From Marinitoga piezophila KA3 (GTDB lineage Bacteria > Thermotogota > Thermotogae > Petrotogales > Petrotogaceae), in the NCBI RefSeq assembly GCF_000255135.1, contig NC_016751.1, positions 2,046,001 through 2,110,000 on the forward strand: a DNA stretch of 64,000 nt, in the 5' to 3' direction. Positions 1 to 64,000 of this stretch are shown in pieces. The translations under genes were made by a program, and so were the position numbers. Below the pieces are notes generated by a model, which saw nothing but the letters and a program-made list of their open reading frames with translations, searched no databases and was not told the DNA's origin. The first letter of the stretch is position 1, and the number at the start of each line of letters is the position of its first letter.

Positions 1-646
1 TAAATTTTCAATAGGCTTTTCTCCATCATATAGCTTTAATAGCTTTAATAATTTAAATATGAATTTAAGTTATAGTAAAACAGAATACAATTCACTAATA
101 ATAGACAAAAAAGAAGAGATTTCAGGTGGTCTGGGATACACATATTCACGTCTCGACTATCCATTTAGACCATATAATGGAACATATTATACATTACAAT
201 CATTTGGTGGTTTAAATATATCAAACACAGAAGAATATTATTATGGTGGATATACAGAATTTAAAGAATTCTATACATTATACAAATTTACATTTGCTGA
301 CAGATTAAAAGCAGGATATGTAAAAGATGACTTTAACCTATACGATTTTTATATAGGCGGAATGTATACAGTAAGAGGATATAATTTCTCAGAAAGAAAA
401 GGAAATATCATGTATTTAAACAATGCTGAAATTCAATATCAAATACAGAAAGAGGCAGTTCCAGTAGATGCATATATATTCTTTGATATAGGAAATGCTG
501 GGGACAATCTAAATTATGATCCTCTATGGGCATATGGCGCTGGTATAAAAATTACTTTACCAATGATAGGTCCAGTTAGATTTGAAGGTGTATTTGATAA
601 AGAGAATAAATTTAAATGGGCATTTGGATTTGGTCCTGTATTTTAA
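1..646 (+). CDS. Omp85/BamA-like outer-membrane beta-barrel protein, C-terminal part (5' end outside window)
   Basis: The reading frame is open to the left edge of the window, so the first visible Met at base 59 is not the start. What is visible is the last ~215 residues of a beta-barrel: alternating hydrophobic and aromatic strands, a VRGY motif near base 370 (the conserved loop motif of the Omp85/bacterial surface antigen family) and a C-terminal Phe typical of outer-membrane barrel signals (ends GPVF). Omp85 proteins insert or translocate proteins at the outer membrane (the toga in Thermotogota). The family call is firm; whether it is BamA itself or a paralogue cannot be judged without the POTRA region. 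A strong terminator follows. Confidence 0.85.
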   Translation, partial: KFSIGFSPSYSFNSFNNLNMNLSYSKTEYNSLIIDKKEEISGGLGYTYSRLDYPFRPYNGTYYTLQSFGGLNISNTEEYYYGGYTEFKEFYTLYKFTFADRLKAGYVKDDFNLYDFYIGGMYTVRGYNFSERKGNIMYLNNAEIQYQIQKEAVPVDAYIFFDIGNAGDNLNYDPLWAYGAGIKITLPMIGPVRFEGVFDKENKFKWAFGFGPVF

Positions 647-653
647 TAAAAAG

Positions 654-685
654 AAAAAGGGTTGTTCGAAAGAACAACCCTTTTT
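654..685. terminator. Bidirectional intrinsic terminator
   Basis: Perfect stem AAAAAGGGTTGTTC / GAACAACCCTTTTT around a GAAA tetraloop. The A-run and T-run on the two sides let it serve both the Omp85 gene (+) and the convergent amidotransferase gene (-). Confidence 0.93.
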
Positions 686-687
686 AA

Positions 688-1341
688 TTAAATATAAAGA
701 ATATTTTCCATTTTTCCATTAACTATTTTTGCCAGCATACCATTTTCAAAAGGGATAAATGAATTATCCATTTTTTCAGAAGCAACAATAAACCCTGTAT
801 CATTTTCTGTATACCACAGAGTAAAATAATCTTCTGTGCGTGTATAATTACAAAATACATATAATTCATTATTTCTAATCATTAAGAAATTTATACCCGA
901 ATAAGAATTTTTAGAAATAAACTCCTTAATCTTTTCCTTTAAATCATTGAAATTGTTAAAATCATACAAAGCCTTAAAATATTCAAAGCTATCTGTACCA
1001 AAAACATTATCTATCTTATCGAGATATATTGTCCCGTTATGTGAAAAAAAGGTATCTTTTATAAAATATGGATGCAACTGTAAAAAAGTTTTTTCAAGAT
1101 TATCAGAAGCTTTCCTTGCATGAATCATACCAAGGTATGATTCTATATTTAAATCATCTTCATTAAAAACCGGTTGCATGGATTTATGAAAAACCACTTC
1201 CTTATCAGAAACAAAAGCTGCAATCCCCCAGCCATCATCATGAGGAGCTTTAATTCCATCCTTCGCCATAGTCTTCAAATGATTAAACAAAAAATTTATA
1301 TTTTCATTTTTTTTAAATGAATAACCAATCATTCTACACAA
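688..1341 (-). CDS. Class II glutamine amidotransferase (YafJ/GATase_4-like)
   Basis: 217 residues. The best start is a TTG at 1339-1341: it sits just after a GGGGGG ribosome-binding site and places Cys directly after the initiator (L-C-R-M-I-G-Y), which class II amidotransferases need because the N-terminal Cys is the nucleophile after Met removal. The upstream extension to 1374 would bury this Cys. Further family motifs are HARKAS (about residue 78), the HPYF...SHNGT loop and SEKMDN near the C-terminus. These enzymes hydrolyse glutamine to release ammonia; the acceptor of stand-alone YafJ-type proteins is unknown. It is a single gene, convergent with the Omp85 gene. Confidence 0.85.
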   Translation of the reverse strand: MCRMIGYSFKKNENINFLFNHLKTMAKDGIKAPHDDGWGIAAFVSDKEVVFHKSMQPVFNEDDLNIESYLGMIHARKASDNLEKTFLQLHPYFIKDTFFSHNGTIYLDKIDNVFGTDSFEYFKALYDFNNFNDLKEKIKEFISKNSYSGINFLMIRNNELYVFCNYTRTEDYFTLWYTENDTGFIVASEKMDNSFIPFENGMLAKIVNGKMENILYI

Positions 1342-1601
1342 AAAAATCCCCCCTTTTAGTTTTGAATTATACAACTTTATCTTCTCTTTACAAAATGTAA
1401 AAAAATAATAAATTATACGAAAATTTAAGAAAGTAAGAGTATTTTAATTTTTATTGGAAATATTGGATAAATTTCAGAGATTTTTGAGGTTGAATTAAAA
1501 ATAAAATAAGGATATTATCATCTTAGGGAGATTTAATTAACCTTCTTTTAAATAAAAATTAAAATTATCATATAACTATTAATATTATTTGGGGGTTTCA
1601 A

Positions 1602-2672
1602 ATGACTTATATTGAAAAGAAGATAAAAGAATTCAAGGGATTTTGTGGTATTTTAGTAAAAGATTTAAAAAAGAATGAAATAATTTATTCTTATAATGAG
1701 AATAAATTCTTTACACCTGCTTCTGTGACAAAGTTATTTACCACATTTGCGGTATTTGAAATTTTTAAAAAAGAATATATATTTAGCACAAAATTTTATT
1801 TCACAAATGGCGATCTTATAGTAAAGGGGTGTGGAGATCCAACTATTGATTTAAAGACATTTGATATGATTTTAAACAAAATAAAAGAAAGATCAGGAAA
1901 GGTTTTTTTTGACACCTTAGTAATAGATGATTCACTATTTAATAACAATGAATTTTTTGGATATGGATGGATGTATAACGATGAAGAAAATCCTTATATA
2001 AAGCCATTTAATATAAAAGACTTTGTTCCGGAAAATAACTATTATGCAGAATTACTGGAATTATTAAAACCGTTGTTTATAAAACATAGATTTCCAATTG
2101 AGTGTATTAACAGTGGTAATGTAGAAGAAAAAGAAACTCCTTTTTATATTCATAAATCTGCTGAAATAGATAAAATCACAGAAATTATGATGAAAAACAG
2201 TGATAATTATATTGCAGAAATGTTCTTTAGAATGTTATCTGTAAAAAAATATGGCAAGGGCGAAATTGAAAAAAGTATAGAAGTTTTAAAAGAAGAATTA
2301 TATAAGAATCTTGGTCTCGAATATGAAGAAGATTATGTAATTACAGATGGAGCAGGATTATCAAGATACAATCTGATTTCACCATTAACAGCAGTAAAAG
2401 TATTTGAATATATGCTGGAAAAATACGGGGATAGATTTTTAAACATTCTTGCATATACCAAAAGTTATGGAACACTGGAAAATAGATTTAATTTTGATGT
2501 ATGGGGAAAAACCGGGACCTTAACAGGTGTTTCAGGATTAACTGGATTACTGATTACCAAAAAAGGGAGAAAATTTATTTTTTCATTATTTGAAAATAAT
2601 TATGTTTATGAAAAAACTTATGGAAAAATTTTTGAGAATGACATAATTAACTATTTATATAATACTTTTTAA
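1602..2672 (+). CDS. D-Ala-D-Ala carboxypeptidase/endopeptidase, PBP4-like (peptidase S13)
   Basis: 356 residues with the three active-site motifs of penicillin-binding S13 peptidases: SVTK at 41-44 (nucleophilic Ser), SDN near 199 and KTG near 302. These enzymes trim D-Ala or cleave peptide cross-links in peptidoglycan. It is shorter than E. coli DacB (about 477), consistent with loss of accessory domains. The start (GGGGG site 5 nt upstream) gives an N-terminus MTYIEKKIKE with no hydrophobic signal segment, which is odd for a periplasmic enzyme. It is followed after 17 nt by lysA and then an L,D-transpeptidase, a coherent cell-wall operon. Confidence 0.86.
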   Translation: MTYIEKKIKEFKGFCGILVKDLKKNEIIYSYNENKFFTPASVTKLFTTFAVFEIFKKEYIFSTKFYFTNGDLIVKGCGDPTIDLKTFDMILNKIKERSGKVFFDTLVIDDSLFNNNEFFGYGWMYNDEENPYIKPFNIKDFVPENNYYAELLELLKPLFIKHRFPIECINSGNVEEKETPFYIHKSAEIDKITEIMMKNSDNYIAEMFFRMLSVKKYGKGEIEKSIEVLKEELYKNLGLEYEEDYVITDGAGLSRYNLISPLTAVKVFEYMLEKYGDRFLNILAYTKSYGTLENRFNFDVWGKTGTLTGVSGLTGLLITKKGRKFIFSLFENNYVYEKTYGKIFENDIINYLYNTF

Positions 2673-2689
2673 ATTTCGGGAGGGCTAAC

Positions 2690-3850
2690 ATGGAAGAAAT
2701 ATTAAAAAAGATTGAAAGTGAATATGGAACGCCTGTTTATGTATATTTTGAAAAGGAAATAAAAAATCGCATTAAAAATGTTAAGGAAATCTTTGAAGGA
2801 ATAAACCTTATACCAACATTTGCATTAAAAGCAAACAATAATCCTGCTTTAATTAAAATTATGTACGAATCTGGTTTTGGGGCAGATATAGTTACAGTTG
2901 GTGAATATAAAGGAGCAGAAATAGCAGGAGTTCCAAAAGAAAAAATAGTATGGAATGGAAATGGCAAAAGCAAAGAAGATATGAAATTTCTAAAAGATAA
3001 GATAAAGTATGTAAATATAGATTCCTTTGAAGAAATGGAATTATGGAAAAACATTAAAACAGAAAATATTGAATTCTTTTTAAGAGTTAATCCAGATGTT
3101 GACGCCAAAACACATCCGCATATTTCCACAGGTTTAAAGAAAAATAAATTTGGTATTCCAGCTGTTAAACTGGAAGAATTTATGAACAAATATAACGATA
3201 ATAGAATAAAAGGAATACATTTTCATATAGGATCTCAAATTACTGAAATTTCACCATTTATAGATGCGTTTAAAATCGGATTGGAAATTTCAAAAAAATA
3301 TAATTTCAAAAAAATAAACATAGGCGGAGGCTGGGGAATAAATTATGATGGAAAAGAAATTAATTTAAATGAATACAAAGAAAAAGTTATTCCGATCTTA
3401 AAATATTATGATGAAGTAATACTGGAATTGGGAAGATATATAATGGGGCCATCAGGAATATTATTGCTCAATATTACACGCGTGAAACAGGGAATTGATA
3501 AGGTATTTGTTGTAACTAACGGTGGAATGAATCTATTAATAAGACCGGTGTTATACAATGCATATCATGAACCGGTATTCTTAAATCCAACAGGCAAAAA
3601 AGCTAAAATAGACATAGTTGGACCATTATGCGAAAGTGGAGATAAGTTATTATGGGATAAAGAGCTGCCAATACCAGAAGAAAATTCTCTTGTTTACTTT
3701 AAAAACGCAGGTGCATATGGCTTTTCAATGTCTAATAACTACAATTCAACCTTAAAACCTGCAGAAGTTCTTATTACCGAAAATGAAGAAATAAAATTAA
3801 TAAGAAAAAGAGAAAGCTATGAAGATTTATACAAAAATATAATACTTTAA
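2690..3850 (+). CDS. lysA: Diaminopimelate decarboxylase
   Basis: 386 residues, fold type III PLP enzyme converting meso-diaminopimelate to L-lysine in the cytoplasm. Visible motifs are FALKAN with the PLP-binding Lys near residue 47, HFHIGSQ near 180, the phosphate-binding GGGWG glycine loop, ELGRY, and the C-terminal CESGD catalytic motif followed by a GAYGFSMSNNYN segment. The length is close to that of typical LysA (about 390-420). It lies between two peptidoglycan enzymes with gaps of only 17 and 14 nt, so it is probably co-transcribed; diaminopimelate or lysine is also a cell-wall building block. Related PLP decarboxylases act on ornithine or carboxynorspermidine, but the CESGD context and length favour LysA. 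Confidence 0.92.
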   Translation: MEEILKKIESEYGTPVYVYFEKEIKNRIKNVKEIFEGINLIPTFALKANNNPALIKIMYESGFGADIVTVGEYKGAEIAGVPKEKIVWNGNGKSKEDMKFLKDKIKYVNIDSFEEMELWKNIKTENIEFFLRVNPDVDAKTHPHISTGLKKNKFGIPAVKLEEFMNKYNDNRIKGIHFHIGSQITEISPFIDAFKIGLEISKKYNFKKINIGGGWGINYDGKEINLNEYKEKVIPILKYYDEVILELGRYIMGPSGILLLNITRVKQGIDKVFVVTNGGMNLLIRPVLYNAYHEPVFLNPTGKKAKIDIVGPLCESGDKLLWDKELPIPEENSLVYFKNAGAYGFSMSNNYNSTLKPAEVLITENEEIKLIRKRESYEDLYKNIIL

Positions 3851-3864
3851 AAGAGGGGATTACA

Positions 3865-4668
3865 ATGAATGAATATTTTTATGATAAAAAAGAAACATTT
3901 GGTTTTAAAAAGGAAATAGCGGGATTTAATATATATGAACCTTTCTATCGTGAGCTAAACTTAAAAGATAAAGGATCAGATGTATGGAGGTTAAAATATT
4001 TATATTCACGATATCTATTCTATAAAGGAAAAGGGACAGATTACATTATAAACAATGAGCTTGATGAAAATTTCTTTAGTAGTTTTAAAAATTTTATGAA
4101 AGAAAATAATATAAATTCAGAAATTATAAACAGAGAGGCAATAAAAAAACTCCTTGATAATGTTAACGAAGAATTTTATTTCTTCGTTGAAGTTGAACTT
4201 CCTGATAACAGAGAAAATCCAGGAATATTTAAATTATATGATAATACAGGCAATATGTTGTTTTCATGTAAGGTTAGGGGGCATGGACAACATGACGTTG
4301 AAACACAGAAAAGTCAGGCTATGGAAGATGGAGACACTCCAATAGGTATATATATCGCTTCATATGAATCAGGGATATTAAAAAATAATGTGAAAGATTA
4401 TGGTCCAGGAGGGCTTTTTAGATTATGGTATCCATTATATGGCTATGCTTATGATATTTATAAAGTAAATAGAGATGGGATATTAATACATTCTGGAACT
4501 ACAAATGAGGATTTAAGAAGATCTCATGGTTGCGTTGTAATGCATAACGATAATGTACTAAAAGTGCAAAAAATAATGATAGAAAAAATAAAACATCCAT
4601 ATATAATGCCAACAAAATATGTGGAGTTTTATACAGGTATTGTATTCATAAAAAGAAGGATACCTTGA
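3865..4668 (+). CDS. L,D-transpeptidase (YkuD) with N-terminal peptidoglycan-binding-like domain
   Basis: 267 residues. The C-terminal half carries the YkuD signature: HSG near 210 followed by SHGC with the catalytic Cys near 221, then VVMHND. L,D-transpeptidases form 3-3 cross-links or attach proteins to peptidoglycan. The Arg usual after the catalytic Cys (CIR/CVR) is Val here. The N-terminal ~90 residues (GSDVWRLKYLYSRYLF ... ELDENFFSSFKNFMKENN) resemble a PG_binding_1 three-helix domain. No signal peptide is visible from the chosen start (GAGGGG site 7 nt upstream). It directly follows lysA; the next gene starts 28 nt downstream with no terminator between. Confidence 0.85.
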   Translation: MNEYFYDKKETFGFKKEIAGFNIYEPFYRELNLKDKGSDVWRLKYLYSRYLFYKGKGTDYIINNELDENFFSSFKNFMKENNINSEIINREAIKKLLDNVNEEFYFFVEVELPDNRENPGIFKLYDNTGNMLFSCKVRGHGQHDVETQKSQAMEDGDTPIGIYIASYESGILKNNVKDYGPGGLFRLWYPLYGYAYDIYKVNRDGILIHSGTTNEDLRRSHGCVVMHNDNVLKVQKIMIEKIKHPYIMPTKYVEFYTGIVFIKRRIP

Positions 4669-4696
4669 GTGCCATATTAAAAAGGGAGGGGTAAAA

Positions 4697-6553
4697 GTGA
4701 GAAAGTTTTTATTGGTAGGGGTTTTGATTATTGCTATTTTGTCTTTTGCTGCAGTAAAGGATCCAGAAACATTAGTAAGCTTAGCCATTGGTGATCCAAG
4801 TACATTGGACCCACATAGGGCATATGACCTTGCAAGTGGAGAGGTTATATACAATGTTTATGATATGCTTCTTGAATATGATGGATCCAGTTTAAGCAAA
4901 TTTTTGCCAAGATTAGCAGAAGAAGTGCCAACAGTTGAAAATGGATTAATTTCACCAGATGGAAAAACATACAAATTCAAAATTAGAAAAGGTGTTAAAT
5001 TCCACAGTGGAAACGAATTAACACCATATGATGTTGAATACACCTTTGAAAGAGCATTAATAGGTGATCCAGGGGGAGGACCTATCTGGATGTTCTATGA
5101 AGTATTCTTTGGTAAATACTTTGGATTAAAAGATGCTGTAAAGGGATTAACAGGTCATGCTTGGTCAGAATTAGTTAATATTGATACCGGAGAACCAACA
5201 AGTCCTGAAGCAAAAAAGATTCTTGAAGATTTCTACAAAAAATATATCGATCCTGTAGTAGAAGTTGATGGAGATTATGTAGTATTTCATTTAGCAGAAC
5301 CAAAAGCATACTTTTTAAACATTATTACAGGTTCTTCCTGGGGTGCAATTTTAGATAGTAAAAAGGCTAAAGAAATTGGATTATGGGATGGAAAGGTAGA
5401 CGGATGGTGGAAATATCATGACTGGAAAAAAGAAGATTCACCGTTACATTTAACAGAAATAGGTTCAGGACCATATATTCTTGACAGATGGGATAGAACA
5501 GAAGGTAAAGTTATATTAAAAGCATTTGAAGACTACTGGAGAGGACCAGCAAAATTAAAGAATATAGTAATATGGGTTGTATCTGAATGGTCAACAAGAA
5601 AAGCAATGCTTGAAAAAGGTGATGCAGATGTTGTTATAGCTCCAACCCAGTATTTGTCACAATTAAGGGATAATCCGGATATAGAAATAATAGATAACTT
5701 ACCAAGAGCAACAGTGAATACAATAAGTTTTATCTGGCAGGTAAAAGCAGGTTCACCATATGCAGGAAGTGGAAAACTTGACGGTAAAGGTATACCACTT
5801 GATTTCTTCTCAGATAAAAATGTAAGATTGGCATTCTTAAGGTCAATAAATTATCAGAAGATAATAGATGATGTTATGGATGGATATGGTATGATTGTAC
5901 CTGCAATATTGCCTAAAGGATTCTTGGGATATGATGATTCATTACCAAAACCAAGATTTAGCATTGAAGAAGCAACAAAATACTTCAAGAGAGCATTTAG
6001 AGGTCAGTTATGGAGAAAAGGATTTAAAATGATAGTATTGTATAACACAGGAAACGAAACAAGACAGAAAACAGCAGAATTATTAGCAGATACATTAAAA
6101 CAGATAAATCCAAAATTCCAGATAGAGACAAGAGGAGTTCAATGGCCAACATATCTTGATGCAAGAAAGAACAGTAAAATACCTATTTATATAGGTGGTT
6201 GGGTTGCAGACTATCCAGATCCAAACAACTTTATTTACACATTCTATCACAGTAATGGAACATATGGAAGTTTCTTTGGAGAAAAATATAAGGTATTTGC
6301 AAATAAACCACAGGCATTCTTTGGCGGAAAATCATTAAATCAAATGATAGAAGATGCAGTTGCAGAAACAAATCCGGCTAAAAGACAGGAAATGTATGTA
6401 AAAATTCAGCAATTTGTTATAAGAGAAGGTATAGGAGCACCATTATTCCAGACAATAGGAGTAAGAGTTCAGAGATCTTGGGTTAAAGGTTGGGTGCCAA
6501 ATCCTATAAGACCAGGTGACGATTATTACAAAATGTGGAAATCAGATAAATAA
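4697..6553 (+). CDS. Oligopeptide-type ABC transporter substrate-binding protein (SBP family 5), paralogue 1
   Basis: 618 residues from a GTG start with a GGGAGGGG site. The N-terminus MRKFLLVGVLIIAILSFAA is a signal peptide, so the protein is exported. SBP_bac_5 features include PSTLDPHRAYD near 35, the GVKFHSGNELTPYDVEYTFERA block near 100, and a C-terminal ADYPDPNNFIYTFYHS block. It binds peptides or, in Thermotogota, sometimes oligosaccharides; specificity cannot be read from sequence. It is the last gene of the cell-wall run and is separated by a terminator from a close paralogue at 6789 that heads the transporter operon. The two proteins align almost end to end with many identical blocks. 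Confidence 0.92.
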   Translation: MRKFLLVGVLIIAILSFAAVKDPETLVSLAIGDPSTLDPHRAYDLASGEVIYNVYDMLLEYDGSSLSKFLPRLAEEVPTVENGLISPDGKTYKFKIRKGVKFHSGNELTPYDVEYTFERALIGDPGGGPIWMFYEVFFGKYFGLKDAVKGLTGHAWSELVNIDTGEPTSPEAKKILEDFYKKYIDPVVEVDGDYVVFHLAEPKAYFLNIITGSSWGAILDSKKAKEIGLWDGKVDGWWKYHDWKKEDSPLHLTEIGSGPYILDRWDRTEGKVILKAFEDYWRGPAKLKNIVIWVVSEWSTRKAMLEKGDADVVIAPTQYLSQLRDNPDIEIIDNLPRATVNTISFIWQVKAGSPYAGSGKLDGKGIPLDFFSDKNVRLAFLRSINYQKIIDDVMDGYGMIVPAILPKGFLGYDDSLPKPRFSIEEATKYFKRAFRGQLWRKGFKMIVLYNTGNETRQKTAELLADTLKQINPKFQIETRGVQWPTYLDARKNSKIPIYIGGWVADYPDPNNFIYTFYHSNGTYGSFFGEKYKVFANKPQAFFGGKSLNQMIEDAVAETNPAKRQEMYVKIQQFVIREGIGAPLFQTIGVRVQRSWVKGWVPNPIRPGDDYYKMWKSDK

Positions 6554-6564
6554 TTTTTAACGCA

Positions 6565-6592
6565 AAAGAGGCGGGAAAATCCGCCTCTTTTT
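6565..6592 (+). terminator. Intrinsic terminator after binding protein 1
   Basis: Stem AAAGAGGCGG / CCGCCTCTTT with a six-base loop, followed by a T-run. It isolates binding-protein gene 1 from the transporter genes downstream. Confidence 0.93.
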
Positions 6593-6723
6593 ATAAAATA
6601 AGGAGAATATGAAAGAAATTTCATTATAATAAGTTTTTTTAATTTATTTAGATTTATTATAATGAAATACGAACGAAAATAATGTTGTCCCTTCTTAATC
6701 TATAAGAAACTTTGATAAAGTAT

Positions 6724-6752
6724 TTGTAATTTTTGAATTTTTGTGGTAAAAT
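6724..6752 (+). promoter_or_regulatory. Sigma-70-type promoter of binding protein 2
   Basis: TTGTAA (6724-6729), 17-nt spacer, TAAAAT (6747-6752), 36 nt before the ATG and downstream of a terminator. No other good candidate is seen in this 235-nt gap. Confidence 0.6.
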
Positions 6753-6788
6753 ATATCCGGAATAAATTTTATACAAGGAGGGGACTGT

Positions 6789-8624
6789 ATGAAGAAACTT
6801 TTAGTGGCACTTTTAGTGGTAGTTTCAGTGTTTGCATTTGCTACAGTTATGAACCCCGATACAATCGTTGACTTAACAATCGGGGAACCAAGTACATTAG
6901 ATCCACATCAGGCTTATGATACAGCTAGTGGAGAAGTTATTTTTAACGTTTATGACAACCTTATTGAATATGTTGGTTCAAGCTTGAGCGAATTTGCTCC
7001 AAGAATAGCTGAATCATGGGAAGTAAACGGAAACACAGTTAAATTTAAAATTAGAAAAGGTGTTAAATTCCACAGCGGAAACGAATTAACACCATACGAT
7101 GTTGAATACACATTCGAAAGAGCATTAATAGGAAATCCTGGTGGAGGACCTATCTGGATGTTCTACGAAGTATTCTTTGGAGATTACTTCAGTTTAAAAT
7201 CAGCAGTTAAAGGTTTAACAGGTCACTCATGGAATGAATTAGTAAATCCAGAAACAAAAGAACCTGTTAACGATGAAGCAAAACAGATCTTATTAGACTT
7301 CTACAAAAAATACATCGATTCAAAAGTTGAAGTTCAGGGAGATTATGTAATTTTCCATTTAGCAGCACCAAAAGCTTACTTCTTAAACGTTATTGCTCAG
7401 GGTTCATCATGGGGAGCAATTTTAGACAGCAAAGCTGCTAAGGACTTAGGATTATGGGACGGTAAAGCAGATGGATGGTGGAAATTCCACGACTGGAAAA
7501 AAGAATCTTCACCATTATACGCAAAAGAAATCGGTTCAGGTCCATATGAATTAGTTGAATGGAACAGAGCAGAACAGAAAGTTATCTTAAAAGCATTCGA
7601 TGAATACTGGAGAGGTCCAGCTAAGATAAAGAATGTAGTTATCTGGGGTGTTGACGAATGGTCAACAAGAAAAGCTATGTTAGAAAAAGGTGAAGCAGAT
7701 ATCGCAGCAGTTCCAACACAATACTTAGATCAGGTAAGAGGAAATCCTGATTTAGAAGTTATTGAAGGATTACCAAGCGTATCAGTTACAACACTTAACT
7801 TCAACTGGCAGGTAAAACCAGATTCACCATATATCGGAAGCGGAAAATTAGACGGACAGGGTATTCCTGTAGACTTCTTTGCAGACAAAAACGTAAGATT
7901 AGGTTTCATTGCTTCATTTGATTACCAGAAGATGATTGATGAAGTATTAAACGGATTTGGTGAATTAGTACCTACAGCATTACCAAAAGGATTCTTGGGT
8001 TACGATGATAACTTACCAAAACCAAAATATGACTTAACAGCAGCAACAAGATACTTCAAGAGAGCATTCAGAGGACAACTCTGGAGAAAAGGATTCAAAA
8101 TGACAATTCTTTACAATACAGGTAACGAAGCAAGACAGAAATCAGCAGAATTATTAGCAGACTCATTAAAGAAAATCAATCCTAAATTCCAGGTTGAAGC
8201 AAGAGGTGTTCAGTGGCCAACATTCTTAGATGCAAGAAAGAACGGTAAAATGCCATTATACATCCTTGGTTGGTTAGCTGACTATCCAGATCCAAACAAC
8301 TTTATTTACACATTCTACCACAGTGATGGTGACTATGGTTACTACTTTGGAGATAAATATGCAGAATTTGCAAACAAACCACAGGCATTCTTTGGCGGTA
8401 AATCATTGAACCAGATGATTATCGATGCTGCATCTGCAACAGATCCAAAAGTTAGGGAAGAAAAATACATTAAGATTCAGGAATTTGTAATTAGAGAAGG
8501 ATTAGGCGTACCTCTTTATCAGCCAATTGGTGTAAGGGTACACAGAAAATGGTTAAAAGGTTGGTATCCAAACGCAATTAGACCAGGTGACGATTATTAC
8601 AGATATTACAAATCAGACGAATAA
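6789..8624 (+). CDS. Oligopeptide-type ABC transporter substrate-binding protein (SBP family 5), paralogue 2
   Basis: 611 residues with signal peptide MKKLLVALLVVVSVFAFA and a GGAGGGG ribosome-binding site. Same SBP_bac_5 blocks as the gene at 4697 (PSTLDPHQAYD, FHSGNELTPYDVEY, DYPDPNNFIYTFYHS). Codon choice differs visibly: this copy uses more C-ending Asn/Tyr/Phe/His codons (AAC, TAC, TTC, CAC) than its paralogue, a pattern often seen in highly expressed genes. It has its own promoter and a terminator, then the permease gene 142 nt on, so it is likely transcribed to a much higher level than the membrane components, as is common for binding proteins. Confidence 0.93.
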   Translation: MKKLLVALLVVVSVFAFATVMNPDTIVDLTIGEPSTLDPHQAYDTASGEVIFNVYDNLIEYVGSSLSEFAPRIAESWEVNGNTVKFKIRKGVKFHSGNELTPYDVEYTFERALIGNPGGGPIWMFYEVFFGDYFSLKSAVKGLTGHSWNELVNPETKEPVNDEAKQILLDFYKKYIDSKVEVQGDYVIFHLAAPKAYFLNVIAQGSSWGAILDSKAAKDLGLWDGKADGWWKFHDWKKESSPLYAKEIGSGPYELVEWNRAEQKVILKAFDEYWRGPAKIKNVVIWGVDEWSTRKAMLEKGEADIAAVPTQYLDQVRGNPDLEVIEGLPSVSVTTLNFNWQVKPDSPYIGSGKLDGQGIPVDFFADKNVRLGFIASFDYQKMIDEVLNGFGELVPTALPKGFLGYDDNLPKPKYDLTAATRYFKRAFRGQLWRKGFKMTILYNTGNEARQKSAELLADSLKKINPKFQVEARGVQWPTFLDARKNGKMPLYILGWLADYPDPNNFIYTFYHSDGDYGYYFGDKYAEFANKPQAFFGGKSLNQMIIDAASATDPKVREEKYIKIQEFVIREGLGVPLYQPIGVRVHRKWLKGWYPNAIRPGDDYYRYYKSDE

Positions 8625-8661
8625 TTGAAAAATATTTCATTATTTATAATTAAATTCGTAT

Positions 8662-8696
8662 AAAGGGGAGGGGTTGAACCCTCTCCTTATTTTTTT
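8662..8696 (+). terminator. Intrinsic terminator between binding protein 2 and permease genes
   Basis: Imperfect GC-rich stem AAGGGGAGGGGTT / AACCCTCTCCTT followed by TATTTTTTT. It is probably partial, leaving read-through into the permease genes, but a TATAAT at 8723-8728 upstream of the permease could also start a separate transcript. Confidence 0.85.
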
Positions 8697-8765
8697 GAAT
8701 TTTTAATGTTATGTTTATATGATATAATAAAATGGTTTTTAATTTATTAAGATGGAGGTGTAGTT

Positions 8766-9803
8766 ATGACGGCGTATATTATAAGGAGATTATTATTGTT
8801 GCCTCTTATAGTATTTGGGGTAACATTAATAGTTTTCGGAATGATGCAGCTTCTTGGTGAAGACCAATTACTTGCTGCATATGTTGATCCAAATACATTG
8901 GATAAAATGTCTGTTGAAGAAATGGAATTGATCAAACACAAATATGGGCTTGATCAGGATCCAGTAACAAGATATTTAAAATGGATGGAAAGTGTAGCAA
9001 AAGGTGATCTTGGCTGGTCAATAGTTGGTAAAGAACCAGTTAAAGACGCTATTTTACACAGATTACCATCTACAGTTGAATTAGCATTATACGCAATATT
9101 CCCAATAATTGGAGTTGGTATATGGCTTGGTGTTCAGGCGGCACTGCATCATAATAAATGGCAGGATCACGTTATAAGAATTTTCTCAATTGTAGGGTGG
9201 TCATTTCCAGACTTTGTATTTGGTTTGCTTATAATTCTCGTATTTTATAGTGTTCTTGGATGGTTCCCCCCTGGAAAAATTAGTCTGTGGGCAGAAAGAG
9301 TTATTAACTCCCCGGACTTTCATCAATATACAAAGCTTGTAACTATTGATGCATTATTAAATGGAAGATTTGATATATTCTGGGATGGCTTAAGACATTT
9401 AATAGGCCCAATCCTCACATTATCATATTTATGGTGGGCATATCTTATTAGAATCACTCGTTCATCAATGATGGAAGTATTAAGAAAAGATTATGTAAGA
9501 ACTGCAAGGGCAAAAGGATTACCAGAAAAGGTTGTTATTCACAAACATGCTAAAAGAAATGCATTAATCCCTGTTGCAACCGTTGCAGGTTCAATGATTA
9601 TCGGTCTTATAATGGGGGTTATTATCGTTGAAACAATTTTTGTAAGACCTGGTATAGGAAGTTTTGCTGCAAAAGCAGCAGGACAGCTTGACTATGCATC
9701 TATAATGGGTATGTTGTTATTCTCATCATTGATTTTGATTCTTGGTAATTTGATAATCGACATATCATACGCATTAATCGATCCAAGAATTAGATACGAG
9801 TGA
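8766..9803 (+). CDS. Oligopeptide ABC transporter permease, DppB/OppB type
   Basis: 345 residues. An N-terminal membrane segment (IIRRLLLLPLIVFGVTLIVF) precedes a periplasmic loop and the BPD_transp_1 domain. The EAA loop that docks the ATPases is visible as the RTARAKGLPEKVVIHKHAKRN region near residue 245. Five to six hydrophobic segments in total. Ribosome-binding site GGAGGTG. It is the first of four tightly packed genes (B, C, D, F order), typical of dipeptide/oligopeptide importers; the stop is followed after 10 nt by the second permease. Confidence 0.93.
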   Translation: MTAYIIRRLLLLPLIVFGVTLIVFGMMQLLGEDQLLAAYVDPNTLDKMSVEEMELIKHKYGLDQDPVTRYLKWMESVAKGDLGWSIVGKEPVKDAILHRLPSTVELALYAIFPIIGVGIWLGVQAALHHNKWQDHVIRIFSIVGWSFPDFVFGLLIILVFYSVLGWFPPGKISLWAERVINSPDFHQYTKLVTIDALLNGRFDIFWDGLRHLIGPILTLSYLWWAYLIRITRSSMMEVLRKDYVRTARAKGLPEKVVIHKHAKRNALIPVATVAGSMIIGLIMGVIIVETIFVRPGIGSFAAKAAGQLDYASIMGMLLFSSLILILGNLIIDISYALIDPRIRYE

Positions 9804-9813
9804 GGTGATTGAA

Positions 9814-11184
9814 GTGAATGAAGAAATCAAGAGATCGTTAAGAAAGTTCTATAGAAACCCTTCAGCGATGTTGGGATTAATATTATTAATATTCTTTATT
9901 CTTGTTGCAGCATTTGCACCATTATTGGCTCCACCACAAATACCAATAGATCCTGAAATAGAAAATATGGAAAGCATGATTTCTCAGCTTGAAGAGAAAA
10001 AGGATCCTGCAATTATAGATGATTTAATTGCATCATTTGATGATTATTATGAATTTACATATGGATTTTATAGAGATTATATAGATGATATTAAAAACTT
10101 AAAATCAACATTAAAAGCATATCAAAGTACAAAAAGCGAAAAGAATTATAATAAACTTATAGAACAACTCACACCTTTAACAGAAGATTATATTCTCGAT
10201 ACATCATATATTGAAAATATTGAAAAAAATGTTGATAAACCAAAAGAATTAAATGCAGCAATAAAGGATCTTGAAAAAGCTATAACTTCATTTGAGAAAA
10301 AATATGATATTGCAATAAAAATGAGTGAAGAATTAGATGAATTAAAAACAAAAAAATCATCAGTTGATAAATTCCTTCCAGCAGTTAAGTCATACTTTAA
10401 AAAACTCAAAAAGGACTATATAAAAAGTCTTAATTACGATCCATATATTATGCCTATTATTACATATGAAAGTGCTCCAGTGCCACCATCAAAAGAACAT
10501 CCATTTGGTATAAGTAATGGAAGGGACATATATTATGGTGTTGTTTGGGGTACAAGAACAGGATTTAAAATTGGTTTGACAGTTGTTACCATTGCAACAA
10601 TAATAGGTTTGTTTATAGGTTCAGTATCCGCATATTTCGGTGGATGGGTTGATGAAATATTAATGAGAATTACAGATATTTTTATGTCAGTTCCATTTAT
10701 GCTATCAGCTATGGTTTTGACAACAATACTTGGAACAGGTCTTGATAAAGTTATGATTGCCATGATTGTATTTGGATGGATGGGTTCAGCAAGGCTTATA
10801 AGGGGTAATATCCTTCAGGCTAAAAATGATCAATATGTTTTAGCTGCAAAAGCACTTGGTGTACCTGACTGGAAAATAATCATAAAACACATTCTTCCAA
10901 ATACAATATTCCCTGTTGTAATTCAGGCATCAATGAGAATTGGTTCTATGGTTATCACAGCTGCTGTATTGAGTTTCTTGGGTGTTGGTGCTCCACAGGG
11001 ATATGCTGACTGGGGATCAATACTTAACTATGCAAGAAACTGGATATTAGGTGGTTCTGATAGTGCATTGCAGTACTGGTATACTGTTACATATCCAGGT
11101 ACAGCAATGGTATTATTCGTTTTGGCATGGAACCTTGTTGGTGACGCATTAAGGGATATCTTTGATCCGAAATTACGCGGATAA
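9814..11184 (+). CDS. Oligopeptide ABC transporter permease, DppC/OppC type, with large coiled-coil insertion
   Basis: 456 residues from the GTG at 9814, chosen because the GAGGTGAT site at 9803-9810 lies 4 nt upstream of it and overlaps the alternative GTG at 9805. The first membrane segment (about 15-40) and the C-terminal BPD_transp_1 domain (EAA region KALGVPDWKIIIKHILPN near 350) are normal for DppC. Between them lie about 170 residues (roughly 45-215) rich in Lys, Glu, Asp and Leu, predicted by eye to form helices or a coiled coil outside the membrane. Typical DppC/OppC proteins are near 300 residues, so this extracytoplasmic domain is extra. Confidence 0.9.
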   Translation: MNEEIKRSLRKFYRNPSAMLGLILLIFFILVAAFAPLLAPPQIPIDPEIENMESMISQLEEKKDPAIIDDLIASFDDYYEFTYGFYRDYIDDIKNLKSTLKAYQSTKSEKNYNKLIEQLTPLTEDYILDTSYIENIEKNVDKPKELNAAIKDLEKAITSFEKKYDIAIKMSEELDELKTKKSSVDKFLPAVKSYFKKLKKDYIKSLNYDPYIMPIITYESAPVPPSKEHPFGISNGRDIYYGVVWGTRTGFKIGLTVVTIATIIGLFIGSVSAYFGGWVDEILMRITDIFMSVPFMLSAMVLTTILGTGLDKVMIAMIVFGWMGSARLIRGNILQAKNDQYVLAAKALGVPDWKIIIKHILPNTIFPVVIQASMRIGSMVITAAVLSFLGVGAPQGYADWGSILNYARNWILGGSDSALQYWYTVTYPGTAMVLFVLAWNLVGDALRDIFDPKLRG

Positions 11185-11201
11185 TTGAAAGGAGGCAAAC
11201 A

Positions 11202-12209
11202 ATGAAAGACCCAATTTTAAAGGTCGATAATTTACATACATATTTCGATACAGAAGACGGAGAAGTAAGAGCAGTAAGAGGCGTTTCTTTTGAAGTATAT
11301 GAAGGAGAAACAATTTCTATAGTTGGTGAATCAGGTTCCGGTAAATCTGTAACTTCATTGAGTATAATGAGATTATTAGATGAAAATGGAAGAATTGCAG
11401 ATGGTCAGATATTATATAAAGGTACAGATTTAACAAAGCTTTCAGACGAAGAAATGAGACATATTAGAGGTAAAGAAATTGCAATGATCTTCCAGGAACC
11501 AATGACAGCTTTAAACCCTGTATTTACAATTGGTGATCAGATAATAGAAATGGTTATGTTGCATTTAGGCCTTGACGAAAAGGCTGCAAGGGAAAGAGCA
11601 ATTGACCTTTTAAGAAAGGTTGGTATTCCTGAACCAGAAAAACGTGTTGACCAATATCCACATGAACTTTCTGGTGGTATGAGACAAAGGGCAATGATTG
11701 CTATGGCTCTTTCATGTAATCCAAAGGTATTAATTGCCGATGAACCTACAACAGCGCTTGACGTTACAATTCAGGCTCAAATTCTTGAATTAATGAAGGA
11801 ATTACAGAAAGAATATGGAATGGCTATTATCTTCATCACACACGACCTTGGTGTTGTTGCTGAAATGTCAGATAAAGCAGCAGTTATGTATGCAGGTAAA
11901 ATAGTTGAATATGGTGATATTGTATCCATATTCAAAAAGCCAAGAAATCCATACACATGGGGATTAATGAGATCAATACCAAAAATCAATGAAGAAGTAG
12001 ATAGATTGGTTTCAATTCCGGGAACAGTTCCAAATCCAAGAAGATTCCCTAAAGGATGTGGATTTTCAAACAGATGTTTCCTTGCTAAAGAAAGATGTAA
12101 GGATGAAATGCCTGAATTAGTAGAAGTAGAACCAGGCCATTATTCAAGATGTTTCTACATCGATGAATTGGTTAAAGAAGTGGAAAAAGCAAGGGCAGGT
12201 GAAAATTAA
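11202..12209 (+). CDS. Oligopeptide ABC transporter ATP-binding protein, DppD/OppD type
   Basis: 335 residues. Walker A GESGSGKS near 45, signature LSGGMRQR near 155, Walker [12 protein letters not shown] near 178 and the H-loop ITHD. The C-terminal oligo_HPY extension contains four Cys (CGFSNRC, C...C) of the kind that binds a cluster or disulphide in this family. Ribosome-binding site AAAGGAGG. It hydrolyses ATP at the cytoplasmic face of the DppBC pair. Its stop overlaps the start of the second ATPase gene by one base (TAATG), indicating translational coupling. Confidence 0.95.
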
Positions 12210-13393
12210 TGTCTCAGGAAAATAAAAAAGTATTATTACAGGTTGATAATCTAAAAAAATACTTCCCTGTAAGAGCAGGTGTTTTTAAAAGAGTAGTTGC
12301 ACATGTTCAAGCTGTTGATGATATTACATTTAAAGTATATGAAGGAGAAACAATAGGTCTCGTTGGTGAATCAGGTTGTGGTAAAAGTACAACTGGTATG
12401 ACAATTTTAAGATTATTAAACCCAACAGCAGGTAGAATAATAGTTGATGGCCTTGATACCACACCATTATTCTTACCAAGATCAAGGGCAAACAAATACA
12501 TCAAAGAATGGTATGTAGATAGATTCAATAAATTATTACACGAAAAGAAAACAGAAGATGAAGTAATTAAATCATTAGATGATGAACTTGATAGAAAATA
12601 TGCAAAGATTTACTTTGATAAAGGAGCACATGGATTAAGACATGAAATGCTCTCAGATTTAGGAGATAAAAGAAAATGGTTCAGAAGAAATATGCAAATC
12701 ATCTTCCAGGATCCATATTCATCGTTAAACCCAAGAATGAGAATTAAAAATATAATTGCTGAAGGATTGCACACACACGGTCTTGTAAGCAGCAATGCAG
12801 AAGCAACAGAAATAGTAAAAGACCTTCTTGAAAAGGTTGGATTATCCTCAGAATACCTTTACAGATTCCCACACGAATTCTCAGGAGGTCAAAGACAGAG
12901 AATTGGTATTGCAAGGGCACTTGCATTAAATCCAAAACTTATTGTAGCTGACGAAGCTGTTTCAGCTCTTGACGTTTCAATTCAGTCACAGGTTATAAAC
13001 CTATTAGAAGATTTACAAAAAGAATTTAAATTAACATATGTATTTATTGCTCACGACTTAGCAGTTGTTAAACACATCAGTGACAGAATTGCAGTTATGT
13101 ATCTCGGTAAAATCGTTGAACTTGCTGATAAAAAGGAATTATTTGACAATCCAATGCATCCATATACAGTTTCACTTATGTCAGCAATTCCAATTCCAGA
13201 TCCTGAATACAAGAAAAAGAGAATTATACTTAAAGGGGACGTTCCAAGTCCTATTAATCCACCAAGTGGATGTAGATTCCATCCAAGATGTCCAATTGCA
13301 AAGGATATCTGTGCTAAAAAGGAACCACCACTTGTTACACTTGAAAATGGACATCAGGTTGCATGTCACTTCGCAGGACAATTTAAAGGATAA
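12209..13393 (+). CDS. Oligopeptide ABC transporter ATP-binding protein, DppF/OppF type, with insertion after Walker A
   Basis: 394 residues. Walker A GESGCGKS near 55, signature FSGGQRQR near 225, Walker [12 protein letters not shown] near 245, H-loop IAHD, and a C-terminal oligo_HPY region with Cys (CRFHPRCP). Compared with usual OppF (about 320-330), there is an insertion of some 60 residues between Walker A and the Q-loop (about residues 85-145; contains [14 protein letters not shown] and the charged helix [16 protein letters not shown]), placed in the helical/antiparallel region. The Q-loop follows as [12 protein letters not shown]. It is the last gene of the operon; a terminator follows. 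Confidence 0.94.
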
Positions 13394-13400
13394 TAATAGA

Positions 13401-13435
13401 AATAACTCCCGAAAAAATCGGGAGTTATTTTTTTA
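13401..13435. terminator. Bidirectional intrinsic terminator
   Basis: Perfect stem AATAACTCCCGA / TCGGGAGTTATT around AAAAA, with a T-run on the plus strand. It lies between the convergent transporter operon (+) and the isocitrate dehydrogenase gene (-). Confidence 0.92.
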
Positions 13436-14545
13436 ATTAAAATTTTCTATAATCTTCGCAGCAAATTTAACTGCAGACACAGGATTATCAGGCATAATAT
13501 CCTTTGTTGCAATACCTGATTTTATACATTTTTTCAACGAATTTTCAATTAAACTCGAAACTTCTTTCATTTCAAGATATTCAAACATCATAACCCCTGA
13601 TAATATTAATGAAGTTGGATTAGCCATTTTTGGATCTTTAATTGCCGGTGCAGTGCCGTGGGTTGGTTCAAAAAGGGCAATTTCATCGCCAATATTTCCT
13701 CCCGGAACAATACCAATTCCACCTACCTGAGCAGCTGCCGCATCAGAAAGATAATCACCATTTAAGTTTGGAGTAACTAAAATATCGTATTTTTCGGGTT
13801 TTAACAATAATTGCTGGAACATATTGTCGGCAATTACATCATTTATTTCAATTGAATTTTTATCTATTAAATCCTTATGTTCTTCAGCAATCTCATAACA
13901 CCATTTTCTGAAATTACCTTCTGTATATTTCATTATATTTCCTTTATGAACAATAGTTATTTTTTTTCTGTTATTTTTTACTGCATAATCAATTGCCATT
14001 TTCATAAGTCTTTTTGTTCTAAACTCACTTATTGGCTTTATTCCAATTGAGGCATTATGCAGATTAATCTTAAATTTTTCATTAAGAAATTCTATAACCT
14101 CAATTGCCTCCTTGCTGTTTTCTTCCCATTCTATTCCAGCATAAACGTCCTCTGTGTTCTCCCTGAAAATTACAATATCCACATTTTCTGGAGATTTAAC
14201 AGGAGCTTTTATACCGGGAATATATTTCACAGGTCTAATACATGCATATAAATCGAGTTTTTGCCTTAAAGCCACATTTAAACTTCTATAACCGCTTCCA
14301 ACAGGTGTTTCAAGCGGTCCTTTTATTCCAACCTTAACCTCTTTTAATTTTTTAAGCGTTTCATCTGGCAACAAAGAACCATTTTTTTCTAAAGACTTTT
14401 TCCCGGCATAAGCCTCTATCCAGTTAATCTTTTTAGAACCATTATAAACATACCCAACAGCGGCATTCCATACCTTCATAGCCGCTTCCATAACAAACGG
14501 CCCAATACCGTCTCCTTCTATATAAACAATATCAATTATCTCCAT
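13433..14545 (-). CDS. icd: Isocitrate dehydrogenase, probably NAD-dependent
   Basis: 370 residues from the ATG at 14543-14545, preceded by an AGGGAGG site; a longer frame to 14581 would place that site inside the coding region. Isocitrate-type substrate motif: SGYRSLNVALRQKLDLYACIRPV near 105, with FRENTEDVYAGIEWE near 145, which separates it from isopropylmalate dehydrogenase. In the coenzyme loop HGTAPAIKDPKMANPT, the Lys-Tyr pair that marks NADP enzymes is Ala-Ile, and Ile at that place is typical of NAD-dependent family members; this is inference from known determinants. It makes 2-oxoglutarate and completes the pathway begun by the citrate synthase and aconitase genes at 18.4-21.3 kb, from which it is separated by a repeat cluster. 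Confidence 0.88.
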   Translation of the reverse strand: MEIIDIVYIEGDGIGPFVMEAAMKVWNAAVGYVYNGSKKINWIEAYAGKKSLEKNGSLLPDETLKKLKEVKVGIKGPLETPVGSGYRSLNVALRQKLDLYACIRPVKYIPGIKAPVKSPENVDIVIFRENTEDVYAGIEWEENSKEAIEVIEFLNEKFKINLHNASIGIKPISEFRTKRLMKMAIDYAVKNNRKKITIVHKGNIMKYTEGNFRKWCYEIAEEHKDLIDKNSIEINDVIADNMFQQLLLKPEKYDILVTPNLNGDYLSDAAAAQVGGIGIVPGGNIGDEIALFEPTHGTAPAIKDPKMANPTSLILSGVMMFEYLEMKEVSSLIENSLKKCIKSGIATKDIMPDNPVSAVKFAAKIIENFN

Positions 14546-14744
14546 GATTTCTCCCTCCCTAAAATTGGAAATTTTTTCCAAAAAAAGTTGTGATGCTCTT
14601 TGAAAGTAGAAAAATAAAAACTTATTGGCCGTTGCAGACTCACCTCCATGTTCGCCCTTTTGGTTGTAGATTGAAAAAATAAAAGTTCATTCATACGACT
14701 TGAGTGTTGATCTTTGAAAATATTTTTGAAAAAAGAAAAATAAT

Positions 14745-14903
14745 GTTCATTCAAACGGCAAGAATTTCTGATCCTTGCTCCATTTGAAAATTCGGGCACG
14801 CTCAGACACTTCGTCCATGAAGTGCTTCGCTTTCCAAAACCTCCTGTTTTTCCAACCCGAATTTTCTGCATTCCGCTTCGGGAAATTCTTAGTTTTCATT
14901 CAC
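14745..14903 (-). repeat. Palindromic repeat family, copy A (candidate structured RNA)
   Basis: On the minus strand the copy runs GAATGAAAACT ... to ...TTTGAATGAAC. The outer arms form an imperfect inverted repeat (GAAAATTCGGG / CCCGAATTTTC and AAGAATTTC / GAAATTCTT). Inside are two hairpins joined by AAGCGAAG: AAAAC-AGGAG-GTTTT and CACTTC-ATGGAC-GAAGTG, followed by TCTGAGCG. Both apical loops contain GGA. Compare copies B and C. Confidence 0.72.
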
Positions 14904-15108
14904 ATTATTTTTCTTTTTTCTTTATATATACAATCGGGCGCTCTGCGAGTATTCATTCACTTTTATTTTTTTCAACTTATTTGTATATTTCCACTGCGGA
15001 AAATTATATAATAAGAAAATAGAAATAATAATATGAGTGAAGGCTTGAAATTTCCTGAACGGAGATATTGCGTGAGCCGGAACAACAAAAATATTGGGAA
15101 AAATAAAA

Positions 15109-15269
15109 ACGAATGAATACTCGAAGAACGCCCGAAAAAACTGCGAATGAAGAGGGACAAAAAAACAGGATGTTTTTTTGAGCGAAGCTTCCCCAGGGAT
15201 GGGGAATCTGAGCGCCCCAGCGTATATGAGCAGTTTTTGAGGATCAGCGTTCGAGCTGTCTGAAAGAGT
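15109..15269 (+). repeat. Palindromic repeat family, copy B (candidate structured RNA)
   Basis: Starts GAATGAATACTCGAAG and ends GAGCTGTCTGAAAGAG. Two internal hairpins, AAAAAAACA-GGA-TGTTTTTTT and TTCCCC-AGGGA-TGGGGAA, are joined by GAGCGAAG and followed by TCTGAGCG. The right arm TTTTTGAGGATCAGCG matches copies A and C. The stems differ from the other copies while the GGA loops and the GCGAAG linker are kept. Confidence 0.75.
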
Positions 15270-15358
15270 TTTTATTTTTCACAATGATAAAAAATTTCAC
15301 CTGTCTGAACGAATATTATTATTTCTTTTTGAAAATAAAAGAACGACCATTGACAATT

Positions 15359-16408
15359 TCAAAAAATCACCATATTATCAACATGAATAAACTCATCATA
15401 ATCAAAATTTCCAATTTTAGCAATATCCCCGCTTTTTTTTCCACAAATCACAACAGCATCCTCAGCCGAATAATTAGGAATCCCTTTCCCAATAAGCTTA
15501 TTATTAAAATAAATATTCACCGGCTCACCCTTTTCAAAATTTCCTTCTATCTTTTCAATTCCAACAGGCAACAAACTCTTCTTATTCATCAACGCATCCC
15601 TTGCGCCCTTATTGATAAACACCTTTCCTCTGCTTTTTGACAAAAAAGCAATCCATGCTTTTTTCCCTTTCAATTTTTTATCAGGCATAAAAACAGTACC
15701 AACATTTTTACCTGAAACAAACTCCTTTATATTCTCCAGTTTATTTCCATTACAAATACATGTCTTTATTCCAGAAGCTGCTGCAGATAATCCAGCATCG
15801 ATTTTTGTTGAAATTCCTCCTGTTCCCAAAGATGTTTTTTTAAACTCTTTTATCTGAATATTTTTATCATAAACCTTAATTACATCTCCATTTTCGTCCA
15901 AAACACCATCAACAGAGGTTAAAAGCATTAATCCATCTGCGCCCCAGCCAATTGCAAATTGTGAAGAAAGCCTGTCATTATCGCCAAATTTAATCTCATC
16001 AGTTGAAATAGTATCATTTTCATTTATTATAGGAATAATCCCAAATTGATTTAATCCAATGAGCGTATTTTTCAGGTTTATAAATCTTTTTCTATTATAA
16101 AAATCATCTGCAGTCAATAAAATTTGGGCGATTTTCTTATTATGAAAATCAAAAGCATTTTCATATATCTTCATTAATTGTACCTGCCCCACAGCACATA
16201 AAGCCTGTTTTTGCGCAAGGCTTTTTAAAGGATGCAACTTTAAATACTGCAATCCCGCTGCATTGGCCCCTGAAGAAACAAGCACAACCTTTTTGCCTTC
16301 TTCTATTAGTTCTGAGATAATATAACTGAGTTTTATTATATACTTTTTGTTTATATCATTGTTCTTTATTAATAAATTACTTCCAACCTTTATTACAATC
16401 TTTTCCAT
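15359..16408 (-). CDS. proB: Glutamate 5-kinase
   Basis: 349 residues; phosphorylates L-glutamate in the first step of proline synthesis. An amino-acid kinase domain starts at KIVIKVGSNLL, with VLVSSGANAAG near 42, NENDTI near 135 and FGDNDRLSSQFA near 145. The C-terminal ~75 residues (from about 270, GKVFINKGARDAL) form a PUA domain, as in long ProB. It is the last gene of the gltA operon, starting 3 nt after the proA stop. No clear terminator was found before the repeat copy ~90 nt downstream. Confidence 0.95.
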   Translation of the reverse strand: MEKIVIKVGSNLLIKNNDINKKYIIKLSYIISELIEEGKKVVLVSSGANAAGLQYLKLHPLKSLAQKQALCAVGQVQLMKIYENAFDFHNKKIAQILLTADDFYNRKRFINLKNTLIGLNQFGIIPIINENDTISTDEIKFGDNDRLSSQFAIGWGADGLMLLTSVDGVLDENGDVIKVYDKNIQIKEFKKTSLGTGGISTKIDAGLSAAASGIKTCICNGNKLENIKEFVSGKNVGTVFMPDKKLKGKKAWIAFLSKSRGKVFINKGARDALMNKKSLLPVGIEKIEGNFEKGEPVNIYFNNKLIGKGIPNYSAEDAVVICGKKSGDIAKIGNFDYDEFIHVDNMVIF

Positions 16409-16411
16409 ATA

Positions 16412-17656
16412 TTAACCCCTCACATCATAATTGCCCTGTATAACAAACTTATATGTTGTAAGTTCCTTTAATCCAACAGGACCTCTTGCATGCATTTTTT
16501 GAGTGCTAATTCCCATTTCTGCACCCATTCCGAACTCACCGCCATCTGTAAATCTCGTTGAAGCATTTATATAAACAGCTGCAGAATCTATTTCTTCCAC
16601 AAATTTCATAGCATTTAAATAATCTTCTGTAAGAATTGACTCAGAATGTCCAGTTGAATAGGTTTTGATATGCGATATAGCTTCATCTAAATCATTTACA
16701 ACCTTAATTGACAGAATCAAATCGAGATATTCCGTAGCCCAATCTTCTTCTGTTGCAGGTTTTACATCAATATGTTTTAATACCTCTTCACATCCTCTTA
16801 TTTCAACATTCTTCTCTTCAAGCCTTTTCTTCAAATCAGGCAATATCTTTGAAGCAATATCTTTATGAATTAGCACAGTTTCAACTGTATTGCATGTTCC
16901 AGGTCTTTGTGTCTTTGCGTTGTCTATAATATCAATGGATTTCATAACATCAGCGCTTTCATCAACAAAAATATGGCATATTCCAACGCCGGTTTCCAGA
17001 ACAGGAACTGTAGAATTTTTTACAACAAAGTTAATAAGCCCCTTTCCGCCTCTTGGAATAACAAGGTCAAGATACTCATTTAATTTAAGCATTTCATTTA
17101 CCAATGCTCTGTCTGTATTTTCTATTAATTCAACAGAATTTTCAGGAATGCCGGAATTTTTCAGTCCCTCTTTAATAACCTTAACAAGTGCCTTGTTAGA
17201 ATTAATTGCATCGGAACCTCCACGCAACAAAACTGTATTTCCTGATTTTAAAGCAAGAATTGTGGCATCTACAGTAACGTTAGGTCTTGACTCGTATATT
17301 ATTCCAATTACTCCAAGTGGAACTCTCATCTTGCTTATTCTAATTCCATCTTCTCTTAAAAATGAATCAAATATTTCACCAACAGGATCCTTAAGATTAA
17401 TAACCGTATTACATGAATCAATCATGCCCTTTATCCTTTTTTCATTTAAGGCAAGCCTGTCAACTAAAGCTTCCTTAACGCCATTTTTTCTTGCAATGTC
17501 AACATCTTTTTTATTTTCAGACAATATATAATCCATATTTTTTTCAAGAGCTATAGCAATCTGGCGAATAGCTTCATTTTTTTCTTTTGCCTTTGTTTTC
17601 TTTAAAAAATCAGAAGCAGATTTCAATTTTTTTGCTTTTTCTATTAATTCATTCAT
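16412..17656 (-). CDS. proA: Gamma-glutamyl phosphate reductase
   Basis: 414 residues from the ATG at 17654-17656; the GTG three codons upstream lies inside the GAGGTGAT ribosome-binding site and is rejected. Aldehyde-dehydrogenase fold reducing glutamyl-5-phosphate to the semialdehyde with NADPH. Visible are RVPLGVIGIIYESRPNVT near 110, the catalytic Cys in QRPGTCNTVET near 250, and the C-terminal MGISTQKMHARGPVGL block. It lies between proC (14 nt upstream) and proB in the same operon, giving the full glutamate-to-proline route. Confidence 0.95.
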   Translation of the reverse strand: MNELIEKAKKLKSASDFLKKTKAKEKNEAIRQIAIALEKNMDYILSENKKDVDIARKNGVKEALVDRLALNEKRIKGMIDSCNTVINLKDPVGEIFDSFLREDGIRISKMRVPLGVIGIIYESRPNVTVDATILALKSGNTVLLRGGSDAINSNKALVKVIKEGLKNSGIPENSVELIENTDRALVNEMLKLNEYLDLVIPRGGKGLINFVVKNSTVPVLETGVGICHIFVDESADVMKSIDIIDNAKTQRPGTCNTVETVLIHKDIASKILPDLKKRLEEKNVEIRGCEEVLKHIDVKPATEEDWATEYLDLILSIKVVNDLDEAISHIKTYSTGHSESILTEDYLNAMKFVEEIDSAAVYINASTRFTDGGEFGMGAEMGISTQKMHARGPVGLKELTTYKFVIQGNYDVRG

Positions 17657-17670
17657 TATAATCACCTCGC

Positions 17671-18450
17671 TTACAATTTTTTGTTTTTTAAATACGCCTC
17701 TTCAATTGCCTTCATTATTGAACCTTTTACTGCCGCTTTATCCATTTCATATAATCCTTTTATGGTTACCCCACCTGGTGAAGAAACCATATATTTCAAC
17801 TCCGAGAGTTTTAACTCTTCATTTTTTAAATATTCCAATGTTCCCATAAAAGTATTTGCTACAATCTTTAATGAATCATCGTGGGACAATCCAATATTTA
17901 TACCGCTTTCAAGAAAACTTTCTATTATATATGCAACAAAAGCAGGACCGCTGCTATTTAAAACAGTAAATGCATCAAACTTCTTTTCCTCAATTTCAAG
18001 CACTTCTCCGAGGTTTGAAAGTATTGATTTTACATCGCTAACTATATTTTCCGATATTGCAGGATTATATGCAATTGCAGTAGTGCCCAATCCGGAATTT
18101 GAAATAACAGTTGGCATTATTCTGAAAATATTCTTTTTGCCCGATAATTCATATAAATCAGCTAAAGTCTTTCCAGCAGCGGTGCTGATAATATATCTGT
18201 TCTCTTCTGATAAATCCTTGATTTTATCAAACACGTCATTTAGATGATTAGGCTTTACAGAAACAAAAGTAAATATCGCCTTTTCGTATACCTTTGAAAT
18301 TTCATCTTCTATATGGATATTTTCGTCTTCATATTTTTTAATTCTATCTTTGTTCACATCATAGATATACAATTCATATTCTTTATTAATTGAAAATCTT
18401 TTTACAAGCATACTTCCAATATTTCCAATGCCTATAATTCCAATCTTCAT
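17671..18450 (-). CDS. proC: Pyrroline-5-carboxylate reductase
   Basis: 259 residues; final step to L-proline, NAD(P)H-dependent. N-terminal Rossmann motif GIIGIGNIGSML; SVKPNHLNDV near 75; the C-terminal signature SPGGVTIKGLYEMDKAAVKGSI near 225. The length is normal for ProC (about 260-270). It begins 6 nt after the aconitase small-subunit stop, so it is part of the same transcript. In this operon proC precedes proA and proB. Confidence 0.94.
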   Translation of the reverse strand: MKIGIIGIGNIGSMLVKRFSINKEYELYIYDVNKDRIKKYEDENIHIEDEISKVYEKAIFTFVSVKPNHLNDVFDKIKDLSEENRYIISTAAGKTLADLYELSGKKNIFRIMPTVISNSGLGTTAIAYNPAISENIVSDVKSILSNLGEVLEIEEKKFDAFTVLNSSGPAFVAYIIESFLESGINIGLSHDDSLKIVANTFMGTLEYLKNEELKLSELKYMVSSPGGVTIKGLYEMDKAAVKGSIMKAIEEAYLKNKKL

Positions 18451-18456
18451 ATCATA

Positions 18457-18957
18457 TCACACTCCATAATCTCCATATTTTTTTATATATTCATCAATTC
18501 CACCAATTTCGAGTATTTTATTAACAAATTCAGGAAAAGGAATAAAATGATACTTTTTATCCTGAGTAATATTTTCAATAACTCCAAGCTTTGTATCAAC
18601 CTTGATAATATCCCCTTCGTTAAATTCATCGACTTCCTTTAATTCAATAACAGGCAGTCCAATATTAATTGAATTTCTGTAAAAAATCCTTGCAAATGAT
18701 TTTGCAATAACGCATGAAACTCCTGCAACTTTTATAATCCTTGGTGCATGTTCCCTTGAAGAACCAAGCCCGAAATTATTTCCACCAATAATAATGTCTC
18801 CTTTTTCAACACTTTTTGCAAAGTCTTCTCTTGCATCCTCTAAAACATGTTTTGCCAATTCCGGAAGATTTGATCTTAAATGGAAATATCTTCCCGGTGC
18901 TATGTGATCAGTTGAAATATTATCGCCAAATTTCCAGACTTTTCCTTTAAAAATCAT
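18457..18957 (-). CDS. Aconitase-family (LeuD-type) small subunit
   Basis: 166 residues from the ATG at 18955-18957, preceded by GGGAGG and overlapping the large-subunit stop by one base (TAATG). Swivel domain of the aconitase/isopropylmalate isomerase superfamily: KVWKFGDNISTDHIAPGRYF, then GGNNFGLGSSREHAPRIIK near 55 and SFARIFYRNSINIGLP. Family members act on citrate, homocitrate or isopropylmalate. Because it sits directly behind citrate synthase and in a route to proline with isocitrate dehydrogenase close by, aconitate hydratase activity is the best inference; there are no leuA or leuB genes here. Confidence 0.88.
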   Translation of the reverse strand: MIFKGKVWKFGDNISTDHIAPGRYFHLRSNLPELAKHVLEDAREDFAKSVEKGDIIIGGNNFGLGSSREHAPRIIKVAGVSCVIAKSFARIFYRNSINIGLPVIELKEVDEFNEGDIIKVDTKLGVIENITQDKKYHFIPFPEFVNKILEIGGIDEYIKKYGDYGV

Positions 18958-20204
18958 TATATTACCTCCCTTGGATCTGTAATATATCCTGTTAATGCGC
19001 TGGCAGCAGCCGTGGCAGGAGAGCAAAGATATATTTCAGAATTAGGATTTCCCGCTCTTCCGTGGAAATTTCTATTTTGTGTTGATAATACTTTCTCACC
19101 GTCAGCCGGGACGCCAGCATGAACGCCAACACATGGGCCACAACCTGGAGGCAATATAGTAGCTCCTGTTTCAATAAATGTGGAAATTAAACCTTCTTGT
19201 AATGCCTGTAAATAAATCTTTTTTGAGGCAGGGGCGATTATTAATCTAATATCCTCAGCCTTTTTCTTTCCTTTTAATATTGAAGCAACAATTCTCAAAT
19301 CCTCCATCCTTCCATTTGTACACGTTCCAATATATATTTGATCAATTTTAACACTTTTTGCGTCGTTTATATTTCTTGTATTATCTACAGTATGAGGGAA
19401 TGAAACCTGAGGTTCTATTTCAGACAGATCAATTTCAATAACCTTTTCATAACTTGCATCTTCATCGGGGAATAATTCCTTAAATTCATCTTCTCTTCCC
19501 TGATTTTTCATATATTCCTTTGTAATTTCATCAGCAGGGAACAATCCAACCTTTGCACCTGCTTCAACTGCCATATTTGAAATGGTTAGTCTTGATTCCA
19601 TTGATAATGTTTTTATACCATCGCCTGAAAATTCCAAAGCCTTATAAGTGGCGCCATCAGCACCTATCATGCCTATAAGATAAAGAATTATATCCTTGGC
19701 ATATACACCTTTGTTTAATTTATTCTTTAATACAATCTTATATGTTTCAGGAACCTTTAGCCATACCTTTCCAAGACCATATGCAAGAGAAATATCTGTT
19801 GAACCCATTCCTGTTGCAAAAGCAGCAAATGCCCCGGCGGTACATGAATGTGAATCGGCACCGACAATTAAATCTCCTGGTTTTGCATATTCCTCAGCTA
19901 CAATTTGATGTGATATTCCTTCGCCAATATCATATATTTCCGCATCTGTTTTTTTACAAAAATTTCTTAATTTTTTCTGCGTATTTGAAAGTTCTTTTCT
20001 TGGACTTGGTGAAGCATGATCTATAAAAACGAGAGATTTAGTGCTTACATTTTTAAAATTCATATTTTCAAATTGATCAACAGTTAAAGGCCCGGTTCCA
20101 TCCTGAACAAAAGCAAGATCAACATTGGCAATTATAATTTCGCCGGGTATTACATCTTTGCCTACATGCATGCTGAGTATTTTCTCTGCAAGTGTTTTAC
20201 CCAT
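18957..20204 (-). CDS. Aconitase-family (LeuC-type) large subunit
   Basis: 415 residues. Catalytic Fe-S subunit isomerising citrate to isocitrate (inferred from context) with the small subunit that follows. Conserved blocks: QDGTGPLTVDQF near 33, DHASPSPRKELSNTQ near 63, GADSHSCTAGAFAAFATGMGSTD near 118. The three cluster ligands are Cys in GTCTNGR near 300 and the two in PPGCGPC near 360, followed by NRNFHGRAGNPNSEIYL. The start overlaps the end of citrate synthase by 8 nt. LeuC-type aconitases separated into two subunits are known from Thermotogota and archaea. Confidence 0.88.
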   Translation of the reverse strand: MGKTLAEKILSMHVGKDVIPGEIIIANVDLAFVQDGTGPLTVDQFENMNFKNVSTKSLVFIDHASPSPRKELSNTQKKLRNFCKKTDAEIYDIGEGISHQIVAEEYAKPGDLIVGADSHSCTAGAFAAFATGMGSTDISLAYGLGKVWLKVPETYKIVLKNKLNKGVYAKDIILYLIGMIGADGATYKALEFSGDGIKTLSMESRLTISNMAVEAGAKVGLFPADEITKEYMKNQGREDEFKELFPDEDASYEKVIEIDLSEIEPQVSFPHTVDNTRNINDAKSVKIDQIYIGTCTNGRMEDLRIVASILKGKKKAEDIRLIIAPASKKIYLQALQEGLISTFIETGATILPPGCGPCVGVHAGVPADGEKVLSTQNRNFHGRAGNPNSEIYLCSPATAAASALTGYITDPREVI

Positions 20205-21321
20205 TTATTTCAACTCCCTTCATATCCTTATATTTCAAATCTTTTGGTCCATTATAAATAGAGCGCGGTCTGAAAATTCTGTTATTCTTTCTGTATTCCA
20301 TTGCATGTGCAGTCCAACCTACAATTCTTGCCATGGCAAAAATCGTTGTGAAAAATTCCTTTGGAATGCCAAAGTGGTTATAGAGAATACCAGAATAAAA
20401 ATCCACATTTGGATAAATATTCTTATCCTTAAATCTTTCCACTACAACGTCTTCAACCTTTAGGGCAATATCAAAAAAATCAACCTTCTCATGAGCAGAA
20501 ATTTCCTGAACCCATTTTTTAAGAATTTTTGCCCTTGGATCATATGTTTTATAAATTCTGTGTCCAAATCCCATTATCTTTTTCTTGTTTCTAATGAGAT
20601 TATCAATATATTCAGGAACTTTTTCTATATCTCCTATTTCTTCCAGCATTTCAAGCACCTTTTCATTTGCTCCGCCGTGTAATGGTCCTTTTAATGTGCC
20701 TATTGCAGTTGTGATAACTGAATAAATATCAGACAATGTTGATGAGGTTACCGTTGAAGCAAAGGTTGATGCGTTCATTCCCTGTTCCATATGCAGTATC
20801 AAAGCCTTATCAAAACATTTTGAATATTCAGGTAATTCACCAAACATCATATACAGGAAATTCTCAGAATGATTGAGATGTTCCTCAGGATAAATAATAG
20901 GTAAATTATTTTTTATCCTATACCAATATGCAATAATTGTTGGAATCTTTGCCGTTAAATTAATAGCATTTTCAAGCGTTGAATTATCTTCTTTTGAATA
21001 CATTCCAAGCATTGAAACAACACTTCGTAAAACAGCCATGGGATGAGCGTTTTCCGGGAATAACCTCATCATTTCCACAATGTTTTCTGGAAGATTTCTC
21101 TTTTTTGATAACATTGATTTTATAAAATCCTCTTCATTTTCATTTGGCAAAGAGCCAAACCAGATTAAATATGCTACCTCTTCAAAATATGAGTTTTCAA
21201 CGAGATCTTCTATTTCAAATCCTCTATACACGAGCTTACCTTTTTCACCGTCTACATAAGATATGGAACTTATTGCAACAGCAACACCCTCAAGACCGTG
21301 CTTTAAATCTTCTTTTTTCAT
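20197..21321 (-). CDS. gltA: Citrate synthase
   Basis: 374 residues from the ATG at 21319-21321 behind a near-perfect AGGAGGTGAT site; the TTG just upstream is rejected. Condenses acetyl-CoA and oxaloacetate. Active-site regions: EQGMNASTFASTVTSSTLSD near 190 (His replaced in this short loop, as in several bacterial families), GPLHGGANEKV near 225 and GFGHRIYKTYDPRA near 265, with FPENAHPMAVLRSVVSMLG near 95. The length fits the ~370-residue Gram-positive/archaeal class. It is the first structural gene of an operon running to proB and lies directly behind the attenuator at 21342-21454. Confidence 0.93.
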   Translation of the reverse strand: MKKEDLKHGLEGVAVAISSISYVDGEKGKLVYRGFEIEDLVENSYFEEVAYLIWFGSLPNENEEDFIKSMLSKKRNLPENIVEMMRLFPENAHPMAVLRSVVSMLGMYSKEDNSTLENAINLTAKIPTIIAYWYRIKNNLPIIYPEEHLNHSENFLYMMFGELPEYSKCFDKALILHMEQGMNASTFASTVTSSTLSDIYSVITTAIGTLKGPLHGGANEKVLEMLEEIGDIEKVPEYIDNLIRNKKKIMGFGHRIYKTYDPRAKILKKWVQEISAHEKVDFFDIALKVEDVVVERFKDKNIYPNVDFYSGILYNHFGIPKEFFTTIFAMARIVGWTAHAMEYRKNNRIFRPRSIYNGPKDLKYKDMKGVEING

Positions 21322-21341
21322 CAAATCACCTCCTGATATAG

Positions 21342-21454
21342 AAAAAAGGCCACACTTTTTATAGTGTGGCCTTTACATTAATCCCTTAAGTTATACAAAT
21401 AGCATTATACACCGAACTTAAGGTGTTGTGTAAAGACCACACCTTTGGGTTCGG
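21342..21454 (-). promoter_or_regulatory. Five-segment transcription attenuator of the citrate synthase-proline operon
   Basis: On the minus strand five mutually pairing segments follow the leader start. Segment 1 is 21432-21454 (CCGAACCC then AAAGGTGTGGTCTTT), segment 2 is 21412-21426 (ACACCTTAAGTTCGG), segment 3 is 21384-21392 (AACTTAAGG), segment 4 is 21363-21374 (AAAGGCCACACT) and segment 5 is 21342-21356 (AGTGTGGCCTTTTTT). Pairings 1:2 and 4:5 give a terminator with a T-run; 1:4 enclosing 2:3 gives an alternative without it. The Pro codons of the leader peptide lie in the 5' arm of segment 1. The same design is found at 37402-37492. Confidence 0.8.
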
Positions 21455-21512
21455 GCTGATTATTTAATGTTTTATTGTTATTTATTGTGTTTAATAGCGA
21501 TCTCAAAAACAT
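21405..21512 (-). CDS. Leader peptide of the citrate synthase-proline operon
   Basis: 35-residue reading frame, ATG at 21510-21512, preceded by GGAGGAG with 6-nt spacing and lying just behind a promoter, so a longer frame starting further upstream is not transcribed. The peptide contains L-L-N-T-I-N-N-N, then Q-P-E-P-K with two CCC Pro codons at the 5' edge of the attenuator stem. The N-terminal part resembles the leader peptide at 37462-37545 (L-I-N-T-L-N-I-N). Its likely role is ribosome-mediated sensing of charged tRNA-Pro (possibly Gln/Glu); this is inference from codon position and from the operon product. Confidence 0.7.
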   Translation of the reverse strand: MFLRSLLNTINNNKTLNNQPEPKGVVFTQHLKFGV

Positions 21513-21543
21513 ACTAAACTCCTCCATACTATTATTTGAATAA

Positions 21544-21572
21544 ATTCTAACATATAAATTATGAATTGTCAA
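21544..21572 (-). promoter_or_regulatory. Promoter of the citrate synthase-proline operon
   Basis: On the minus strand TTGACA (21567-21572), 17-nt spacer, TAGAAT (21544-21549). Transcription would start near 21537, a few bases before the leader peptide ribosome-binding site. Confidence 0.85.
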
Positions 21573-21849
21573 GTGATTTTTTACAATAATATTTCTGTAT
21601 ATAAAAATCAATAATGTTGTAAAGAAGTATTATAAAAAACTCTCCATGATAAAATTCAAAATTTCAAATGAAACCTTTCGATTATTGTTGAAACTATTTA
21701 TCCTTCCTTAAAGCTTCATAAAAACAAAAAGTTTTCTAAATTGCAATATTTAGTTAACGAAAATTACAAAAAAAAAAAAAAAATAAAAATGATACATTAT
21801 AGTTGGTAATTTAATATTTTATTAAACAAAAAACAAAGGAGGCAGAGTG

Positions 21850-24060
21850 ATGAAGAAGGCGCTAAAAGTTTTTTTACTTGTGGTAATTGCACTTGCGGTT
21901 ATTGTTGCAATTCTTCCAGGCGATGATGAAGAAACAACACAATCTTCAATTAGTTCAACAAGCAGTTCTACACAGGAGGAAACATACGATACTTCAAATG
22001 ATGAACAAACAGATTTGAGTTATGAAGAAGAAAAAGTTGTCTCAAAAAAAGAAGTTTCAGATGATGGTGAAAAATATAAATTAGAGGGCGGATATATGTT
22101 TGGTGATTTTGAACTATACTATGATCAACAGGTGTATAGTTTATATAATTTAAAAAGAGATCCGGAAAATCCTGAAATTGTTTCAACAATATATTTTACA
22201 GATGAAAAATTAAAAGCTTCTATTGGCGATGGAAGGTATAGTAATTCATATGGAAATATTTCTTATTTTGATGGAAGGTATTTATATACAAGTAAATTTG
22301 AAATTATAGATTATAAAGACCCGAAAAATCCAAAACCGGTATATAAATATGGGGATCCTAAGACAAAGGATTCAATAAAAGATATAGCTGTGTATGGAAA
22401 ATACCTATATGCTGTTTCTGGGGATTATATACCTGAAACAGAGGAATTTGTTTATCAATTTAGAGTTTATGATATATCAAACAAGAAAAATCCAAAATTA
22501 ATATCTGTGTTAGAAGATAATACTTTAGACATATGGCATCAGGATAGGGGAAATAATTTAATAATTTATGATAAATATTTAATAAGGTTGTATCGAAATA
22601 ACGAAAATGGTAATAGTGGCTTTTTTGTATATAGTCTTTCAAACCCTAAAAAACCAAAATTATTATATAAAAAGAGGACAGATATTGTTGAGAAGATTAT
22701 AATACCTGAAAATGATAAATATATGTATGTTGCTGAATATGGAGGGCTATATATATATAAAAACTGGAAAAGCGATAAAATAGAATTATATAAAAGTTTC
22801 AAATTTAATGCTACTTCTAAAGATATGGCAAAATTTAAGGATTATTTGTTGATTGCAACTAATAAAGGTATAAGGGTTATAAAAATAGAAGATATAAATA
22901 ATCCAGGGGCAATTTATGATATGGGATTTGTTTTGGGAGAAATAAAAGATAGTTTTTCTCGAATAGATGTGTATAATAATTATGTATATACAAATGGGAA
23001 TAGCGGGTTAATGATATTTAAAATTAATGATATCTATAACCCTGAAATAATAAATTTTTGGTCAAATAAAAGAGCTTCTATGATTAAAACTTATAAAAAT
23101 GATTTTATAATTTTAAAGGAAGGTGTATATATAAACGATACCCATAAAAGAGTTGATATGATAGAAATATACAATATAAAAAATAATAATCATAAATTTT
23201 TATATTTAGATAAAAATATTGGAGATTCTATAAAATATTTTGATAAAAATTATATATGGAAATATAATGAGAACTCTAAAAAAATAGAAATTTATGACCT
23301 GGATAAAGTCAAAAATTTCATGCCAGAAAAAATTTTTGAATTTGACAATGAAAATATTCCGTTTGACATTAATGTATACGACAATTATGCATATATTAAC
23401 TATAAAAAAGAATTAGAAATTTATGATATTTCAAATATTGCAAGTCCTGTAAAGGTTGCAGAATATAAACCAGAATTTCCAAGTAAATATAATCAAAGAA
23501 TAAAAATACTGAAATTTGATAAAAATTATATGTATTTATTTAAATCAAAAAAATCAATTTATGAAGGAGATATTGAAATAATAGATATTTCAGATAAAAG
23601 AAATTTTAAAGAAATTTCCGAATTAAATGATAATTTTTATATTGATAATAGAGGAAAGGGATTATATATAAAAATAAATCAAGAAAAAAATATAATGTAT
23701 ATATTATCAAGAGGTGGAATATATATTTATGATATGTCAGATATTTCAAATCCAGAGAAAATAAGAACAATTGAAGATATAAAAAATATTTATGATATGT
23801 ATATAACAGGAAAATATGCATATATTGCTAATGGAGGAATTATAACTTTAAGATTTGATAATCCAAAATATCCTATAATATTATCAACTCTAAAAATCCC
23901 AAGTAACTTTGGTATTGTTGCAGTAAATATAGATGAATCCAAAAAATTGGCATATGGTTTTTCATATAAAGGTATAGTTGTAATAGATATATCCAATCCA
24001 GGAAATGAAAAAATAAAATATATAATGCCAAATCGTATTGAAAACATTAGAATATATTGA
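21850..24060 (+). CDS. Membrane-anchored LVIVD-repeat beta-propeller protein, copy 1
   Basis: 736 residues from the ATG at 21850 (7 nt after GGAGG; the GTG just before it is less well spaced). One hydrophobic segment (about 5-24, LKVFLLVVIALAVIVAIL) and a Ser/Thr/Glu-rich linker (25-65) place the rest outside the cytoplasmic membrane. The body consists of repeated blades with LVIVD-type motifs: VYDISNKKNPK, IYDISNIASPVK, IIDISDKRNF, IYDMSDISNPEK, VIDISNPGN. Such propellers are surface or periplasmic proteins of unknown role. The first 56 residues are identical to those of the paralogue at 29104, but the bodies differ strongly. The 251-residue gene follows after 52 nt. Confidence 0.82.
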   Translation: MKKALKVFLLVVIALAVIVAILPGDDEETTQSSISSTSSSTQEETYDTSNDEQTDLSYEEEKVVSKKEVSDDGEKYKLEGGYMFGDFELYYDQQVYSLYNLKRDPENPEIVSTIYFTDEKLKASIGDGRYSNSYGNISYFDGRYLYTSKFEIIDYKDPKNPKPVYKYGDPKTKDSIKDIAVYGKYLYAVSGDYIPETEEFVYQFRVYDISNKKNPKLISVLEDNTLDIWHQDRGNNLIIYDKYLIRLYRNNENGNSGFFVYSLSNPKKPKLLYKKRTDIVEKIIIPENDKYMYVAEYGGLYIYKNWKSDKIELYKSFKFNATSKDMAKFKDYLLIATNKGIRVIKIEDINNPGAIYDMGFVLGEIKDSFSRIDVYNNYVYTNGNSGLMIFKINDIYNPEIINFWSNKRASMIKTYKNDFIILKEGVYINDTHKRVDMIEIYNIKNNNHKFLYLDKNIGDSIKYFDKNYIWKYNENSKKIEIYDLDKVKNFMPEKIFEFDNENIPFDINVYDNYAYINYKKELEIYDISNIASPVKVAEYKPEFPSKYNQRIKILKFDKNYMYLFKSKKSIYEGDIEIIDISDKRNFKEISELNDNFYIDNRGKGLYIKINQEKNIMYILSRGGIYIYDMSDISNPEKIRTIEDIKNIYDMYITGKYAYIANGGIITLRFDNPKYPIILSTLKIPSNFGIVAVNIDESKKLAYGFSYKGIVVIDISNPGNEKIKYIMPNRIENIRIY

Positions 24061-24112
24061 TTTTTAATATTTATTTGAATTTACATAGGTGATTATTTTG
24101 GAGGAATATAAA

Positions 24113-24868
24113 ATGAACAATCAATCCCGGGATAATGAATTTTATAAAAACATAGGAGAAAGGGTTTTTGCAGTATATAATCAATATGGTTATAGCGGTG
24201 TTGTAAAAAATACAATAAATCTCATACTAATAGATGAAATAGTAAAAAGAAAAGTTGAAAGTGAAGATAAAGAAAAAGTTTTAAGAGCATATTTAAGAGA
24301 TGGAAGAGCTCTTGCGAGTGAGATTTCCAGGCATTTAAAAGTAGATAAAAACACGGCGCAAAACCTTTTAAAAAAGTCATATAATATGTGGTATTCAGGT
24401 GAAGAAAGCGGAAGAAAAGAATTAAAAGAAATATTGATTGATAGTTTGAAAAATTCAAAACATAATGTGAAAAGGGTTCTGGAAAGCGGAAAAATAACAA
24501 TTGTTGTAGATAATAAATTATTGAAGGAGCAACTTGAACAATTGTTCTATGAAAATGGAATATATGCTGATTATTCATTTAATAGGGACTTAATGGTTAT
24601 CGACTTATATCATTTAACAGTAATCTTTTCTAAAGGTGAAGAAATAAAAATAAAAGATTTTGAAAAAGCTTTGATGAATATAAACTCTGAATTTAAGGAA
24701 ATATATTCAAAGTTTAAAGCAGAAAAGGTTTTAGAAAAGAAGGAACCAAAAGAATATCTGGAAGATCTTTTGAAATTGGGTGGAAAAAAGATTTTAGGAA
24801 AAATTGGAGAAGATGCTGTAGAAAAGGTATATAGCCTAATTCTTGAATATTTCTTTGGTATAAACTAA
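24113..24868 (+). CDS. Conserved 251-residue protein of unknown function, copy 1
   Basis: 251 residues from the ATG at 24113, 8 nt after GGAGG; a longer frame from 24089 has no site. I do not recognise the family. There is no signal or membrane segment, so it should be cytoplasmic. The stretch at about 60-92 (RDGRALASEISRHLKVDKNT and following AQNLLKK) looks like a helix-turn-helix, and residues 205-250 are Lys/Glu-rich helices. Only three residues differ by eye from the copy at 31496 (positions 4, 8 and about 235), in contrast to the diverged propeller genes upstream. The constant pairing with the propeller gene suggests a shared function or regulation. Confidence 0.75.
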   Translation: MNNQSRDNEFYKNIGERVFAVYNQYGYSGVVKNTINLILIDEIVKRKVESEDKEKVLRAYLRDGRALASEISRHLKVDKNTAQNLLKKSYNMWYSGEESGRKELKEILIDSLKNSKHNVKRVLESGKITIVVDNKLLKEQLEQLFYENGIYADYSFNRDLMVIDLYHLTVIFSKGEEIKIKDFEKALMNINSEFKEIYSKFKAEKVLEKKEPKEYLEDLLKLGGKKILGKIGEDAVEKVYSLILEYFFGIN

Positions 24869-24875
24869 AAACAAA

Positions 24876-24924
24876 CCTCCTCTTCCTGAGTTGTTTCTAT
24901 TATCCAGGAAGAGGAGGATTTTAT
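24876..24924 (+). terminator. Intrinsic terminator of module copy 1
   Basis: Perfect 13-bp stem CCTCCTCTTCCTG / CAGGAAGAGGAGG with a 16-nt loop and T-run. The same hairpin follows copy 2 at 32259-32310. Confidence 0.9.
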
Positions 24925-24944
24925 TTTTTAATGTTGATTTTTTA

Positions 24945-26645
24945 GGGACTATCCAAAATACTGTGTAAATTAATTATAGTTGGTTATAAGAGATTATTTG
25001 TGTTTAGGAATAAATATGATGTTTATTCTTAATAATTCAAGAAAATTCAATACTTTGTGAAATCAAAATATTAGAGTTATAATTTTTAATGAGATATTAA
25101 AAATTGTTTGAATAATTTTTTTAATAATCTTTTTGTTTTTTAAGAAGCTAATTTTTGAGTTTTCACTCCTTTTGCACAATTTAGTGCAATCTTTTAAGAA
25201 ATATTCACTTTTCAAAGTTTAATATATACAGAATTTTGAATTTTCTTTTTAATCGTTTGTTCTGTAAATAGGCACTCTATCATCTCCAAAATATATTCTT
25301 AACTCATTTAATATTTGTCCCCAATCCCTAATTCTTGTAGTCCATTTTTCCGTTATTCTCATTGCTGCAAAATATATTGCTTTTATCAATGAGTCATCTG
25401 TTGGAAATACGCTTTTGTTTTTGGTTATTTTTCTAAATTGTCTATGAACATTTTCTATTGGATTGGTTGTGTATATCAGCCTTCTTATTGGTTCTGAATA
25501 TTTAAAATAGGCTGATAATTTATCCCAATTATTTTTCCATATTTGTACTGCCAAGGGGTGAGTTTCGCCCCATTTTTTTCGAAATCTTCAAGTGCAGCTT
25601 CAGCAGCTTCAAGACTTGGAGCTTGATATATAGGTTTTAAATCCTTAACAACAGCTTTTCTATGCTTATGAGGGACATATTTAAATGTATTCCTCAATTG
25701 ATGGACAATACACATTTGAACTTCAGCATTAGGGAAAGCGGTATGGATTGCATCAACAAAACCATTTAACCCATCAACAGAAGCGATTAAAATATCTTTA
25801 ACACCTCTGGCTTTTAAATCATTCAAGACATTCATCCAGAATCTTGAGGATTCAGTTTTTTCTATGTATATACCAAGGATATCCTTATATCCATCAAGAT
25901 TAATACCTATGACGTTATATATAGCCTTTCTTTTAACAACACCATCTTCTTTTACTGAATAAAATGAAGCGTCCAGATATACAATAGCATATATCTCTTC
26001 CAAAGGTCTATTTCTCCAATCATTTATTAAAGGCATTACAGAATTAGTAATCATACTGATTTTCTCTGGAGAAACTTCCACATCATATATTTCTTTAATA
26101 TGGTCTCTAATATCCCTGACACTTAATCCTTTTGAATATAGCGATAATACCAAATCCTCAATAACAGAAATATGTCTTTGTCTCTTTTTAACAATTTGTG
26201 GTTCAAATTCTCCATTCCTATCCCTTGGAACTGTTAATTCCATCTCACCATTTTTAGTTATTACAGTTTTTTTAGAATAACCATTTCGATAATTATCGTT
26301 ATCCTCAGGTTTTCTGGAATACTTTTCATATCCAAGTTCATAATCCATTTCTGCTTTCAACATTTCTTCAAGCATTATTTTTACAAGCTTTTTGCTTATA
26401 TCCTCAACATCATTCCAATCCTTAATTCCATTTTCTTTTATATATTGTTTTATGAAATTCCTATCCACATTGCCAAGAATCTGTTCATTTTCCTCTTTTC
26501 TTTTTCTCGGCATTACTATCCCCCCATGTAACCTTTTTTTCAAAATCCCCTTTCTCTTTCACCACACTACTGGGCTTCCTTTTTTCACATATTCATTCTT
26601 TTTATTTTTCTATTTTTTTATTTACACACTTTTTATTATACTACC
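24945..26645 (-). mobile_element. IS256-family insertion sequence with 8-bp target duplication
   Basis: Ends are defined by comparison with module copy 2, where the sequence is uninterrupted at the equivalent point. ATTTTTTA occurs directly before (24937-24944) and after (26646-26653) the element. The ends are imperfect inverted repeats: left GGGACTATCCAAAATACTGT, right (reverse complement) GGTAGTATAATAAAAAGTGT, both continuing GTAAAT. Length 1701 bp, longer than usual for the family because of ~300 bp of non-coding DNA at the left end (24945-25248), in which I see no gene. The insertion changed the last codons of the AlbA-type gene. Confidence 0.88.
25249..26513 (-). pseudogene. IS256-family (mutator) transposase, frameshifted in an A-run
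   Basis: The two frames together make a ~421-residue transposase starting at the ATG 26511-26513 (MPRKRKEENEQ; GGGGGG site upstream). DDE residues are visible: YLDASFYSV, SVDGLNGFVDAIHTAFPNAE, and the Glu in NPIENVHRQFRK in the downstream frame. The frame breaks at a run of seven A (minus strand; bases 25573-25579): with eight A the sequence would read EKKWGETHPLAVQIW, the normal family sequence. It is therefore a one-base deletion, a sequencing error in a homopolymer, or a site of transcriptional slippage; the rest looks intact. Confidence 0.88.
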
Positions 26646-27085
26646 ATTTTTTAAGATATAATAACTGCCTTTTGTTTTGCCGATTTTTTCTAAAATACCT
26701 TTTTTAGTTAAATTCTTAAGAATTTCCTTTGCTCTTGTTGATTTTATATTTAATATATTTTCAGCATTTTTTACATTAATTTTTTTGTTTTTAATTACAA
26801 AATCATAAATTATTTCTTCTTGAATTGTTAAATCCGCCGGTTTTCCGCCGGTTTTCCGTCGGTTTTCTGTCGGTTTTCCGTCGGTTTTTCGCTGGTTATT
26901 CGCTGGTTTTTCAACGGTATTTATTTTTGGTCTGTAAAAAACAATACTCACAAAATTCCCTGTTTCATTTATTTCAAATTTGATGTTTTTTTCTTCGCAA
27001 ATTTTTTTAACCTTTCCAATTCCACTTCCCCAGGTTTCTACATAATTTAATTCTCTAAAAAGATTAGCCAAAACTTTATTTCTTA
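26622..27085 (-). pseudogene. AlbA_2/ATPase/winged-helix protein, C-terminal remnant (copy 1)
   Basis: Matches only the last third of the intact gene at 32312-33721: NLFRELNYVETWGSGIGKV, the RKTDGKP-type linker and the winged-helix end. At its 5' side (27083-27097) the sequence jumps from the middle of this gene to the 3' end of the AAA gene within TTATTTCACTTC, a sequence present at both corresponding places in copy 2 (32758 and 33742), so ~984 bp were lost by recombination between short repeats. At its 3' side the last codons come from the IS end. The first in-frame ATG is at 27069-27071, but translation is doubtful. Confidence 0.86.
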
Positions 27086-28840
27086 TTTCACTTCTTCAAC
27101 AAACTTAGCTTCTTTCCCAACAAAGATTATTATGAATTTTTTCATTCTCTCATTTTTTGAATTTAATTCGTATGATTTTTTGTATCTTTCTATCTGTTCT
27201 CTTGCCTGAGCGATTTTTTCTTTGAATTTACTTTCGGTATATTCATTCTGTTTTATGTATTTTATTTCTATTATCGCTTCATATGGCACTTCTTCATATC
27301 TTTTGAACATTGCTATATCCACATATCCGCCTTCTACTGGATACTCCATCTTTACCATTGCAAATGGTGTTAATATTAAGTAGCTATACATCAGTATTTT
27401 TATATATTTTTCATCAAATCCCATGAATATTCTGTTATCCAGTTTGCTTAATAGATTTTCTATTTCTTTTGCAAATGTATTTATTTCTCCATCCAATAAT
27501 ATATTTCTTACAGCTATTTCTATTGGTTCTGAATCGATATATTCTGTTAATTTTTCTTCTATATATTCTGTGAAATAATCTGAGAATATCTTTCTCATTG
27601 AATAATTTGGTATTTTTAAATATGTTCTTAAGTTTTCCATTTCAAATGTCATAAATCCAAGATAGAATAATAATGATTTTATGTCTTTTATGTCTATCCT
27701 TTTTCCAGGATTGAATATGGTGGTTAATTCTGTTAATTCCGTTCTTCCTGTTAATAGTATTTCATTCAATAGATTCCCTATTGTTCTTTTTGAGCTTTCT
27801 TTTTCTCTTTGTTCTTTTGTTAATTCCTTTCCATTCTCTTTTTCTATTGTTACTCCGAGTAATTCTCCTAAATTAAATAGATTCTGAACTTTTTTGTAAT
27901 CGCTTAATATGTTATCATCTATTATTTTTTGTGGAGGTCTTTTCTCTTTTTGATATTTTATTATAAAATAAAATACCATGTCGGGATTATATACTGTTTT
28001 TGAAGCATTTTCATTGAATTTATATCCATTGTAATTTTCTTCCATTTCCTTTAATAATTTATCAGAATATATCTCATAATATTCAAGTAATTGAATTACT
28101 TCTTCTTTTGTAAATCCCAACATTCTATTGAAATCTTTTTCTATTGTAATATTCATTGTTATATTAAACCCACTGGTTAATGAGTCAAGCATTATTGGAC
28201 TTACTCCTGTCATGAATATCCTTTTTATTATTGTTTCTGTTCCTTTTTTGATTTCTTCATAGAATTTTCTTACAAATCCATGCTTTGTTATGCTATCTCT
28301 AAATAAATCGAGATTAAAACTCAATAACTCATTTGCAAAATGATCGTATTCGTCTATTAATAGGTATATTGGTTTGTTTAAAATATCTTTTGCATCAGTT
28401 AAAAACGCTCTTATTATATCTGCTGGTTCGCTATATTCTTCTTTTATTGATAGTTCTAATTTATATCTATTATTAAAATCTACAAGTGAGGCTATTACAT
28501 TATTTTTAAAGCTCTTTATTAATATGTCTTTATTTTCTGTTTGAATTCCGGAAAAATTCATTTTTAGTATGTAATAATTATTTTTCAATGGAGTTAGATT
28601 TTTTCCTATGTATAATTTTCCAAATAAATTTTCAAATTTTTCTTTATTATTTACATCATAATATGCCATTAGTGTATTGATAAAAAGGGTTTTTCCAAAT
28701 TTCCTCGGTCTTAAAAAAACTATATATTTTTCATTTAAGTTTTCTAATTTTTCTATATATTCTGTTCTGTCTACATAATAATAATTATCTTTTATTAATA
28801 ATTCAAATTCCTGTTCTCCATATGGTATTTTCTTTTTCAT
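27083..28840 (-). CDS. AAA-ATPase-like protein with PD-(D/E)XK nuclease domain (intact copy 1)
   Basis: 585 residues from the ATG at 28838-28840 (GAGGTGAT site). N-terminal AAA-ATPase_like domain: PYGEQEFELL, Walker A region RPRKFGKTLF near 48 and Walker B LLIDEYDHF near 160; then MTGVSPIMLDSLTSGFN near 220. The C-terminal PDDEXK_9-type nuclease domain is visible near 520: GYVDIAMFKRYEEVPYEAII followed by EIKY, giving the D...ExK core. Proteins of this pairing are abundant and often duplicated in Thermotogota and Bacteroidota, and their role is not established. It is probably the first gene of a two-gene operon with the AlbA-type gene. Copy 2 (33794) lacks the nuclease part. Confidence 0.85.
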   Translation of the reverse strand: MKKKIPYGEQEFELLIKDNYYYVDRTEYIEKLENLNEKYIVFLRPRKFGKTLFINTLMAYYDVNNKEKFENLFGKLYIGKNLTPLKNNYYILKMNFSGIQTENKDILIKSFKNNVIASLVDFNNRYKLELSIKEEYSEPADIIRAFLTDAKDILNKPIYLLIDEYDHFANELLSFNLDLFRDSITKHGFVRKFYEEIKKGTETIIKRIFMTGVSPIMLDSLTSGFNITMNITIEKDFNRMLGFTKEEVIQLLEYYEIYSDKLLKEMEENYNGYKFNENASKTVYNPDMVFYFIIKYQKEKRPPQKIIDDNILSDYKKVQNLFNLGELLGVTIEKENGKELTKEQREKESSKRTIGNLLNEILLTGRTELTELTTIFNPGKRIDIKDIKSLLFYLGFMTFEMENLRTYLKIPNYSMRKIFSDYFTEYIEEKLTEYIDSEPIEIAVRNILLDGEINTFAKEIENLLSKLDNRIFMGFDEKYIKILMYSYLILTPFAMVKMEYPVEGGYVDIAMFKRYEEVPYEAIIEIKYIKQNEYTESKFKEKIAQAREQIERYKKSYELNSKNERMKKFIIIFVGKEAKFVEEVK

Positions 28841-29103
28841 TTCAATCACCTCATATGTAATTAATCCTATTTTCATTTCTTATACAGATATTATACCATA
28901 TCTATTATAATACATCTGAGTTTTAAATGAAACCTTTCAATTATTATTGAAACCATTTAGCATTCCTGAAACCTGCATAAAACCAAAAAGTTTTCTAAAT
29001 TGAAATATTTAGTTAATAAAAATTCAAAAAAAAAAAAAAAATAAGATACATTATAGTCGGTAATTTAATATTTTATTAAACTAAAAACAAAGGAGGCAGA
29101 GTG

Positions 29104-31491
29104 ATGAAGAAGGCGCTAAAAGTTTTTTTACTTGTGGTAATTGCACTTGCGGTTATTGTTGCAATTCTTCCGGGCGATGATGAAGAAACAACACAATCTT
29201 CAATTAGTTCAACAAGCAGTTCTACACAGGAGGAAACATACGATACTTCAAATGATGAACAAACAGATTTGAATTATGAAGAAGAGGAAACTGATGAAGA
29301 AACATATGAAGAAGAGACAACAGAAAATGAAAAAATAGAGACAGAAAATTTAAATGTAAAAAAATTAAATGAAGGTAAATATTTTTTTGTAGCAAAAGGA
29401 AATTATATAGGCGCATATGATATATCAGAAAAATATTCTCTTAAATTTATTCAATCTGTAAAATTGCCAATCAGTTTTCAGCCAGAAGATATAGTTTATG
29501 ATGGAAGATACACATATACACCTAATTTGACAATTATTGACTGGAATAATATCGAAAAACCTGAAATTACATACAAAGGATATAATATTGCAGGATTTTC
29601 AAAAATAAAAATCGATAAAAATTATGCGTATATATATCACAAAGATAAAGGCATTTTAATATATGACATAAGCAATAAAAATAAGCCTGAAAAATTGGGA
29701 AAATTTAATATAAAAGGTATTTATAACTATTTTATAAAAGATAGATATATGTATATAAGTGGAAAATTTGAAATTGATGATAAGGCATACCTATTATTAA
29801 TTGTTGACATTAAAGACAAAACAAATCCTAAAATAATTGGGAAATATAGGAATAAGCATGAAGAGCATGATTATGATCAAGTGGGGTATAATATATATAT
29901 AAAAGATAATTATGCAATAATATTAGAACCAGATAAAATAGAAATTGTTGATATAAGCAGTAAAAGCAATATAAGATCAGTAAAGAATATTGATGTAGGT
30001 GGTTATAGTGGATCTTTTTATGATAGCAGTCTAAAAAGTGGAAAAGCATTTGTTGATGAATATAAGAATTATATTGTAGCAGGGGATTTTAAATATCTCT
30101 TTTTCATAGATTTAAATAAAAAGAAAATTATTAAAGCATTTACTGTTTATTCTAATAGGAAAATAATTATAGGAGATTATCTATATAGTTTATATTTAGT
30201 TGATAATTCTGGTTTCCTGAAGATATTTAATATAAGTAACATAAATGTTGATAAATTGGAATATAAAACCTTTTCTTTTGAATATTTTAATTTTGAAATA
30301 TATAAAAATAATTTGTATGTTTTTTATAAAAATGATGATTATAGTACAGGTACTCGTGTTGATTTGAAAAATAAAAGTTTATCATCAATACCCCAAATTC
30401 TTAGGCCAACTAATTATGCTTTTTATAAATATTTTGTAAGAAAAAATAATGAAATAATATATGTTGGTAAAGATAGAGTTGTTATTAATGAAATGAAAGA
30501 TGAAAATAATATAAAAAGAACTGTTATTAAATTTTCTGAAATTCCCGAATTAAAAAATTCAGGGAAAACAAATAGAGTTTTGGTGGACAGGAATAAAGAT
30601 TATGTATATATAATTTTTAGAGAACCTGTTATGATAAAGGTTCTTGATATTAGCGATAAAGATTTTCCAGAAGTAGTAGGTGAATTGAAAATAGAAAATG
30701 AAAAATTTTATGGATATGATTGGCCTATGGTTAGAGATTTAAATGTAAAAGGTGGTATAAGAGATGGTGAATGGAATAGGTGCACAGATGGTAAATATTT
30801 ATATCTTTCAACAACAGATAATTTATATATAGTGGAATTATCAGAAAATCCATCTATTGTAGGAAAAATTAATACACCTGGGTATATTCTTGGAAAAGGC
30901 GGAAATTATTTAATAGTTCAGGAAGGAAAAAAGGATTCAAGCGGAAGAAGATTTTCTCTTACAGATAAATTAGTATTTATAGATATATCAGATAAAAATA
31001 ATCCTGAGATAGCAAACACAATAGAATTAAAAGGAGACTTTTCAAACTGGGAGATAAGTGAAAATAAAATGGTATATTTTAAATATAATAATAATAGAAA
31101 ATATTTTATTGATTTTAGTGATATAAATAATATAAAAGAATCAGAGTTTACTTTTACAAGAGAAGAAAATTTATACAGTTCTGATGACAATGAATATTTT
31201 ATGAATGATAGTAAATTTTATGTATTAAAATTAATGAAATCTATTAATAGAGATTATGCTGATATTTTTATAGATATTTATGATATATCAGATATAACTC
31301 AAATAAAAAAGATTAAAGAAATAGAATTAGCTAAATATATAAGACCATTTTTCAGTATTTTTGAAAAAGAAGATTCAGGAATATATATTTATTTAAAATA
31401 TTCATATATAATAATAGATTTTGATACAGATAATGATAAAGTGAATAGAGTTATGCCTCTTCCAATTTCTTATGCGGTAACTGGGAGATGA
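29104..31491 (+). CDS. Membrane-anchored LVIVD-repeat beta-propeller protein, copy 2
   Basis: 795 residues from the ATG at 29104 (GGAGG site, same context as copy 1). Identical N-terminal membrane segment and Ser/Thr-rich linker for 56 residues, then an extra acidic stretch (EEEETDEETYEEETTENEK) and a propeller body of its own. Blade motifs include IYDISNKNKPEK, IVDIKDKTNPK, IVDISSKSN, VLDISDKDFPE, FIDISDKNNPE, IYDISDITQ. The body aligns only loosely with copy 1, while the flanking DNA is almost unchanged. The stop is followed 4 nt later by the start of the 251-residue gene, closer than in copy 1. Confidence 0.82.
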   Translation: MKKALKVFLLVVIALAVIVAILPGDDEETTQSSISSTSSSTQEETYDTSNDEQTDLNYEEEETDEETYEEETTENEKIETENLNVKKLNEGKYFFVAKGNYIGAYDISEKYSLKFIQSVKLPISFQPEDIVYDGRYTYTPNLTIIDWNNIEKPEITYKGYNIAGFSKIKIDKNYAYIYHKDKGILIYDISNKNKPEKLGKFNIKGIYNYFIKDRYMYISGKFEIDDKAYLLLIVDIKDKTNPKIIGKYRNKHEEHDYDQVGYNIYIKDNYAIILEPDKIEIVDISSKSNIRSVKNIDVGGYSGSFYDSSLKSGKAFVDEYKNYIVAGDFKYLFFIDLNKKKIIKAFTVYSNRKIIIGDYLYSLYLVDNSGFLKIFNISNINVDKLEYKTFSFEYFNFEIYKNNLYVFYKNDDYSTGTRVDLKNKSLSSIPQILRPTNYAFYKYFVRKNNEIIYVGKDRVVINEMKDENNIKRTVIKFSEIPELKNSGKTNRVLVDRNKDYVYIIFREPVMIKVLDISDKDFPEVVGELKIENEKFYGYDWPMVRDLNVKGGIRDGEWNRCTDGKYLYLSTTDNLYIVELSENPSIVGKINTPGYILGKGGNYLIVQEGKKDSSGRRFSLTDKLVFIDISDKNNPEIANTIELKGDFSNWEISENKMVYFKYNNNRKYFIDFSDINNIKESEFTFTREENLYSSDDNEYFMNDSKFYVLKLMKSINRDYADIFIDIYDISDITQIKKIKEIELAKYIRPFFSIFEKEDSGIYIYLKYSYIIIDFDTDNDKVNRVMPLPISYAVTGR

Positions 31492-31495
31492 TTGA

Positions 31496-32251
31496 ATGAA
31501 CAATCGATCTCGGGATAGTGAATTTTATAAAAACATAGGAGAAAGGGTTTTTGCAGTATATAATCAATATGGTTATAGCGGTGTTGTAAAAAATACAATA
31601 AATCTCATACTAATAGATGAAATAGTAAAAAGAAAAGTTGAAAGTGAAGATAAAGAAAAAGTTTTAAGAGCATATTTAAGAGATGGAAGAGCTCTTGCAA
31701 GCGAGATTTCCAGGCATTTAAAAGTAGATAAAAACACGGCGCAAAACCTTTTAAAAAAGTCATATAATATGTGGTATTCAGGTGAAGAAAGCGGAAGAAA
31801 AGAATTAAAAGAAATATTGATTGATAGTTTGAAAAATTCAAAACATAATGTGAAAAGGGTTCTGGAAAGCGGAAAAATAACAATTGTTGTAGATAATAAA
31901 TTATTGAAGGAGCAACTTGAACAATTGTTCTATGAAAATGGAATATATGCTGATTATTCATTTAATAGGGACTTAATGGTTATCGACTTATATCATTTAA
32001 CAGTAATCTTTTCTAAAGGTGAAGAAATAAAAATAAAAGATTTTGAAAAAGCTTTGATGAATATAAACTCTGAATTTAAGGAAATATATTCAAAGTTTAA
32101 AGCAGAAAAGGTTTTAGAAAAGAAGGAACCAAAAGAATATCTGGAAGATCTTTTGAAATTGGGTGGAAAAAAGATTTTAGGAAAAATTGGAGAAGATGCT
32201 GCAGAAAAGGTATATAGCCTAATTCTTGAATATTTCTTTGGTATAAACTAA
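31496..32251 (+). CDS. Conserved 251-residue protein of unknown function, copy 2
   Basis: 251 residues, ATG at 31496 just after GGGAGATGATTGA. Differs from copy 1 by three visible substitutions (Arg for Gln at 4, Ser for Asn at 8, Ala for Val near 235). Same putative helix-turn-helix near 60-92 and Lys/Glu-rich C-terminal helices; family not recognised. Near-identity at the DNA level, including synonymous sites, indicates either a recent duplication or continuing gene conversion, which contrasts with the diverged propeller gene upstream. Confidence 0.75.
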   Translation: MNNRSRDSEFYKNIGERVFAVYNQYGYSGVVKNTINLILIDEIVKRKVESEDKEKVLRAYLRDGRALASEISRHLKVDKNTAQNLLKKSYNMWYSGEESGRKELKEILIDSLKNSKHNVKRVLESGKITIVVDNKLLKEQLEQLFYENGIYADYSFNRDLMVIDLYHLTVIFSKGEEIKIKDFEKALMNINSEFKEIYSKFKAEKVLEKKEPKEYLEDLLKLGGKKILGKIGEDAAEKVYSLILEYFFGIN

Positions 32252-32258
32252 AAAACAA

Positions 32259-32310
32259 TCCTCCTCTTCCTGAGTTGTTTCTATTATCCAGGAAGAGGAG
32301 GATTTTATTT
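32259..32310 (+). terminator. Intrinsic terminator of module copy 2
   Basis: Stem TCCTCCTCTTCCTG / CAGGAAGAGGAGGA with T-run, duplicated from copy 1 with one extra closing pair. Confidence 0.9.
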
Positions 32311-32311
32311 T

Positions 32312-33721
32312 TTAATGTTGATTTTTTAAGATATAATAACTACCTTTTGTTTTGCCGATTTTTTCTAAAATACCTTTTTTAGTTAAATTCTTAAGAATTT
32401 CCTTTGCTCTTGTTGATTTTATATTTAATATATTTTCAGCATTTTTTACATTAATTTTTTTGTTTTTAATTACAAAATCATAAATTATTTCTTCTTGAAT
32501 TGTTAAATCCGTCGGTTTTCCGCCGGTTTTCCGTCGGTTTTCTGTCGGTTTTCCGTCGGTTTTTCGCTGGTTATTCGCTGGTTTTTCAACGGTATTTATT
32601 TTTGGTCTGTAAAAAACAATACTCACAAAATTCCCTGTTTCATTTATTTCAAATTTGATGTTTTTTTCTTCGCAAATTTTTTTAACCTTTCCAATTCCAC
32701 TTCCCCAGGTTTCTACATAATTTAATTCTCTAAAAAGATTAGCCAAAACTTTATTTCTTATTTCACTTCTTCCATTCATTACTTCTTCTAAAGTTAATCC
32801 ATTTGGAAATCCTCCAGGTGAAACAATTTCCACAATATCATCATAAATAGCTACTTTAATATCACTGTTTCTTAAATAATCTCTATGAATTATTGCGTTT
32901 ATTAGCACTTCTCTAAGAGCCAAAAGTGGAATTTCAAGCTCTTCCTTTAATTGTAATCCTTCAACTTCTGCATTTAAATTAAGATGGTTCTGTAAAAATT
33001 TAATGGTGTTTTCCAGATTATAAAATAAATTTCCATCGAATTCTTTTTTATCTATAAATATTTCTTTTGTGATCCCTTTAAATCTCGCACATTTTATCAT
33101 TGTATTATCAAATTTTCCAAGAGTTATTAAAAGTGCATTTGTGGGCATATCTTTACCGTTTATATTTTTTATGAGTTTTAAATTTTTTAATTTGTCATAA
33201 TCACATTTTTTATTTATTTTTTTGAATTCGTTATAAATGATATTTAAATCAATATCTTTGATTTCAAATTCAAAATTTATTTCTTCATCAAAACTTTTAT
33301 TAAGTCTTTGTCTTTGGAGTTCTGCTATCATATTTTCATCTGCGATTCTGTTTGTTGAGCCAATTCTTATATATGTTCCTTTTAATTTTCCTTTATTTTT
33401 AAGATAATATGGCAATAATGAACCGCGAAAAACTTCTATAACCAGAACTACTTTGCCATTAATATTTTGAGCGTAAATTTCTGGTAAAATAGTCGGATAG
33501 CATAAATCATTAATGATAGATGAAATTTTTTCTTCATATTCAAAAATTTTGTCTTCTTCAATCCCTACTATTTCTCTGTTATCATTTACTCCAATAATTA
33601 ATTTTCCGCCACTGGTATTGCTAAATGCAACAACAGTTTTGGCGATAGCTTCGTTTGAAGGAAGCTTTTCTTTCAGTTCAAGTCTCTTATTTTCACCTTT
33701 TTTTATTTCATCTAAAAGCAT
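32312..33721 (-). CDS. AlbA_2 (Schlafen-like) / ATPase / winged-helix protein (intact copy 2)
   Basis: 469 residues from the ATG at 33719-33721 (GGGTGA site 6 nt upstream; the GTG at 33728-33730 overlaps that site). The N-terminal AlbA_2 domain carries LELKEKLPSNEAIAKTVVAFSNT and GGKLIIGVNDNREIVGIE; the centre has LREVLINAIIHRDY and the HATPase_c_4-type EIVSPGGFPNGLT near 290, then ELNYVETWGSGIGK. A low-complexity linker of repeated RKTDGKPTENRRKTGGKP type (about 375-400) leads to a C-terminal winged helix. Related proteins are putative transcriptional regulators or helicase-like DNA-binding proteins. It begins shortly after the remnant end of the AAA gene, indicating an original AAA-AlbA operon. 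Confidence 0.87.
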   Translation of the reverse strand: MLLDEIKKGENKRLELKEKLPSNEAIAKTVVAFSNTSGGKLIIGVNDNREIVGIEEDKIFEYEEKISSIINDLCYPTILPEIYAQNINGKVVLVIEVFRGSLLPYYLKNKGKLKGTYIRIGSTNRIADENMIAELQRQRLNKSFDEEINFEFEIKDIDLNIIYNEFKKINKKCDYDKLKNLKLIKNINGKDMPTNALLITLGKFDNTMIKCARFKGITKEIFIDKKEFDGNLFYNLENTIKFLQNHLNLNAEVEGLQLKEELEIPLLALREVLINAIIHRDYLRNSDIKVAIYDDIVEIVSPGGFPNGLTLEEVMNGRSEIRNKVLANLFRELNYVETWGSGIGKVKKICEEKNIKFEINETGNFVSIVFYRPKINTVEKPANNQRKTDGKPTENRRKTGGKPTDLTIQEEIIYDFVIKNKKINVKNAENILNIKSTRAKEILKNLTKKGILEKIGKTKGSYYILKNQH

Positions 33722-33743
33722 TTGACTCACCCACTGTAATTTT

Positions 33744-35059
33744 ATTTCACTTCCTCAACAAATTTAGCCTCTTTTCCAACAAAGATTAAATTTTCAATAA
33801 TATTTTTCACTAAATTTTAAAAATACATTTTTCATTGAATGATTTGGTATTTTTAAATACGTTTTTATTCCCTCTTTTTCAAGAGTCAGGAATCCTTCAT
33901 AAAACAACAATGATTTTATTTCTTTTGCATTCGGCATATAATCAGAATAAATTTTTGTTGCAAGCTCGTTTGTAAAAATTTCTTCTTTTTCACATATTTC
34001 CTTTAACTTATCTCCTATTATTCTTCTCAATCCATATTCTTTTAATGGAATATTAGATTTTTCTTCTTCATCATCTGAATATATTGCAAATTCAAAAAGA
34101 TTTTTAATTCTTTCATAATATTTTTCTGTATCATCATCAATTATTTTTTCTGGTATTTTTCCTTTAGATAAATACTCCTTAATAGAATAAAATATCATGT
34201 TTGGATGATATACTGTTTCAGTTGCATCCCAGCTGAATTTATATCCACCATAATATTCTTTTATTATTTTAAAAAGTTTTTCTGAATATATCTCATAATA
34301 TTCAAGTAATTGAATTACTTCTTCTTTTGTAAATCCCAACATTCTATTGAAATCTTTTTCTATTGTAATATTCATTGTTATATTAAACCCACTGGTTAAT
34401 GAATCTAGCATTATTGGACTTACTCCTGTCATAAATATTCTTTCTATTATTGTTTGCGTTCCTTTTTTTATTTCTTCGTAGAACTTCCTTACAAATCCAT
34501 GCTTTGTTACGCTATCTCTGAATAAATCGAGATTAAAACTCAATAACTCATTTGCAAAATGGTCGTATTCATCTATTAATAAGTATATTGGTTTGTTTAT
34601 TTCTTCCTTTACATCATCTAAAAATGAACCTATTATATCTGCCGGTTCTGTTAACTCTTTTTCTATTTTTATTTTTAAATTATAATCATTTTTGAAATTT
34701 TTAAGCGCTCTTATAACTTTATTTTTAAAGCTTTCTACTAATATATCTTTATTTTCTGTCTGAACTCCAGAAAAGTTCATTTTTAAAATATAATATTCAT
34801 TTTTTAATGGTGTTGGATTTTTGCCAATATATAAATCTCCAAATAATTCTTCAAATTTATTTTTATAATTGATATCATAATATTTTCCAAGTGTATCTAA
34901 AAATAATGTTTTTCCAAACTTTCTTGGTCTTAAAAATACTATATATTTTTCATCTAAGTTTTCTAATTTTTCTATATATTGTGTCCTGTCTATATAATAA
35001 TAATTATCTTTTCTTAATCTTTCAAAATTCTGTTCTCCGTATGGTATTTTCTTCTTCAT
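33744..35059 (-). pseudogene. AAA-ATPase-like protein lacking its nuclease domain (copy 2, 3' deletion)
   Basis: The frame from the ATG at 35057-35059 (GGAGGGG site) encodes 421 residues ending at 33794 and retains the AAA domain (RPRKFGKTLF, LLIDEYDHF, MTGVSPIMLDSLTSGFN). Compared with copy 1 it is cut at KYY; the next 45 bases still encode FVGKEAKFVEEVK, the true C-terminus, but in another frame. About 440 bp with the PD-(D/E)XK catalytic residues were deleted. Residues 1-300 are very similar to copy 1 and nearly identical around 155-285, whereas 300-400 are diverged. An ATPase-only product may still be made. Confidence 0.83.
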
Positions 35060-35142
35060 TTTAATCCCCTCCAAAAATAAGAACATTATAACTTATCTAT
35101 ATTATATCATAATTGCTTTATATAGGGGATATTGATTATGTA

Positions 35143-35841
35143 TCATGCAATTTCATATTTCATTTCTGTTTTAAAAAAAGTTTCAGGATCCATATTTTCA
35201 AGGATTTTTCCGTCTTTCATAAATATAATTCTGTTTCCTGCTTTTTTTGCAAAATCTACTTCGTGGGTTACAACTATCATGGTTTTTCCCATTTTTGCCA
35301 ATTCTACCATTGTTTCTTTTACTTCATATACCAGACTTGGGTCAAGTGCTGATGTGGGTTCATCAAATAATATAATTTCCGGATCCATTGCTAAAGCCCT
35401 TGCTATTCCTGCACGTTGTTGTTGTCCGCCAGATAATTGTGAAGGAAAATTATATGCTTTATCTTTTAAATGAACTTCTTCCAACACTTTCAAAGCTATA
35501 TCATAAGCGTCTTTTTTTGTCATTTTTTTTGTTCTTATTAATCCCAATGAGATATTGTCTATAATTTTTAAATGAGGAAATAGGTTGTGTTGCTGAAATA
35601 CAAAACCTATTTTTTGAACAAGTTTTTTTCTATCGTAATTTAATATATTTTTTTCCTCCAGGGTTATTATTCCATCTTGATATGGTTCAAGACCGGCAAT
35701 ACATCTTAATAATGTTGATTTTCCAGAGCCAGAAGGTCCCATAACTACAAGAACTTCACCTTTTAATACCGTTAAATCCACTCCTTTTAATACTTCTAAA
35801 TCTCCAAAGCTTTTGACAAGTTTTTTAATTTTTATTATCAT
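35143..35841 (-). CDS. Polar amino-acid ABC transporter ATP-binding protein (GlnQ/HisP type)
   Basis: 232 residues: Walker A GPSGSGKST near 36, Q-loop FVFQQHNLFPH, signature LSGGQQQR near 133, Walker B IILFDEPTSALDP, H-loop VTHE. These are standard for the polar amino-acid uptake family. The start overlaps the permease stop by 4 nt. It is the last of the three transporter genes; the start of the accessory module lies directly downstream. Confidence 0.94.
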   Translation of the reverse strand: MIIKIKKLVKSFGDLEVLKGVDLTVLKGEVLVVMGPSGSGKSTLLRCIAGLEPYQDGIITLEEKNILNYDRKKLVQKIGFVFQQHNLFPHLKIIDNISLGLIRTKKMTKKDAYDIALKVLEEVHLKDKAYNFPSQLSGGQQQRAGIARALAMDPEIILFDEPTSALDPSLVYEVKETMVELAKMGKTMIVVTHEVDFAKKAGNRIIFMKDGKILENMDPETFFKTEMKYEIA

Positions 35842-36578
35842 GGAATTGCGAACCTCCTTTCAAAATATTTTCCAAGTAGTTGTAATAAGGCTGTGACCGT
35901 GAAATAAAATGCGGCTATTGTGATATATGATTCAAAGGAAGCAAACGAGGAGGTGGCAATTTGCCTACCAACCATCGTTAATTCCTGTAAAGCAATTACA
36001 GATGCTAAAGAACTGTCTTTTACAAGACTGATAAATTGTCCTGTTAATGCAGGTAATGTTGTTCGAAATGCCTGAGGCAATAATACGTCAATGTATAAGA
36101 AGAATGTGTTTAGTCCTATACTTTTTGCTGCTTCTATCTGTCCTTTTGGAACGGCTTCTATACCTCCACGGATTATTTCGGAAATATAGGCACCTTCAAA
36201 TAATGCGAGAGATACTATTGCTCCAACGTATGCACTTATATCAATTATTGAACCAACGCCATAATAGGTTATTAAGATTATTACAAGTAATGGAATATTT
36301 CTAAATATGGTTGTATATGTATTCGCAAAATCTTCTAAGAGTTCAAATTTTGATGTTTTCATTATTCCCACTACTACACCTATTATCAATGCAAAAAAGA
36401 TTGAGAAAACTGAAATTTTTAAAGTCATATAGAATCCGTCTAAATAAAGATTCATATATTTAAAAGGCACCTTGCTCCAATTAAAAGGATAGGTTTTTGA
36501 CATCTGAAAATAGAAAAGTGCGAAAATCATTATTATAATAAAATATGCGAATATTTTTTTCATATATCTTCTGTCCAA
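35838..36578 (-). CDS. Polar amino-acid ABC transporter permease
   Basis: 246 residues from a TTG at 36576-36578, 7 nt after GGGGTGA and 3 nt after the binding-protein stop; the ATG at 36560-36562 (MKKIFAYF) is the alternative but has only a weak site. One N-terminal membrane segment, then the HEQRO-type permease domain with ISVFSIFFALIIGVVVGI and the EAA region near 175 (EAAKSIGLNTFFLYIDVLLPQAF). It forms the channel with the neighbouring ATPase, probably as a homodimer since only one permease gene is present. Confidence 0.92.
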   Translation of the reverse strand: MDRRYMKKIFAYFIIIMIFALFYFQMSKTYPFNWSKVPFKYMNLYLDGFYMTLKISVFSIFFALIIGVVVGIMKTSKFELLEDFANTYTTIFRNIPLLVIILITYYGVGSIIDISAYVGAIVSLALFEGAYISEIIRGGIEAVPKGQIEAAKSIGLNTFFLYIDVLLPQAFRTTLPALTGQFISLVKDSSLASVIALQELTMVGRQIATSSFASFESYITIAAFYFTVTALLQLLGKYFERRFAIP

Positions 36579-36581
36579 AGT

Positions 36582-37358
36582 TTATTCACCCCAATCGTAT
36601 TCAATCATCCATTTTTGTTTTAATTGATCTAATGTTCCGTCTGTTTTTACGCATTCTATAAATGTGTTTAACCATAATAATAGATCAATATTTTCCTTTT
36701 TTACAGCAATTCCTAATTTTTCTTTGTTTAAAAGATTTTCTGTTGTTTTTATAGCAGGATATTTTTTTGATATAGAGCCGTAGTATAATTCATCAAAGAC
36801 CATAGCATCAGCTTTTTTGGTGATTATTTGATATGCTGCAGCATCAACAGTTTCAAATGTAAGAATTTTAGCTTCCGGGAAAAACTTTCTTGCTGCAAAT
36901 TCCCCTGTTGTACCGAGCTGGACAGCTATTTTTGCTTTGTTTCCCATTTTCTTAAGATCGTTTTCAGTTAAACCATTGGGATATTTATCGCTATTGTAGA
37001 ATATAATCTGACCTGTTTCATAATAAGAAGTTGTGAAATTAACCTTTAAAGCCCTTTCAGGTGTTATTGTCATTCCAGCTAAAATGAAATCAAATTTATC
37101 TGCTAACAATGCAGGAATAATACCGTCCCAATTAGTAATTACAAATTTTACTTTTACACCTAAAACATCAGCCATCATTTTTGCCAGTTCAACTTCATAA
37201 CCAATTCTTTCGCCTTTTGTGTTTACACCGTAAAATGGAGCATAAGCAGGATCCTGACCAATTAGTAACACACCGCGTTTTTGAATTTCCTCAATTTTTC
37301 CTCCGAATATCACCATACTTAAAATTACAACAACCATCATAACAAATACCTTTTTCAT
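36582..37358 (-). CDS. Polar amino-acid ABC transporter substrate-binding protein (SBP family 3)
   Basis: 258 residues with signal peptide MKKVFVMMVVVILSMVIFG and a GGGAGGGAG site. Family 3 blocks: GVLLIGQDPAYAPFYG, GYEVELAKMMADVLGV, NWDGIIPALLADKFDFILAGMTITPERA and a C-terminal LKQKWM. It binds an amino acid outside the membrane; the Arg in TITPERA contacts the carboxylate in this family. Side-chain specificity cannot be read with certainty; the upstream leader peptide with His and Arg codons hints at histidine or arginine. Confidence 0.93.
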   Translation of the reverse strand: MKKVFVMMVVVILSMVIFGGKIEEIQKRGVLLIGQDPAYAPFYGVNTKGERIGYEVELAKMMADVLGVKVKFVITNWDGIIPALLADKFDFILAGMTITPERALKVNFTTSYYETGQIIFYNSDKYPNGLTENDLKKMGNKAKIAVQLGTTGEFAARKFFPEAKILTFETVDAAAYQIITKKADAMVFDELYYGSISKKYPAIKTTENLLNKEKLGIAVKKENIDLLLWLNTFIECVKTDGTLDQLKQKWMIEYDWGE

Positions 37359-37401
37359 AATCTCTCCCTCCCATATATAAAAATTTAGAATTTTTGATAA
37401 T

Positions 37402-37492
37402 AAAAAAGGGCCACACTTTTTAAAGTGTGGCCCTTTGGATTCCTTGAGTCAATACGACAACTCAAGGTGTTAGCCTCAGGCCACACCTTGAG
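37402..37492 (-). promoter_or_regulatory. Five-segment transcription attenuator of the amino-acid transporter operon
   Basis: On the minus strand: segment 1 at 37479-37492 (CTCAAGGTGTGGCC), segment 2 at 37460-37470 (ACACCTTGAGT), segment 3 at 37442-37449 (ACTCAAGG), segment 4 at 37422-37436 (AAAGGGCCACACTTT), segment 5 at 37404-37419 ending in a T-run. Pairings 1:2 plus 4:5 terminate; 1:4 enclosing 2:3 is the alternative. The design equals that at 21342-21454, and the differences are compensatory: CCTTGAGT/ACTCAAGG here and CCTTAAGTT/AACTTAAGG there. Confidence 0.82.
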
Positions 37493-37545
37493 TGATGTCT
37501 TAATATTATTGAATTTATATTTAATGTATTTATTAAATTCATCAT
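37462..37545 (-). CDS. Leader peptide of the amino-acid transporter operon
   Basis: 27-residue frame, ATG ATG at 37540-37545 with AGGAGG 8 nt upstream. It reads M-M-N-L-I-N-T-L-N-I-N-S-I-I-L-R-H-H-S-R and continues C-G-L-R-L-T-P, ending inside attenuator segment 2. The Arg-His-His codons lie directly before segment 1, the position held by Gln-Pro-Glu-Pro in the homologous leader at 21405-21512. Candidate sensed amino acids are therefore His or Arg, in line with a polar amino-acid importer downstream; this is inference. Confidence 0.7.
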   Translation of the reverse strand: MMNLINTLNINSIILRHHSRCGLRLTP

Positions 37546-37574
37546 GTTAATATCCTCCTTCAGAATTTTTTGTA

Positions 37575-37603
37575 AGTATAACATAATTTTTCCTGTTTGT
37601 CAA
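37575..37603 (-). promoter_or_regulatory. Promoter of the amino-acid transporter operon
   Basis: On the minus strand TTGACA (37598-37603), 17-nt spacer, TATACT (37575-37580), just upstream of the leader peptide ribosome-binding site; nearly the same layout as the proline operon promoter. Confidence 0.86.
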
Positions 37604-37649
37604 CACTAAGATAATAGTAATTAAAATGAAATATAAATTTCTTAAATAA

Positions 37650-37673
37650 AATAAGGCTCCAATGGGAGCCTTA
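37650..37673 (-). terminator. Intrinsic terminator after the Fur-family gene
   Basis: Stem AAGGCTCC / GGAGCCTT with a four-base loop, followed on the minus strand by TTATTTTATTT. It separates the regulator gene from the transporter promoter. Confidence 0.8.
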
Positions 37674-37679
37674 ATAATA

Positions 37680-38120
37680 TTATTCATCTGTATTTTCTTC
37701 TTTTGCAAGACATTCTTTACAAATGCCTTTAATGTACAATTGTTGATCAAGGATTTTGTTTTCTTTTTCCAAATTGGAGTCAATTTTAATTTCGTGGATA
37801 TCAAAATCAAAAATTTTACCACATTTAATACATTTAAAATGACCATGAAGATGTGTGTTAATATCATATCTAACTTCATTTTCATCAATTGTGATAGCAG
37901 AGACAATCCCTTTGCTCTGGAAAAGTTTTAATGTGTTATAAACGGTTGTTTTTGATAATGTTGGGATTTTCACAACAAGTTCTTTGTAAATAGTGTCAAC
38001 ATTGGGGTGTATATGATTTTCCATTAAGAATTTATAAACCTGAATTCTCTGTAATGAAGGGGATATTTTGTGGCTTCTTAACACTTCACTGATATATTCA
38101 ATTTTTTCCTGTTCACTCAT
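37680..38120 (-). CDS. Fur-family regulator (PerR/Fur-like)
   Basis: 146 residues. An N-terminal winged helix (SLQRIQVYKFLMEN, PTLSKTTVYNTLKLF) is followed by the metal-binding dimerisation domain: ENEVRYDINTHLHGHFKCIKCGKIFDF, with CxxC at about 97-100, and a second CxxC in GICKECL near 137, forming the structural zinc site. PerR-type residues (His in NHIHPN near 37, Asp and His around RYDINTHLHGH) are present, so a peroxide- or iron-sensing repressor is likely; the exact metal is unknown. It is monocistronic, with promoter sequence presumably in the gap shared with the divergent TPR gene. Confidence 0.92.
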   Translation of the reverse strand: MSEQEKIEYISEVLRSHKISPSLQRIQVYKFLMENHIHPNVDTIYKELVVKIPTLSKTTVYNTLKLFQSKGIVSAITIDENEVRYDINTHLHGHFKCIKCGKIFDFDIHEIKIDSNLEKENKILDQQLYIKGICKECLAKEENTDE

Positions 38121-38267
38121 AAAACCACTTCCTTTTTTGATTTTTATTTTGTTTTTATTTCAATATTAATTTTATACCATTTTCGTTAAAAAATCAAGTC
38201 CTGTCATCAAAACTTAAAATTTATGATATAATTGTATTAATAAAATATTTTGAAAAGGAGGGGGACT

Positions 38268-38978
38268 ATGAAGAGAGCTACTTTTATTTTACTACTACTT
38301 TTTCTTTTTTCAAGCCTTTTTGGTAAAAGTTTTACAGAATATTATACTGATTTTAAAAATGCAAATAGTTTGCATGATGTAGAGAAGATAAAAATATTAA
38401 TTGATGAATTAAGCAAAGAAACATCTGATGCATCTGTTTTAGCAGTTTACTGTAATGCTTTAACAGAATATGCTAATTGGGGTGTGAAAGAGGAAGAAAA
38501 GGAAAAAATTTATTCTCAGGCTGTTGAAGTTGGTAAAAAGGCAGTAGAAATTGATCCTGATAATGGTTATGCGCATTATGTTTTAGGAGCAGCTATTGGA
38601 AGGTTGGCACAGTTTAAAGGGATAGTTCAAAGTTTATTTATGCTTGGGGATTTTGATAAACATATTTCAAAAGCTATTGAACTTGATCCATCTCTATATA
38701 CAGCATATATTGCAATGGGAATGAGATATAGAGATGTTCCATGGCCAATGAATAATTATAAAAAGTCGGAATATTATTTGAAGAAGGCTGCTGAAATAGA
38801 ACCAGGATATGTAAATGCCTATTATGAATTAGGTGTATTGTATAAGGTATGGAAGAAATATGACAGGGCAAGAGAAATGTTTGAAAAGGTTATTGAAATG
38901 CCATTACATCCTGATTGGATTGAACAGGGAAAACAGGCAAAAATAGATGCTAAAAAAGAATTGGATTCTTTAAAATAA
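38268..38978 (+). CDS. Exported tetratricopeptide-repeat protein
   Basis: 236 residues from the ATG at 38268, 5 nt after GGAGGGGG (the frame's earlier ATG at 38250 has no site). Signal peptide MKRATFILLLLFLFSSLFG. At least three TPR units: KAVEIDPDNGYAHYVLGAAIG, KAIELDPSLYTAYIAMG and KAAEIEPGYVNAYYELGVLY, then YDRAREMFEKVIEMP. It is probably periplasmic and mediates protein-protein contacts; no enzymatic motif. It is divergent from the Fur-family gene, so their 147-nt intergenic region may be co-regulated. Confidence 0.85.
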   Translation: MKRATFILLLLFLFSSLFGKSFTEYYTDFKNANSLHDVEKIKILIDELSKETSDASVLAVYCNALTEYANWGVKEEEKEKIYSQAVEVGKKAVEIDPDNGYAHYVLGAAIGRLAQFKGIVQSLFMLGDFDKHISKAIELDPSLYTAYIAMGMRYRDVPWPMNNYKKSEYYLKKAAEIEPGYVNAYYELGVLYKVWKKYDRAREMFEKVIEMPLHPDWIEQGKQAKIDAKKELDSLK

Positions 38979-38980
38979 GA

Positions 38981-39001
38981 AGGGGCAGAACGCCCCTTTT
39001 A
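38981..39001. terminator. Short GC-rich terminator hairpin
   Basis: AAGGGGC-AGAAC-GCCCCTT followed by TT on the plus strand, between the convergent TPR and HtrA genes. Confidence 0.85.
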
Positions 39002-40381
39002 TTATTTGCCCATATATTTGAAGTATATTGATCTTCTATATCCATCTCTATATAAGATGAACCCAATATAATCGCCTTTTTTGATTTTTGCTGCATATTT
39101 CTGGAAGTCTTTTACTGATTTTAATTTTATACCTTTTCCGTTTATATAAAGTTCCATGATAATATCGCCTTTTTTGATATTGATATATTGAGCTTCTGAG
39201 TTGTCTGCTACATCTTCAACCATTACACCGTACATTTCTTTTGGAAGGTTTAATTCATTTATATCTTCTGGTGTTAAGTCTCTTACTTTTATACCGAGAT
39301 AGTATTTATCTGTTGTCTTTGCAAATTCTTCTCTTTCAGCAAGTATTACCTCATATTCAATTTCTCTACCTTTTCTGTTTACAACAACTTTGATATGTTC
39401 TCCAGCTGGATATGTTTTTACAATATATACCAATTCATCAGCACTGTCAATTTCTTTGTTGTCGATTTTTAAGATAACATCTCCTGGTTTTATACCAGCC
39501 TTTTCAGCAGGTGAGTCCTTTACAACATCGCTAACAAAAGCACCTTTTGTTGTATTTAATCCAAATGTTTTGGCAAGTGATTCTGTTACGTCCTGAACAT
39601 ATACGCCTAAATATGCTTTTGAAACTTTACCATTGTTAATTAAAGCTTCAGCGAATCTTTTTGCAAAATTAATTGGGATTGCAAAACCAAGGTTTTGTCC
39701 TTCCTGTGGATTAACTATAGCTGTATTAATACCAATTACCTGTGCGTGAATATTTAATAATGGTCCGCCACTATTTCCAGGATTTATTGCTGCGTCTGTC
39801 TGGATTAAATCAGCATATGCGCCCTGTCCATCTGGTTTAGGCAATTTTCTATGAACAGCACTTACAACGCCTAAGGTTACTGTATGTTTAAATCCTAAAG
39901 GATTACCAATTGCTATTGCCCATTCGCCAATTTGAATATTATCTGAATCACCTAATTCAATTACAGGAAGCTTATCATTTGTTTTTACCTGTAATACCGC
40001 GATATCAAGGTCTTTGTCTCCACCAACATATTTTGCTTTGTATTTTTTCCCTTCAAGTGTTGTAATTGTGATTTCGTCAGCATCTTCTACAACATGAAAA
40101 TTTGTTAATATATATCCTCTTTTGTCAAAGATAAAACCTGTTCCCAAAGCTTTAAATTCCCTATCCTGTGTCCATGGTGTTTCTCCAAAGAATCTTTTAT
40201 AAAAATCTTCAAAGAAAGGGTCTATTGAAGCCTTTTTATGCCCAACTGCCTCAATATTAACCACTGCAGGTGCAGCCTCATTAACAACTTTTACTACTGG
40301 TGAAACATAATCTGGATTAACAAATGCAAAAGTTGATACTGTTAGAACTACCATCATCAATGCCATTACTAATTTCTTCAT
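39002..40381 (-). CDS. HtrA/DegP-family periplasmic serine protease
   Basis: 459 residues from the ATG at 40379-40381, preceded by AGGAGGTGG; the frame extends further upstream but without a site. Signal peptide MKKLVMALMMVVLTVSTFA. Trypsin-like domain with catalytic His in NFHVVEDADE near 104, Asp in DKDLDIAVLQ near 135 and Ser in INPGNSGGPLL near 210. Two PDZ domains follow (about 255-345, with SPAEKAGIKPGDVILKIDNK, and 365-459). It degrades or refolds misfolded envelope proteins. Length and order match DegP/DegQ. Single gene, ~80 nt from the upstream ABC gene stop. Confidence 0.94.
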   Translation of the reverse strand: MKKLVMALMMVVLTVSTFAFVNPDYVSPVVKVVNEAAPAVVNIEAVGHKKASIDPFFEDFYKRFFGETPWTQDREFKALGTGFIFDKRGYILTNFHVVEDADEITITTLEGKKYKAKYVGGDKDLDIAVLQVKTNDKLPVIELGDSDNIQIGEWAIAIGNPLGFKHTVTLGVVSAVHRKLPKPDGQGAYADLIQTDAAINPGNSGGPLLNIHAQVIGINTAIVNPQEGQNLGFAIPINFAKRFAEALINNGKVSKAYLGVYVQDVTESLAKTFGLNTTKGAFVSDVVKDSPAEKAGIKPGDVILKIDNKEIDSADELVYIVKTYPAGEHIKVVVNRKGREIEYEVILAEREEFAKTTDKYYLGIKVRDLTPEDINELNLPKEMYGVMVEDVADNSEAQYINIKKGDIIMELYINGKGIKLKSVKDFQKYAAKIKKGDYIGFILYRDGYRRSIYFKYMGK

Positions 40382-40460
40382 CACTACCACCTCCTGTTGC
40401 AATCATTACCATAATTATTTTTGCGCAGTTTCCTTAAAAAAAACTTAGAATCAGATTAAG

Positions 40461-41927
40461 TTACGCTAACAAAATTTTGTTGATTTCATAAAGAATGTGA
40501 TGATTTTCTTCGGAATTTCTTTTATAACTTTCTCTGAATTCGAATTTTTTGTGTATTTTTATGGGTTTTTCTTTTAAGATATATACAATTTCACCTAAAA
40601 CAGAAACCTCAAATGGATCATGGGTAACCATTACTATGGTATATAATCTTTCTTTTTGTATATTTAATAATTCATTCATTACTTTGTATTTTGTTGAAAT
40701 ATCAAGTGAAGAAAATGCCTCGTCCATTAATATAATATCCGGTTCATATACTATAGCGCGTAATATGTTTATTCGTTTTTTCATCCCTCCAGATAATTCA
40801 TCGGGATACATTAACAATACATCTTTTGATAGATTTAGAAATTCCAGCAGTTTTTCCAGCTCTTCTGTGTCGATTTTTTCATTTACCAACTCAAGGTTTT
40901 CATATACTGTAAGCCATGGAATTAGACGATCGTCCTGAAATATATATCCAATTTTTCCTTTTTTTATAATAACTCCTTTATCGGGTTTTAAAAGTTCCGC
41001 TATGAGATTCAAAATAGTTGTTTTTCCAATTCCTGATTCACCAAGCATTATGTTTATTTTGTTATGATAGAAAGTAATGTTGAATCCTTGCAATATGACG
41101 TTGCCATCAAACTGTTTGTTCAAATCTTCTATGATAATATTTTGTAAATTTCTTTCTTTTTTTATGTTAATAGAATTCTTAATATGAGGTATTTTCCCTC
41201 TATCTTTACGTTTAAGATGAGAGAGATTTTTAAGTAGTTTTTCTGAAGATAATCCTAAAATAGCGAGTAATACAGAATAGGCAAAGACACCTTCTGTATC
41301 GAGGGCTATTTTACTGAAAGAAAGACCAACACCTATGCCTCTTTCACCAGCTAAAAATTCACCAATAACAACAGCTTTCCAGAGATTTCCCGAAATAAGG
41401 TTTAACGTGGATTTTAGAAAAGGAACGAGAGATGGAATGTAGATTTTTGTAAGTATTTTTTTGTCTGGAATTTCAAAAACTTTTGCCATTTCGAGCAATT
41501 TTTTGTCTGTAGATTTTATGCCTTCTGATATGTTTAAAACTACAATAGGGAAGACTACCATAAATGAAACGAAAACAGGTGTGTAAAATCCTATTCCAAA
41601 CCATAACATGGCTATGGCAATATATGAAACAACAGGAGAGCTTTGGATAATCATTAACGTTGGTCGAAAGATTTTAAAGAATTTTTCACTTAAACCAGAT
41701 AATATTCCAAATGGAATGCCTATTATTGTTGAGATTATAAATCCAAGGATAATTTTTGAAATTGTACTGAATAAGTCAATATAAAAATCTTTTGTTTTGA
41801 AAAAAGATAATAATCTTAAAAAGACATTATGAGGATATGGAACGAGTAATTCATTATGCAAATAATATGCAGCCATGTGCCAGACAAGATAAATAATTAA
41901 GAATCCTAAAATAGAATATTTTTTCAT
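40461..41927 (-). CDS. Fused ABC transporter permease and ATPase (nitrate/sulfonate/taurine type)
   Basis: 488 residues combining two proteins that are normally separate. Residues ~1-235 are an SsuC/TauC-like permease: N-terminal membrane segment, LFSTISKIILGFIISTIIGIP, and an EAA region near 165 (MAKVFEIPDKKILTKIYIPS). A ~25-residue basic linker leads to an ABC ATPase: Walker A GESGIGKTT near 295, Q-loop FQDDRLIPW, signature LSGGMKKR near 375, Walker B IILMDEAFSSLD, H-loop VTHDPFEV. No substrate-binding protein is encoded nearby, so the substrate is unknown. It lies 15 nt after uvrC. The frame is continuous and no start site is evident for a separate ATPase. Confidence 0.88.
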   Translation of the reverse strand: MKKYSILGFLIIYLVWHMAAYYLHNELLVPYPHNVFLRLLSFFKTKDFYIDLFSTISKIILGFIISTIIGIPFGILSGLSEKFFKIFRPTLMIIQSSPVVSYIAIAMLWFGIGFYTPVFVSFMVVFPIVVLNISEGIKSTDKKLLEMAKVFEIPDKKILTKIYIPSLVPFLKSTLNLISGNLWKAVVIGEFLAGERGIGVGLSFSKIALDTEGVFAYSVLLAILGLSSEKLLKNLSHLKRKDRGKIPHIKNSINIKKERNLQNIIIEDLNKQFDGNVILQGFNITFYHNKINIMLGESGIGKTTILNLIAELLKPDKGVIIKKGKIGYIFQDDRLIPWLTVYENLELVNEKIDTEELEKLLEFLNLSKDVLLMYPDELSGGMKKRINILRAIVYEPDIILMDEAFSSLDISTKYKVMNELLNIQKERLYTIVMVTHDPFEVSVLGEIVYILKEKPIKIHKKFEFRESYKRNSEENHHILYEINKILLA

Positions 41928-41942
41928 TATATCCCCCCAACC

Positions 41943-43676
41943 TCAATCGAAGAATTCCTTTATTTTTTTTGCGACCTTTTCATTGTTTATAACCTTGTTT
42001 ATTTCCTGCCAGGAAGCTTTGGAAATATTTTCAATACTTCCAAAGTGGTTTATTAAAGCCTTCTTTCTTTTTGGACCAATACCTGGAATATCGTCTAATT
42101 TTGAACGTTCAAATCTTTTTGCCCTGAGTTTTCTATTAAAGGTTATGGCAAATCTATGTGTTTCATCTCTCATGAATATAAGCATTCTTAGTACAGGATG
42201 GTCTAAGGGCAAATGTAAATCTTCAATGTCTCCTGGAAAGACTATTCTTTCATCTTCTTTTGCAATACCAACGACATCAACGTCATCAAGTGTATAACCA
42301 ATTTCTTTTAAAGCTTCAACTGCGGAATTTACCTGGCCTTTTCCGCCGTCTATAAATAATAAGTCAGGTAAAGGATGTTTTGTGTATCTTCTTTTAATTA
42401 CTGTTCTTATTGACTCAAAATCGTTTGGTTCTTTGAATTCGTCTAATCTGTATCTTCTATAATCATCTTTTTTAGGCTTTCCGTTTTCAAATGTAATTAA
42501 TGACGCAACGGTATATAATCCCTGTAAATGTGAAATATCAATGCCTTCCATTCTATATGGGATTTTTTTAAGGGATAAAATTTCCTTTGCCTGTTTTAAC
42601 GTATTGCCTAAATCCGTTTGTTTTTTTACTTCTTCCTCTAAGTTTCTATTAATTATTTCAAGTAATTCAGAGCTTTTTTCGGAAAGATTGGAAAGTTCTT
42701 TAATTCCATTGGAAATAAAGAAATGTTTTATGTCCTCATCTATTTTTTCTATGTTGAGGTCTTTAATCCATATTTCTTCGGGTAATATATTTTTTCTTAC
42801 GATATAATACTGATGAAGAAAATCGTTAATGTTTCCTTCTATTGTAAAGGTCAGTTTTGATATCACATATCCATGCCTTATTATTATTAAAACGGCAATA
42901 GGGTATTCATTATCAATGGCTATTATATCAACATCTTTGTTATGGGCTATTTCAACGCCTATAGGCATGAAAAGCTTATCGAGTTTAAATAATAAATCTC
43001 GCAATTGGGCAGCTCTTTCAAAATTGAGTATTTTGGCATATTGTTTCATTGAATCTTCAATATATTTTCTTATTGATTTTACGTCTCCGTTTAAGAATTT
43101 CTTAACTTTCCTAACGGCTTTATTATACTCTTTTTTATCTACGTCAACATAACATGGTGCAAAACATTTTCCAAGATGATATAAAAAGCATGGTTTGGAC
43201 TTTTTGTTTAAATTTCTTTCGCAGGTTCTTACCTTATATACCCATTGAATTATTTCAATTATCCCCCTGACCATTGATACATTTGAATATGGTCCATAAA
43301 AAAAAGCATTTTCCCCTTTTTTGGTACGAACCAGTTTTATAAGGGGAAAATCCTCTTTTGTAATAGCAATATAAGGATAAACACGTGTATCCTTTAATAA
43401 GATATTATATTTAGGTTTATGGTTGAATATTAAATTTGATTCTAAAATCAAGGCTTCATCTTCATTTCTAACTACAATATAATCAAGAAATTCGGCTTCT
43501 TCAACAATTAATTTTATCTTTTCATTTTTTTCCTGATTTGAAGGATTGAAATATGATGAAACCCTGTTTTTTAATTTTTTTGCTTTTCCGATATAAATAG
43601 GTTTTGAATCCTTGTTTTTGAATATGTATACTCCAGGTTCATTTGGTATATCTTTCAAAACCTTTCTATCGAGCAT
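41943..43676 (-). CDS. uvrC: Excinuclease ABC subunit C
   Basis: 577 residues; makes both incisions in UvrABC nucleotide excision repair. N-terminal GIY-YIG domain (GVYIFKNKDSKPIYIGKAKK near 15), a Cys-rich segment with CERNLNKKSKPCFLYHLGKC near 150, a UVR helix (about 200-235), the RNase H-like domain with DISHLQG near 375 and FIDGGKGQVN near 425, and a C-terminal helix-hairpin-helix pair (DIPGIGPKRKKALINHFGS). The start overlaps the end of the GGDEF gene by 11 nt, so it is translated as part of the prmA operon. Confidence 0.95.
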   Translation of the reverse strand: MLDRKVLKDIPNEPGVYIFKNKDSKPIYIGKAKKLKNRVSSYFNPSNQEKNEKIKLIVEEAEFLDYIVVRNEDEALILESNLIFNHKPKYNILLKDTRVYPYIAITKEDFPLIKLVRTKKGENAFFYGPYSNVSMVRGIIEIIQWVYKVRTCERNLNKKSKPCFLYHLGKCFAPCYVDVDKKEYNKAVRKVKKFLNGDVKSIRKYIEDSMKQYAKILNFERAAQLRDLLFKLDKLFMPIGVEIAHNKDVDIIAIDNEYPIAVLIIIRHGYVISKLTFTIEGNINDFLHQYYIVRKNILPEEIWIKDLNIEKIDEDIKHFFISNGIKELSNLSEKSSELLEIINRNLEEEVKKQTDLGNTLKQAKEILSLKKIPYRMEGIDISHLQGLYTVASLITFENGKPKKDDYRRYRLDEFKEPNDFESIRTVIKRRYTKHPLPDLLFIDGGKGQVNSAVEALKEIGYTLDDVDVVGIAKEDERIVFPGDIEDLHLPLDHPVLRMLIFMRDETHRFAITFNRKLRAKRFERSKLDDIPGIGPKRKKALINHFGSIENISKASWQEINKVINNEKVAKKIKEFFD

Positions 43677-44505
43677 CTTCTCTTTTGCTCCTTCTTTTGT
43701 CTATATACATATTTTTATCAGCAGTTTCAAACATCTCTTCTAAAGTAATATTATCGTCTTTGGTTTTTATGTATTTTCCAGCGGCAACTGATACATTAAA
43801 GGAAGCTTTTAAAGTATCTTTTATTTTTTTGTTGATTCTTTCAATAATTTCATCAAGAACTTCTTCTTTATCTGAAGATACTATTATTAAAAATTCATCA
43901 CCGCCGTATCTAATTGGTAAATCGCTTTTTCTCACAGAAGAAGCGATTATTTCACCAATTTTTTTCAGGACATAATCTCCTGTTTTATGGCCAAACTTAT
44001 CGTTTACAGGTTTAAAATTATTGACGTCAATAACAATAATTCCAAAGTCTTTTCCAATATATTCCTTTAATTTAACAACCTTTGGAACAATTTCAACAAA
44101 ATAACGCCTATTAAGAAGTCCAGTCAATGAATCTGTGAATATATATCTTCTTGCCCTTAGCATGTCATGAAGTGTAAATGCAAAAGCCATAAAAAAGGAT
44201 ATATCTCCAAGATATAATGTGTTGATATTAAATAGATTTAATATACTAAAGGTATAAATGGAAAAATCTGTCATAGGTGAAGTTATATACAAACCAAATC
44301 TTGCTACTAATAAGGCAAAGAATTTCATGCCAATATTCATAGCAGCTGTATAGTCATTTAATAGAATATTTCTAACTATAGATAATATTCCAAATAAAAT
44401 CAATATGAAGATTACAAAATGTGTTCTAAAATCCCTATAATAAACAACAGATGCAGTTCGGACATTCCGCCTCTTTTTCAATTTCACGCCACACCCTTTC
44501 GCCAA
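43666..44505 (-). CDS. Membrane GGDEF protein (probable diguanylate cyclase)
   Basis: Up to 279 residues. Three to four N-terminal hydrophobic segments (FVIFILILFGILSIV, IGMKFFALLVARFGLY, and the ~95-125 region) precede a GGDEF domain: LTGLLNRRYFVE, DVNNFKPVNDKFGH and RYGGDEFLII near 215. The catalytic GGDEF motif is intact, so c-di-GMP synthesis is likely; no RxxD inhibitory site is obvious. The start is uncertain: the frame overlaps the DUF501 gene by ~70 nt, and a GTG a few codons in (near 44487) is an alternative. It is between DUF501 and uvrC in one operon. Confidence 0.85.
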   Translation of the reverse strand: MAKGCGVKLKKRRNVRTASVVYYRDFRTHFVIFILILFGILSIVRNILLNDYTAAMNIGMKFFALLVARFGLYITSPMTDFSIYTFSILNLFNINTLYLGDISFFMAFAFTLHDMLRARRYIFTDSLTGLLNRRYFVEIVPKVVKLKEYIGKDFGIIVIDVNNFKPVNDKFGHKTGDYVLKKIGEIIASSVRKSDLPIRYGGDEFLIIVSSDKEEVLDEIIERINKKIKDTLKASFNVSVAAGKYIKTKDDNITLEEMFETADKNMYIDKRRSKREDAR

Positions 44506-44956
44506 TTGGATTTGGTGTTCCTCCTAAATACGATGCAAGATGCAGATGTAAACATTTTATCGTTTCAAAATTTCTAATGCCACCTATTCCTACCTTTTTT
44601 AAAGCATTTTTAATCCATTCTTCTGTGCTATTATCCAGGATTTTGAGTCTTTCTTCCTGTTCTTCTTTATGGGCATTAAGATAAGAATTTAATAATTCTT
44701 CGTTATTTTTTAATTCTTCTTCCCATTTTTTGATTTTACCAAGCGATTCAAGTTTTCCTACAGCTTTAATTAAATGAGGACATGTAAGCCAGTATAATGT
44801 TGGAAATGGTTCATTATCCTTAACAGGATAACTTTTTATAACTATAGGATAACCATAAGAACAGCGTTTAGGTATGTCAATAACCTTATGAGGTTTCCTG
44901 TTTATCTGTTTTTCTATTATATTTAAATCCTTTTCTGTAGGAGAATTGATATCCAT
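44435..44956 (-). CDS. DUF501 family protein
   Basis: 173 residues matching DUF501 by its signature: RCSYGYPIVIKSYPV near 32, PFPTLYWLTCPHLIKAVGKLES near 50, then a central charged helix, GIGGIRNFETIKCLHLHLA near 120 and a C-terminal Cys cluster (CPNCICC). The many conserved Cys and His suggest metal binding; function unknown. The start lies inside the prmA 3' end (34-nt overlap), implying translational coupling. Confidence 0.85.
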   Translation of the reverse strand: MDINSPTEKDLNIIEKQINRKPHKVIDIPKRCSYGYPIVIKSYPVKDNEPFPTLYWLTCPHLIKAVGKLESLGKIKKWEEELKNNEELLNSYLNAHKEEQEERLKILDNSTEEWIKNALKKVGIGGIRNFETIKCLHLHLASYLGGTPNPIGERVWREIEKEAECPNCICCLL

Positions 44957-45771
44957 CCAGCATCTTCCTCTCTTGAAATTATATTATATTCGTGTTCTGT
45001 TATTTTTGAAAGAATTTCATTCTCGCGTTCTGCATTAATTCCAGAAAGAATTAAATAACCATTGTCATTTAAAATATTGTCGAGCTTTTCGTCATCTAAT
45101 AATCTCAATAAAATTGGAACAACTATATTGGCAATTATAATATCGAATTTTTCGGAATTGTCTATATTTGAAAGTAAATCAGATTGCTTAACTGTTATAT
45201 TTTCTATTCCGTTTAAATTAAATGTTTCTATAGCTTTTTCTACAGCAAGAATATCGTAATCAATTGCTACAATGTTTTTTGCGTTAAATAAATATGCGAT
45301 GATAGACAATATTCCAGTTCCTGTGCCAACATCCAATACTTCTGCACCTTCACCTATAACCTTTAGTAAATTTTTTGCAGCTAGCTTTGTTGTAGGATGC
45401 AATCCGGTTCCAAAAGCTGTTCCGGGAATAATTTTTATTATTTTTGCATTTTTGGGAACACCTTCAGATTTTTCCGGATCAGGTAAAATCCAGATATTTT
45501 CCAAAAATTCAAATGGTTTTAAGGATTCAACCCAGGGTTTAAGCCATTCCTGCTCTGAAATTTCTTTTTTGGAAATGAGCTCAAATCTATCTTCAAAAAA
45601 GTTTAAAACTTCTTGTTCTGGATAATTGGGATTTATATATAGTTTTATAGCTTCCTGACCTTTTGTTGGTTTGTCTATATAGTAATTTTGAAATTCATTA
45701 ATTGCAAGGAAAGTTTCTACATCTTCCTCCTGATTTTCTGGTAAAATGAAAATATATTCTATAAAATTCAT
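44923..45771 (-). CDS. prmA: Ribosomal protein L11 methyltransferase
   Basis: 282 residues. An N-terminal substrate-recognition domain (about 1-100) is followed by a Rossmann methyltransferase: PGTAFGTGLHPTT near 113 (PrmA-specific), VLDVGTGTGILSIIA near 140 (SAM motif I), AIDYDILAV and the IIANIVVPILLRLL motif IV with the Asn-Ile pair of PrmA. It trimethylates ribosomal protein L11. Ribosome-binding site GGGAG. First gene of the prmA-DUF501-GGDEF-uvrC-ABC run. Confidence 0.93.
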   Translation of the reverse strand: MNFIEYIFILPENQEEDVETFLAINEFQNYYIDKPTKGQEAIKLYINPNYPEQEVLNFFEDRFELISKKEISEQEWLKPWVESLKPFEFLENIWILPDPEKSEGVPKNAKIIKIIPGTAFGTGLHPTTKLAAKNLLKVIGEGAEVLDVGTGTGILSIIAYLFNAKNIVAIDYDILAVEKAIETFNLNGIENITVKQSDLLSNIDNSEKFDIIIANIVVPILLRLLDDEKLDNILNDNGYLILSGINAERENEILSKITEHEYNIISREEDAGWISILLQKRI

Positions 45772-45900
45772 ATTATCAACTCCCTATTTTTAAAATCTCT
45801 TCAATTATAGTATATCATTATCTTTTAAAATTTTTCAGAAGATAAGATGAAATTTGTTGTTATTAATGGAATTTCTATTGAGAAGCTTGTTTAAATATAT

Positions 45901-45919
45901 GTGAAAAATAAATTTTCAC
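45901..45919. promoter_or_regulatory. Inverted repeat, possible operator
   Basis: GTGAAAA-N5-TTTTCAC in the 250-nt gap between divergent prmA and the PAP2-like gene; a TATAAT at 45952-45957 lies ~35 nt downstream. It could bind a dimeric regulator; no support beyond symmetry and position. Confidence 0.35.
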
Positions 45920-46023
45920 AAACATTATTACGAAATGAAAAGAAAATGTTGTATAATAAAAATTGCAGTTTTTTTATATATGAATAAATTTTTATAATTT
46001 CTGTTATGGGAGGGATTACCACA

Positions 46024-46683
46024 TTGCTAGATAAACTAAGAAAATATGGTCATTTCTTATTTTTATTATATTATATAGTTATTTATCATTTGTATAAATA
46101 TACAGAAACAATAAATGCTGTTCCAAAGTATGTAATATCCTCTAAAATAGATTATTATATTCCTTTTGTTAAAGAAATGGTAGTTCCTTATTTATTCTGG
46201 TATATCTATATACTTATGGCAATAATTTATTTTGGTTTTAAATCAAAAGAAGATTATTATAGATTGATTTCTTTTATGTTTGTGGGAATGACAGCATGTT
46301 ATTTTATCTATATGATATATCCCAATGGTCAAAATTTAAGACCTGTAATTCAATCAAATGATTTTTTTTCAAATTTAATAAAGAATATTTATCTAAATGA
46401 TACACCAACTAATACAGCTCCAAGCATCCATGTTCTGGATTCATTGGCAGTGCATTTTAGTATAATAAAAAGCAATGAATTTAAAGATAATAAGATAATG
46501 AGAAGCGTTTCTTTTATAATAATGTCTTTAATAATTGCTTCAACGGTTATGATTAAACAGCATTCAATTATAGATATAATTTATGGAATAGCGTTGAGTT
46601 TTATATTATATTTTGTAATCTACGAGATTGATATTATTGGCATTATTAAAAGTAAAAAATACGCTTCAGAATATATAGACTAA
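46024..46683 (+). CDS. PAP2-superfamily integral membrane protein
   Basis: 219 residues from a TTG at 46024, chosen because the GGGAGGG site (46008-46014) lies 9 nt upstream; the ATG at 46006 overlaps that site. Five to six membrane segments. PAP2/inositol-phosphotransferase motifs: PTNTAPSIHVLDS (PSxH) near 140 and KQHSIIDIIYG (HxxxD) near 182, giving the two catalytic His and an Asp; the N-terminal KxxxxxxRP motif is weak (GQNLRP near 115). It probably acts as a lipid phosphatase or phosphotransferase. A terminator overlaps its stop. Confidence 0.8.
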   Translation: MLDKLRKYGHFLFLLYYIVIYHLYKYTETINAVPKYVISSKIDYYIPFVKEMVVPYLFWYIYILMAIIYFGFKSKEDYYRLISFMFVGMTACYFIYMIYPNGQNLRPVIQSNDFFSNLIKNIYLNDTPTNTAPSIHVLDSLAVHFSIIKSNEFKDNKIMRSVSFIIMSLIIASTVMIKQHSIIDIIYGIALSFILYFVIYEIDIIGIIKSKKYASEYID

Positions 46684-46705
46684 TGCTTTTTGCATTAGTC
46701 TTTTT
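46678..46705 (+). terminator. Intrinsic terminator overlapping the PAP2-like stop codon
   Basis: Perfect stem GACTAATGC / GCATTAGTC with a TTTTT loop and T-run. Confidence 0.9.
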
Positions 46706-46773
46706 CCTATAATAAACATCATTAAGTAAATGAAATAAAATAAATTAATCTGATATGACGAAAGGAGAATAAA

Positions 46774-47469
46774 ATGTTTCCACTAAGAGATATAAATCCC
46801 AGTAAAAGAATCCCGGTAGTTACTATAACTTTGATTATCATAAATACCATAGTGTTTTTTGTAGAGTTATCATTACCTTCTGGAATAAGAGAGCATTTCA
46901 TAAACTATTATGGTTTTATTCCTGGGGAATTAACAAAAGGAATAGTAACAGGAAATATTCAATATATAATATTAAACCTATTTTCGATTTTCACAAGTAT
47001 GTTTTTGCATGGAAGTTTTTTGCATATTTTGGGAAATATGTGGTCGTTGTGGTTATTTGGGGATAATGTGGAAGATACATTGGGACATTTTAAATTTCTA
47101 ATGGTATATATTATAAGTGGTTATATAGCAGCATTTACACATTATATTTTTAATATAACTTCTCCTGTGGTTACCATAGGTGCATCAGGTGCAATTGCAG
47201 GAATAATAGGATTGTATTTTGTATTATTCCCATTTGCAAAAATACAGACGTTATTCATAATAATTGTATTTCCGTTTTTTATAGATATTCCTGCATTTAT
47301 ATTTATTGGAATTTGGTTTATGTCCCAGATATTTAATGGTGTATTATCGCTAATAGGGCCTTATTATGGTTCGGGAGTAGCATGGTGGGCTCATATAGGT
47401 GGATTTGTATATGGAGCACATCTGGCTAAAAAATATAAATGGAAGATTTATTTTGACGATAATTTATAG
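46774..47469 (+). CDS. Rhomboid-family intramembrane serine protease
   Basis: 231 residues with six or so membrane segments. Rhomboid motifs: HGSFLHILGNMWSLWLFGDNVED near 80 (the HxxxN oxyanion region), GASGAIAGIIGLYF with the catalytic Ser near 138, and AHIGGFVYGAHLA with the catalytic His near 208. It cleaves membrane-embedded substrates; targets unknown. Ribosome-binding site AAAGGAG. mnmG follows after 41 nt. Confidence 0.93.
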   Translation: MFPLRDINPSKRIPVVTITLIIINTIVFFVELSLPSGIREHFINYYGFIPGELTKGIVTGNIQYIILNLFSIFTSMFLHGSFLHILGNMWSLWLFGDNVEDTLGHFKFLMVYIISGYIAAFTHYIFNITSPVVTIGASGAIAGIIGLYFVLFPFAKIQTLFIIIVFPFFIDIPAFIFIGIWFMSQIFNGVLSLIGPYYGSGVAWWAHIGGFVYGAHLAKKYKWKIYFDDNL

Positions 47470-47510
47470 GTATTGATTAAAAATAAAATTATAGAGTGGA
47501 GGGACCTTTT

Positions 47511-49385
47511 GTGAGAAAGTTTGAAGATGACCTGATTTATGATGTTATTGTTGTTGGTGGCGGACATGCTGGAATAGAGGCTGCATATATTTCCGCTAAA
47601 ATGGGAATGAAAACGTTATTGCTAACAATAAATCTTGATAATGTTGGTTGGGCACCATGTAATCCAGCAATTGGTGGTCCAGCTAAAGGTATAGTTACAA
47701 GAGAAATAGATGTGCTTGGTGGATTACAGGCGCAGGTAACTGACCAGAGTATGATTAATATCAGAATGTTAAATACCAAAAAAGGACCTGCTGTAAGAGC
47801 ATTAAGAGCGCAGATAGATAAATATGACTATTCACAGAGAATGAAAAATATACTTCACACAACACCTAATCTATTATTAAGATATGGTCTTGTAAAAGAA
47901 TTGGTTGTGGAAAATGGAAAGATAAAAGGTGTTGTAACTGAACTCGGCGCAAAGTACGAAGCAAAAGCTGTAATTTTAACAACAGGGACATTTTTAAGAG
48001 GGAAAATCTTTGTTGGAAGAAGTGTTTTTGAATCAGGAAGAATGGGAGATTTTCCTGCTAATGGATTAAGCGAATCATTGAAAAAGCATGGCATAAAACT
48101 CGGTAGGTTTAAAACAGGAACTCCAGCAAGAGTTTTAAAAGAAAGTATTAATTTTGAAAAAATGGAAAGACAGGATACTGCTGACGAACCATTGGCATTT
48201 TCATATTTCAGTGAACCGAAGGTTCTTGAAAAAGATTTTCCATGCTGGCTTACAAGAACTACAAAAGAAACACATGATATCATAAAAAAATATCTGATGT
48301 TCTCTCCATTATATGGTGAAGTAAAATTAATTGAAAGTATAGGGCCACGTTATTGTCCATCAATTGAAGATAAGGTTGTAAAATTTAATAAGGATTCACA
48401 TCAATTATTTGTAGAACCGGAAGGAAGAAATACACAGGAATATTATATAAATGGTTTAAGTACCTCTTTACCTTATGAAGCTCAGATACAAATGGTGAGA
48501 AGTGTACCTGGTTTGGAAAATGCAATAATTGTAAGACCTGCATATGCTGTTGAATATGATTTTGCATATCCAGATCAACTTCAACATACGCTTGAATCAA
48601 AGATTATTGAAGGGTTATATTTTGCCGGGCAGATTAACGGAACCAGTGGATATGAAGAAGCTGCAGGGCAGGGCTTAATTGCAGGTATAAATGCTGCGCT
48701 TAAATTAAGAGGTGAAGAACCGTTTATTATTTCACGTGCCGAATCCTATATAGGAGTTTTAATTGATGATTTGATAATCAAAGGAACAAATGAGCCATAT
48801 AGATTACTTACTTCACGTGCTGAATACAGGCTTTTATTAAGACATGACAATGCACATTTGAGATTGGCGAAGTATGGATATAAGTACGGTCTTATTCCAA
48901 AGGAATTCTATGAAAAGGTATTGAAATTAGAAAGGAATATTGATGAAGAAATTGAAAGATTGAAAAATATAAAAGTAAAACCAAATAATACAATAAACGA
49001 TATTCTTGTTTCAAAAGGAACATCGGCTATAAAAATGGGAATGAGTTTATACGATATTCTCAAAAGACCGCAGGTATTATATACAGACATTATGGAATTT
49101 GATCCACAGCCAATAAAAGACAAAGAATTACTTGAACAGGTTGAGATTGCAATAAAATATGGTGGATATATAAAGAGAATGATGGAAGATGTGGAAAAAA
49201 TGAAGAGGTTGGAAAAGGAAAAAATACCTGAGAATATAGACTTTTCAAAGGTGCCAAACCTTGCATTTGAAGCTGTTGAGAAATTATCCAGGGTAAGGCC
49301 TAAATCTGTAGGCCAGGCAATGAGGATACCGGGCATCACACCATCAGACATTATGAACCTAACCATGTACTTAAAGACAAAATAA
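47511..49385 (+). CDS. mnmG: tRNA uridine-34 5-carboxymethylaminomethyl modification enzyme, FAD subunit
   Basis: 624 residues from the GTG at 47511 ([18 protein letters not shown]), 7 nt after GTGGAGGG; the annotated-looking frame from 47496 begins within that site. FAD-binding [21 protein letters not shown] near 45, [14 protein letters not shown] near 155, and [22 protein letters not shown] near 375. With MnmE it modifies the wobble uridine of several tRNAs. The length is standard (about 620-630). No mnmE in the window. Confidence 0.95.
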
Positions 49386-49689
49386 AATTAAAAATATCTG
49401 TAAACAAAAAAATTATTAATTCAGAGAAGAAAACCGAATAAAAAGATGAACGAATGCTCGAAGATTGCCCGAAAAAATTGCGAGTGGCGGGGGTCAAAAT
49501 CACATGGATGTGATTTTGAGTGAAGACGAACATGGATGTGAGTCTGCAACGACCCCCAAGAACGAGTAATTTTTGAGGATTAGCAATCAAGCTGCATGAG
49601 TGAATCTTTTTATGAGGTTTTCTGATATATATAACTTAATTGCACATTTTCAAAAAAATCAACATGTAAAAATTTAAAGGGGGGATTTC
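49386..49689. other. Gene-free gap containing palindromic repeat copy C
   Basis: Between mnmG and the peroxiredoxin gene. Apart from the repeat (49447-49606) I see only AT-rich DNA and the GGGGGG ribosome-binding site of the next gene; no clear terminator for mnmG outside the repeat. Confidence 0.6.
49447..49606 (+). repeat. Palindromic repeat family, copy C (candidate structured RNA)
   Basis: The best-folded copy. Outer arms GCTCGAAGATTGC ... GCAATCAAGC and AAAAATT / AATTTTT; then GGGGGTC / GACCCCC encloses two hairpins, AAAATCACA-TGGA-TGTGATTTT and GAC-GA-ACA-TGGA-TGT-GA-GTC, joined by GAGTGAAG. Both loops show ACA-N-GGA-TGT, the core of the CsrA recognition consensus. Same order of parts as copies A and B. 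Confidence 0.78.
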
Positions 49690-50166
49690 ATGAAATATTT
49701 AAAATACAATGTAGGTGATGTTGTTGATTTTACATTATTGGATGATGAAGGAAAGGAATTTAAATTAAACGATTACAGAGGAAAATGGGTTGTTGTGTAT
49801 TTTTATCCAAAAGACAATACAAAAGGCTGTACAACAGAAGCAATAGATTTTACAGAAATGCTTGATGAATTCAAGAAATTAAATGCAGAAATTGTTGGTA
49901 TAAGTCCTGATGGTATAGATAAACATCAAAAATTCAAAACAAAGCATAATCTAAAGGTTAAGTTATTAAGTGATGAAGAAAAAAAGGTTTTAGAAGATTT
50001 TGGTGTGTGGCAATTGAAAAAGATGTATGGCAGGGAATATTATGGTGTTGTAAGAACAACAGTTTTAGTAGATCCTGAAGGAAAAATTGCACATGTCTGG
50101 GAAAAGGTTAGAGTAAAAGGGCATGTGGAAGATGTTTTAAACAAATTAAAAGAATTACAAAAATAA
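49690..50166 (+). CDS. Thioredoxin-dependent peroxiredoxin, Bcp/PrxQ type
   Basis: 158 residues. AhpC/TSA fold with DYRGKWVVVYFYPKDNTKGCTTEA near 28; the peroxidatic Cys is in KGCTTE near 48. In many Bcp proteins a resolving Cys follows five residues later (CTTEAC); here it is Ile (CTTEAID) and no other Cys is present, so it should act as a 1-Cys enzyme using an external thiol. Reduces peroxides in the cytoplasm. Ribosome-binding site AAGGGGGG. The RNA methyltransferase gene follows after 15 nt. Confidence 0.92.
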   Translation: MKYLKYNVGDVVDFTLLDDEGKEFKLNDYRGKWVVVYFYPKDNTKGCTTEAIDFTEMLDEFKKLNAEIVGISPDGIDKHQKFKTKHNLKVKLLSDEEKKVLEDFGVWQLKKMYGREYYGVVRTTVLVDPEGKIAHVWEKVRVKGHVEDVLNKLKELQK

Positions 50167-50181
50167 AGTGGAGGTTTATTG

Positions 50182-51333
50182 ATGGAAAATATATGTAATG
50201 CATTTGGTAAATGTGGAGGATGTACTTATTTAGATATAGATTATAATGAGCAATTGAAGAAAAAAACAGAAGAGATTTTAGAACTTTTCAATGAAAGCAA
50301 AATGGAAATAAAAAATTATGAAGGTGTAATTACTTCACCTATTAAATATCATTACAGAAACAAAATGGAATATTCATTTGGTAATGAATATAAAGACGGT
50401 CCCCTTACAATAGGTTTAAGAGGTAAAGGGAGATTTTATGATGTTTATTCTGCTAAAGACTGTAAAATAGCCCCAAAAGACTTTGGGAAAATAATAGAAT
50501 TTTCAGAAGAGTTTTTTAAGGATATACCATTTAGAAATTATAGAAAACATACTGGTTATTTAAGACATCTTGTTATGAGAAAAGGATTTAAAACCAATGA
50601 GATTCTTTTAAATATTGCAACATCTTCAGAAGATTTTCATTCATATGTTGAAAAATGGACTGAAGAAGTAAGAAAAATAGAACTTGAAGGAAATATAGTA
50701 AGTATATATCATACCATTACAGATGCAAAATCAACGGTAGTCAGACCTGATGAAGTAAGAAAACTTTATGGAAAGGATTATTTTGAGGAAAAAGTACTTG
50801 ATTTAACCTTTAAAATAGGTCCTTTTTCTTTCTTGCAAACAAATACATTGGGATCTGAAGTGTTATATTCAAAAGTTCTGGAATATTTAAACAAAACTGC
50901 AGAAACAGGATTAGACCTTTATTGTGGTGCAGGAACAATTACATTGTTAATGGCAAAAACATTAAAAAAGGTTGTTGGCGTGGAAATAATAAAAGAGGCT
51001 GTTGATGCAGCATGGGAAAATGCGAAAAATAATAATGTTGAAAATGTTGAATTTTATCTTGGAGATGCAAAGGATGTAGTAAAGGAATTGGATATTAAAT
51101 TTGATAGTGTGGTTGTTGACCCGCCAAGGGCAGGATTGCATAAAAACGTTATTAAATTCCTTTTAGACAATAAATTTGAAAATATCGTATATGTTTCATG
51201 TAATCCCAAAAACTTTGTAAGGGATATGATTATGCTTAAAGAATTGTATGAAATTGAAAATTTTGTTTTTGTAGATATGTTCCCTCACACTAAACATCTT
51301 GAATCAGTAGCGCTCCTGAAGAAAAAAGCTTAG
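50182..51333 (+). CDS. RNA uracil-5-methyltransferase (TrmA/RlmD/RlmCD family)
   Basis: 383 residues from the ATG at 50182 (GGAGG site). N-terminal Cys motif CNAFGKCGGC near 4-13 plus Cys near 93 (AKDCKIAP) are the iron-sulphur ligands. There is no separate TRAM domain. SAM site DLYCGAGTITLLMA near 250, QTNT near 218, DPPRAGLHK near 312 and the catalytic Cys in YVSCNPKNFVRDM near 340, with a Glu near the C-terminus. It methylates U to m5U in 23S rRNA or tRNA; the position cannot be told from sequence. Confidence 0.92.
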   Translation: MENICNAFGKCGGCTYLDIDYNEQLKKKTEEILELFNESKMEIKNYEGVITSPIKYHYRNKMEYSFGNEYKDGPLTIGLRGKGRFYDVYSAKDCKIAPKDFGKIIEFSEEFFKDIPFRNYRKHTGYLRHLVMRKGFKTNEILLNIATSSEDFHSYVEKWTEEVRKIELEGNIVSIYHTITDAKSTVVRPDEVRKLYGKDYFEEKVLDLTFKIGPFSFLQTNTLGSEVLYSKVLEYLNKTAETGLDLYCGAGTITLLMAKTLKKVVGVEIIKEAVDAAWENAKNNNVENVEFYLGDAKDVVKELDIKFDSVVVDPPRAGLHKNVIKFLLDNKFENIVYVSCNPKNFVRDMIMLKELYEIENFVFVDMFPHTKHLESVALLKKKA

Positions 51334-51376
51334 AAATCTTTTTTTAATTTAATTTTTCATTTTCATTAAAATGTGG

Positions 51377-51382
51377 TATAAT
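51377..51382 (+). promoter_or_regulatory. Extended -10 promoter of the DUF1874-like gene
   Basis: TGG-TATAAT (extended -10 form) 34 nt before the ATG at 51416; the -35 match (TTTTCA at 51354) is poor. Confidence 0.55.
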
Positions 51383-51415
51383 ATATATGTCAAAATTAAT
51401 CAGGGAGGGATATAT

Positions 51416-51691
51416 ATGGCTAAATACGTTGCTGATAGGGTTGATTTAGATTTGATATTAGTAAAGCCCGTGGAAGATTTAAGGGTTGAAAGAATTTCTC
51501 TTGAAGAATTAAAACACGGGATAAAAGAAGGTTTTGAAAGTCACGTAAGAGATGCAGAATGTGCAAAAAAAATTAGTGAACTATTAGAAACAGAAGTTAA
51601 AGTAAATGAGAATCCATATAAATTAAATAAAGACGATACCTTATATGTCGTAAGTGGTGAAAATTATTATAGATTAAAATACATATATTAA
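51416..51691 (+). CDS. DUF1874-like small protein (ring-nuclease/AcrIII-1 fold family), catalytic His not conserved
   Basis: 91 residues from the ATG at 51416 (AGGGAGGG site); a longer frame from 51371 has none. The pattern RISLEELKHGIKEGFESHVRDAECAKK, then ISELLETEVKVNENPYKLNKDDTLYVV matches the DUF1874 layout (EISLEEAK..., S-x-I-G-H-E-A-T-A, ls-LLg-x-EV-x-xNR, L-x-x-GD). This family includes viral AcrIII-1 and cellular Crn2, which cleave cyclic tetra-adenylate of type III CRISPR signalling. Here the catalytic His aligns with Asp (SHVRDAECA). It stands alone with its own promoter and terminator; no CRISPR or cas gene is in the window. The family call is from pattern memory. Confidence 0.6.
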   Translation: MAKYVADRVDLDLILVKPVEDLRVERISLEELKHGIKEGFESHVRDAECAKKISELLETEVKVNENPYKLNKDDTLYVVSGENYYRLKYIY

Positions 51692-51701
51692 ATAATAAAT
51701 A

Positions 51702-51735
51702 AAAATGGCAGGTTTTTAGACCTGCCATTTTTTTA
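51702..51735. terminator. Bidirectional intrinsic terminator
   Basis: AAAATGGCAGGT / ACCTGCCATTTT-type stem with T-run, between the convergent DUF1874-like gene and pullulanase gene. Confidence 0.92.
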
Positions 51736-54327
51736 TTGTTGATATAAAACATATGTTGATAAAGGTTCTAAGGTGATTTTGGTTTCTGAGGTATTGATTA
51801 TTTCTGTTCCAGCCTTTTCTCCGTTTACAACTATATTCCATTTTCCTTCAGGTAAATTAAAAGATACCTTTGAAGAATTAGCGTTGTAGATTACGAGTAT
51901 ATTTTTCCATTTATCTCCATTTGCATTGTTTTTTAAGATAAATGCAACCATTCTCTTTTTTGGAGTTTTTAAAAATTCAAGGTGTTGTTTAATCATTTCT
52001 GCATTGGTCATTCTAAATGCGGGATGTTCTTTTCTCAATTGAATTAATCCTTTGTAATATTCAAAAATATCATAATATTTTGCTTTGCGTGACCAGTCAA
52101 ATTCATTTGGTAATTGTTTGTTATAAGGATTGTGTTCGCCCATTTTTGTTCTTGCAAAATCAACACCGCCATGTAAAAATGCAATTCCCTGTGAAGTTAA
52201 GATTATCGCATTTGAAAATTTCTGTGATTTTTTAAGTTTTTCTTCAATGTTTTCAGGAACTTTTTCCTTCCATGGCTCATATCCAAGTGCAATTGCATTT
52301 TTATCCCATAATGTGTGATTATCATGGTTTGAAACATAATTTATTGTTTCTTCTGGATCTGCAGCCCATAATCTAATTCTTGAATCATAAGTTATAGAGC
52401 CTACAACACCTCTTTTGATTTTTGTTTCCTTTCCAAGAGAACCTAATCCAAAACCTTTTTTCTTTGCATCAAAAACACTACCCCTAATAGCATTTCTTAT
52501 GTCATCGTTGAATACTGCTATATGAAGATTTTTTTGATCTCCTTTTCCAAATAATAATTTTCCTCCTCCTGTCCATGGTTCACCATATAATAAAATATCA
52601 GGATCTATTTTATGTAATTCTTCAGAAATTTTAGCCATAGTTTTTTTATCTATTAATCCCATTAAATCAAATCTGAAACCGTCAATATGATACTCTTTTG
52701 CCCAGTATTTTACTGAGTCTACAATGAATTTTCTGACCATAGGTCTTTCTGTTGCAATTTCATTTCCAACACCTGATCCATTTGTATAATGTCCCATGTC
52801 ATCTGTTCTATAATAATAGTAAGGAACAGTTTGATCAAATGCAGAACCTTCTCCTACAACTGCTGTGTGATTATATACAACATCAAGAACAACCCTTATA
52901 CCGTTTTCATGGAATTTTTTAACCATTTCCTTTACTTCATATATTCTTGATTTTGGATCAAATGGATTTACTGAATAAAAGCCGTCAGGAACGTTATATA
53001 ATTTTGGATCATATCCCCAACCGTATTGTTCGCTGAATTTCGTTTCATCGATAAAGTATATATCCTGAATTGGCATAATATGGACATGAGTTATTCCTAA
53101 TTCTTTTAAATGAGATAAACCTGTTTTTACTCCATCGGGACCTTTAGTATTTTCTTCTACAAGTCCAAGGTATTTGCCTCTTAGCTTTTCGGAGACACCT
53201 GAATTTTCATTGATTGTAAAATCTTTTACATGTATTTCGTATACTATTGCATCTTCAGGGTTTACGAATGGAGGTTTAATGTCTTTATTCCAATTATCTG
53301 GATTAGTTTCATTTAAATCGATTATTGCTGACTTTTCAGAATTAATTGAAACAGCTTTTGAATAAGGATCTACAGTTTCTCTATATTTTCCGTATGAATA
53401 GAATCTATATTTATAGAACCAGCCTTGTAAATCTTTATTAATTGAGATGCTCCATACTCCGTTTTTGTCTTTCTTCATTTTATATCTTTCATCAGGAGTA
53501 TTTGAATTATACTTTTTATATAATAATAATTCAGCGCTTTTTGAAACTGGAGACCAGACTTTAAATACAGATTTTTCATGAGTATAGGTAACTCCTAAAT
53601 CATTTCCATCATAATAAAAATCATTTAATATATTTCTCATTATTACATTTTTCCCAACGTATCCATTTATATTTACTTCTATATTTGAATCTACTTCTTT
53701 AAAAGGATTTTTCAAAATAATCTTTATTTTATTGGTTTTTGAAATATCAGTAGGATCCAATTTTTCAACATTTTTTATTTCAAGTGATTTTCCATTTGAA
53801 ATTACATTTATTTTCCCTTTCCAATTTTTTATATCAAAAGGAGTGGTTAATACACTTTTGATTTCAGTTGAAGAATCCATTATTGCGCTTAATACTCTTG
53901 GGCGTATATCAACGTCAGAAGCTTTCAAATACGGTTCTTCTACACTGGTAACAACCCAGATTTCGGCAATTCCAGATTCTGGAATTTTAACAAATCTGTC
54001 TTTTGCAACATCTTTTGCCTGCCATTCATTTAATCTTATGATATATCCAAGTTCTGTATATTTTTCATCAAAAGTTATAATTGCATATGGACCAAAATCA
54101 TCTTTTCCTGTAAATTGATAGGCGTGTCCCTCAAGTGATTGTGGTTTATGTGGCCATATCCATAAATTCCATCCGTTGTAATTATTATCAAAACGATGAT
54201 AATGGATAATTAATACTGTTTTTGCATTGAAGTCTTCAGCACTTTTTCCCTGAGAATAAGAAGGAAATGTAGCAAAAATAAAAACAGAGATAAGTAATGA
54301 AATGATTAAAAATGCTTTTTTTCTCAT
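51733..54327 (-). CDS. pulA: Type I pullulanase (exported)
   Basis: 864 residues; hydrolyses alpha-1,6 bonds of pullulan and starch. Signal peptide MRKKAFLIISLLISVFIFA. A CBM41 starch-binding domain (about 35-130; VLIIHYHRFDNNYNGWNLWIWP), a linker/Ig-like region (about 150-230), CBM48 (about 240-340), then the GH13_14 catalytic domain: the type I signature YGWGYDP (usual YNWGYDP) near 440, DVVYNHT, GFRFDLMG with the nucleophile Asp near 555, GEPWTGG with the acid Glu near 585, and YVSNHDNHTLWD. A C-terminal beta-sandwich ends near 860. Single gene; GGAGGG site upstream. Confidence 0.95.
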   Translation of the reverse strand: MRKKAFLIISLLISVFIFATFPSYSQGKSAEDFNAKTVLIIHYHRFDNNYNGWNLWIWPHKPQSLEGHAYQFTGKDDFGPYAIITFDEKYTELGYIIRLNEWQAKDVAKDRFVKIPESGIAEIWVVTSVEEPYLKASDVDIRPRVLSAIMDSSTEIKSVLTTPFDIKNWKGKINVISNGKSLEIKNVEKLDPTDISKTNKIKIILKNPFKEVDSNIEVNINGYVGKNVIMRNILNDFYYDGNDLGVTYTHEKSVFKVWSPVSKSAELLLYKKYNSNTPDERYKMKKDKNGVWSISINKDLQGWFYKYRFYSYGKYRETVDPYSKAVSINSEKSAIIDLNETNPDNWNKDIKPPFVNPEDAIVYEIHVKDFTINENSGVSEKLRGKYLGLVEENTKGPDGVKTGLSHLKELGITHVHIMPIQDIYFIDETKFSEQYGWGYDPKLYNVPDGFYSVNPFDPKSRIYEVKEMVKKFHENGIRVVLDVVYNHTAVVGEGSAFDQTVPYYYYRTDDMGHYTNGSGVGNEIATERPMVRKFIVDSVKYWAKEYHIDGFRFDLMGLIDKKTMAKISEELHKIDPDILLYGEPWTGGGKLLFGKGDQKNLHIAVFNDDIRNAIRGSVFDAKKKGFGLGSLGKETKIKRGVVGSITYDSRIRLWAADPEETINYVSNHDNHTLWDKNAIALGYEPWKEKVPENIEEKLKKSQKFSNAIILTSQGIAFLHGGVDFARTKMGEHNPYNKQLPNEFDWSRKAKYYDIFEYYKGLIQLRKEHPAFRMTNAEMIKQHLEFLKTPKKRMVAFILKNNANGDKWKNILVIYNANSSKVSFNLPEGKWNIVVNGEKAGTEIINTSETKITLEPLSTYVLYQQ

Positions 54328-54510
54328 AAAAACCCTCCTATAATTAAATTTTTATATAAAAATTATATCAATTAATATAAATGAAAAAAGCGGTAATATC
54401 TGTTATTACATAAAGAAATAATGAGATAATTAATGATAATTCTGAAATAAACGCAAATAATTGACTTTTATTATAATAAGAACAAACTTTGATTTTTCGA
54501 TGTTATATAA

Positions 54511-54539
54511 TTGACTTTATTTCGATTTTACGTTATAAT
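54511..54539 (+). promoter_or_regulatory. Promoter of the rsmH-ftsL-ftsI operon
   Basis: TTGACT (54511-54516), 17-nt spacer, TATAAT (54534-54539), 52 nt before the rsmH start. Near-consensus. Confidence 0.87.
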
Positions 54540-54567
54540 CAAGTATACTATAGCTTTTTGAGCATAA

Positions 54568-55479
<912 letters not shown>

Positions 55480-55495
55480 AAGGGGGCCATAGCTT

Positions 55496-55771
55496 ATGGA
55501 AAAGAGAATTAAATATCTTTCAACTGTTAATGAAAGAACGTTACAGCAGGCAAAGGATATATCTATAGCTTTTGTTACATTTTCAGCTTTATTAATTGTG
55601 GCTGTATTATTTGTATCAACTACATTGAATTTTGGAAATAAAATTCAAAATCTTAAAAATAACGTTTATGCGTTAAATCAAAGGATTCTTGATTATCAAA
55701 ACAAGATACAAACTGTTTCTACAGAGTTAGAAATATATAAACAGGCTCTTGTTGTAATGGAGGATGAATAA
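55496..55771 (+). CDS. FtsL-like division protein
   Basis: 91 residues: a short cytoplasmic N-terminus, one membrane segment (about 22-45, ISIAFVTFSALLIVAVLFV) and a leucine-zipper-like coiled coil (about 47-85, KIQNLKNNVYALNQRILDYQ). Size, topology and position between rsmH and ftsI match FtsL, although sequence conservation in this family is too low to prove it. Ribosome-binding site AAAGGGGG. The end overlaps the next gene by 8 nt. Confidence 0.75.
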   Translation: MEKRIKYLSTVNERTLQQAKDISIAFVTFSALLIVAVLFVSTTLNFGNKIQNLKNNVYALNQRILDYQNKIQTVSTELEIYKQALVVMEDE

Positions 55772-57455
55772 CCTTGTGGCACGTATACGATTAACCTTTC
55801 TTGTTATAATAATTCTGTATGTTTTTATAATTTCCTATGTTTTGTTTTTAAATGTTGAAAATTCAAAAAGCTCATATGTAATTAATGAAAAAAATAAAAA
55901 AACAGCGACCTTACTGGATAGTAAAGGTCGCATTATTGCTATTGATAAACCTATTTATGAAGTGTGGCTTGATTTAAAAACTATTAGAAAAAGAGGAAAA
56001 ATGGATAAAATGAAGATGCTTCTTTCAAGATATGTTTCTGAAAAGGATTTACAGCGAGATTTTGTTGATCTTGGACAATATGAAGACATGCTGGAAGTAA
56101 AAACATATATTCCAGCTGAAATATTAAAATATTCAAGGATTTATAAGACGTATCAGCGAATATATAATACTTCATATGGCATGAGAAAGAATATTGGTGA
56201 AATAAATAAAACAGAATATGGAATAGAGCCATATTTGAAAAATAATAATATGATAAATAAATCTGAAATTAAATTGACAATAGATTTAAAAATGCAAAGG
56301 ATAGCCTATGAAGAATTATCCAAAACAATAAAAGAACAGGATGCAGTTGGTGGAACTGTAATTATAATGGAGACTAAAACAGGGAAAATAAGAGCGGTTG
56401 CTTCTAATTATCCTTATAATATGGCATTTATGGGTTATGTTGAACCCGGTTCTACAATGAAACCAATAATTTATTCAATAGCTCTTGAAGAAAATATTAT
56501 ATCTCCATATCAAAAATTTAATTTAAAGCCGAGAATAAAACCTGTTCCTGATGTAAATTTTACTATTTCTGAAGTTGAAGGTCATTATTTTAATAGCGTT
56601 GATGTAAAGGATGCAATTGCTTATTCTTCCAATGTAGCAGTTACAATGGTAATGAAGAAAATACTTGAGAATTATTCAGAAGAATGGTTATATGATAAAC
56701 TCAAAAGAATGGGATTGGGTGAAAAAACAGGGGTTGAATTTTCAAAAGAGATTTCCGGGGTTTTTATGCCGCCGGATAAATGGTATAAAATTACACCATA
56801 TCAGATAGCTATTGGGCAGGGAATAGGTGTAACTCCAATACAGCTTGTTTCTATATTTAATATACTTGCCAATGAAGGAAAATATATTAAGCCAACCTTT
56901 CTTGAAAATAAAAAAGGAAAAGATATACAAATATTTTCACCTGAAACGGCGGATTTGATGAAAGATTGGTTGAGATATACAATGGTAAAAGGAACTGCAA
57001 GAAAAGCATATAAACCCGGAGTTTTAATCGCCGGAAAGACAGGAACCGCACAGAAAGCTGAAGCGGGAAAAGGATACTCGGAAAAATATTATTCATTATT
57101 TGTAGGGTTTTATCCAGCATCAAAACCCAAATATACAATTGTTTCTATTGTTGATGATCCAAAACACGAGTATTATGGTGGTGAAGTTGCAGCTCCTATT
57201 GCTACAAATATTTTTTATAGGCTTGAAAATTTCAAATATAATAATAAACCTGAGATTGTTGAAGGGTATATTCCAAACCTTGTTAATAAGTCTCTTTATG
57301 AAGCTTTATTTGAATTGGAAACAATAGGTGTTGACAGTAGGAAGATAGTTATAAAAGGTAATGGTAGATATATTATTTCGCAATATCCAAAAGAAGCAAA
57401 AAAAATTGAAGATACAGATATAGTAATTTTATATTTAGGAGATGAAAAACAATGA
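55764..57455 (+). CDS. Class B penicillin-binding protein (FtsI/PBP2x-like) with PASTA domain
   Basis: 563 residues. One N-terminal membrane anchor (about 8-28), a dimerisation domain (about 50-170) and a transpeptidase domain: SxxK as GSTMKP near 230, SSN near 293 and KTGTAQ near 422. A C-terminal PASTA-like unit (about 497-560; YIPNLVNKSLYEALFELETIGV). It cross-links septal peptidoglycan with FtsW; gene order after an ftsL-like gene favours FtsI. The start is unsettled: the ATG at 55764 abuts a GGAGG directly, while the GTG at 55776 lies 12 nt beyond it. Confidence 0.92.
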   Translation: MNNLVARIRLTFLVIIILYVFIISYVLFLNVENSKSSYVINEKNKKTATLLDSKGRIIAIDKPIYEVWLDLKTIRKRGKMDKMKMLLSRYVSEKDLQRDFVDLGQYEDMLEVKTYIPAEILKYSRIYKTYQRIYNTSYGMRKNIGEINKTEYGIEPYLKNNNMINKSEIKLTIDLKMQRIAYEELSKTIKEQDAVGGTVIIMETKTGKIRAVASNYPYNMAFMGYVEPGSTMKPIIYSIALEENIISPYQKFNLKPRIKPVPDVNFTISEVEGHYFNSVDVKDAIAYSSNVAVTMVMKKILENYSEEWLYDKLKRMGLGEKTGVEFSKEISGVFMPPDKWYKITPYQIAIGQGIGVTPIQLVSIFNILANEGKYIKPTFLENKKGKDIQIFSPETADLMKDWLRYTMVKGTARKAYKPGVLIAGKTGTAQKAEAGKGYSEKYYSLFVGFYPASKPKYTIVSIVDDPKHEYYGGEVAAPIATNIFYRLENFKYNNKPEIVEGYIPNLVNKSLYEALFELETIGVDSRKIVIKGNGRYIISQYPKEAKKIEDTDIVILYLGDEKQ

Positions 57456-58417
57456 GAAGAATTTTAATATATGGAGATTCGGAAATAAAAAAGAGTATTG
57501 AGATAAAAAATTATTTGATAGAAGATGCAGAAGTGGTAAAAATAGATAATTCTGTGCAGGATGCAGTAGAAATTTTAAAACATAATTTATTTTCAAATTC
57601 CCTTTTCGGTGGAAAAAAAGTATTAATTATAAATAATATAGATAAATTTAAGAAAAAAGAATTTACTGAAATTACAAAATTATTATCTCAGGTATCTTCT
57701 GAAAGTATAGAAAATATTATTATTACAGCATCATCAAAAGTTAAGGTGGAAGTTGAAGAAAAAAAAGAATGCAATTTACCAAAACCCTGGGAAGAAGATA
57801 AATGGATTGAATTTATAAAAGAACTTGCAGAAGACTTAAAGTGTAAATTTGAAAATGATGAAACAATAAAATACATTCTGGATATTTATGGATATACAGA
57901 TACTATTTTATATGAAGAAATGAAAAAAATATCTATTTATTCTGAAGGTATAATAACGAAAGAAGCTATAAATGAAATAGGATTTGCAGCTGTAAATGTT
58001 AATTTTGAAGAGTTTGCTTATATGTTATCCACAAAAAGATGTGATGAAGTTATAAATATGGCTAAAAATTTTTCACAGATGCATGATTTTAATATAGTTT
58101 CTTTTATAAGTTATATTTTTAGATACTTTTTTGACCTTTATCGTGTTATAATAAATATAGAGCCTAAAAAAAGATTTAGCTGGCCTGAAGTGCAAAAAAT
58201 ATCACAAATTTCCGGTGTAAATAAAATGCGCGTAAAAAAGTTTTTAGGAGTAAAGTTTAAGAATGAAACACAGTTTTATGCCAATCATAGCGTATTGTAT
58301 ACAAAAAAAGATATTATGGATATCATTATAAAACTTGAAGAGATGGATAGAAAAGCAAAGCTTGGGGAAAAACAGGAAATATTAATATTTGATTTAATAT
58401 CTTATATATGTGGGTGA
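57452..58417 (+). CDS. holA: DNA polymerase III delta subunit (clamp-loader)
   Basis: 321 residues, start overlapping the ftsI-like stop by 4 nt (ATGA). HolA-type layout: N-terminal degenerate AAA fold without Walker A lysine (ILIYGDSEIKKSIEIKNYL, SLFGGKKVLIINNIDKFKKK near 55), a middle lid domain with DTILYEEMKKISIYS near 150, and a helical C-terminal collar domain (NFEEFAYMLSTKRCDEVI to KLEEMDRKAKLGEKQEI). It opens the beta clamp during loading. Conservation is low, as usual for the family, but the order of motifs is convincing. Confidence 0.87.
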   Translation: MRRILIYGDSEIKKSIEIKNYLIEDAEVVKIDNSVQDAVEILKHNLFSNSLFGGKKVLIINNIDKFKKKEFTEITKLLSQVSSESIENIIITASSKVKVEVEEKKECNLPKPWEEDKWIEFIKELAEDLKCKFENDETIKYILDIYGYTDTILYEEMKKISIYSEGIITKEAINEIGFAAVNVNFEEFAYMLSTKRCDEVINMAKNFSQMHDFNIVSFISYIFRYFFDLYRVIINIEPKKRFSWPEVQKISQISGVNKMRVKKFLGVKFKNETQFYANHSVLYTKKDIMDIIIKLEEMDRKAKLGEKQEILIFDLISYICG

Positions 58418-58421
58418 TAGT

Positions 58422-59510
58422 ATGGGAATAGGTAAAAGTTTATTTGATTTAACTAATTTATTCACTATATATAGGTGGAATAATAGACCGGCATTGGTGA
58501 GATTTACAGAGGCAGATAATGTTTTTCACAGTTTGTTGCTTGAATTAATTGCTCTTGAATACTTAAATCAAAATCATGGGTATAAATTATCCATATCAAA
58601 AAATATCAAGGCAAAACTTTATAAGGAATTGCCGAAGATAATACTCTCCGATGTTTCGCTGGATACAAAGAAAAGAATATTAAAAAAAGATAAAAGTATC
58701 TGGGATAAAGTACTCGATAAAAGTTATAAAGAACTAAAAGAAGGCATTGTGGTTGATATTTTTAAATCAGAATATGATGAAAAATTTGAAAAGTATTCAA
58801 GTTTTATAGATTTAATGGTTGCATTGAAAGAAATTGAAGTGAATTATAGAGTGTTTCCTGAATATTTTAGTGAACCCAAAACGGAAACAGAAAACAAAAT
58901 AAAAGAATTAAGAAACCTTGAATATATTGATGAACTTGAAAATATACTCAGTTATGTTTTAACGACATCAACTCGAATGACAACTATGTATAGATGGAAC
59001 AAAAATCATAGAAATGTAAGAAGTTCTGTTTCTGCGCATACATTTATGGTTGTTTCCACTGCGATTGTATTTTATTATCTTGATAATCAGAAAGATGAAA
59101 ATCTGCTTAATGAAATAATAATTGCATCTATTTTGCATGATTTTCCAGAAGCGTTTACAGGAGATGTTATAACTCCTACAAAGAAAAAAGTAGAAGGTCT
59201 TGAAGAAATAATTACAGATGTGGAAAATGAAATGATAGAAGAATGGTTAAAGAAAGAAAAGGATACAGAAGAGTTATTTAAAAATCTAAAAGATTATATG
59301 ATTATGCCATTTGAAAAGGAATATGGAAGATATGTTAGAGCTGCAGATCTATTTAATGCATTTCTTGAAAGTGCAATAGAAATAAAAACAGGAAACTCAC
59401 AGAATCTATTTAGAGAAGCATTTTTCAGTATTAAAAAGGAATTAAAAAGATTTAATTTTGATTTTATGTATGACTTAATAGATGAAATAGAAAAAATAAC
59501 CTTTTTTTAA
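58422..59510 (+). CDS. Tandem HD-domain protein, first domain degenerate (YfbR-like)
   Basis: 362 residues from the ATG at 58422 (GGGTGAT site overlapping the holA stop; the GTG at 58410 is an alternative). Two related halves: residues ~8-150 begin TNLFTIYRWNNRPALVRFTEADNVFHS, and residues ~180-360 begin TRMTTMYRWNKNHRNVRSSVSAHT. Only the second keeps the metal-binding set: His in SAHT, HD in ILHDFPEAFTGDVITPTKK and Asp in RAADLFNAF. The first has Asn/Asp where His is expected. YfbR-like HD proteins are nucleotide phosphohydrolases; the substrate here is unknown. Within the ftsI-holA run. Confidence 0.83.
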   Translation: MGIGKSLFDLTNLFTIYRWNNRPALVRFTEADNVFHSLLLELIALEYLNQNHGYKLSISKNIKAKLYKELPKIILSDVSLDTKKRILKKDKSIWDKVLDKSYKELKEGIVVDIFKSEYDEKFEKYSSFIDLMVALKEIEVNYRVFPEYFSEPKTETENKIKELRNLEYIDELENILSYVLTTSTRMTTMYRWNKNHRNVRSSVSAHTFMVVSTAIVFYYLDNQKDENLLNEIIIASILHDFPEAFTGDVITPTKKKVEGLEEIITDVENEMIEEWLKKEKDTEELFKNLKDYMIMPFEKEYGRYVRAADLFNAFLESAIEIKTGNSQNLFREAFFSIKKELKRFNFDFMYDLIDEIEKITFF

Positions 59511-59530
59511 CCTTTTGAGGTGATTATATT

Positions 59531-62500
59531 ATGGATGAACTTACCACTTATTTGAATAAAAATGCTTTTGGAATTGATTATTTAAAAATAATAGAAAATA
59601 AGACATATCGCGTTAGAAAAACAAGTAGCGATAATTTTGATAATACTTTATATTATCAGATATATAATGATATATATTCCTTAAAAGACTTTGGTGTTGA
59701 CCTGCCTGTTAAAATAGAAAATACAAATGGAACATATGAGATTTATTTTAATTACTGGAATGAAGTTTCAATAACAAGAAAAAAACTAACAGAAAATGAA
59801 TTTTTTGAGGTTTTATATACATTATACGATTTATTTGATCGAATTACTCATGCAACAAAATGGTATGTTGATTATATATATCTGGAAGATATATTTATAG
59901 ATGAATTGGGAAATGTCTCAATAATTTTACCTTTTTTTGAAACAGAAGAAGAAAATGAATATATTATAACAAGTGAATTAGATGCAGAAGCAGGTGTAAT
60001 TGACATTTTAAAAAAAGCTACACTTGAGATATATAATCTTCTGGAATCTAAAAATAAAACAGTTAAAGACTTTATCAAGGAAATAAAAGAATATAAATTT
60101 GAATGTGTTCATGATTTTTATATTATATTATCTAATTATTATATTTCAAAAAAAATACATCCATTAAAGATACCACATTTTCTGGATAGAGTTGAAGAAA
60201 GAAATTTTATCCTTGAAAATTTAAAAGGAAATACACATTTTTATATCTATGGAAAACAGCGTGTTGGAAAAACACAACTTATAAATTTTCTGACCCCAAA
60301 ATTCAAAGAATTGGGGTATGAAGTTATATATGCTAAAAACTTTAAGGATATTGTTCCTGGTTTACCGGAAACAATGACAAATTCTATGAATATATTTCAT
60401 TTTATAGAGTTTCTTAAGGCTTTAAAAGGTAAGAATGAAGACTTTAAACTGATAATATTAATAGATGATTATCAGAGTACATCCACAACATTTAAAAATT
60501 TTATAAAAACCTTGATATTAAAAGAATTTGATTTCCCATTTTCTATATTTATAATTTCTCATGAAAAGTTTGATTTTGATAACGACAAGATAAAATATTT
60601 AGAAATTAAACCGTTTTCAAAGGAAATTGCAACTATATTTTTGAAAACAATATTATCAAGTGAATTTATAAAAGAAAATCCTGATTTTGTGGAAATTGTA
60701 TATTCATATTCTCGTGGATTACCGGGGAATATGTTCCATATAATAAAAAACTTTTATGAACAGAATATTCTGGAATATAAAAATGAAAAATGGGTATTTA
60801 ATATAGAAAAGATAAAAAACAGGAAGATATATGATTTTATTCTCGAACAGATAAAACATATTCCCGAAAAATATATAAATTGCTTAAAATATATTTCTAC
60901 TCTGGGATTTATGTTTAATAGCGAAGAATTAAAAACTCTTTCTGATTTTCTGAACAAAGATTTTAAAGAAGTAATAGATTTTGCAATAGAAAAAGGAATT
61001 ATTCTCGTAGAAGGGAAAAATTATAAATTCTTTAATCTGGTATATCAAGAACGATTGCATCAAATGCTTTCTCAGGAAGAAATAGAGAATGTACATGGAT
61101 ATTTGTTGTGTAAAACAAAGGACATAGATAAGAAGATATTCCATCTTGTTAGTATGGGAAAAAATAAGAATGCAGCAGCTCTTATAATAAAAGAAATGAA
61201 AAAGAAGATTTTTAACTGGGAAGATTTAAATTTAATAGAGATATGGTTTGAACGCTTAAAAGATTTAGTGGAAGATATACCAAATTCAGCTATAGCCCTT
61301 TATTTAACAAAGAAATTCTTTTTAAATGAGTATTCTCAAGAACTCGAAGTTTATCTTGACAAATTAAAAAATTCGAAGGTTTATAATTATATATATATAA
61401 TATTCTTTAAGTTTAAAAATCCTGATGTTGCAAAGGAACACTTTGAATTTTTAATTAACAAAAAAGGTATAGCGGATTATAAAAAAGCGCTATATACTTA
61501 TTTCTATTTTTATTTTAAATTTGATGAGCTAAAAAGAGAAGAAATTTATGATTATTATTTATATCTTGAAAGCTATGTGTTTTCAAAACATCATAATTTA
61601 AGGAAATTTCAGACATTAAAAGGATTATTATTAAATATACTTGCGTTAAAAATGCAGAAAGATTTACCTGATCTGGCGTTAAATTATTTCAACGATGCAT
61701 TGAGAATAGCTAAGGAAATTAAATATAATAGATTATTGCAGGTTTTATATAGCAATATGGCTTCGTTATATGAAGTATTAAATTCACCTTTAAATGAATA
61801 TTATTTTAAAAAGGTGCTTGAAATCTCAAAAAGTATAGGGGATTTTTCAAGTTATAATAGAACATTGGTAAGTATTGCAAATACCGAATTATACAAAGGA
61901 AATGTAAAAGACTTCTTTTATTTAATTAATAAAGCGGAAGAATATTCAAGAATAAACAATGATTATGAAAATCTTATTTCAATATATGAATTAAAAAATA
62001 TATATTATTTATATGGAATAGATTTTTCAAATTTAAATACACTTATTAAATCATTGAATGTTTTAAATAAAAATTATTATTTAAAAGAAAGAATAGAAAA
62101 CGTTATTAATAATATAATAATCTTAAAGGCTTTTTATGAACATGATTTTGATACATTAAAAGATGAGAAATTAATGGAGTTTATTGAAAAAGATGATTTT
62201 TATAGGCATTTTTATTATCTTCTAAAAGAAGATGAAGAAGAAAAAGTATATAAACACTGGCTATTCTTCAAAAATAATCCATTTTTGTATTTAAAAGAAG
62301 AATTAATAAATATACTTGCTCCTAAGATTGCGCATTATTCATTTGCAGATGAATTTGAAAAATGGGCATTATCTCTTGAAGAAGAGTTAAAAGAGAAAAA
62401 ATTATCCTTAACATTAATTTATGAAGGTCTGGGATATTTTTACGATATAAAAAGAAAAAAACTCAAGTCATTGAAATATTTAAGAACAGCTCAAATGAAC

Positions 62501-63532
62501 TATGAAATGTTCTTTATGAAAAACAAGTTTGATAAAATAAATGATTATTTAACGAATAAATTTAATATGCCAAGTTTTGCCTTTGATTTTTCAGATATTG
62601 AAATTGAAGATGAAACTAACAGAAAAATATTTGAAAAATTACAGAATAAAATTAACTTCTATGAAAAAATAAATGAACTCTCTTTAAATCTGTTAAAATC
62701 AAATTCTCCGAAATACGTAATAAATAAAATAGGGAACTTTTTAAAGAATAATTTTCCTGTAGATACTGTATTTTTAAAATTAAAAACAGATTTATATGAC
62801 GTTGAATATGCATTTAATGCAAGAGAACCTGTTATGTATAAAAACGATATATTTTTATTAAATCCATTGACTGTCTCATTTAAAGCTGAATATAAAGATT
62901 TTACCTATTATATATATTTTGCCAATAAAAATATAGAATTAGAAAAAAGTGAAGCTAATTATATACTTGATTCATTAATTATAATTGAGCAATTGTTAAC
63001 TTCTATACTTGATAAAATAGTACATTATGAAAACAGTATAGTTGATCCATTAACATCTGCATTTTCAAGAAGATATCTTGAAAATAAATTAAATGAATTA
63101 ATAGGATTAAATGAAAGATACAAATTTACATTCTCCATCATAATGCTTGATATTGATAATTTCAAAAGAATAAACGATACATACGGGCATCAAAAAGGTG
63201 ATGAAGTATTAATAGAACTTGTAAGAAGTCTGAAAAATAATTTAAGGGACTTTGATATAGTATGTAGATATGGTGGAGAAGAGTTTATAGTTATTCTTCC
63301 AAATACCAGTTTAAATGCAGCCGGAAAAATAGCAGAAAGATTAAGAATAGAGGTAAATAGAGATTTATTAGATGTAACAGGTCTTGATATTACATGCAGT
63401 TTTGGAGTTTCATCTATAGAAAACATAATGAAAGAACCAAAAGCAAAACATCTTATAAAAAATGCAGATGATGCATTGTATAAGGCTAAGAATACTGGAA
63501 AAAATAAAGTTGTTATATCGAGAGGAGATTAG
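59531..63532 (+). CDS. Large signalling protein: kinase-like region, AAA ATPase, TPR, GAF-like and GGDEF domains
   Basis: 1333 residues, GAGGTGAT site. N-terminal ~200 residues look like a degenerate protein-kinase fold (RKTSSDNF, YVDYIYLEDIFIDELGNVSIILPF resembling a catalytic-loop region) without kinase residues. AAA/STAND ATPase from about 215: Walker A IYGKQRVGKTQ near 240, Walker B LIILIDDYQS near 310. A long helical TPR-like region (about 560-1000; LNYFNDALRIAKEIKYNRLL, ALYSNMASLYEV type units). GAF-like domain about 1050-1160. GGDEF domain about 1170-1333: DPLTSAFSRRYLEN, DNFKRINDTYGHQKGD, RYGGEEFIVILPN, so an active diguanylate cyclase is likely. No membrane segment, so it is cytoplasmic. 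Confidence 0.85.
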   Translation: MDELTTYLNKNAFGIDYLKIIENKTYRVRKTSSDNFDNTLYYQIYNDIYSLKDFGVDLPVKIENTNGTYEIYFNYWNEVSITRKKLTENEFFEVLYTLYDLFDRITHATKWYVDYIYLEDIFIDELGNVSIILPFFETEEENEYIITSELDAEAGVIDILKKATLEIYNLLESKNKTVKDFIKEIKEYKFECVHDFYIILSNYYISKKIHPLKIPHFLDRVEERNFILENLKGNTHFYIYGKQRVGKTQLINFLTPKFKELGYEVIYAKNFKDIVPGLPETMTNSMNIFHFIEFLKALKGKNEDFKLIILIDDYQSTSTTFKNFIKTLILKEFDFPFSIFIISHEKFDFDNDKIKYLEIKPFSKEIATIFLKTILSSEFIKENPDFVEIVYSYSRGLPGNMFHIIKNFYEQNILEYKNEKWVFNIEKIKNRKIYDFILEQIKHIPEKYINCLKYISTLGFMFNSEELKTLSDFLNKDFKEVIDFAIEKGIILVEGKNYKFFNLVYQERLHQMLSQEEIENVHGYLLCKTKDIDKKIFHLVSMGKNKNAAALIIKEMKKKIFNWEDLNLIEIWFERLKDLVEDIPNSAIALYLTKKFFLNEYSQELEVYLDKLKNSKVYNYIYIIFFKFKNPDVAKEHFEFLINKKGIADYKKALYTYFYFYFKFDELKREEIYDYYLYLESYVFSKHHNLRKFQTLKGLLLNILALKMQKDLPDLALNYFNDALRIAKEIKYNRLLQVLYSNMASLYEVLNSPLNEYYFKKVLEISKSIGDFSSYNRTLVSIANTELYKGNVKDFFYLINKAEEYSRINNDYENLISIYELKNIYYLYGIDFSNLNTLIKSLNVLNKNYYLKERIENVINNIIILKAFYEHDFDTLKDEKLMEFIEKDDFYRHFYYLLKEDEEEKVYKHWLFFKNNPFLYLKEELINILAPKIAHYSFADEFEKWALSLEEELKEKKLSLTLIYEGLGYFYDIKRKKLKSLKYLRTAQMNYEMFFMKNKFDKINDYLTNKFNMPSFAFDFSDIEIEDETNRKIFEKLQNKINFYEKINELSLNLLKSNSPKYVINKIGNFLKNNFPVDTVFLKLKTDLYDVEYAFNAREPVMYKNDIFLLNPLTVSFKAEYKDFTYYIYFANKNIELEKSEANYILDSLIIIEQLLTSILDKIVHYENSIVDPLTSAFSRRYLENKLNELIGLNERYKFTFSIIMLDIDNFKRINDTYGHQKGDEVLIELVRSLKNNLRDFDIVCRYGGEEFIVILPNTSLNAAGKIAERLRIEVNRDLLDVTGLDITCSFGVSSIENIMKEPKAKHLIKNADDALYKAKNTGKNKVVISRGD

Positions 63533-63534
63533 CG

Positions 63535-64000
63535 ATGTTACTGGATCTACACTGTCATAGCACATATTCTGATGGTACATGTTCTCCAAAATCTTTAATA
63601 AAAAAAGCCAAAAATCTTGGATTAAAATATTTTTCCATTACTGATCACGATACAATAAACGCTCAACCGGAAGCAATTGAGTATTCAAAGCAACTCAATC
63701 TCAATTATATACCAGGTGTTGAAATAAATGCAGAATTTCCTACATTAATGGATATTCTTGGATACAATATAGATATAAATAATGATTATTTGTTAAATAT
63801 ACTAAACACAATATTTGAAAAAAGAATAGAAAGAAACAGGTTAATGATAGAACTGCTGAAAGAAGAAGGTTTTAATATTGATATTGAAGATCTTGAAGGA
63901 GTTTCTCTTCATACAATAGGTCGTCCCCATATTGCACGCATGCTATTAAAAAAAGGCTATGGAACATCGGTAAGTCAGATAATTAATACATATCTCACAA
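63535..64000 (+). CDS. PHP-domain phosphoesterase (3' end outside window)
   Basis: Starts ATG 63535, 2 nt after the previous stop with GAGGAG upstream, and runs off the window after 155 codons. N-terminal PHP motifs: DLHCHSTYSDGTCSP (HxH), SITDHDTI near 40 and PGVEINAE near 60, followed by a RPHIARMLLKKGY helix. It resembles the RNase AM/TrpH-type family, which hydrolyses 3',5'-nucleotide bisphosphates or short RNA 5' ends. Co-directional with, and probably translationally coupled to, the GGDEF gene. Confidence 0.88.
   Translation, partial: MLLDLHCHSTYSDGTCSPKSLIKKAKNLGLKYFSITDHDTINAQPEAIEYSKQLNLNYIPGVEINAEFPTLMDILGYNIDINNDYLLNILNTIFEKRIERNRLMIELLKEEGFNIDIEDLEGVSLHTIGRPHIARMLLKKGYGTSVSQIINTYLT

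Follow-up and report, generated by a model that had tools for sequence, protein, structure and literature searches.

The 64,000-nucleotide stretch of Marinitoga piezophila KA3 DNA that we have analysed (the window) carries on its minus strand the genes of an amino-acid ABC transporter. These encode a substrate-binding protein (SBP; SBP_bac_3, 36582-37358), a permease (HEQRo_perm_3TM, 35838-36578) and an ATPase of the GlnQ/HisP class (35143-35841), which together make up a polar amino-acid ABC importer. The SBP gene is the first regulated gene and follows a leader (37603-37402, minus strand) in which every part named in the original prediction was found at its place: promoter, short ORF, core, an ACACCTT element complementary to the core, a copy of the 5' arm and a terminator. 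The promoter is of the sigma-70 type (TTGACA-17-TATACT, 37575-37603), with 11 of 12 matches and an extended TG. The predicted leader ORF, MMNLINTLNINSIILRHHSRCGLRLTP (37462-37545), has 27 codons, with GGAGG upstream and its TGA at 37462, and the peptide ends in LRHHSRCGLRLTP. The control codons AGA CAT CAC (Arg-His-His, 37492-37500), on which ribosome-position folding placed the switch point, lie in this ORF, and the core AAGGTGTGG is at 37489-37481.

All arms of the transporter leader lie on the same strand. Arm 1 (ACTCAAGGTGT, 37483-37493) can pair with arm 2 (ACACCTTGAGT, 37460-37470), whose other possible partner, in the antiterminator, is arm 3 (ACTCAAGG, 37442-37449), which repeats the 5' part of arm 1. 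The antiterminator partner of arm 1' (GTGTGGCC, 37479-37486) is arm 4 (37423-37435), which is also the 5' half of the terminator and there pairs with arm 5. Arm 5 and the U-run (37402-37418) form the 3' half of this intrinsic terminator (GGGCCACACTT/AAGTGTGGCCC plus the U-run), and the SBP start codon lies 43 bases on. Single-strand folding of the leader gave z = -9.0, with 0 shuffles equally stable.

The core occurs only once more in the window, at 21445-21437 (0.14 expected), within a leader (21572-21340, minus strand) that precedes citrate synthase (20197-21324). The latter is the first gene of an operon for glutamate and proline synthesis that continues with the large and small subunits of an aconitase-family enzyme, proC, proA and proB (15359-20204). 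This leader contains a promoter, TTGACA-17-TAGAAT, read directly (21544-21572), the leader ORF MFLRSLLNTINNNKTLNNQPEPKGVVFTQHLKFGV (21405-21512), the control codons CAG CCC GAA CCC (Gln-Pro-Glu-Pro, 21447-21458) and a five-arm switch running from the core to the terminator GGCCACACT..AGTGTGGCC (21345-21445), all on the minus strand; its folding z was -4.5, again with 0 shuffles equally stable. Terminators of the type GGCCACACT/AGTGTGGCC stand at both leaders (0.03 expected). The control codons of both leaders are those that had been claimed, and direct reading also bore out the claimed paired changes between them (CCTTGAGT/ACTCAAGG versus CCTTAAGTT/AACTTAAGG). Besides 1:2, and beyond what the original prediction spelled out, the two leaders have a nested second pairing in common: the terminator's 5' arm binds the 3' part of the core and so encloses the 2:3 hairpin. 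The transporter and citrate synthase ORFs cross the shared RNA core in different frames, and one extra A in the window's own citrate synthase leader brings a third frame over it. The claimed likeness of the peptide N-termini (LINTLNIN and LLNTINNN) held for these two leaders but not generally, the seven species keeping mainly the stretch from the control codons onward.

The importer and citrate synthase operons are adjacent in the other genomes of the genus and ~14 kb apart in the window's genome, where the intervening DNA contains, among others, Mutator-family transposase, AAA-ATPase_like/PDDEXK_9 and SLFN_AlbA_2 genes (25485-33730). Because these genes separate operons that adjoin each other elsewhere in the genus, an insertion or rearrangement is suggested to have split them here. 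Facing the proB end, a TwoAYGGAY RNA (RF01731) scored above threshold on the plus strand (15119-15259), directly upstream of an ORF at 15284-15640.

Both leaders are kept, with compensatory changes, in the six other genomes of the genus, and all seven genomes together hold 17 leaders. An ORF with a ribosome-binding site and a start codon is present in all leader orthologues, which are accordingly predicted to be translated, and all leaders have an intrinsic terminator before the first gene. The transporter-leader orthologues of six species keep RH(H/R)SRCG and a terminal LTP; the reading is RHHSRCG, replaced by RHRSRCG in one genome (G004), where Arg takes the place of the second His. A second leader, found before a second SBP in three genomes, reads HHHLRCG, HHHFRCG or HHHLKCG. 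In one genome (G002, L040 3676-4451) the first SBP gene is broken into two overlapping frames, with the second copy intact. Among the citrate synthase leaders, those of six genomes share NNQPEPK and that of the seventh has NNEPEQK. Counted in one frame relative to the core, His stands at -10 in 17/17 and at -7 in 16/17 of the transporter and his-operon leaders, and AGA stands at -13 in 7/7 main transporter leaders; since the control codons lie partly inside arm 1, some of this codon conservation could reflect RNA pairing.

We have searched 121 genomes with the pattern GTGRYC-N35-65-GRYCRC-N3-16-GTGRYYNNTTTT, using the reversed pattern as control. The search returned 20 matches, 19 of them real, and the reversed control returned 3. 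One of the 20 was a chance match in coding sequence, 11 were in other genomes of the genus and six in sister genera, the last all being histidine biosynthesis leaders. The remaining two were in the window's genome (2.24 Mb). The genome-wide search proposed as a check of the prediction thus gave exactly two copies in the own genome and, in sister genera, copies with His codons before his operons. A covariance model gave the 17 leaders of the genus 74-107 bits and no other sequence more than 37 bits; seven weak matches (L157, L160, L161, L163, L166, L168 and L177) were rejected as simple terminators or gene ends. Among the other genome sites with AAGGTGTGG (15 in all), the eight inspected were non-attenuators and appear to be fortuitous matches within coding sequence. 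A search of the sister genera for citrate synthase and a close SBP found neither. Public records titled Thermotogota, Petrotoga or Fervidobacterium MAGs also carry his leaders.

The arms can form two exclusive folds, a terminator state composed of 1:2 and 4:5 and an antiterminator state in which 2:3 sits inside 1':4. For the terminator state, 98.6% of the cells were paired over the 17 leaders, and the covariation score was 0.183 compared with 0.111 in shuffles (0/500 as high) and at most 0.086 in slid versions. The outer helix of the antiterminator, 1':4 (GTGTGGCC/GGCCACAC in the window's transporter leader), was 99.3% paired over the same leaders, and the whole antiterminator scored 0.151 versus 0.113 in shuffles (0/500). 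The 2:3 helix reached 73.9% in the formal count, its weaker covariation arising because some rows have arm 3 wrongly aligned by MAFFT. Arm 4 has to match both arm 1' and arm 5, and all three covary: arms 1'/4/5 are GGCT/AGCC/GGCT in G004 and CGTGGCCG/CGGTCACG/CGTGACCG in the his group, whose arms were anchored by motif, the joint MAFFT alignment being too gapped for pair counts. When arms were exchanged among the three groups (transporter, citrate synthase and his), they paired more weakly than each group's own arms.

In ribosome-position folding, the nascent RNA up to arm 4 was subjected to an equilibrium calculation, repeated with the ribosome on every codon of the leader in turn. As in classical attenuation, all groups kept arm 4 sequestered while the A site was at or before the control codons and had it free 1-2 codons further on and at the stop codon. 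With footprints of +9, +12 and +15, 35 of the 36 leaders had their last permissive codon within or immediately beside the control codons, the codons at the switch point being RHH, HHH, QPEP, KK.VK or RRHHR; a leader with MMM before metQ switched sharply at the third Met. Equilibrium folding of ribosome-free nascent RNA cut at arm 4 favoured the antiterminator (0.8-1.0), which indicates that the off state needs a ribosome at the stop codon or prior formation of arm 1:2.

We propose that, with ample charged tRNA, the ribosome would reach the leader stop and leave arm 4 free, so that the 4:5 terminator would form and the operon would be off. When the tRNAs for the control codons (Arg/His/His or Gln/Pro/Glu/Pro) are uncharged, the ribosome would presumably stall there and mask arm 1 in its 5' part. 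This would let arm 2 pair with arm 3, and the still-free arm 1' would pair with arm 4 around 2:3, blocking the presumed termination in vivo and allowing transcription of the importer (or of the Glu/Pro operon). The RNA arms would be a fixed chassis, with specificity set by the codons. The leaders share the features of this attenuator class: an ORF overlapping the first arm, codons at the switch point, exclusive covarying folds and a terminator. We consider that one and the same design of ribosome-mediated transcription attenuator underlies both leaders and that the importer is most likely one for His, perhaps for His and Arg, with a probability of about 0.88.

The prediction of a modular family with exchangeable codons was supported by leaders in other Thermotogota. 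The same architecture is found before hisZ operons, with HHH (HH in G010), and before hisIE operons, with HH, and in both frame and register the His codons of the sister-genus his leaders agree with those of the HHH leaders of the second SBP. G010 also has an MMM leader of the same layout before a MetQ/NlpA-type methionine SBP (metQ; L158 1500-2428). Another family of the class is built on a second core, CCGGTGGA..TCCACCGGG, and reads KKYVK before dapF, KKQVK before aspartokinase, KKHHVK before a family-3 SBP and RRHHR before a family-5 SBP; whether the two cores have one ancestor or a separate origin on the same plan is not settled. When the codons were compared with the downstream pathway, as had been suggested, the match was clear in six gene sets (hisZ, hisIE, metQ, dapF, aspartokinase and citrate synthase-proCAB), and the I/V/L codons of an amidohydrolase group remained unexplained. 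The latter (L156 and L159) read IIYVVLIL and VVYIVLIL before PF01979 amidohydrolase genes, with no obvious cognate pathway.

As to the substrate of the importer, hisD was found in none of the seven genomes of the genus, but T. maritima and four genomes from sister genera do have it; likewise, neither hisF nor argG was found above the cut-off in any of the seven. Lacking these genes, the genus is predicted to need external His and Arg. The SBP is of the basic/polar amino-acid class, and its nearest solved relatives are in the basic amino-acid group. Its residues D36, Y39, R102 and D189 align with what we take to be the ligand-anchoring positions of HisJ/ArgT (Asp11, Tyr14, Arg77 and Asp161), and its pocket has a Trp at the position of Leu52 in E. 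coli HisJ and Phe52 in ArgT, which does not single out histidine. The SBP of the window (36582-37358) and one of family f5 (L117 1621-2406) are related, with 42% identity. Since SBPs behind both attenuator types are related, importer and attenuator may share a history. The predicted specificity for His or Arg thus finds sequence-level support in the missing hisD, hisF and argG, in the HHH leaders of the second SBP and in the SBP class, and we favour a histidine importer, possibly also taking arginine.

The main alternative keeps the attenuator as proposed and makes arginine (or lysine or another polar amino acid) the main substrate, with the His codons mattering less. It would fit the invariant AGA of the main leaders, the Arg at -7 in G004, the missing argG, the basic-group relatives of the SBP and a pocket that is aromatic where ArgT has Phe52. 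However, the three second-SBP leaders read HHH with no Arg before the core, and sister-genus leaders of the same layout precede histidine biosynthesis, so that we hold this alternative to be possible but rather doubtful. Cysteine was also weighed as the amino acid sensed, on account of the TGT of the core and of cystine-type permease matches, and was rejected since this TGT is situated beyond the switch point and belongs to arm 1'. The remaining alternatives replace codon reading itself. In nascent-peptide arrest, of which TnaC and SecM are examples, the leader peptide would stall the ribosome and the RNA switch would answer a ligand, not codon charging. The peptide end RHHSRCGLRLTP is indeed well kept among orthologues, but the transporter and citrate synthase leaders use different frames over one RNA core, and the extra A in the own citrate synthase leader alters the residues after QPEPK and leaves the RNA arms intact. 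Moreover, the control codons vary with the pathway (His, Met, Lys, Glu/Pro). In place of the conserved peptide expected of an arrest sequence, the frame over the core varies between leaders and among the citrate synthase orthologues. That the residues past the control codons differ and the RNA is kept argues against peptide arrest, which we regard as improbable.

A metabolite-binding riboswitch or a T-box with an incidental short ORF appears less probable still. Such an element could account for a long, conserved and structured leader upstream of amino-acid genes, but the sole conserved structure is the two alternative folds, and pathway-specific codons stand at the switch point in every group. 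At threshold, no Rfam family matched the two window leaders or the tested his, SBP, dapF and lysC relatives, nor did the T-box model match the tested leaders, and PMC2494555 and PMC3766115 report no T-boxes for the Thermotogae that they surveyed. The least credible reading is that of plain terminators or processing hairpins between genes accompanied by a chance ORF. It explains the intrinsic terminator, but not a promoter, an ORF and five ordered arms kept in seven species with compensatory changes, nor a pattern that occurs just twice in the genome and whose reversed form is so rare in the 121 genomes.

Most known cases of codon-reading transcription attenuation come from Proteobacteria, Actinobacteria and some Firmicutes. 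In the his and trp leaders the antiterminator lies within a chain of neighbouring hairpins, unlike the nested antiterminator (1' with 4 around 2:3) of the device described here. The his, thr, leu and trp leaders of E. coli and Salmonella (RF00514, RF00506) otherwise resemble it in leader ORF, end-product codons, exclusive arms and intrinsic terminator, and use codon stalling as the signal, as we propose here; they differ in that here one chassis would serve several amino acids. Their mechanism is described in PMC9413887 and the theory in PMC1183508. The Rfam models His_leader (RF00514) and Thr_leader (RF00506) scored below threshold on our leaders, the latter with 23.8 bits against a cut-off of 55. 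For Firmicutes (Bacillus cereus group, Peptostreptococcaceae and Erysipelotrichales), the available part of PMC9413887 lists candidate His attenuators which, similarly to our leaders, place three to five His codons immediately ahead of the attenuator hairpins that precede his operons; these belong to another phylum, concern histidine genes and are described there without codon-swapped relatives, and Thermotogota go unmentioned in that part of the text. Histidine T-boxes of Firmicutes control his transporters (PMC2494555, PMC9413887), thus providing RNA-level control of His importers, also in histidine auxotrophs, with a specifier codon that predicts the substrate as the control codons do here. 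Unlike our device, a T-box reads uncharged tRNA directly and has no leader ORF, and none is listed for the Fusobacteria/Thermotogae genomes of PMC2494555. The amino-acid attenuators of Rfam possibly have a gamma-proteobacterial origin with few transfers (PMC3766115). In the open-access literature we found no published record of leader-peptide attenuation in Thermotogota. The mechanism is a known one, classical ribosome-mediated attenuation; what is new is that the antiterminator is nested, that the phylum is Thermotogota and that the codons are swapped along a series.

These leaders add Thermotogota to codon-reading attenuation and form a series in which the codons vary and the RNA plan stays constant, which opens the evolution of attenuator specificity to direct tests. 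The control codons also offer a simple rule for predicting the substrates of unknown importers and operons, and the chassis of ~140 nt might be turned into programmable amino-acid sensors in thermophiles. We lean, by a little, towards a broader interpretation in which all leaders would be of common descent: one ancestral, duplicable attenuator chassis would serve Thermotogota as a general amino-acid starvation control in place of T-boxes and gamma-proteobacterial leaders, and would have been re-targeted repeatedly by codon swap, even by frame shift. If so, this chassis would be a natural regulator whose sensor and actuator evolve separately, and its set would include a sensor of mixed type (Gln/Pro/Glu) for an operon that combines the glutamate and proline genes.
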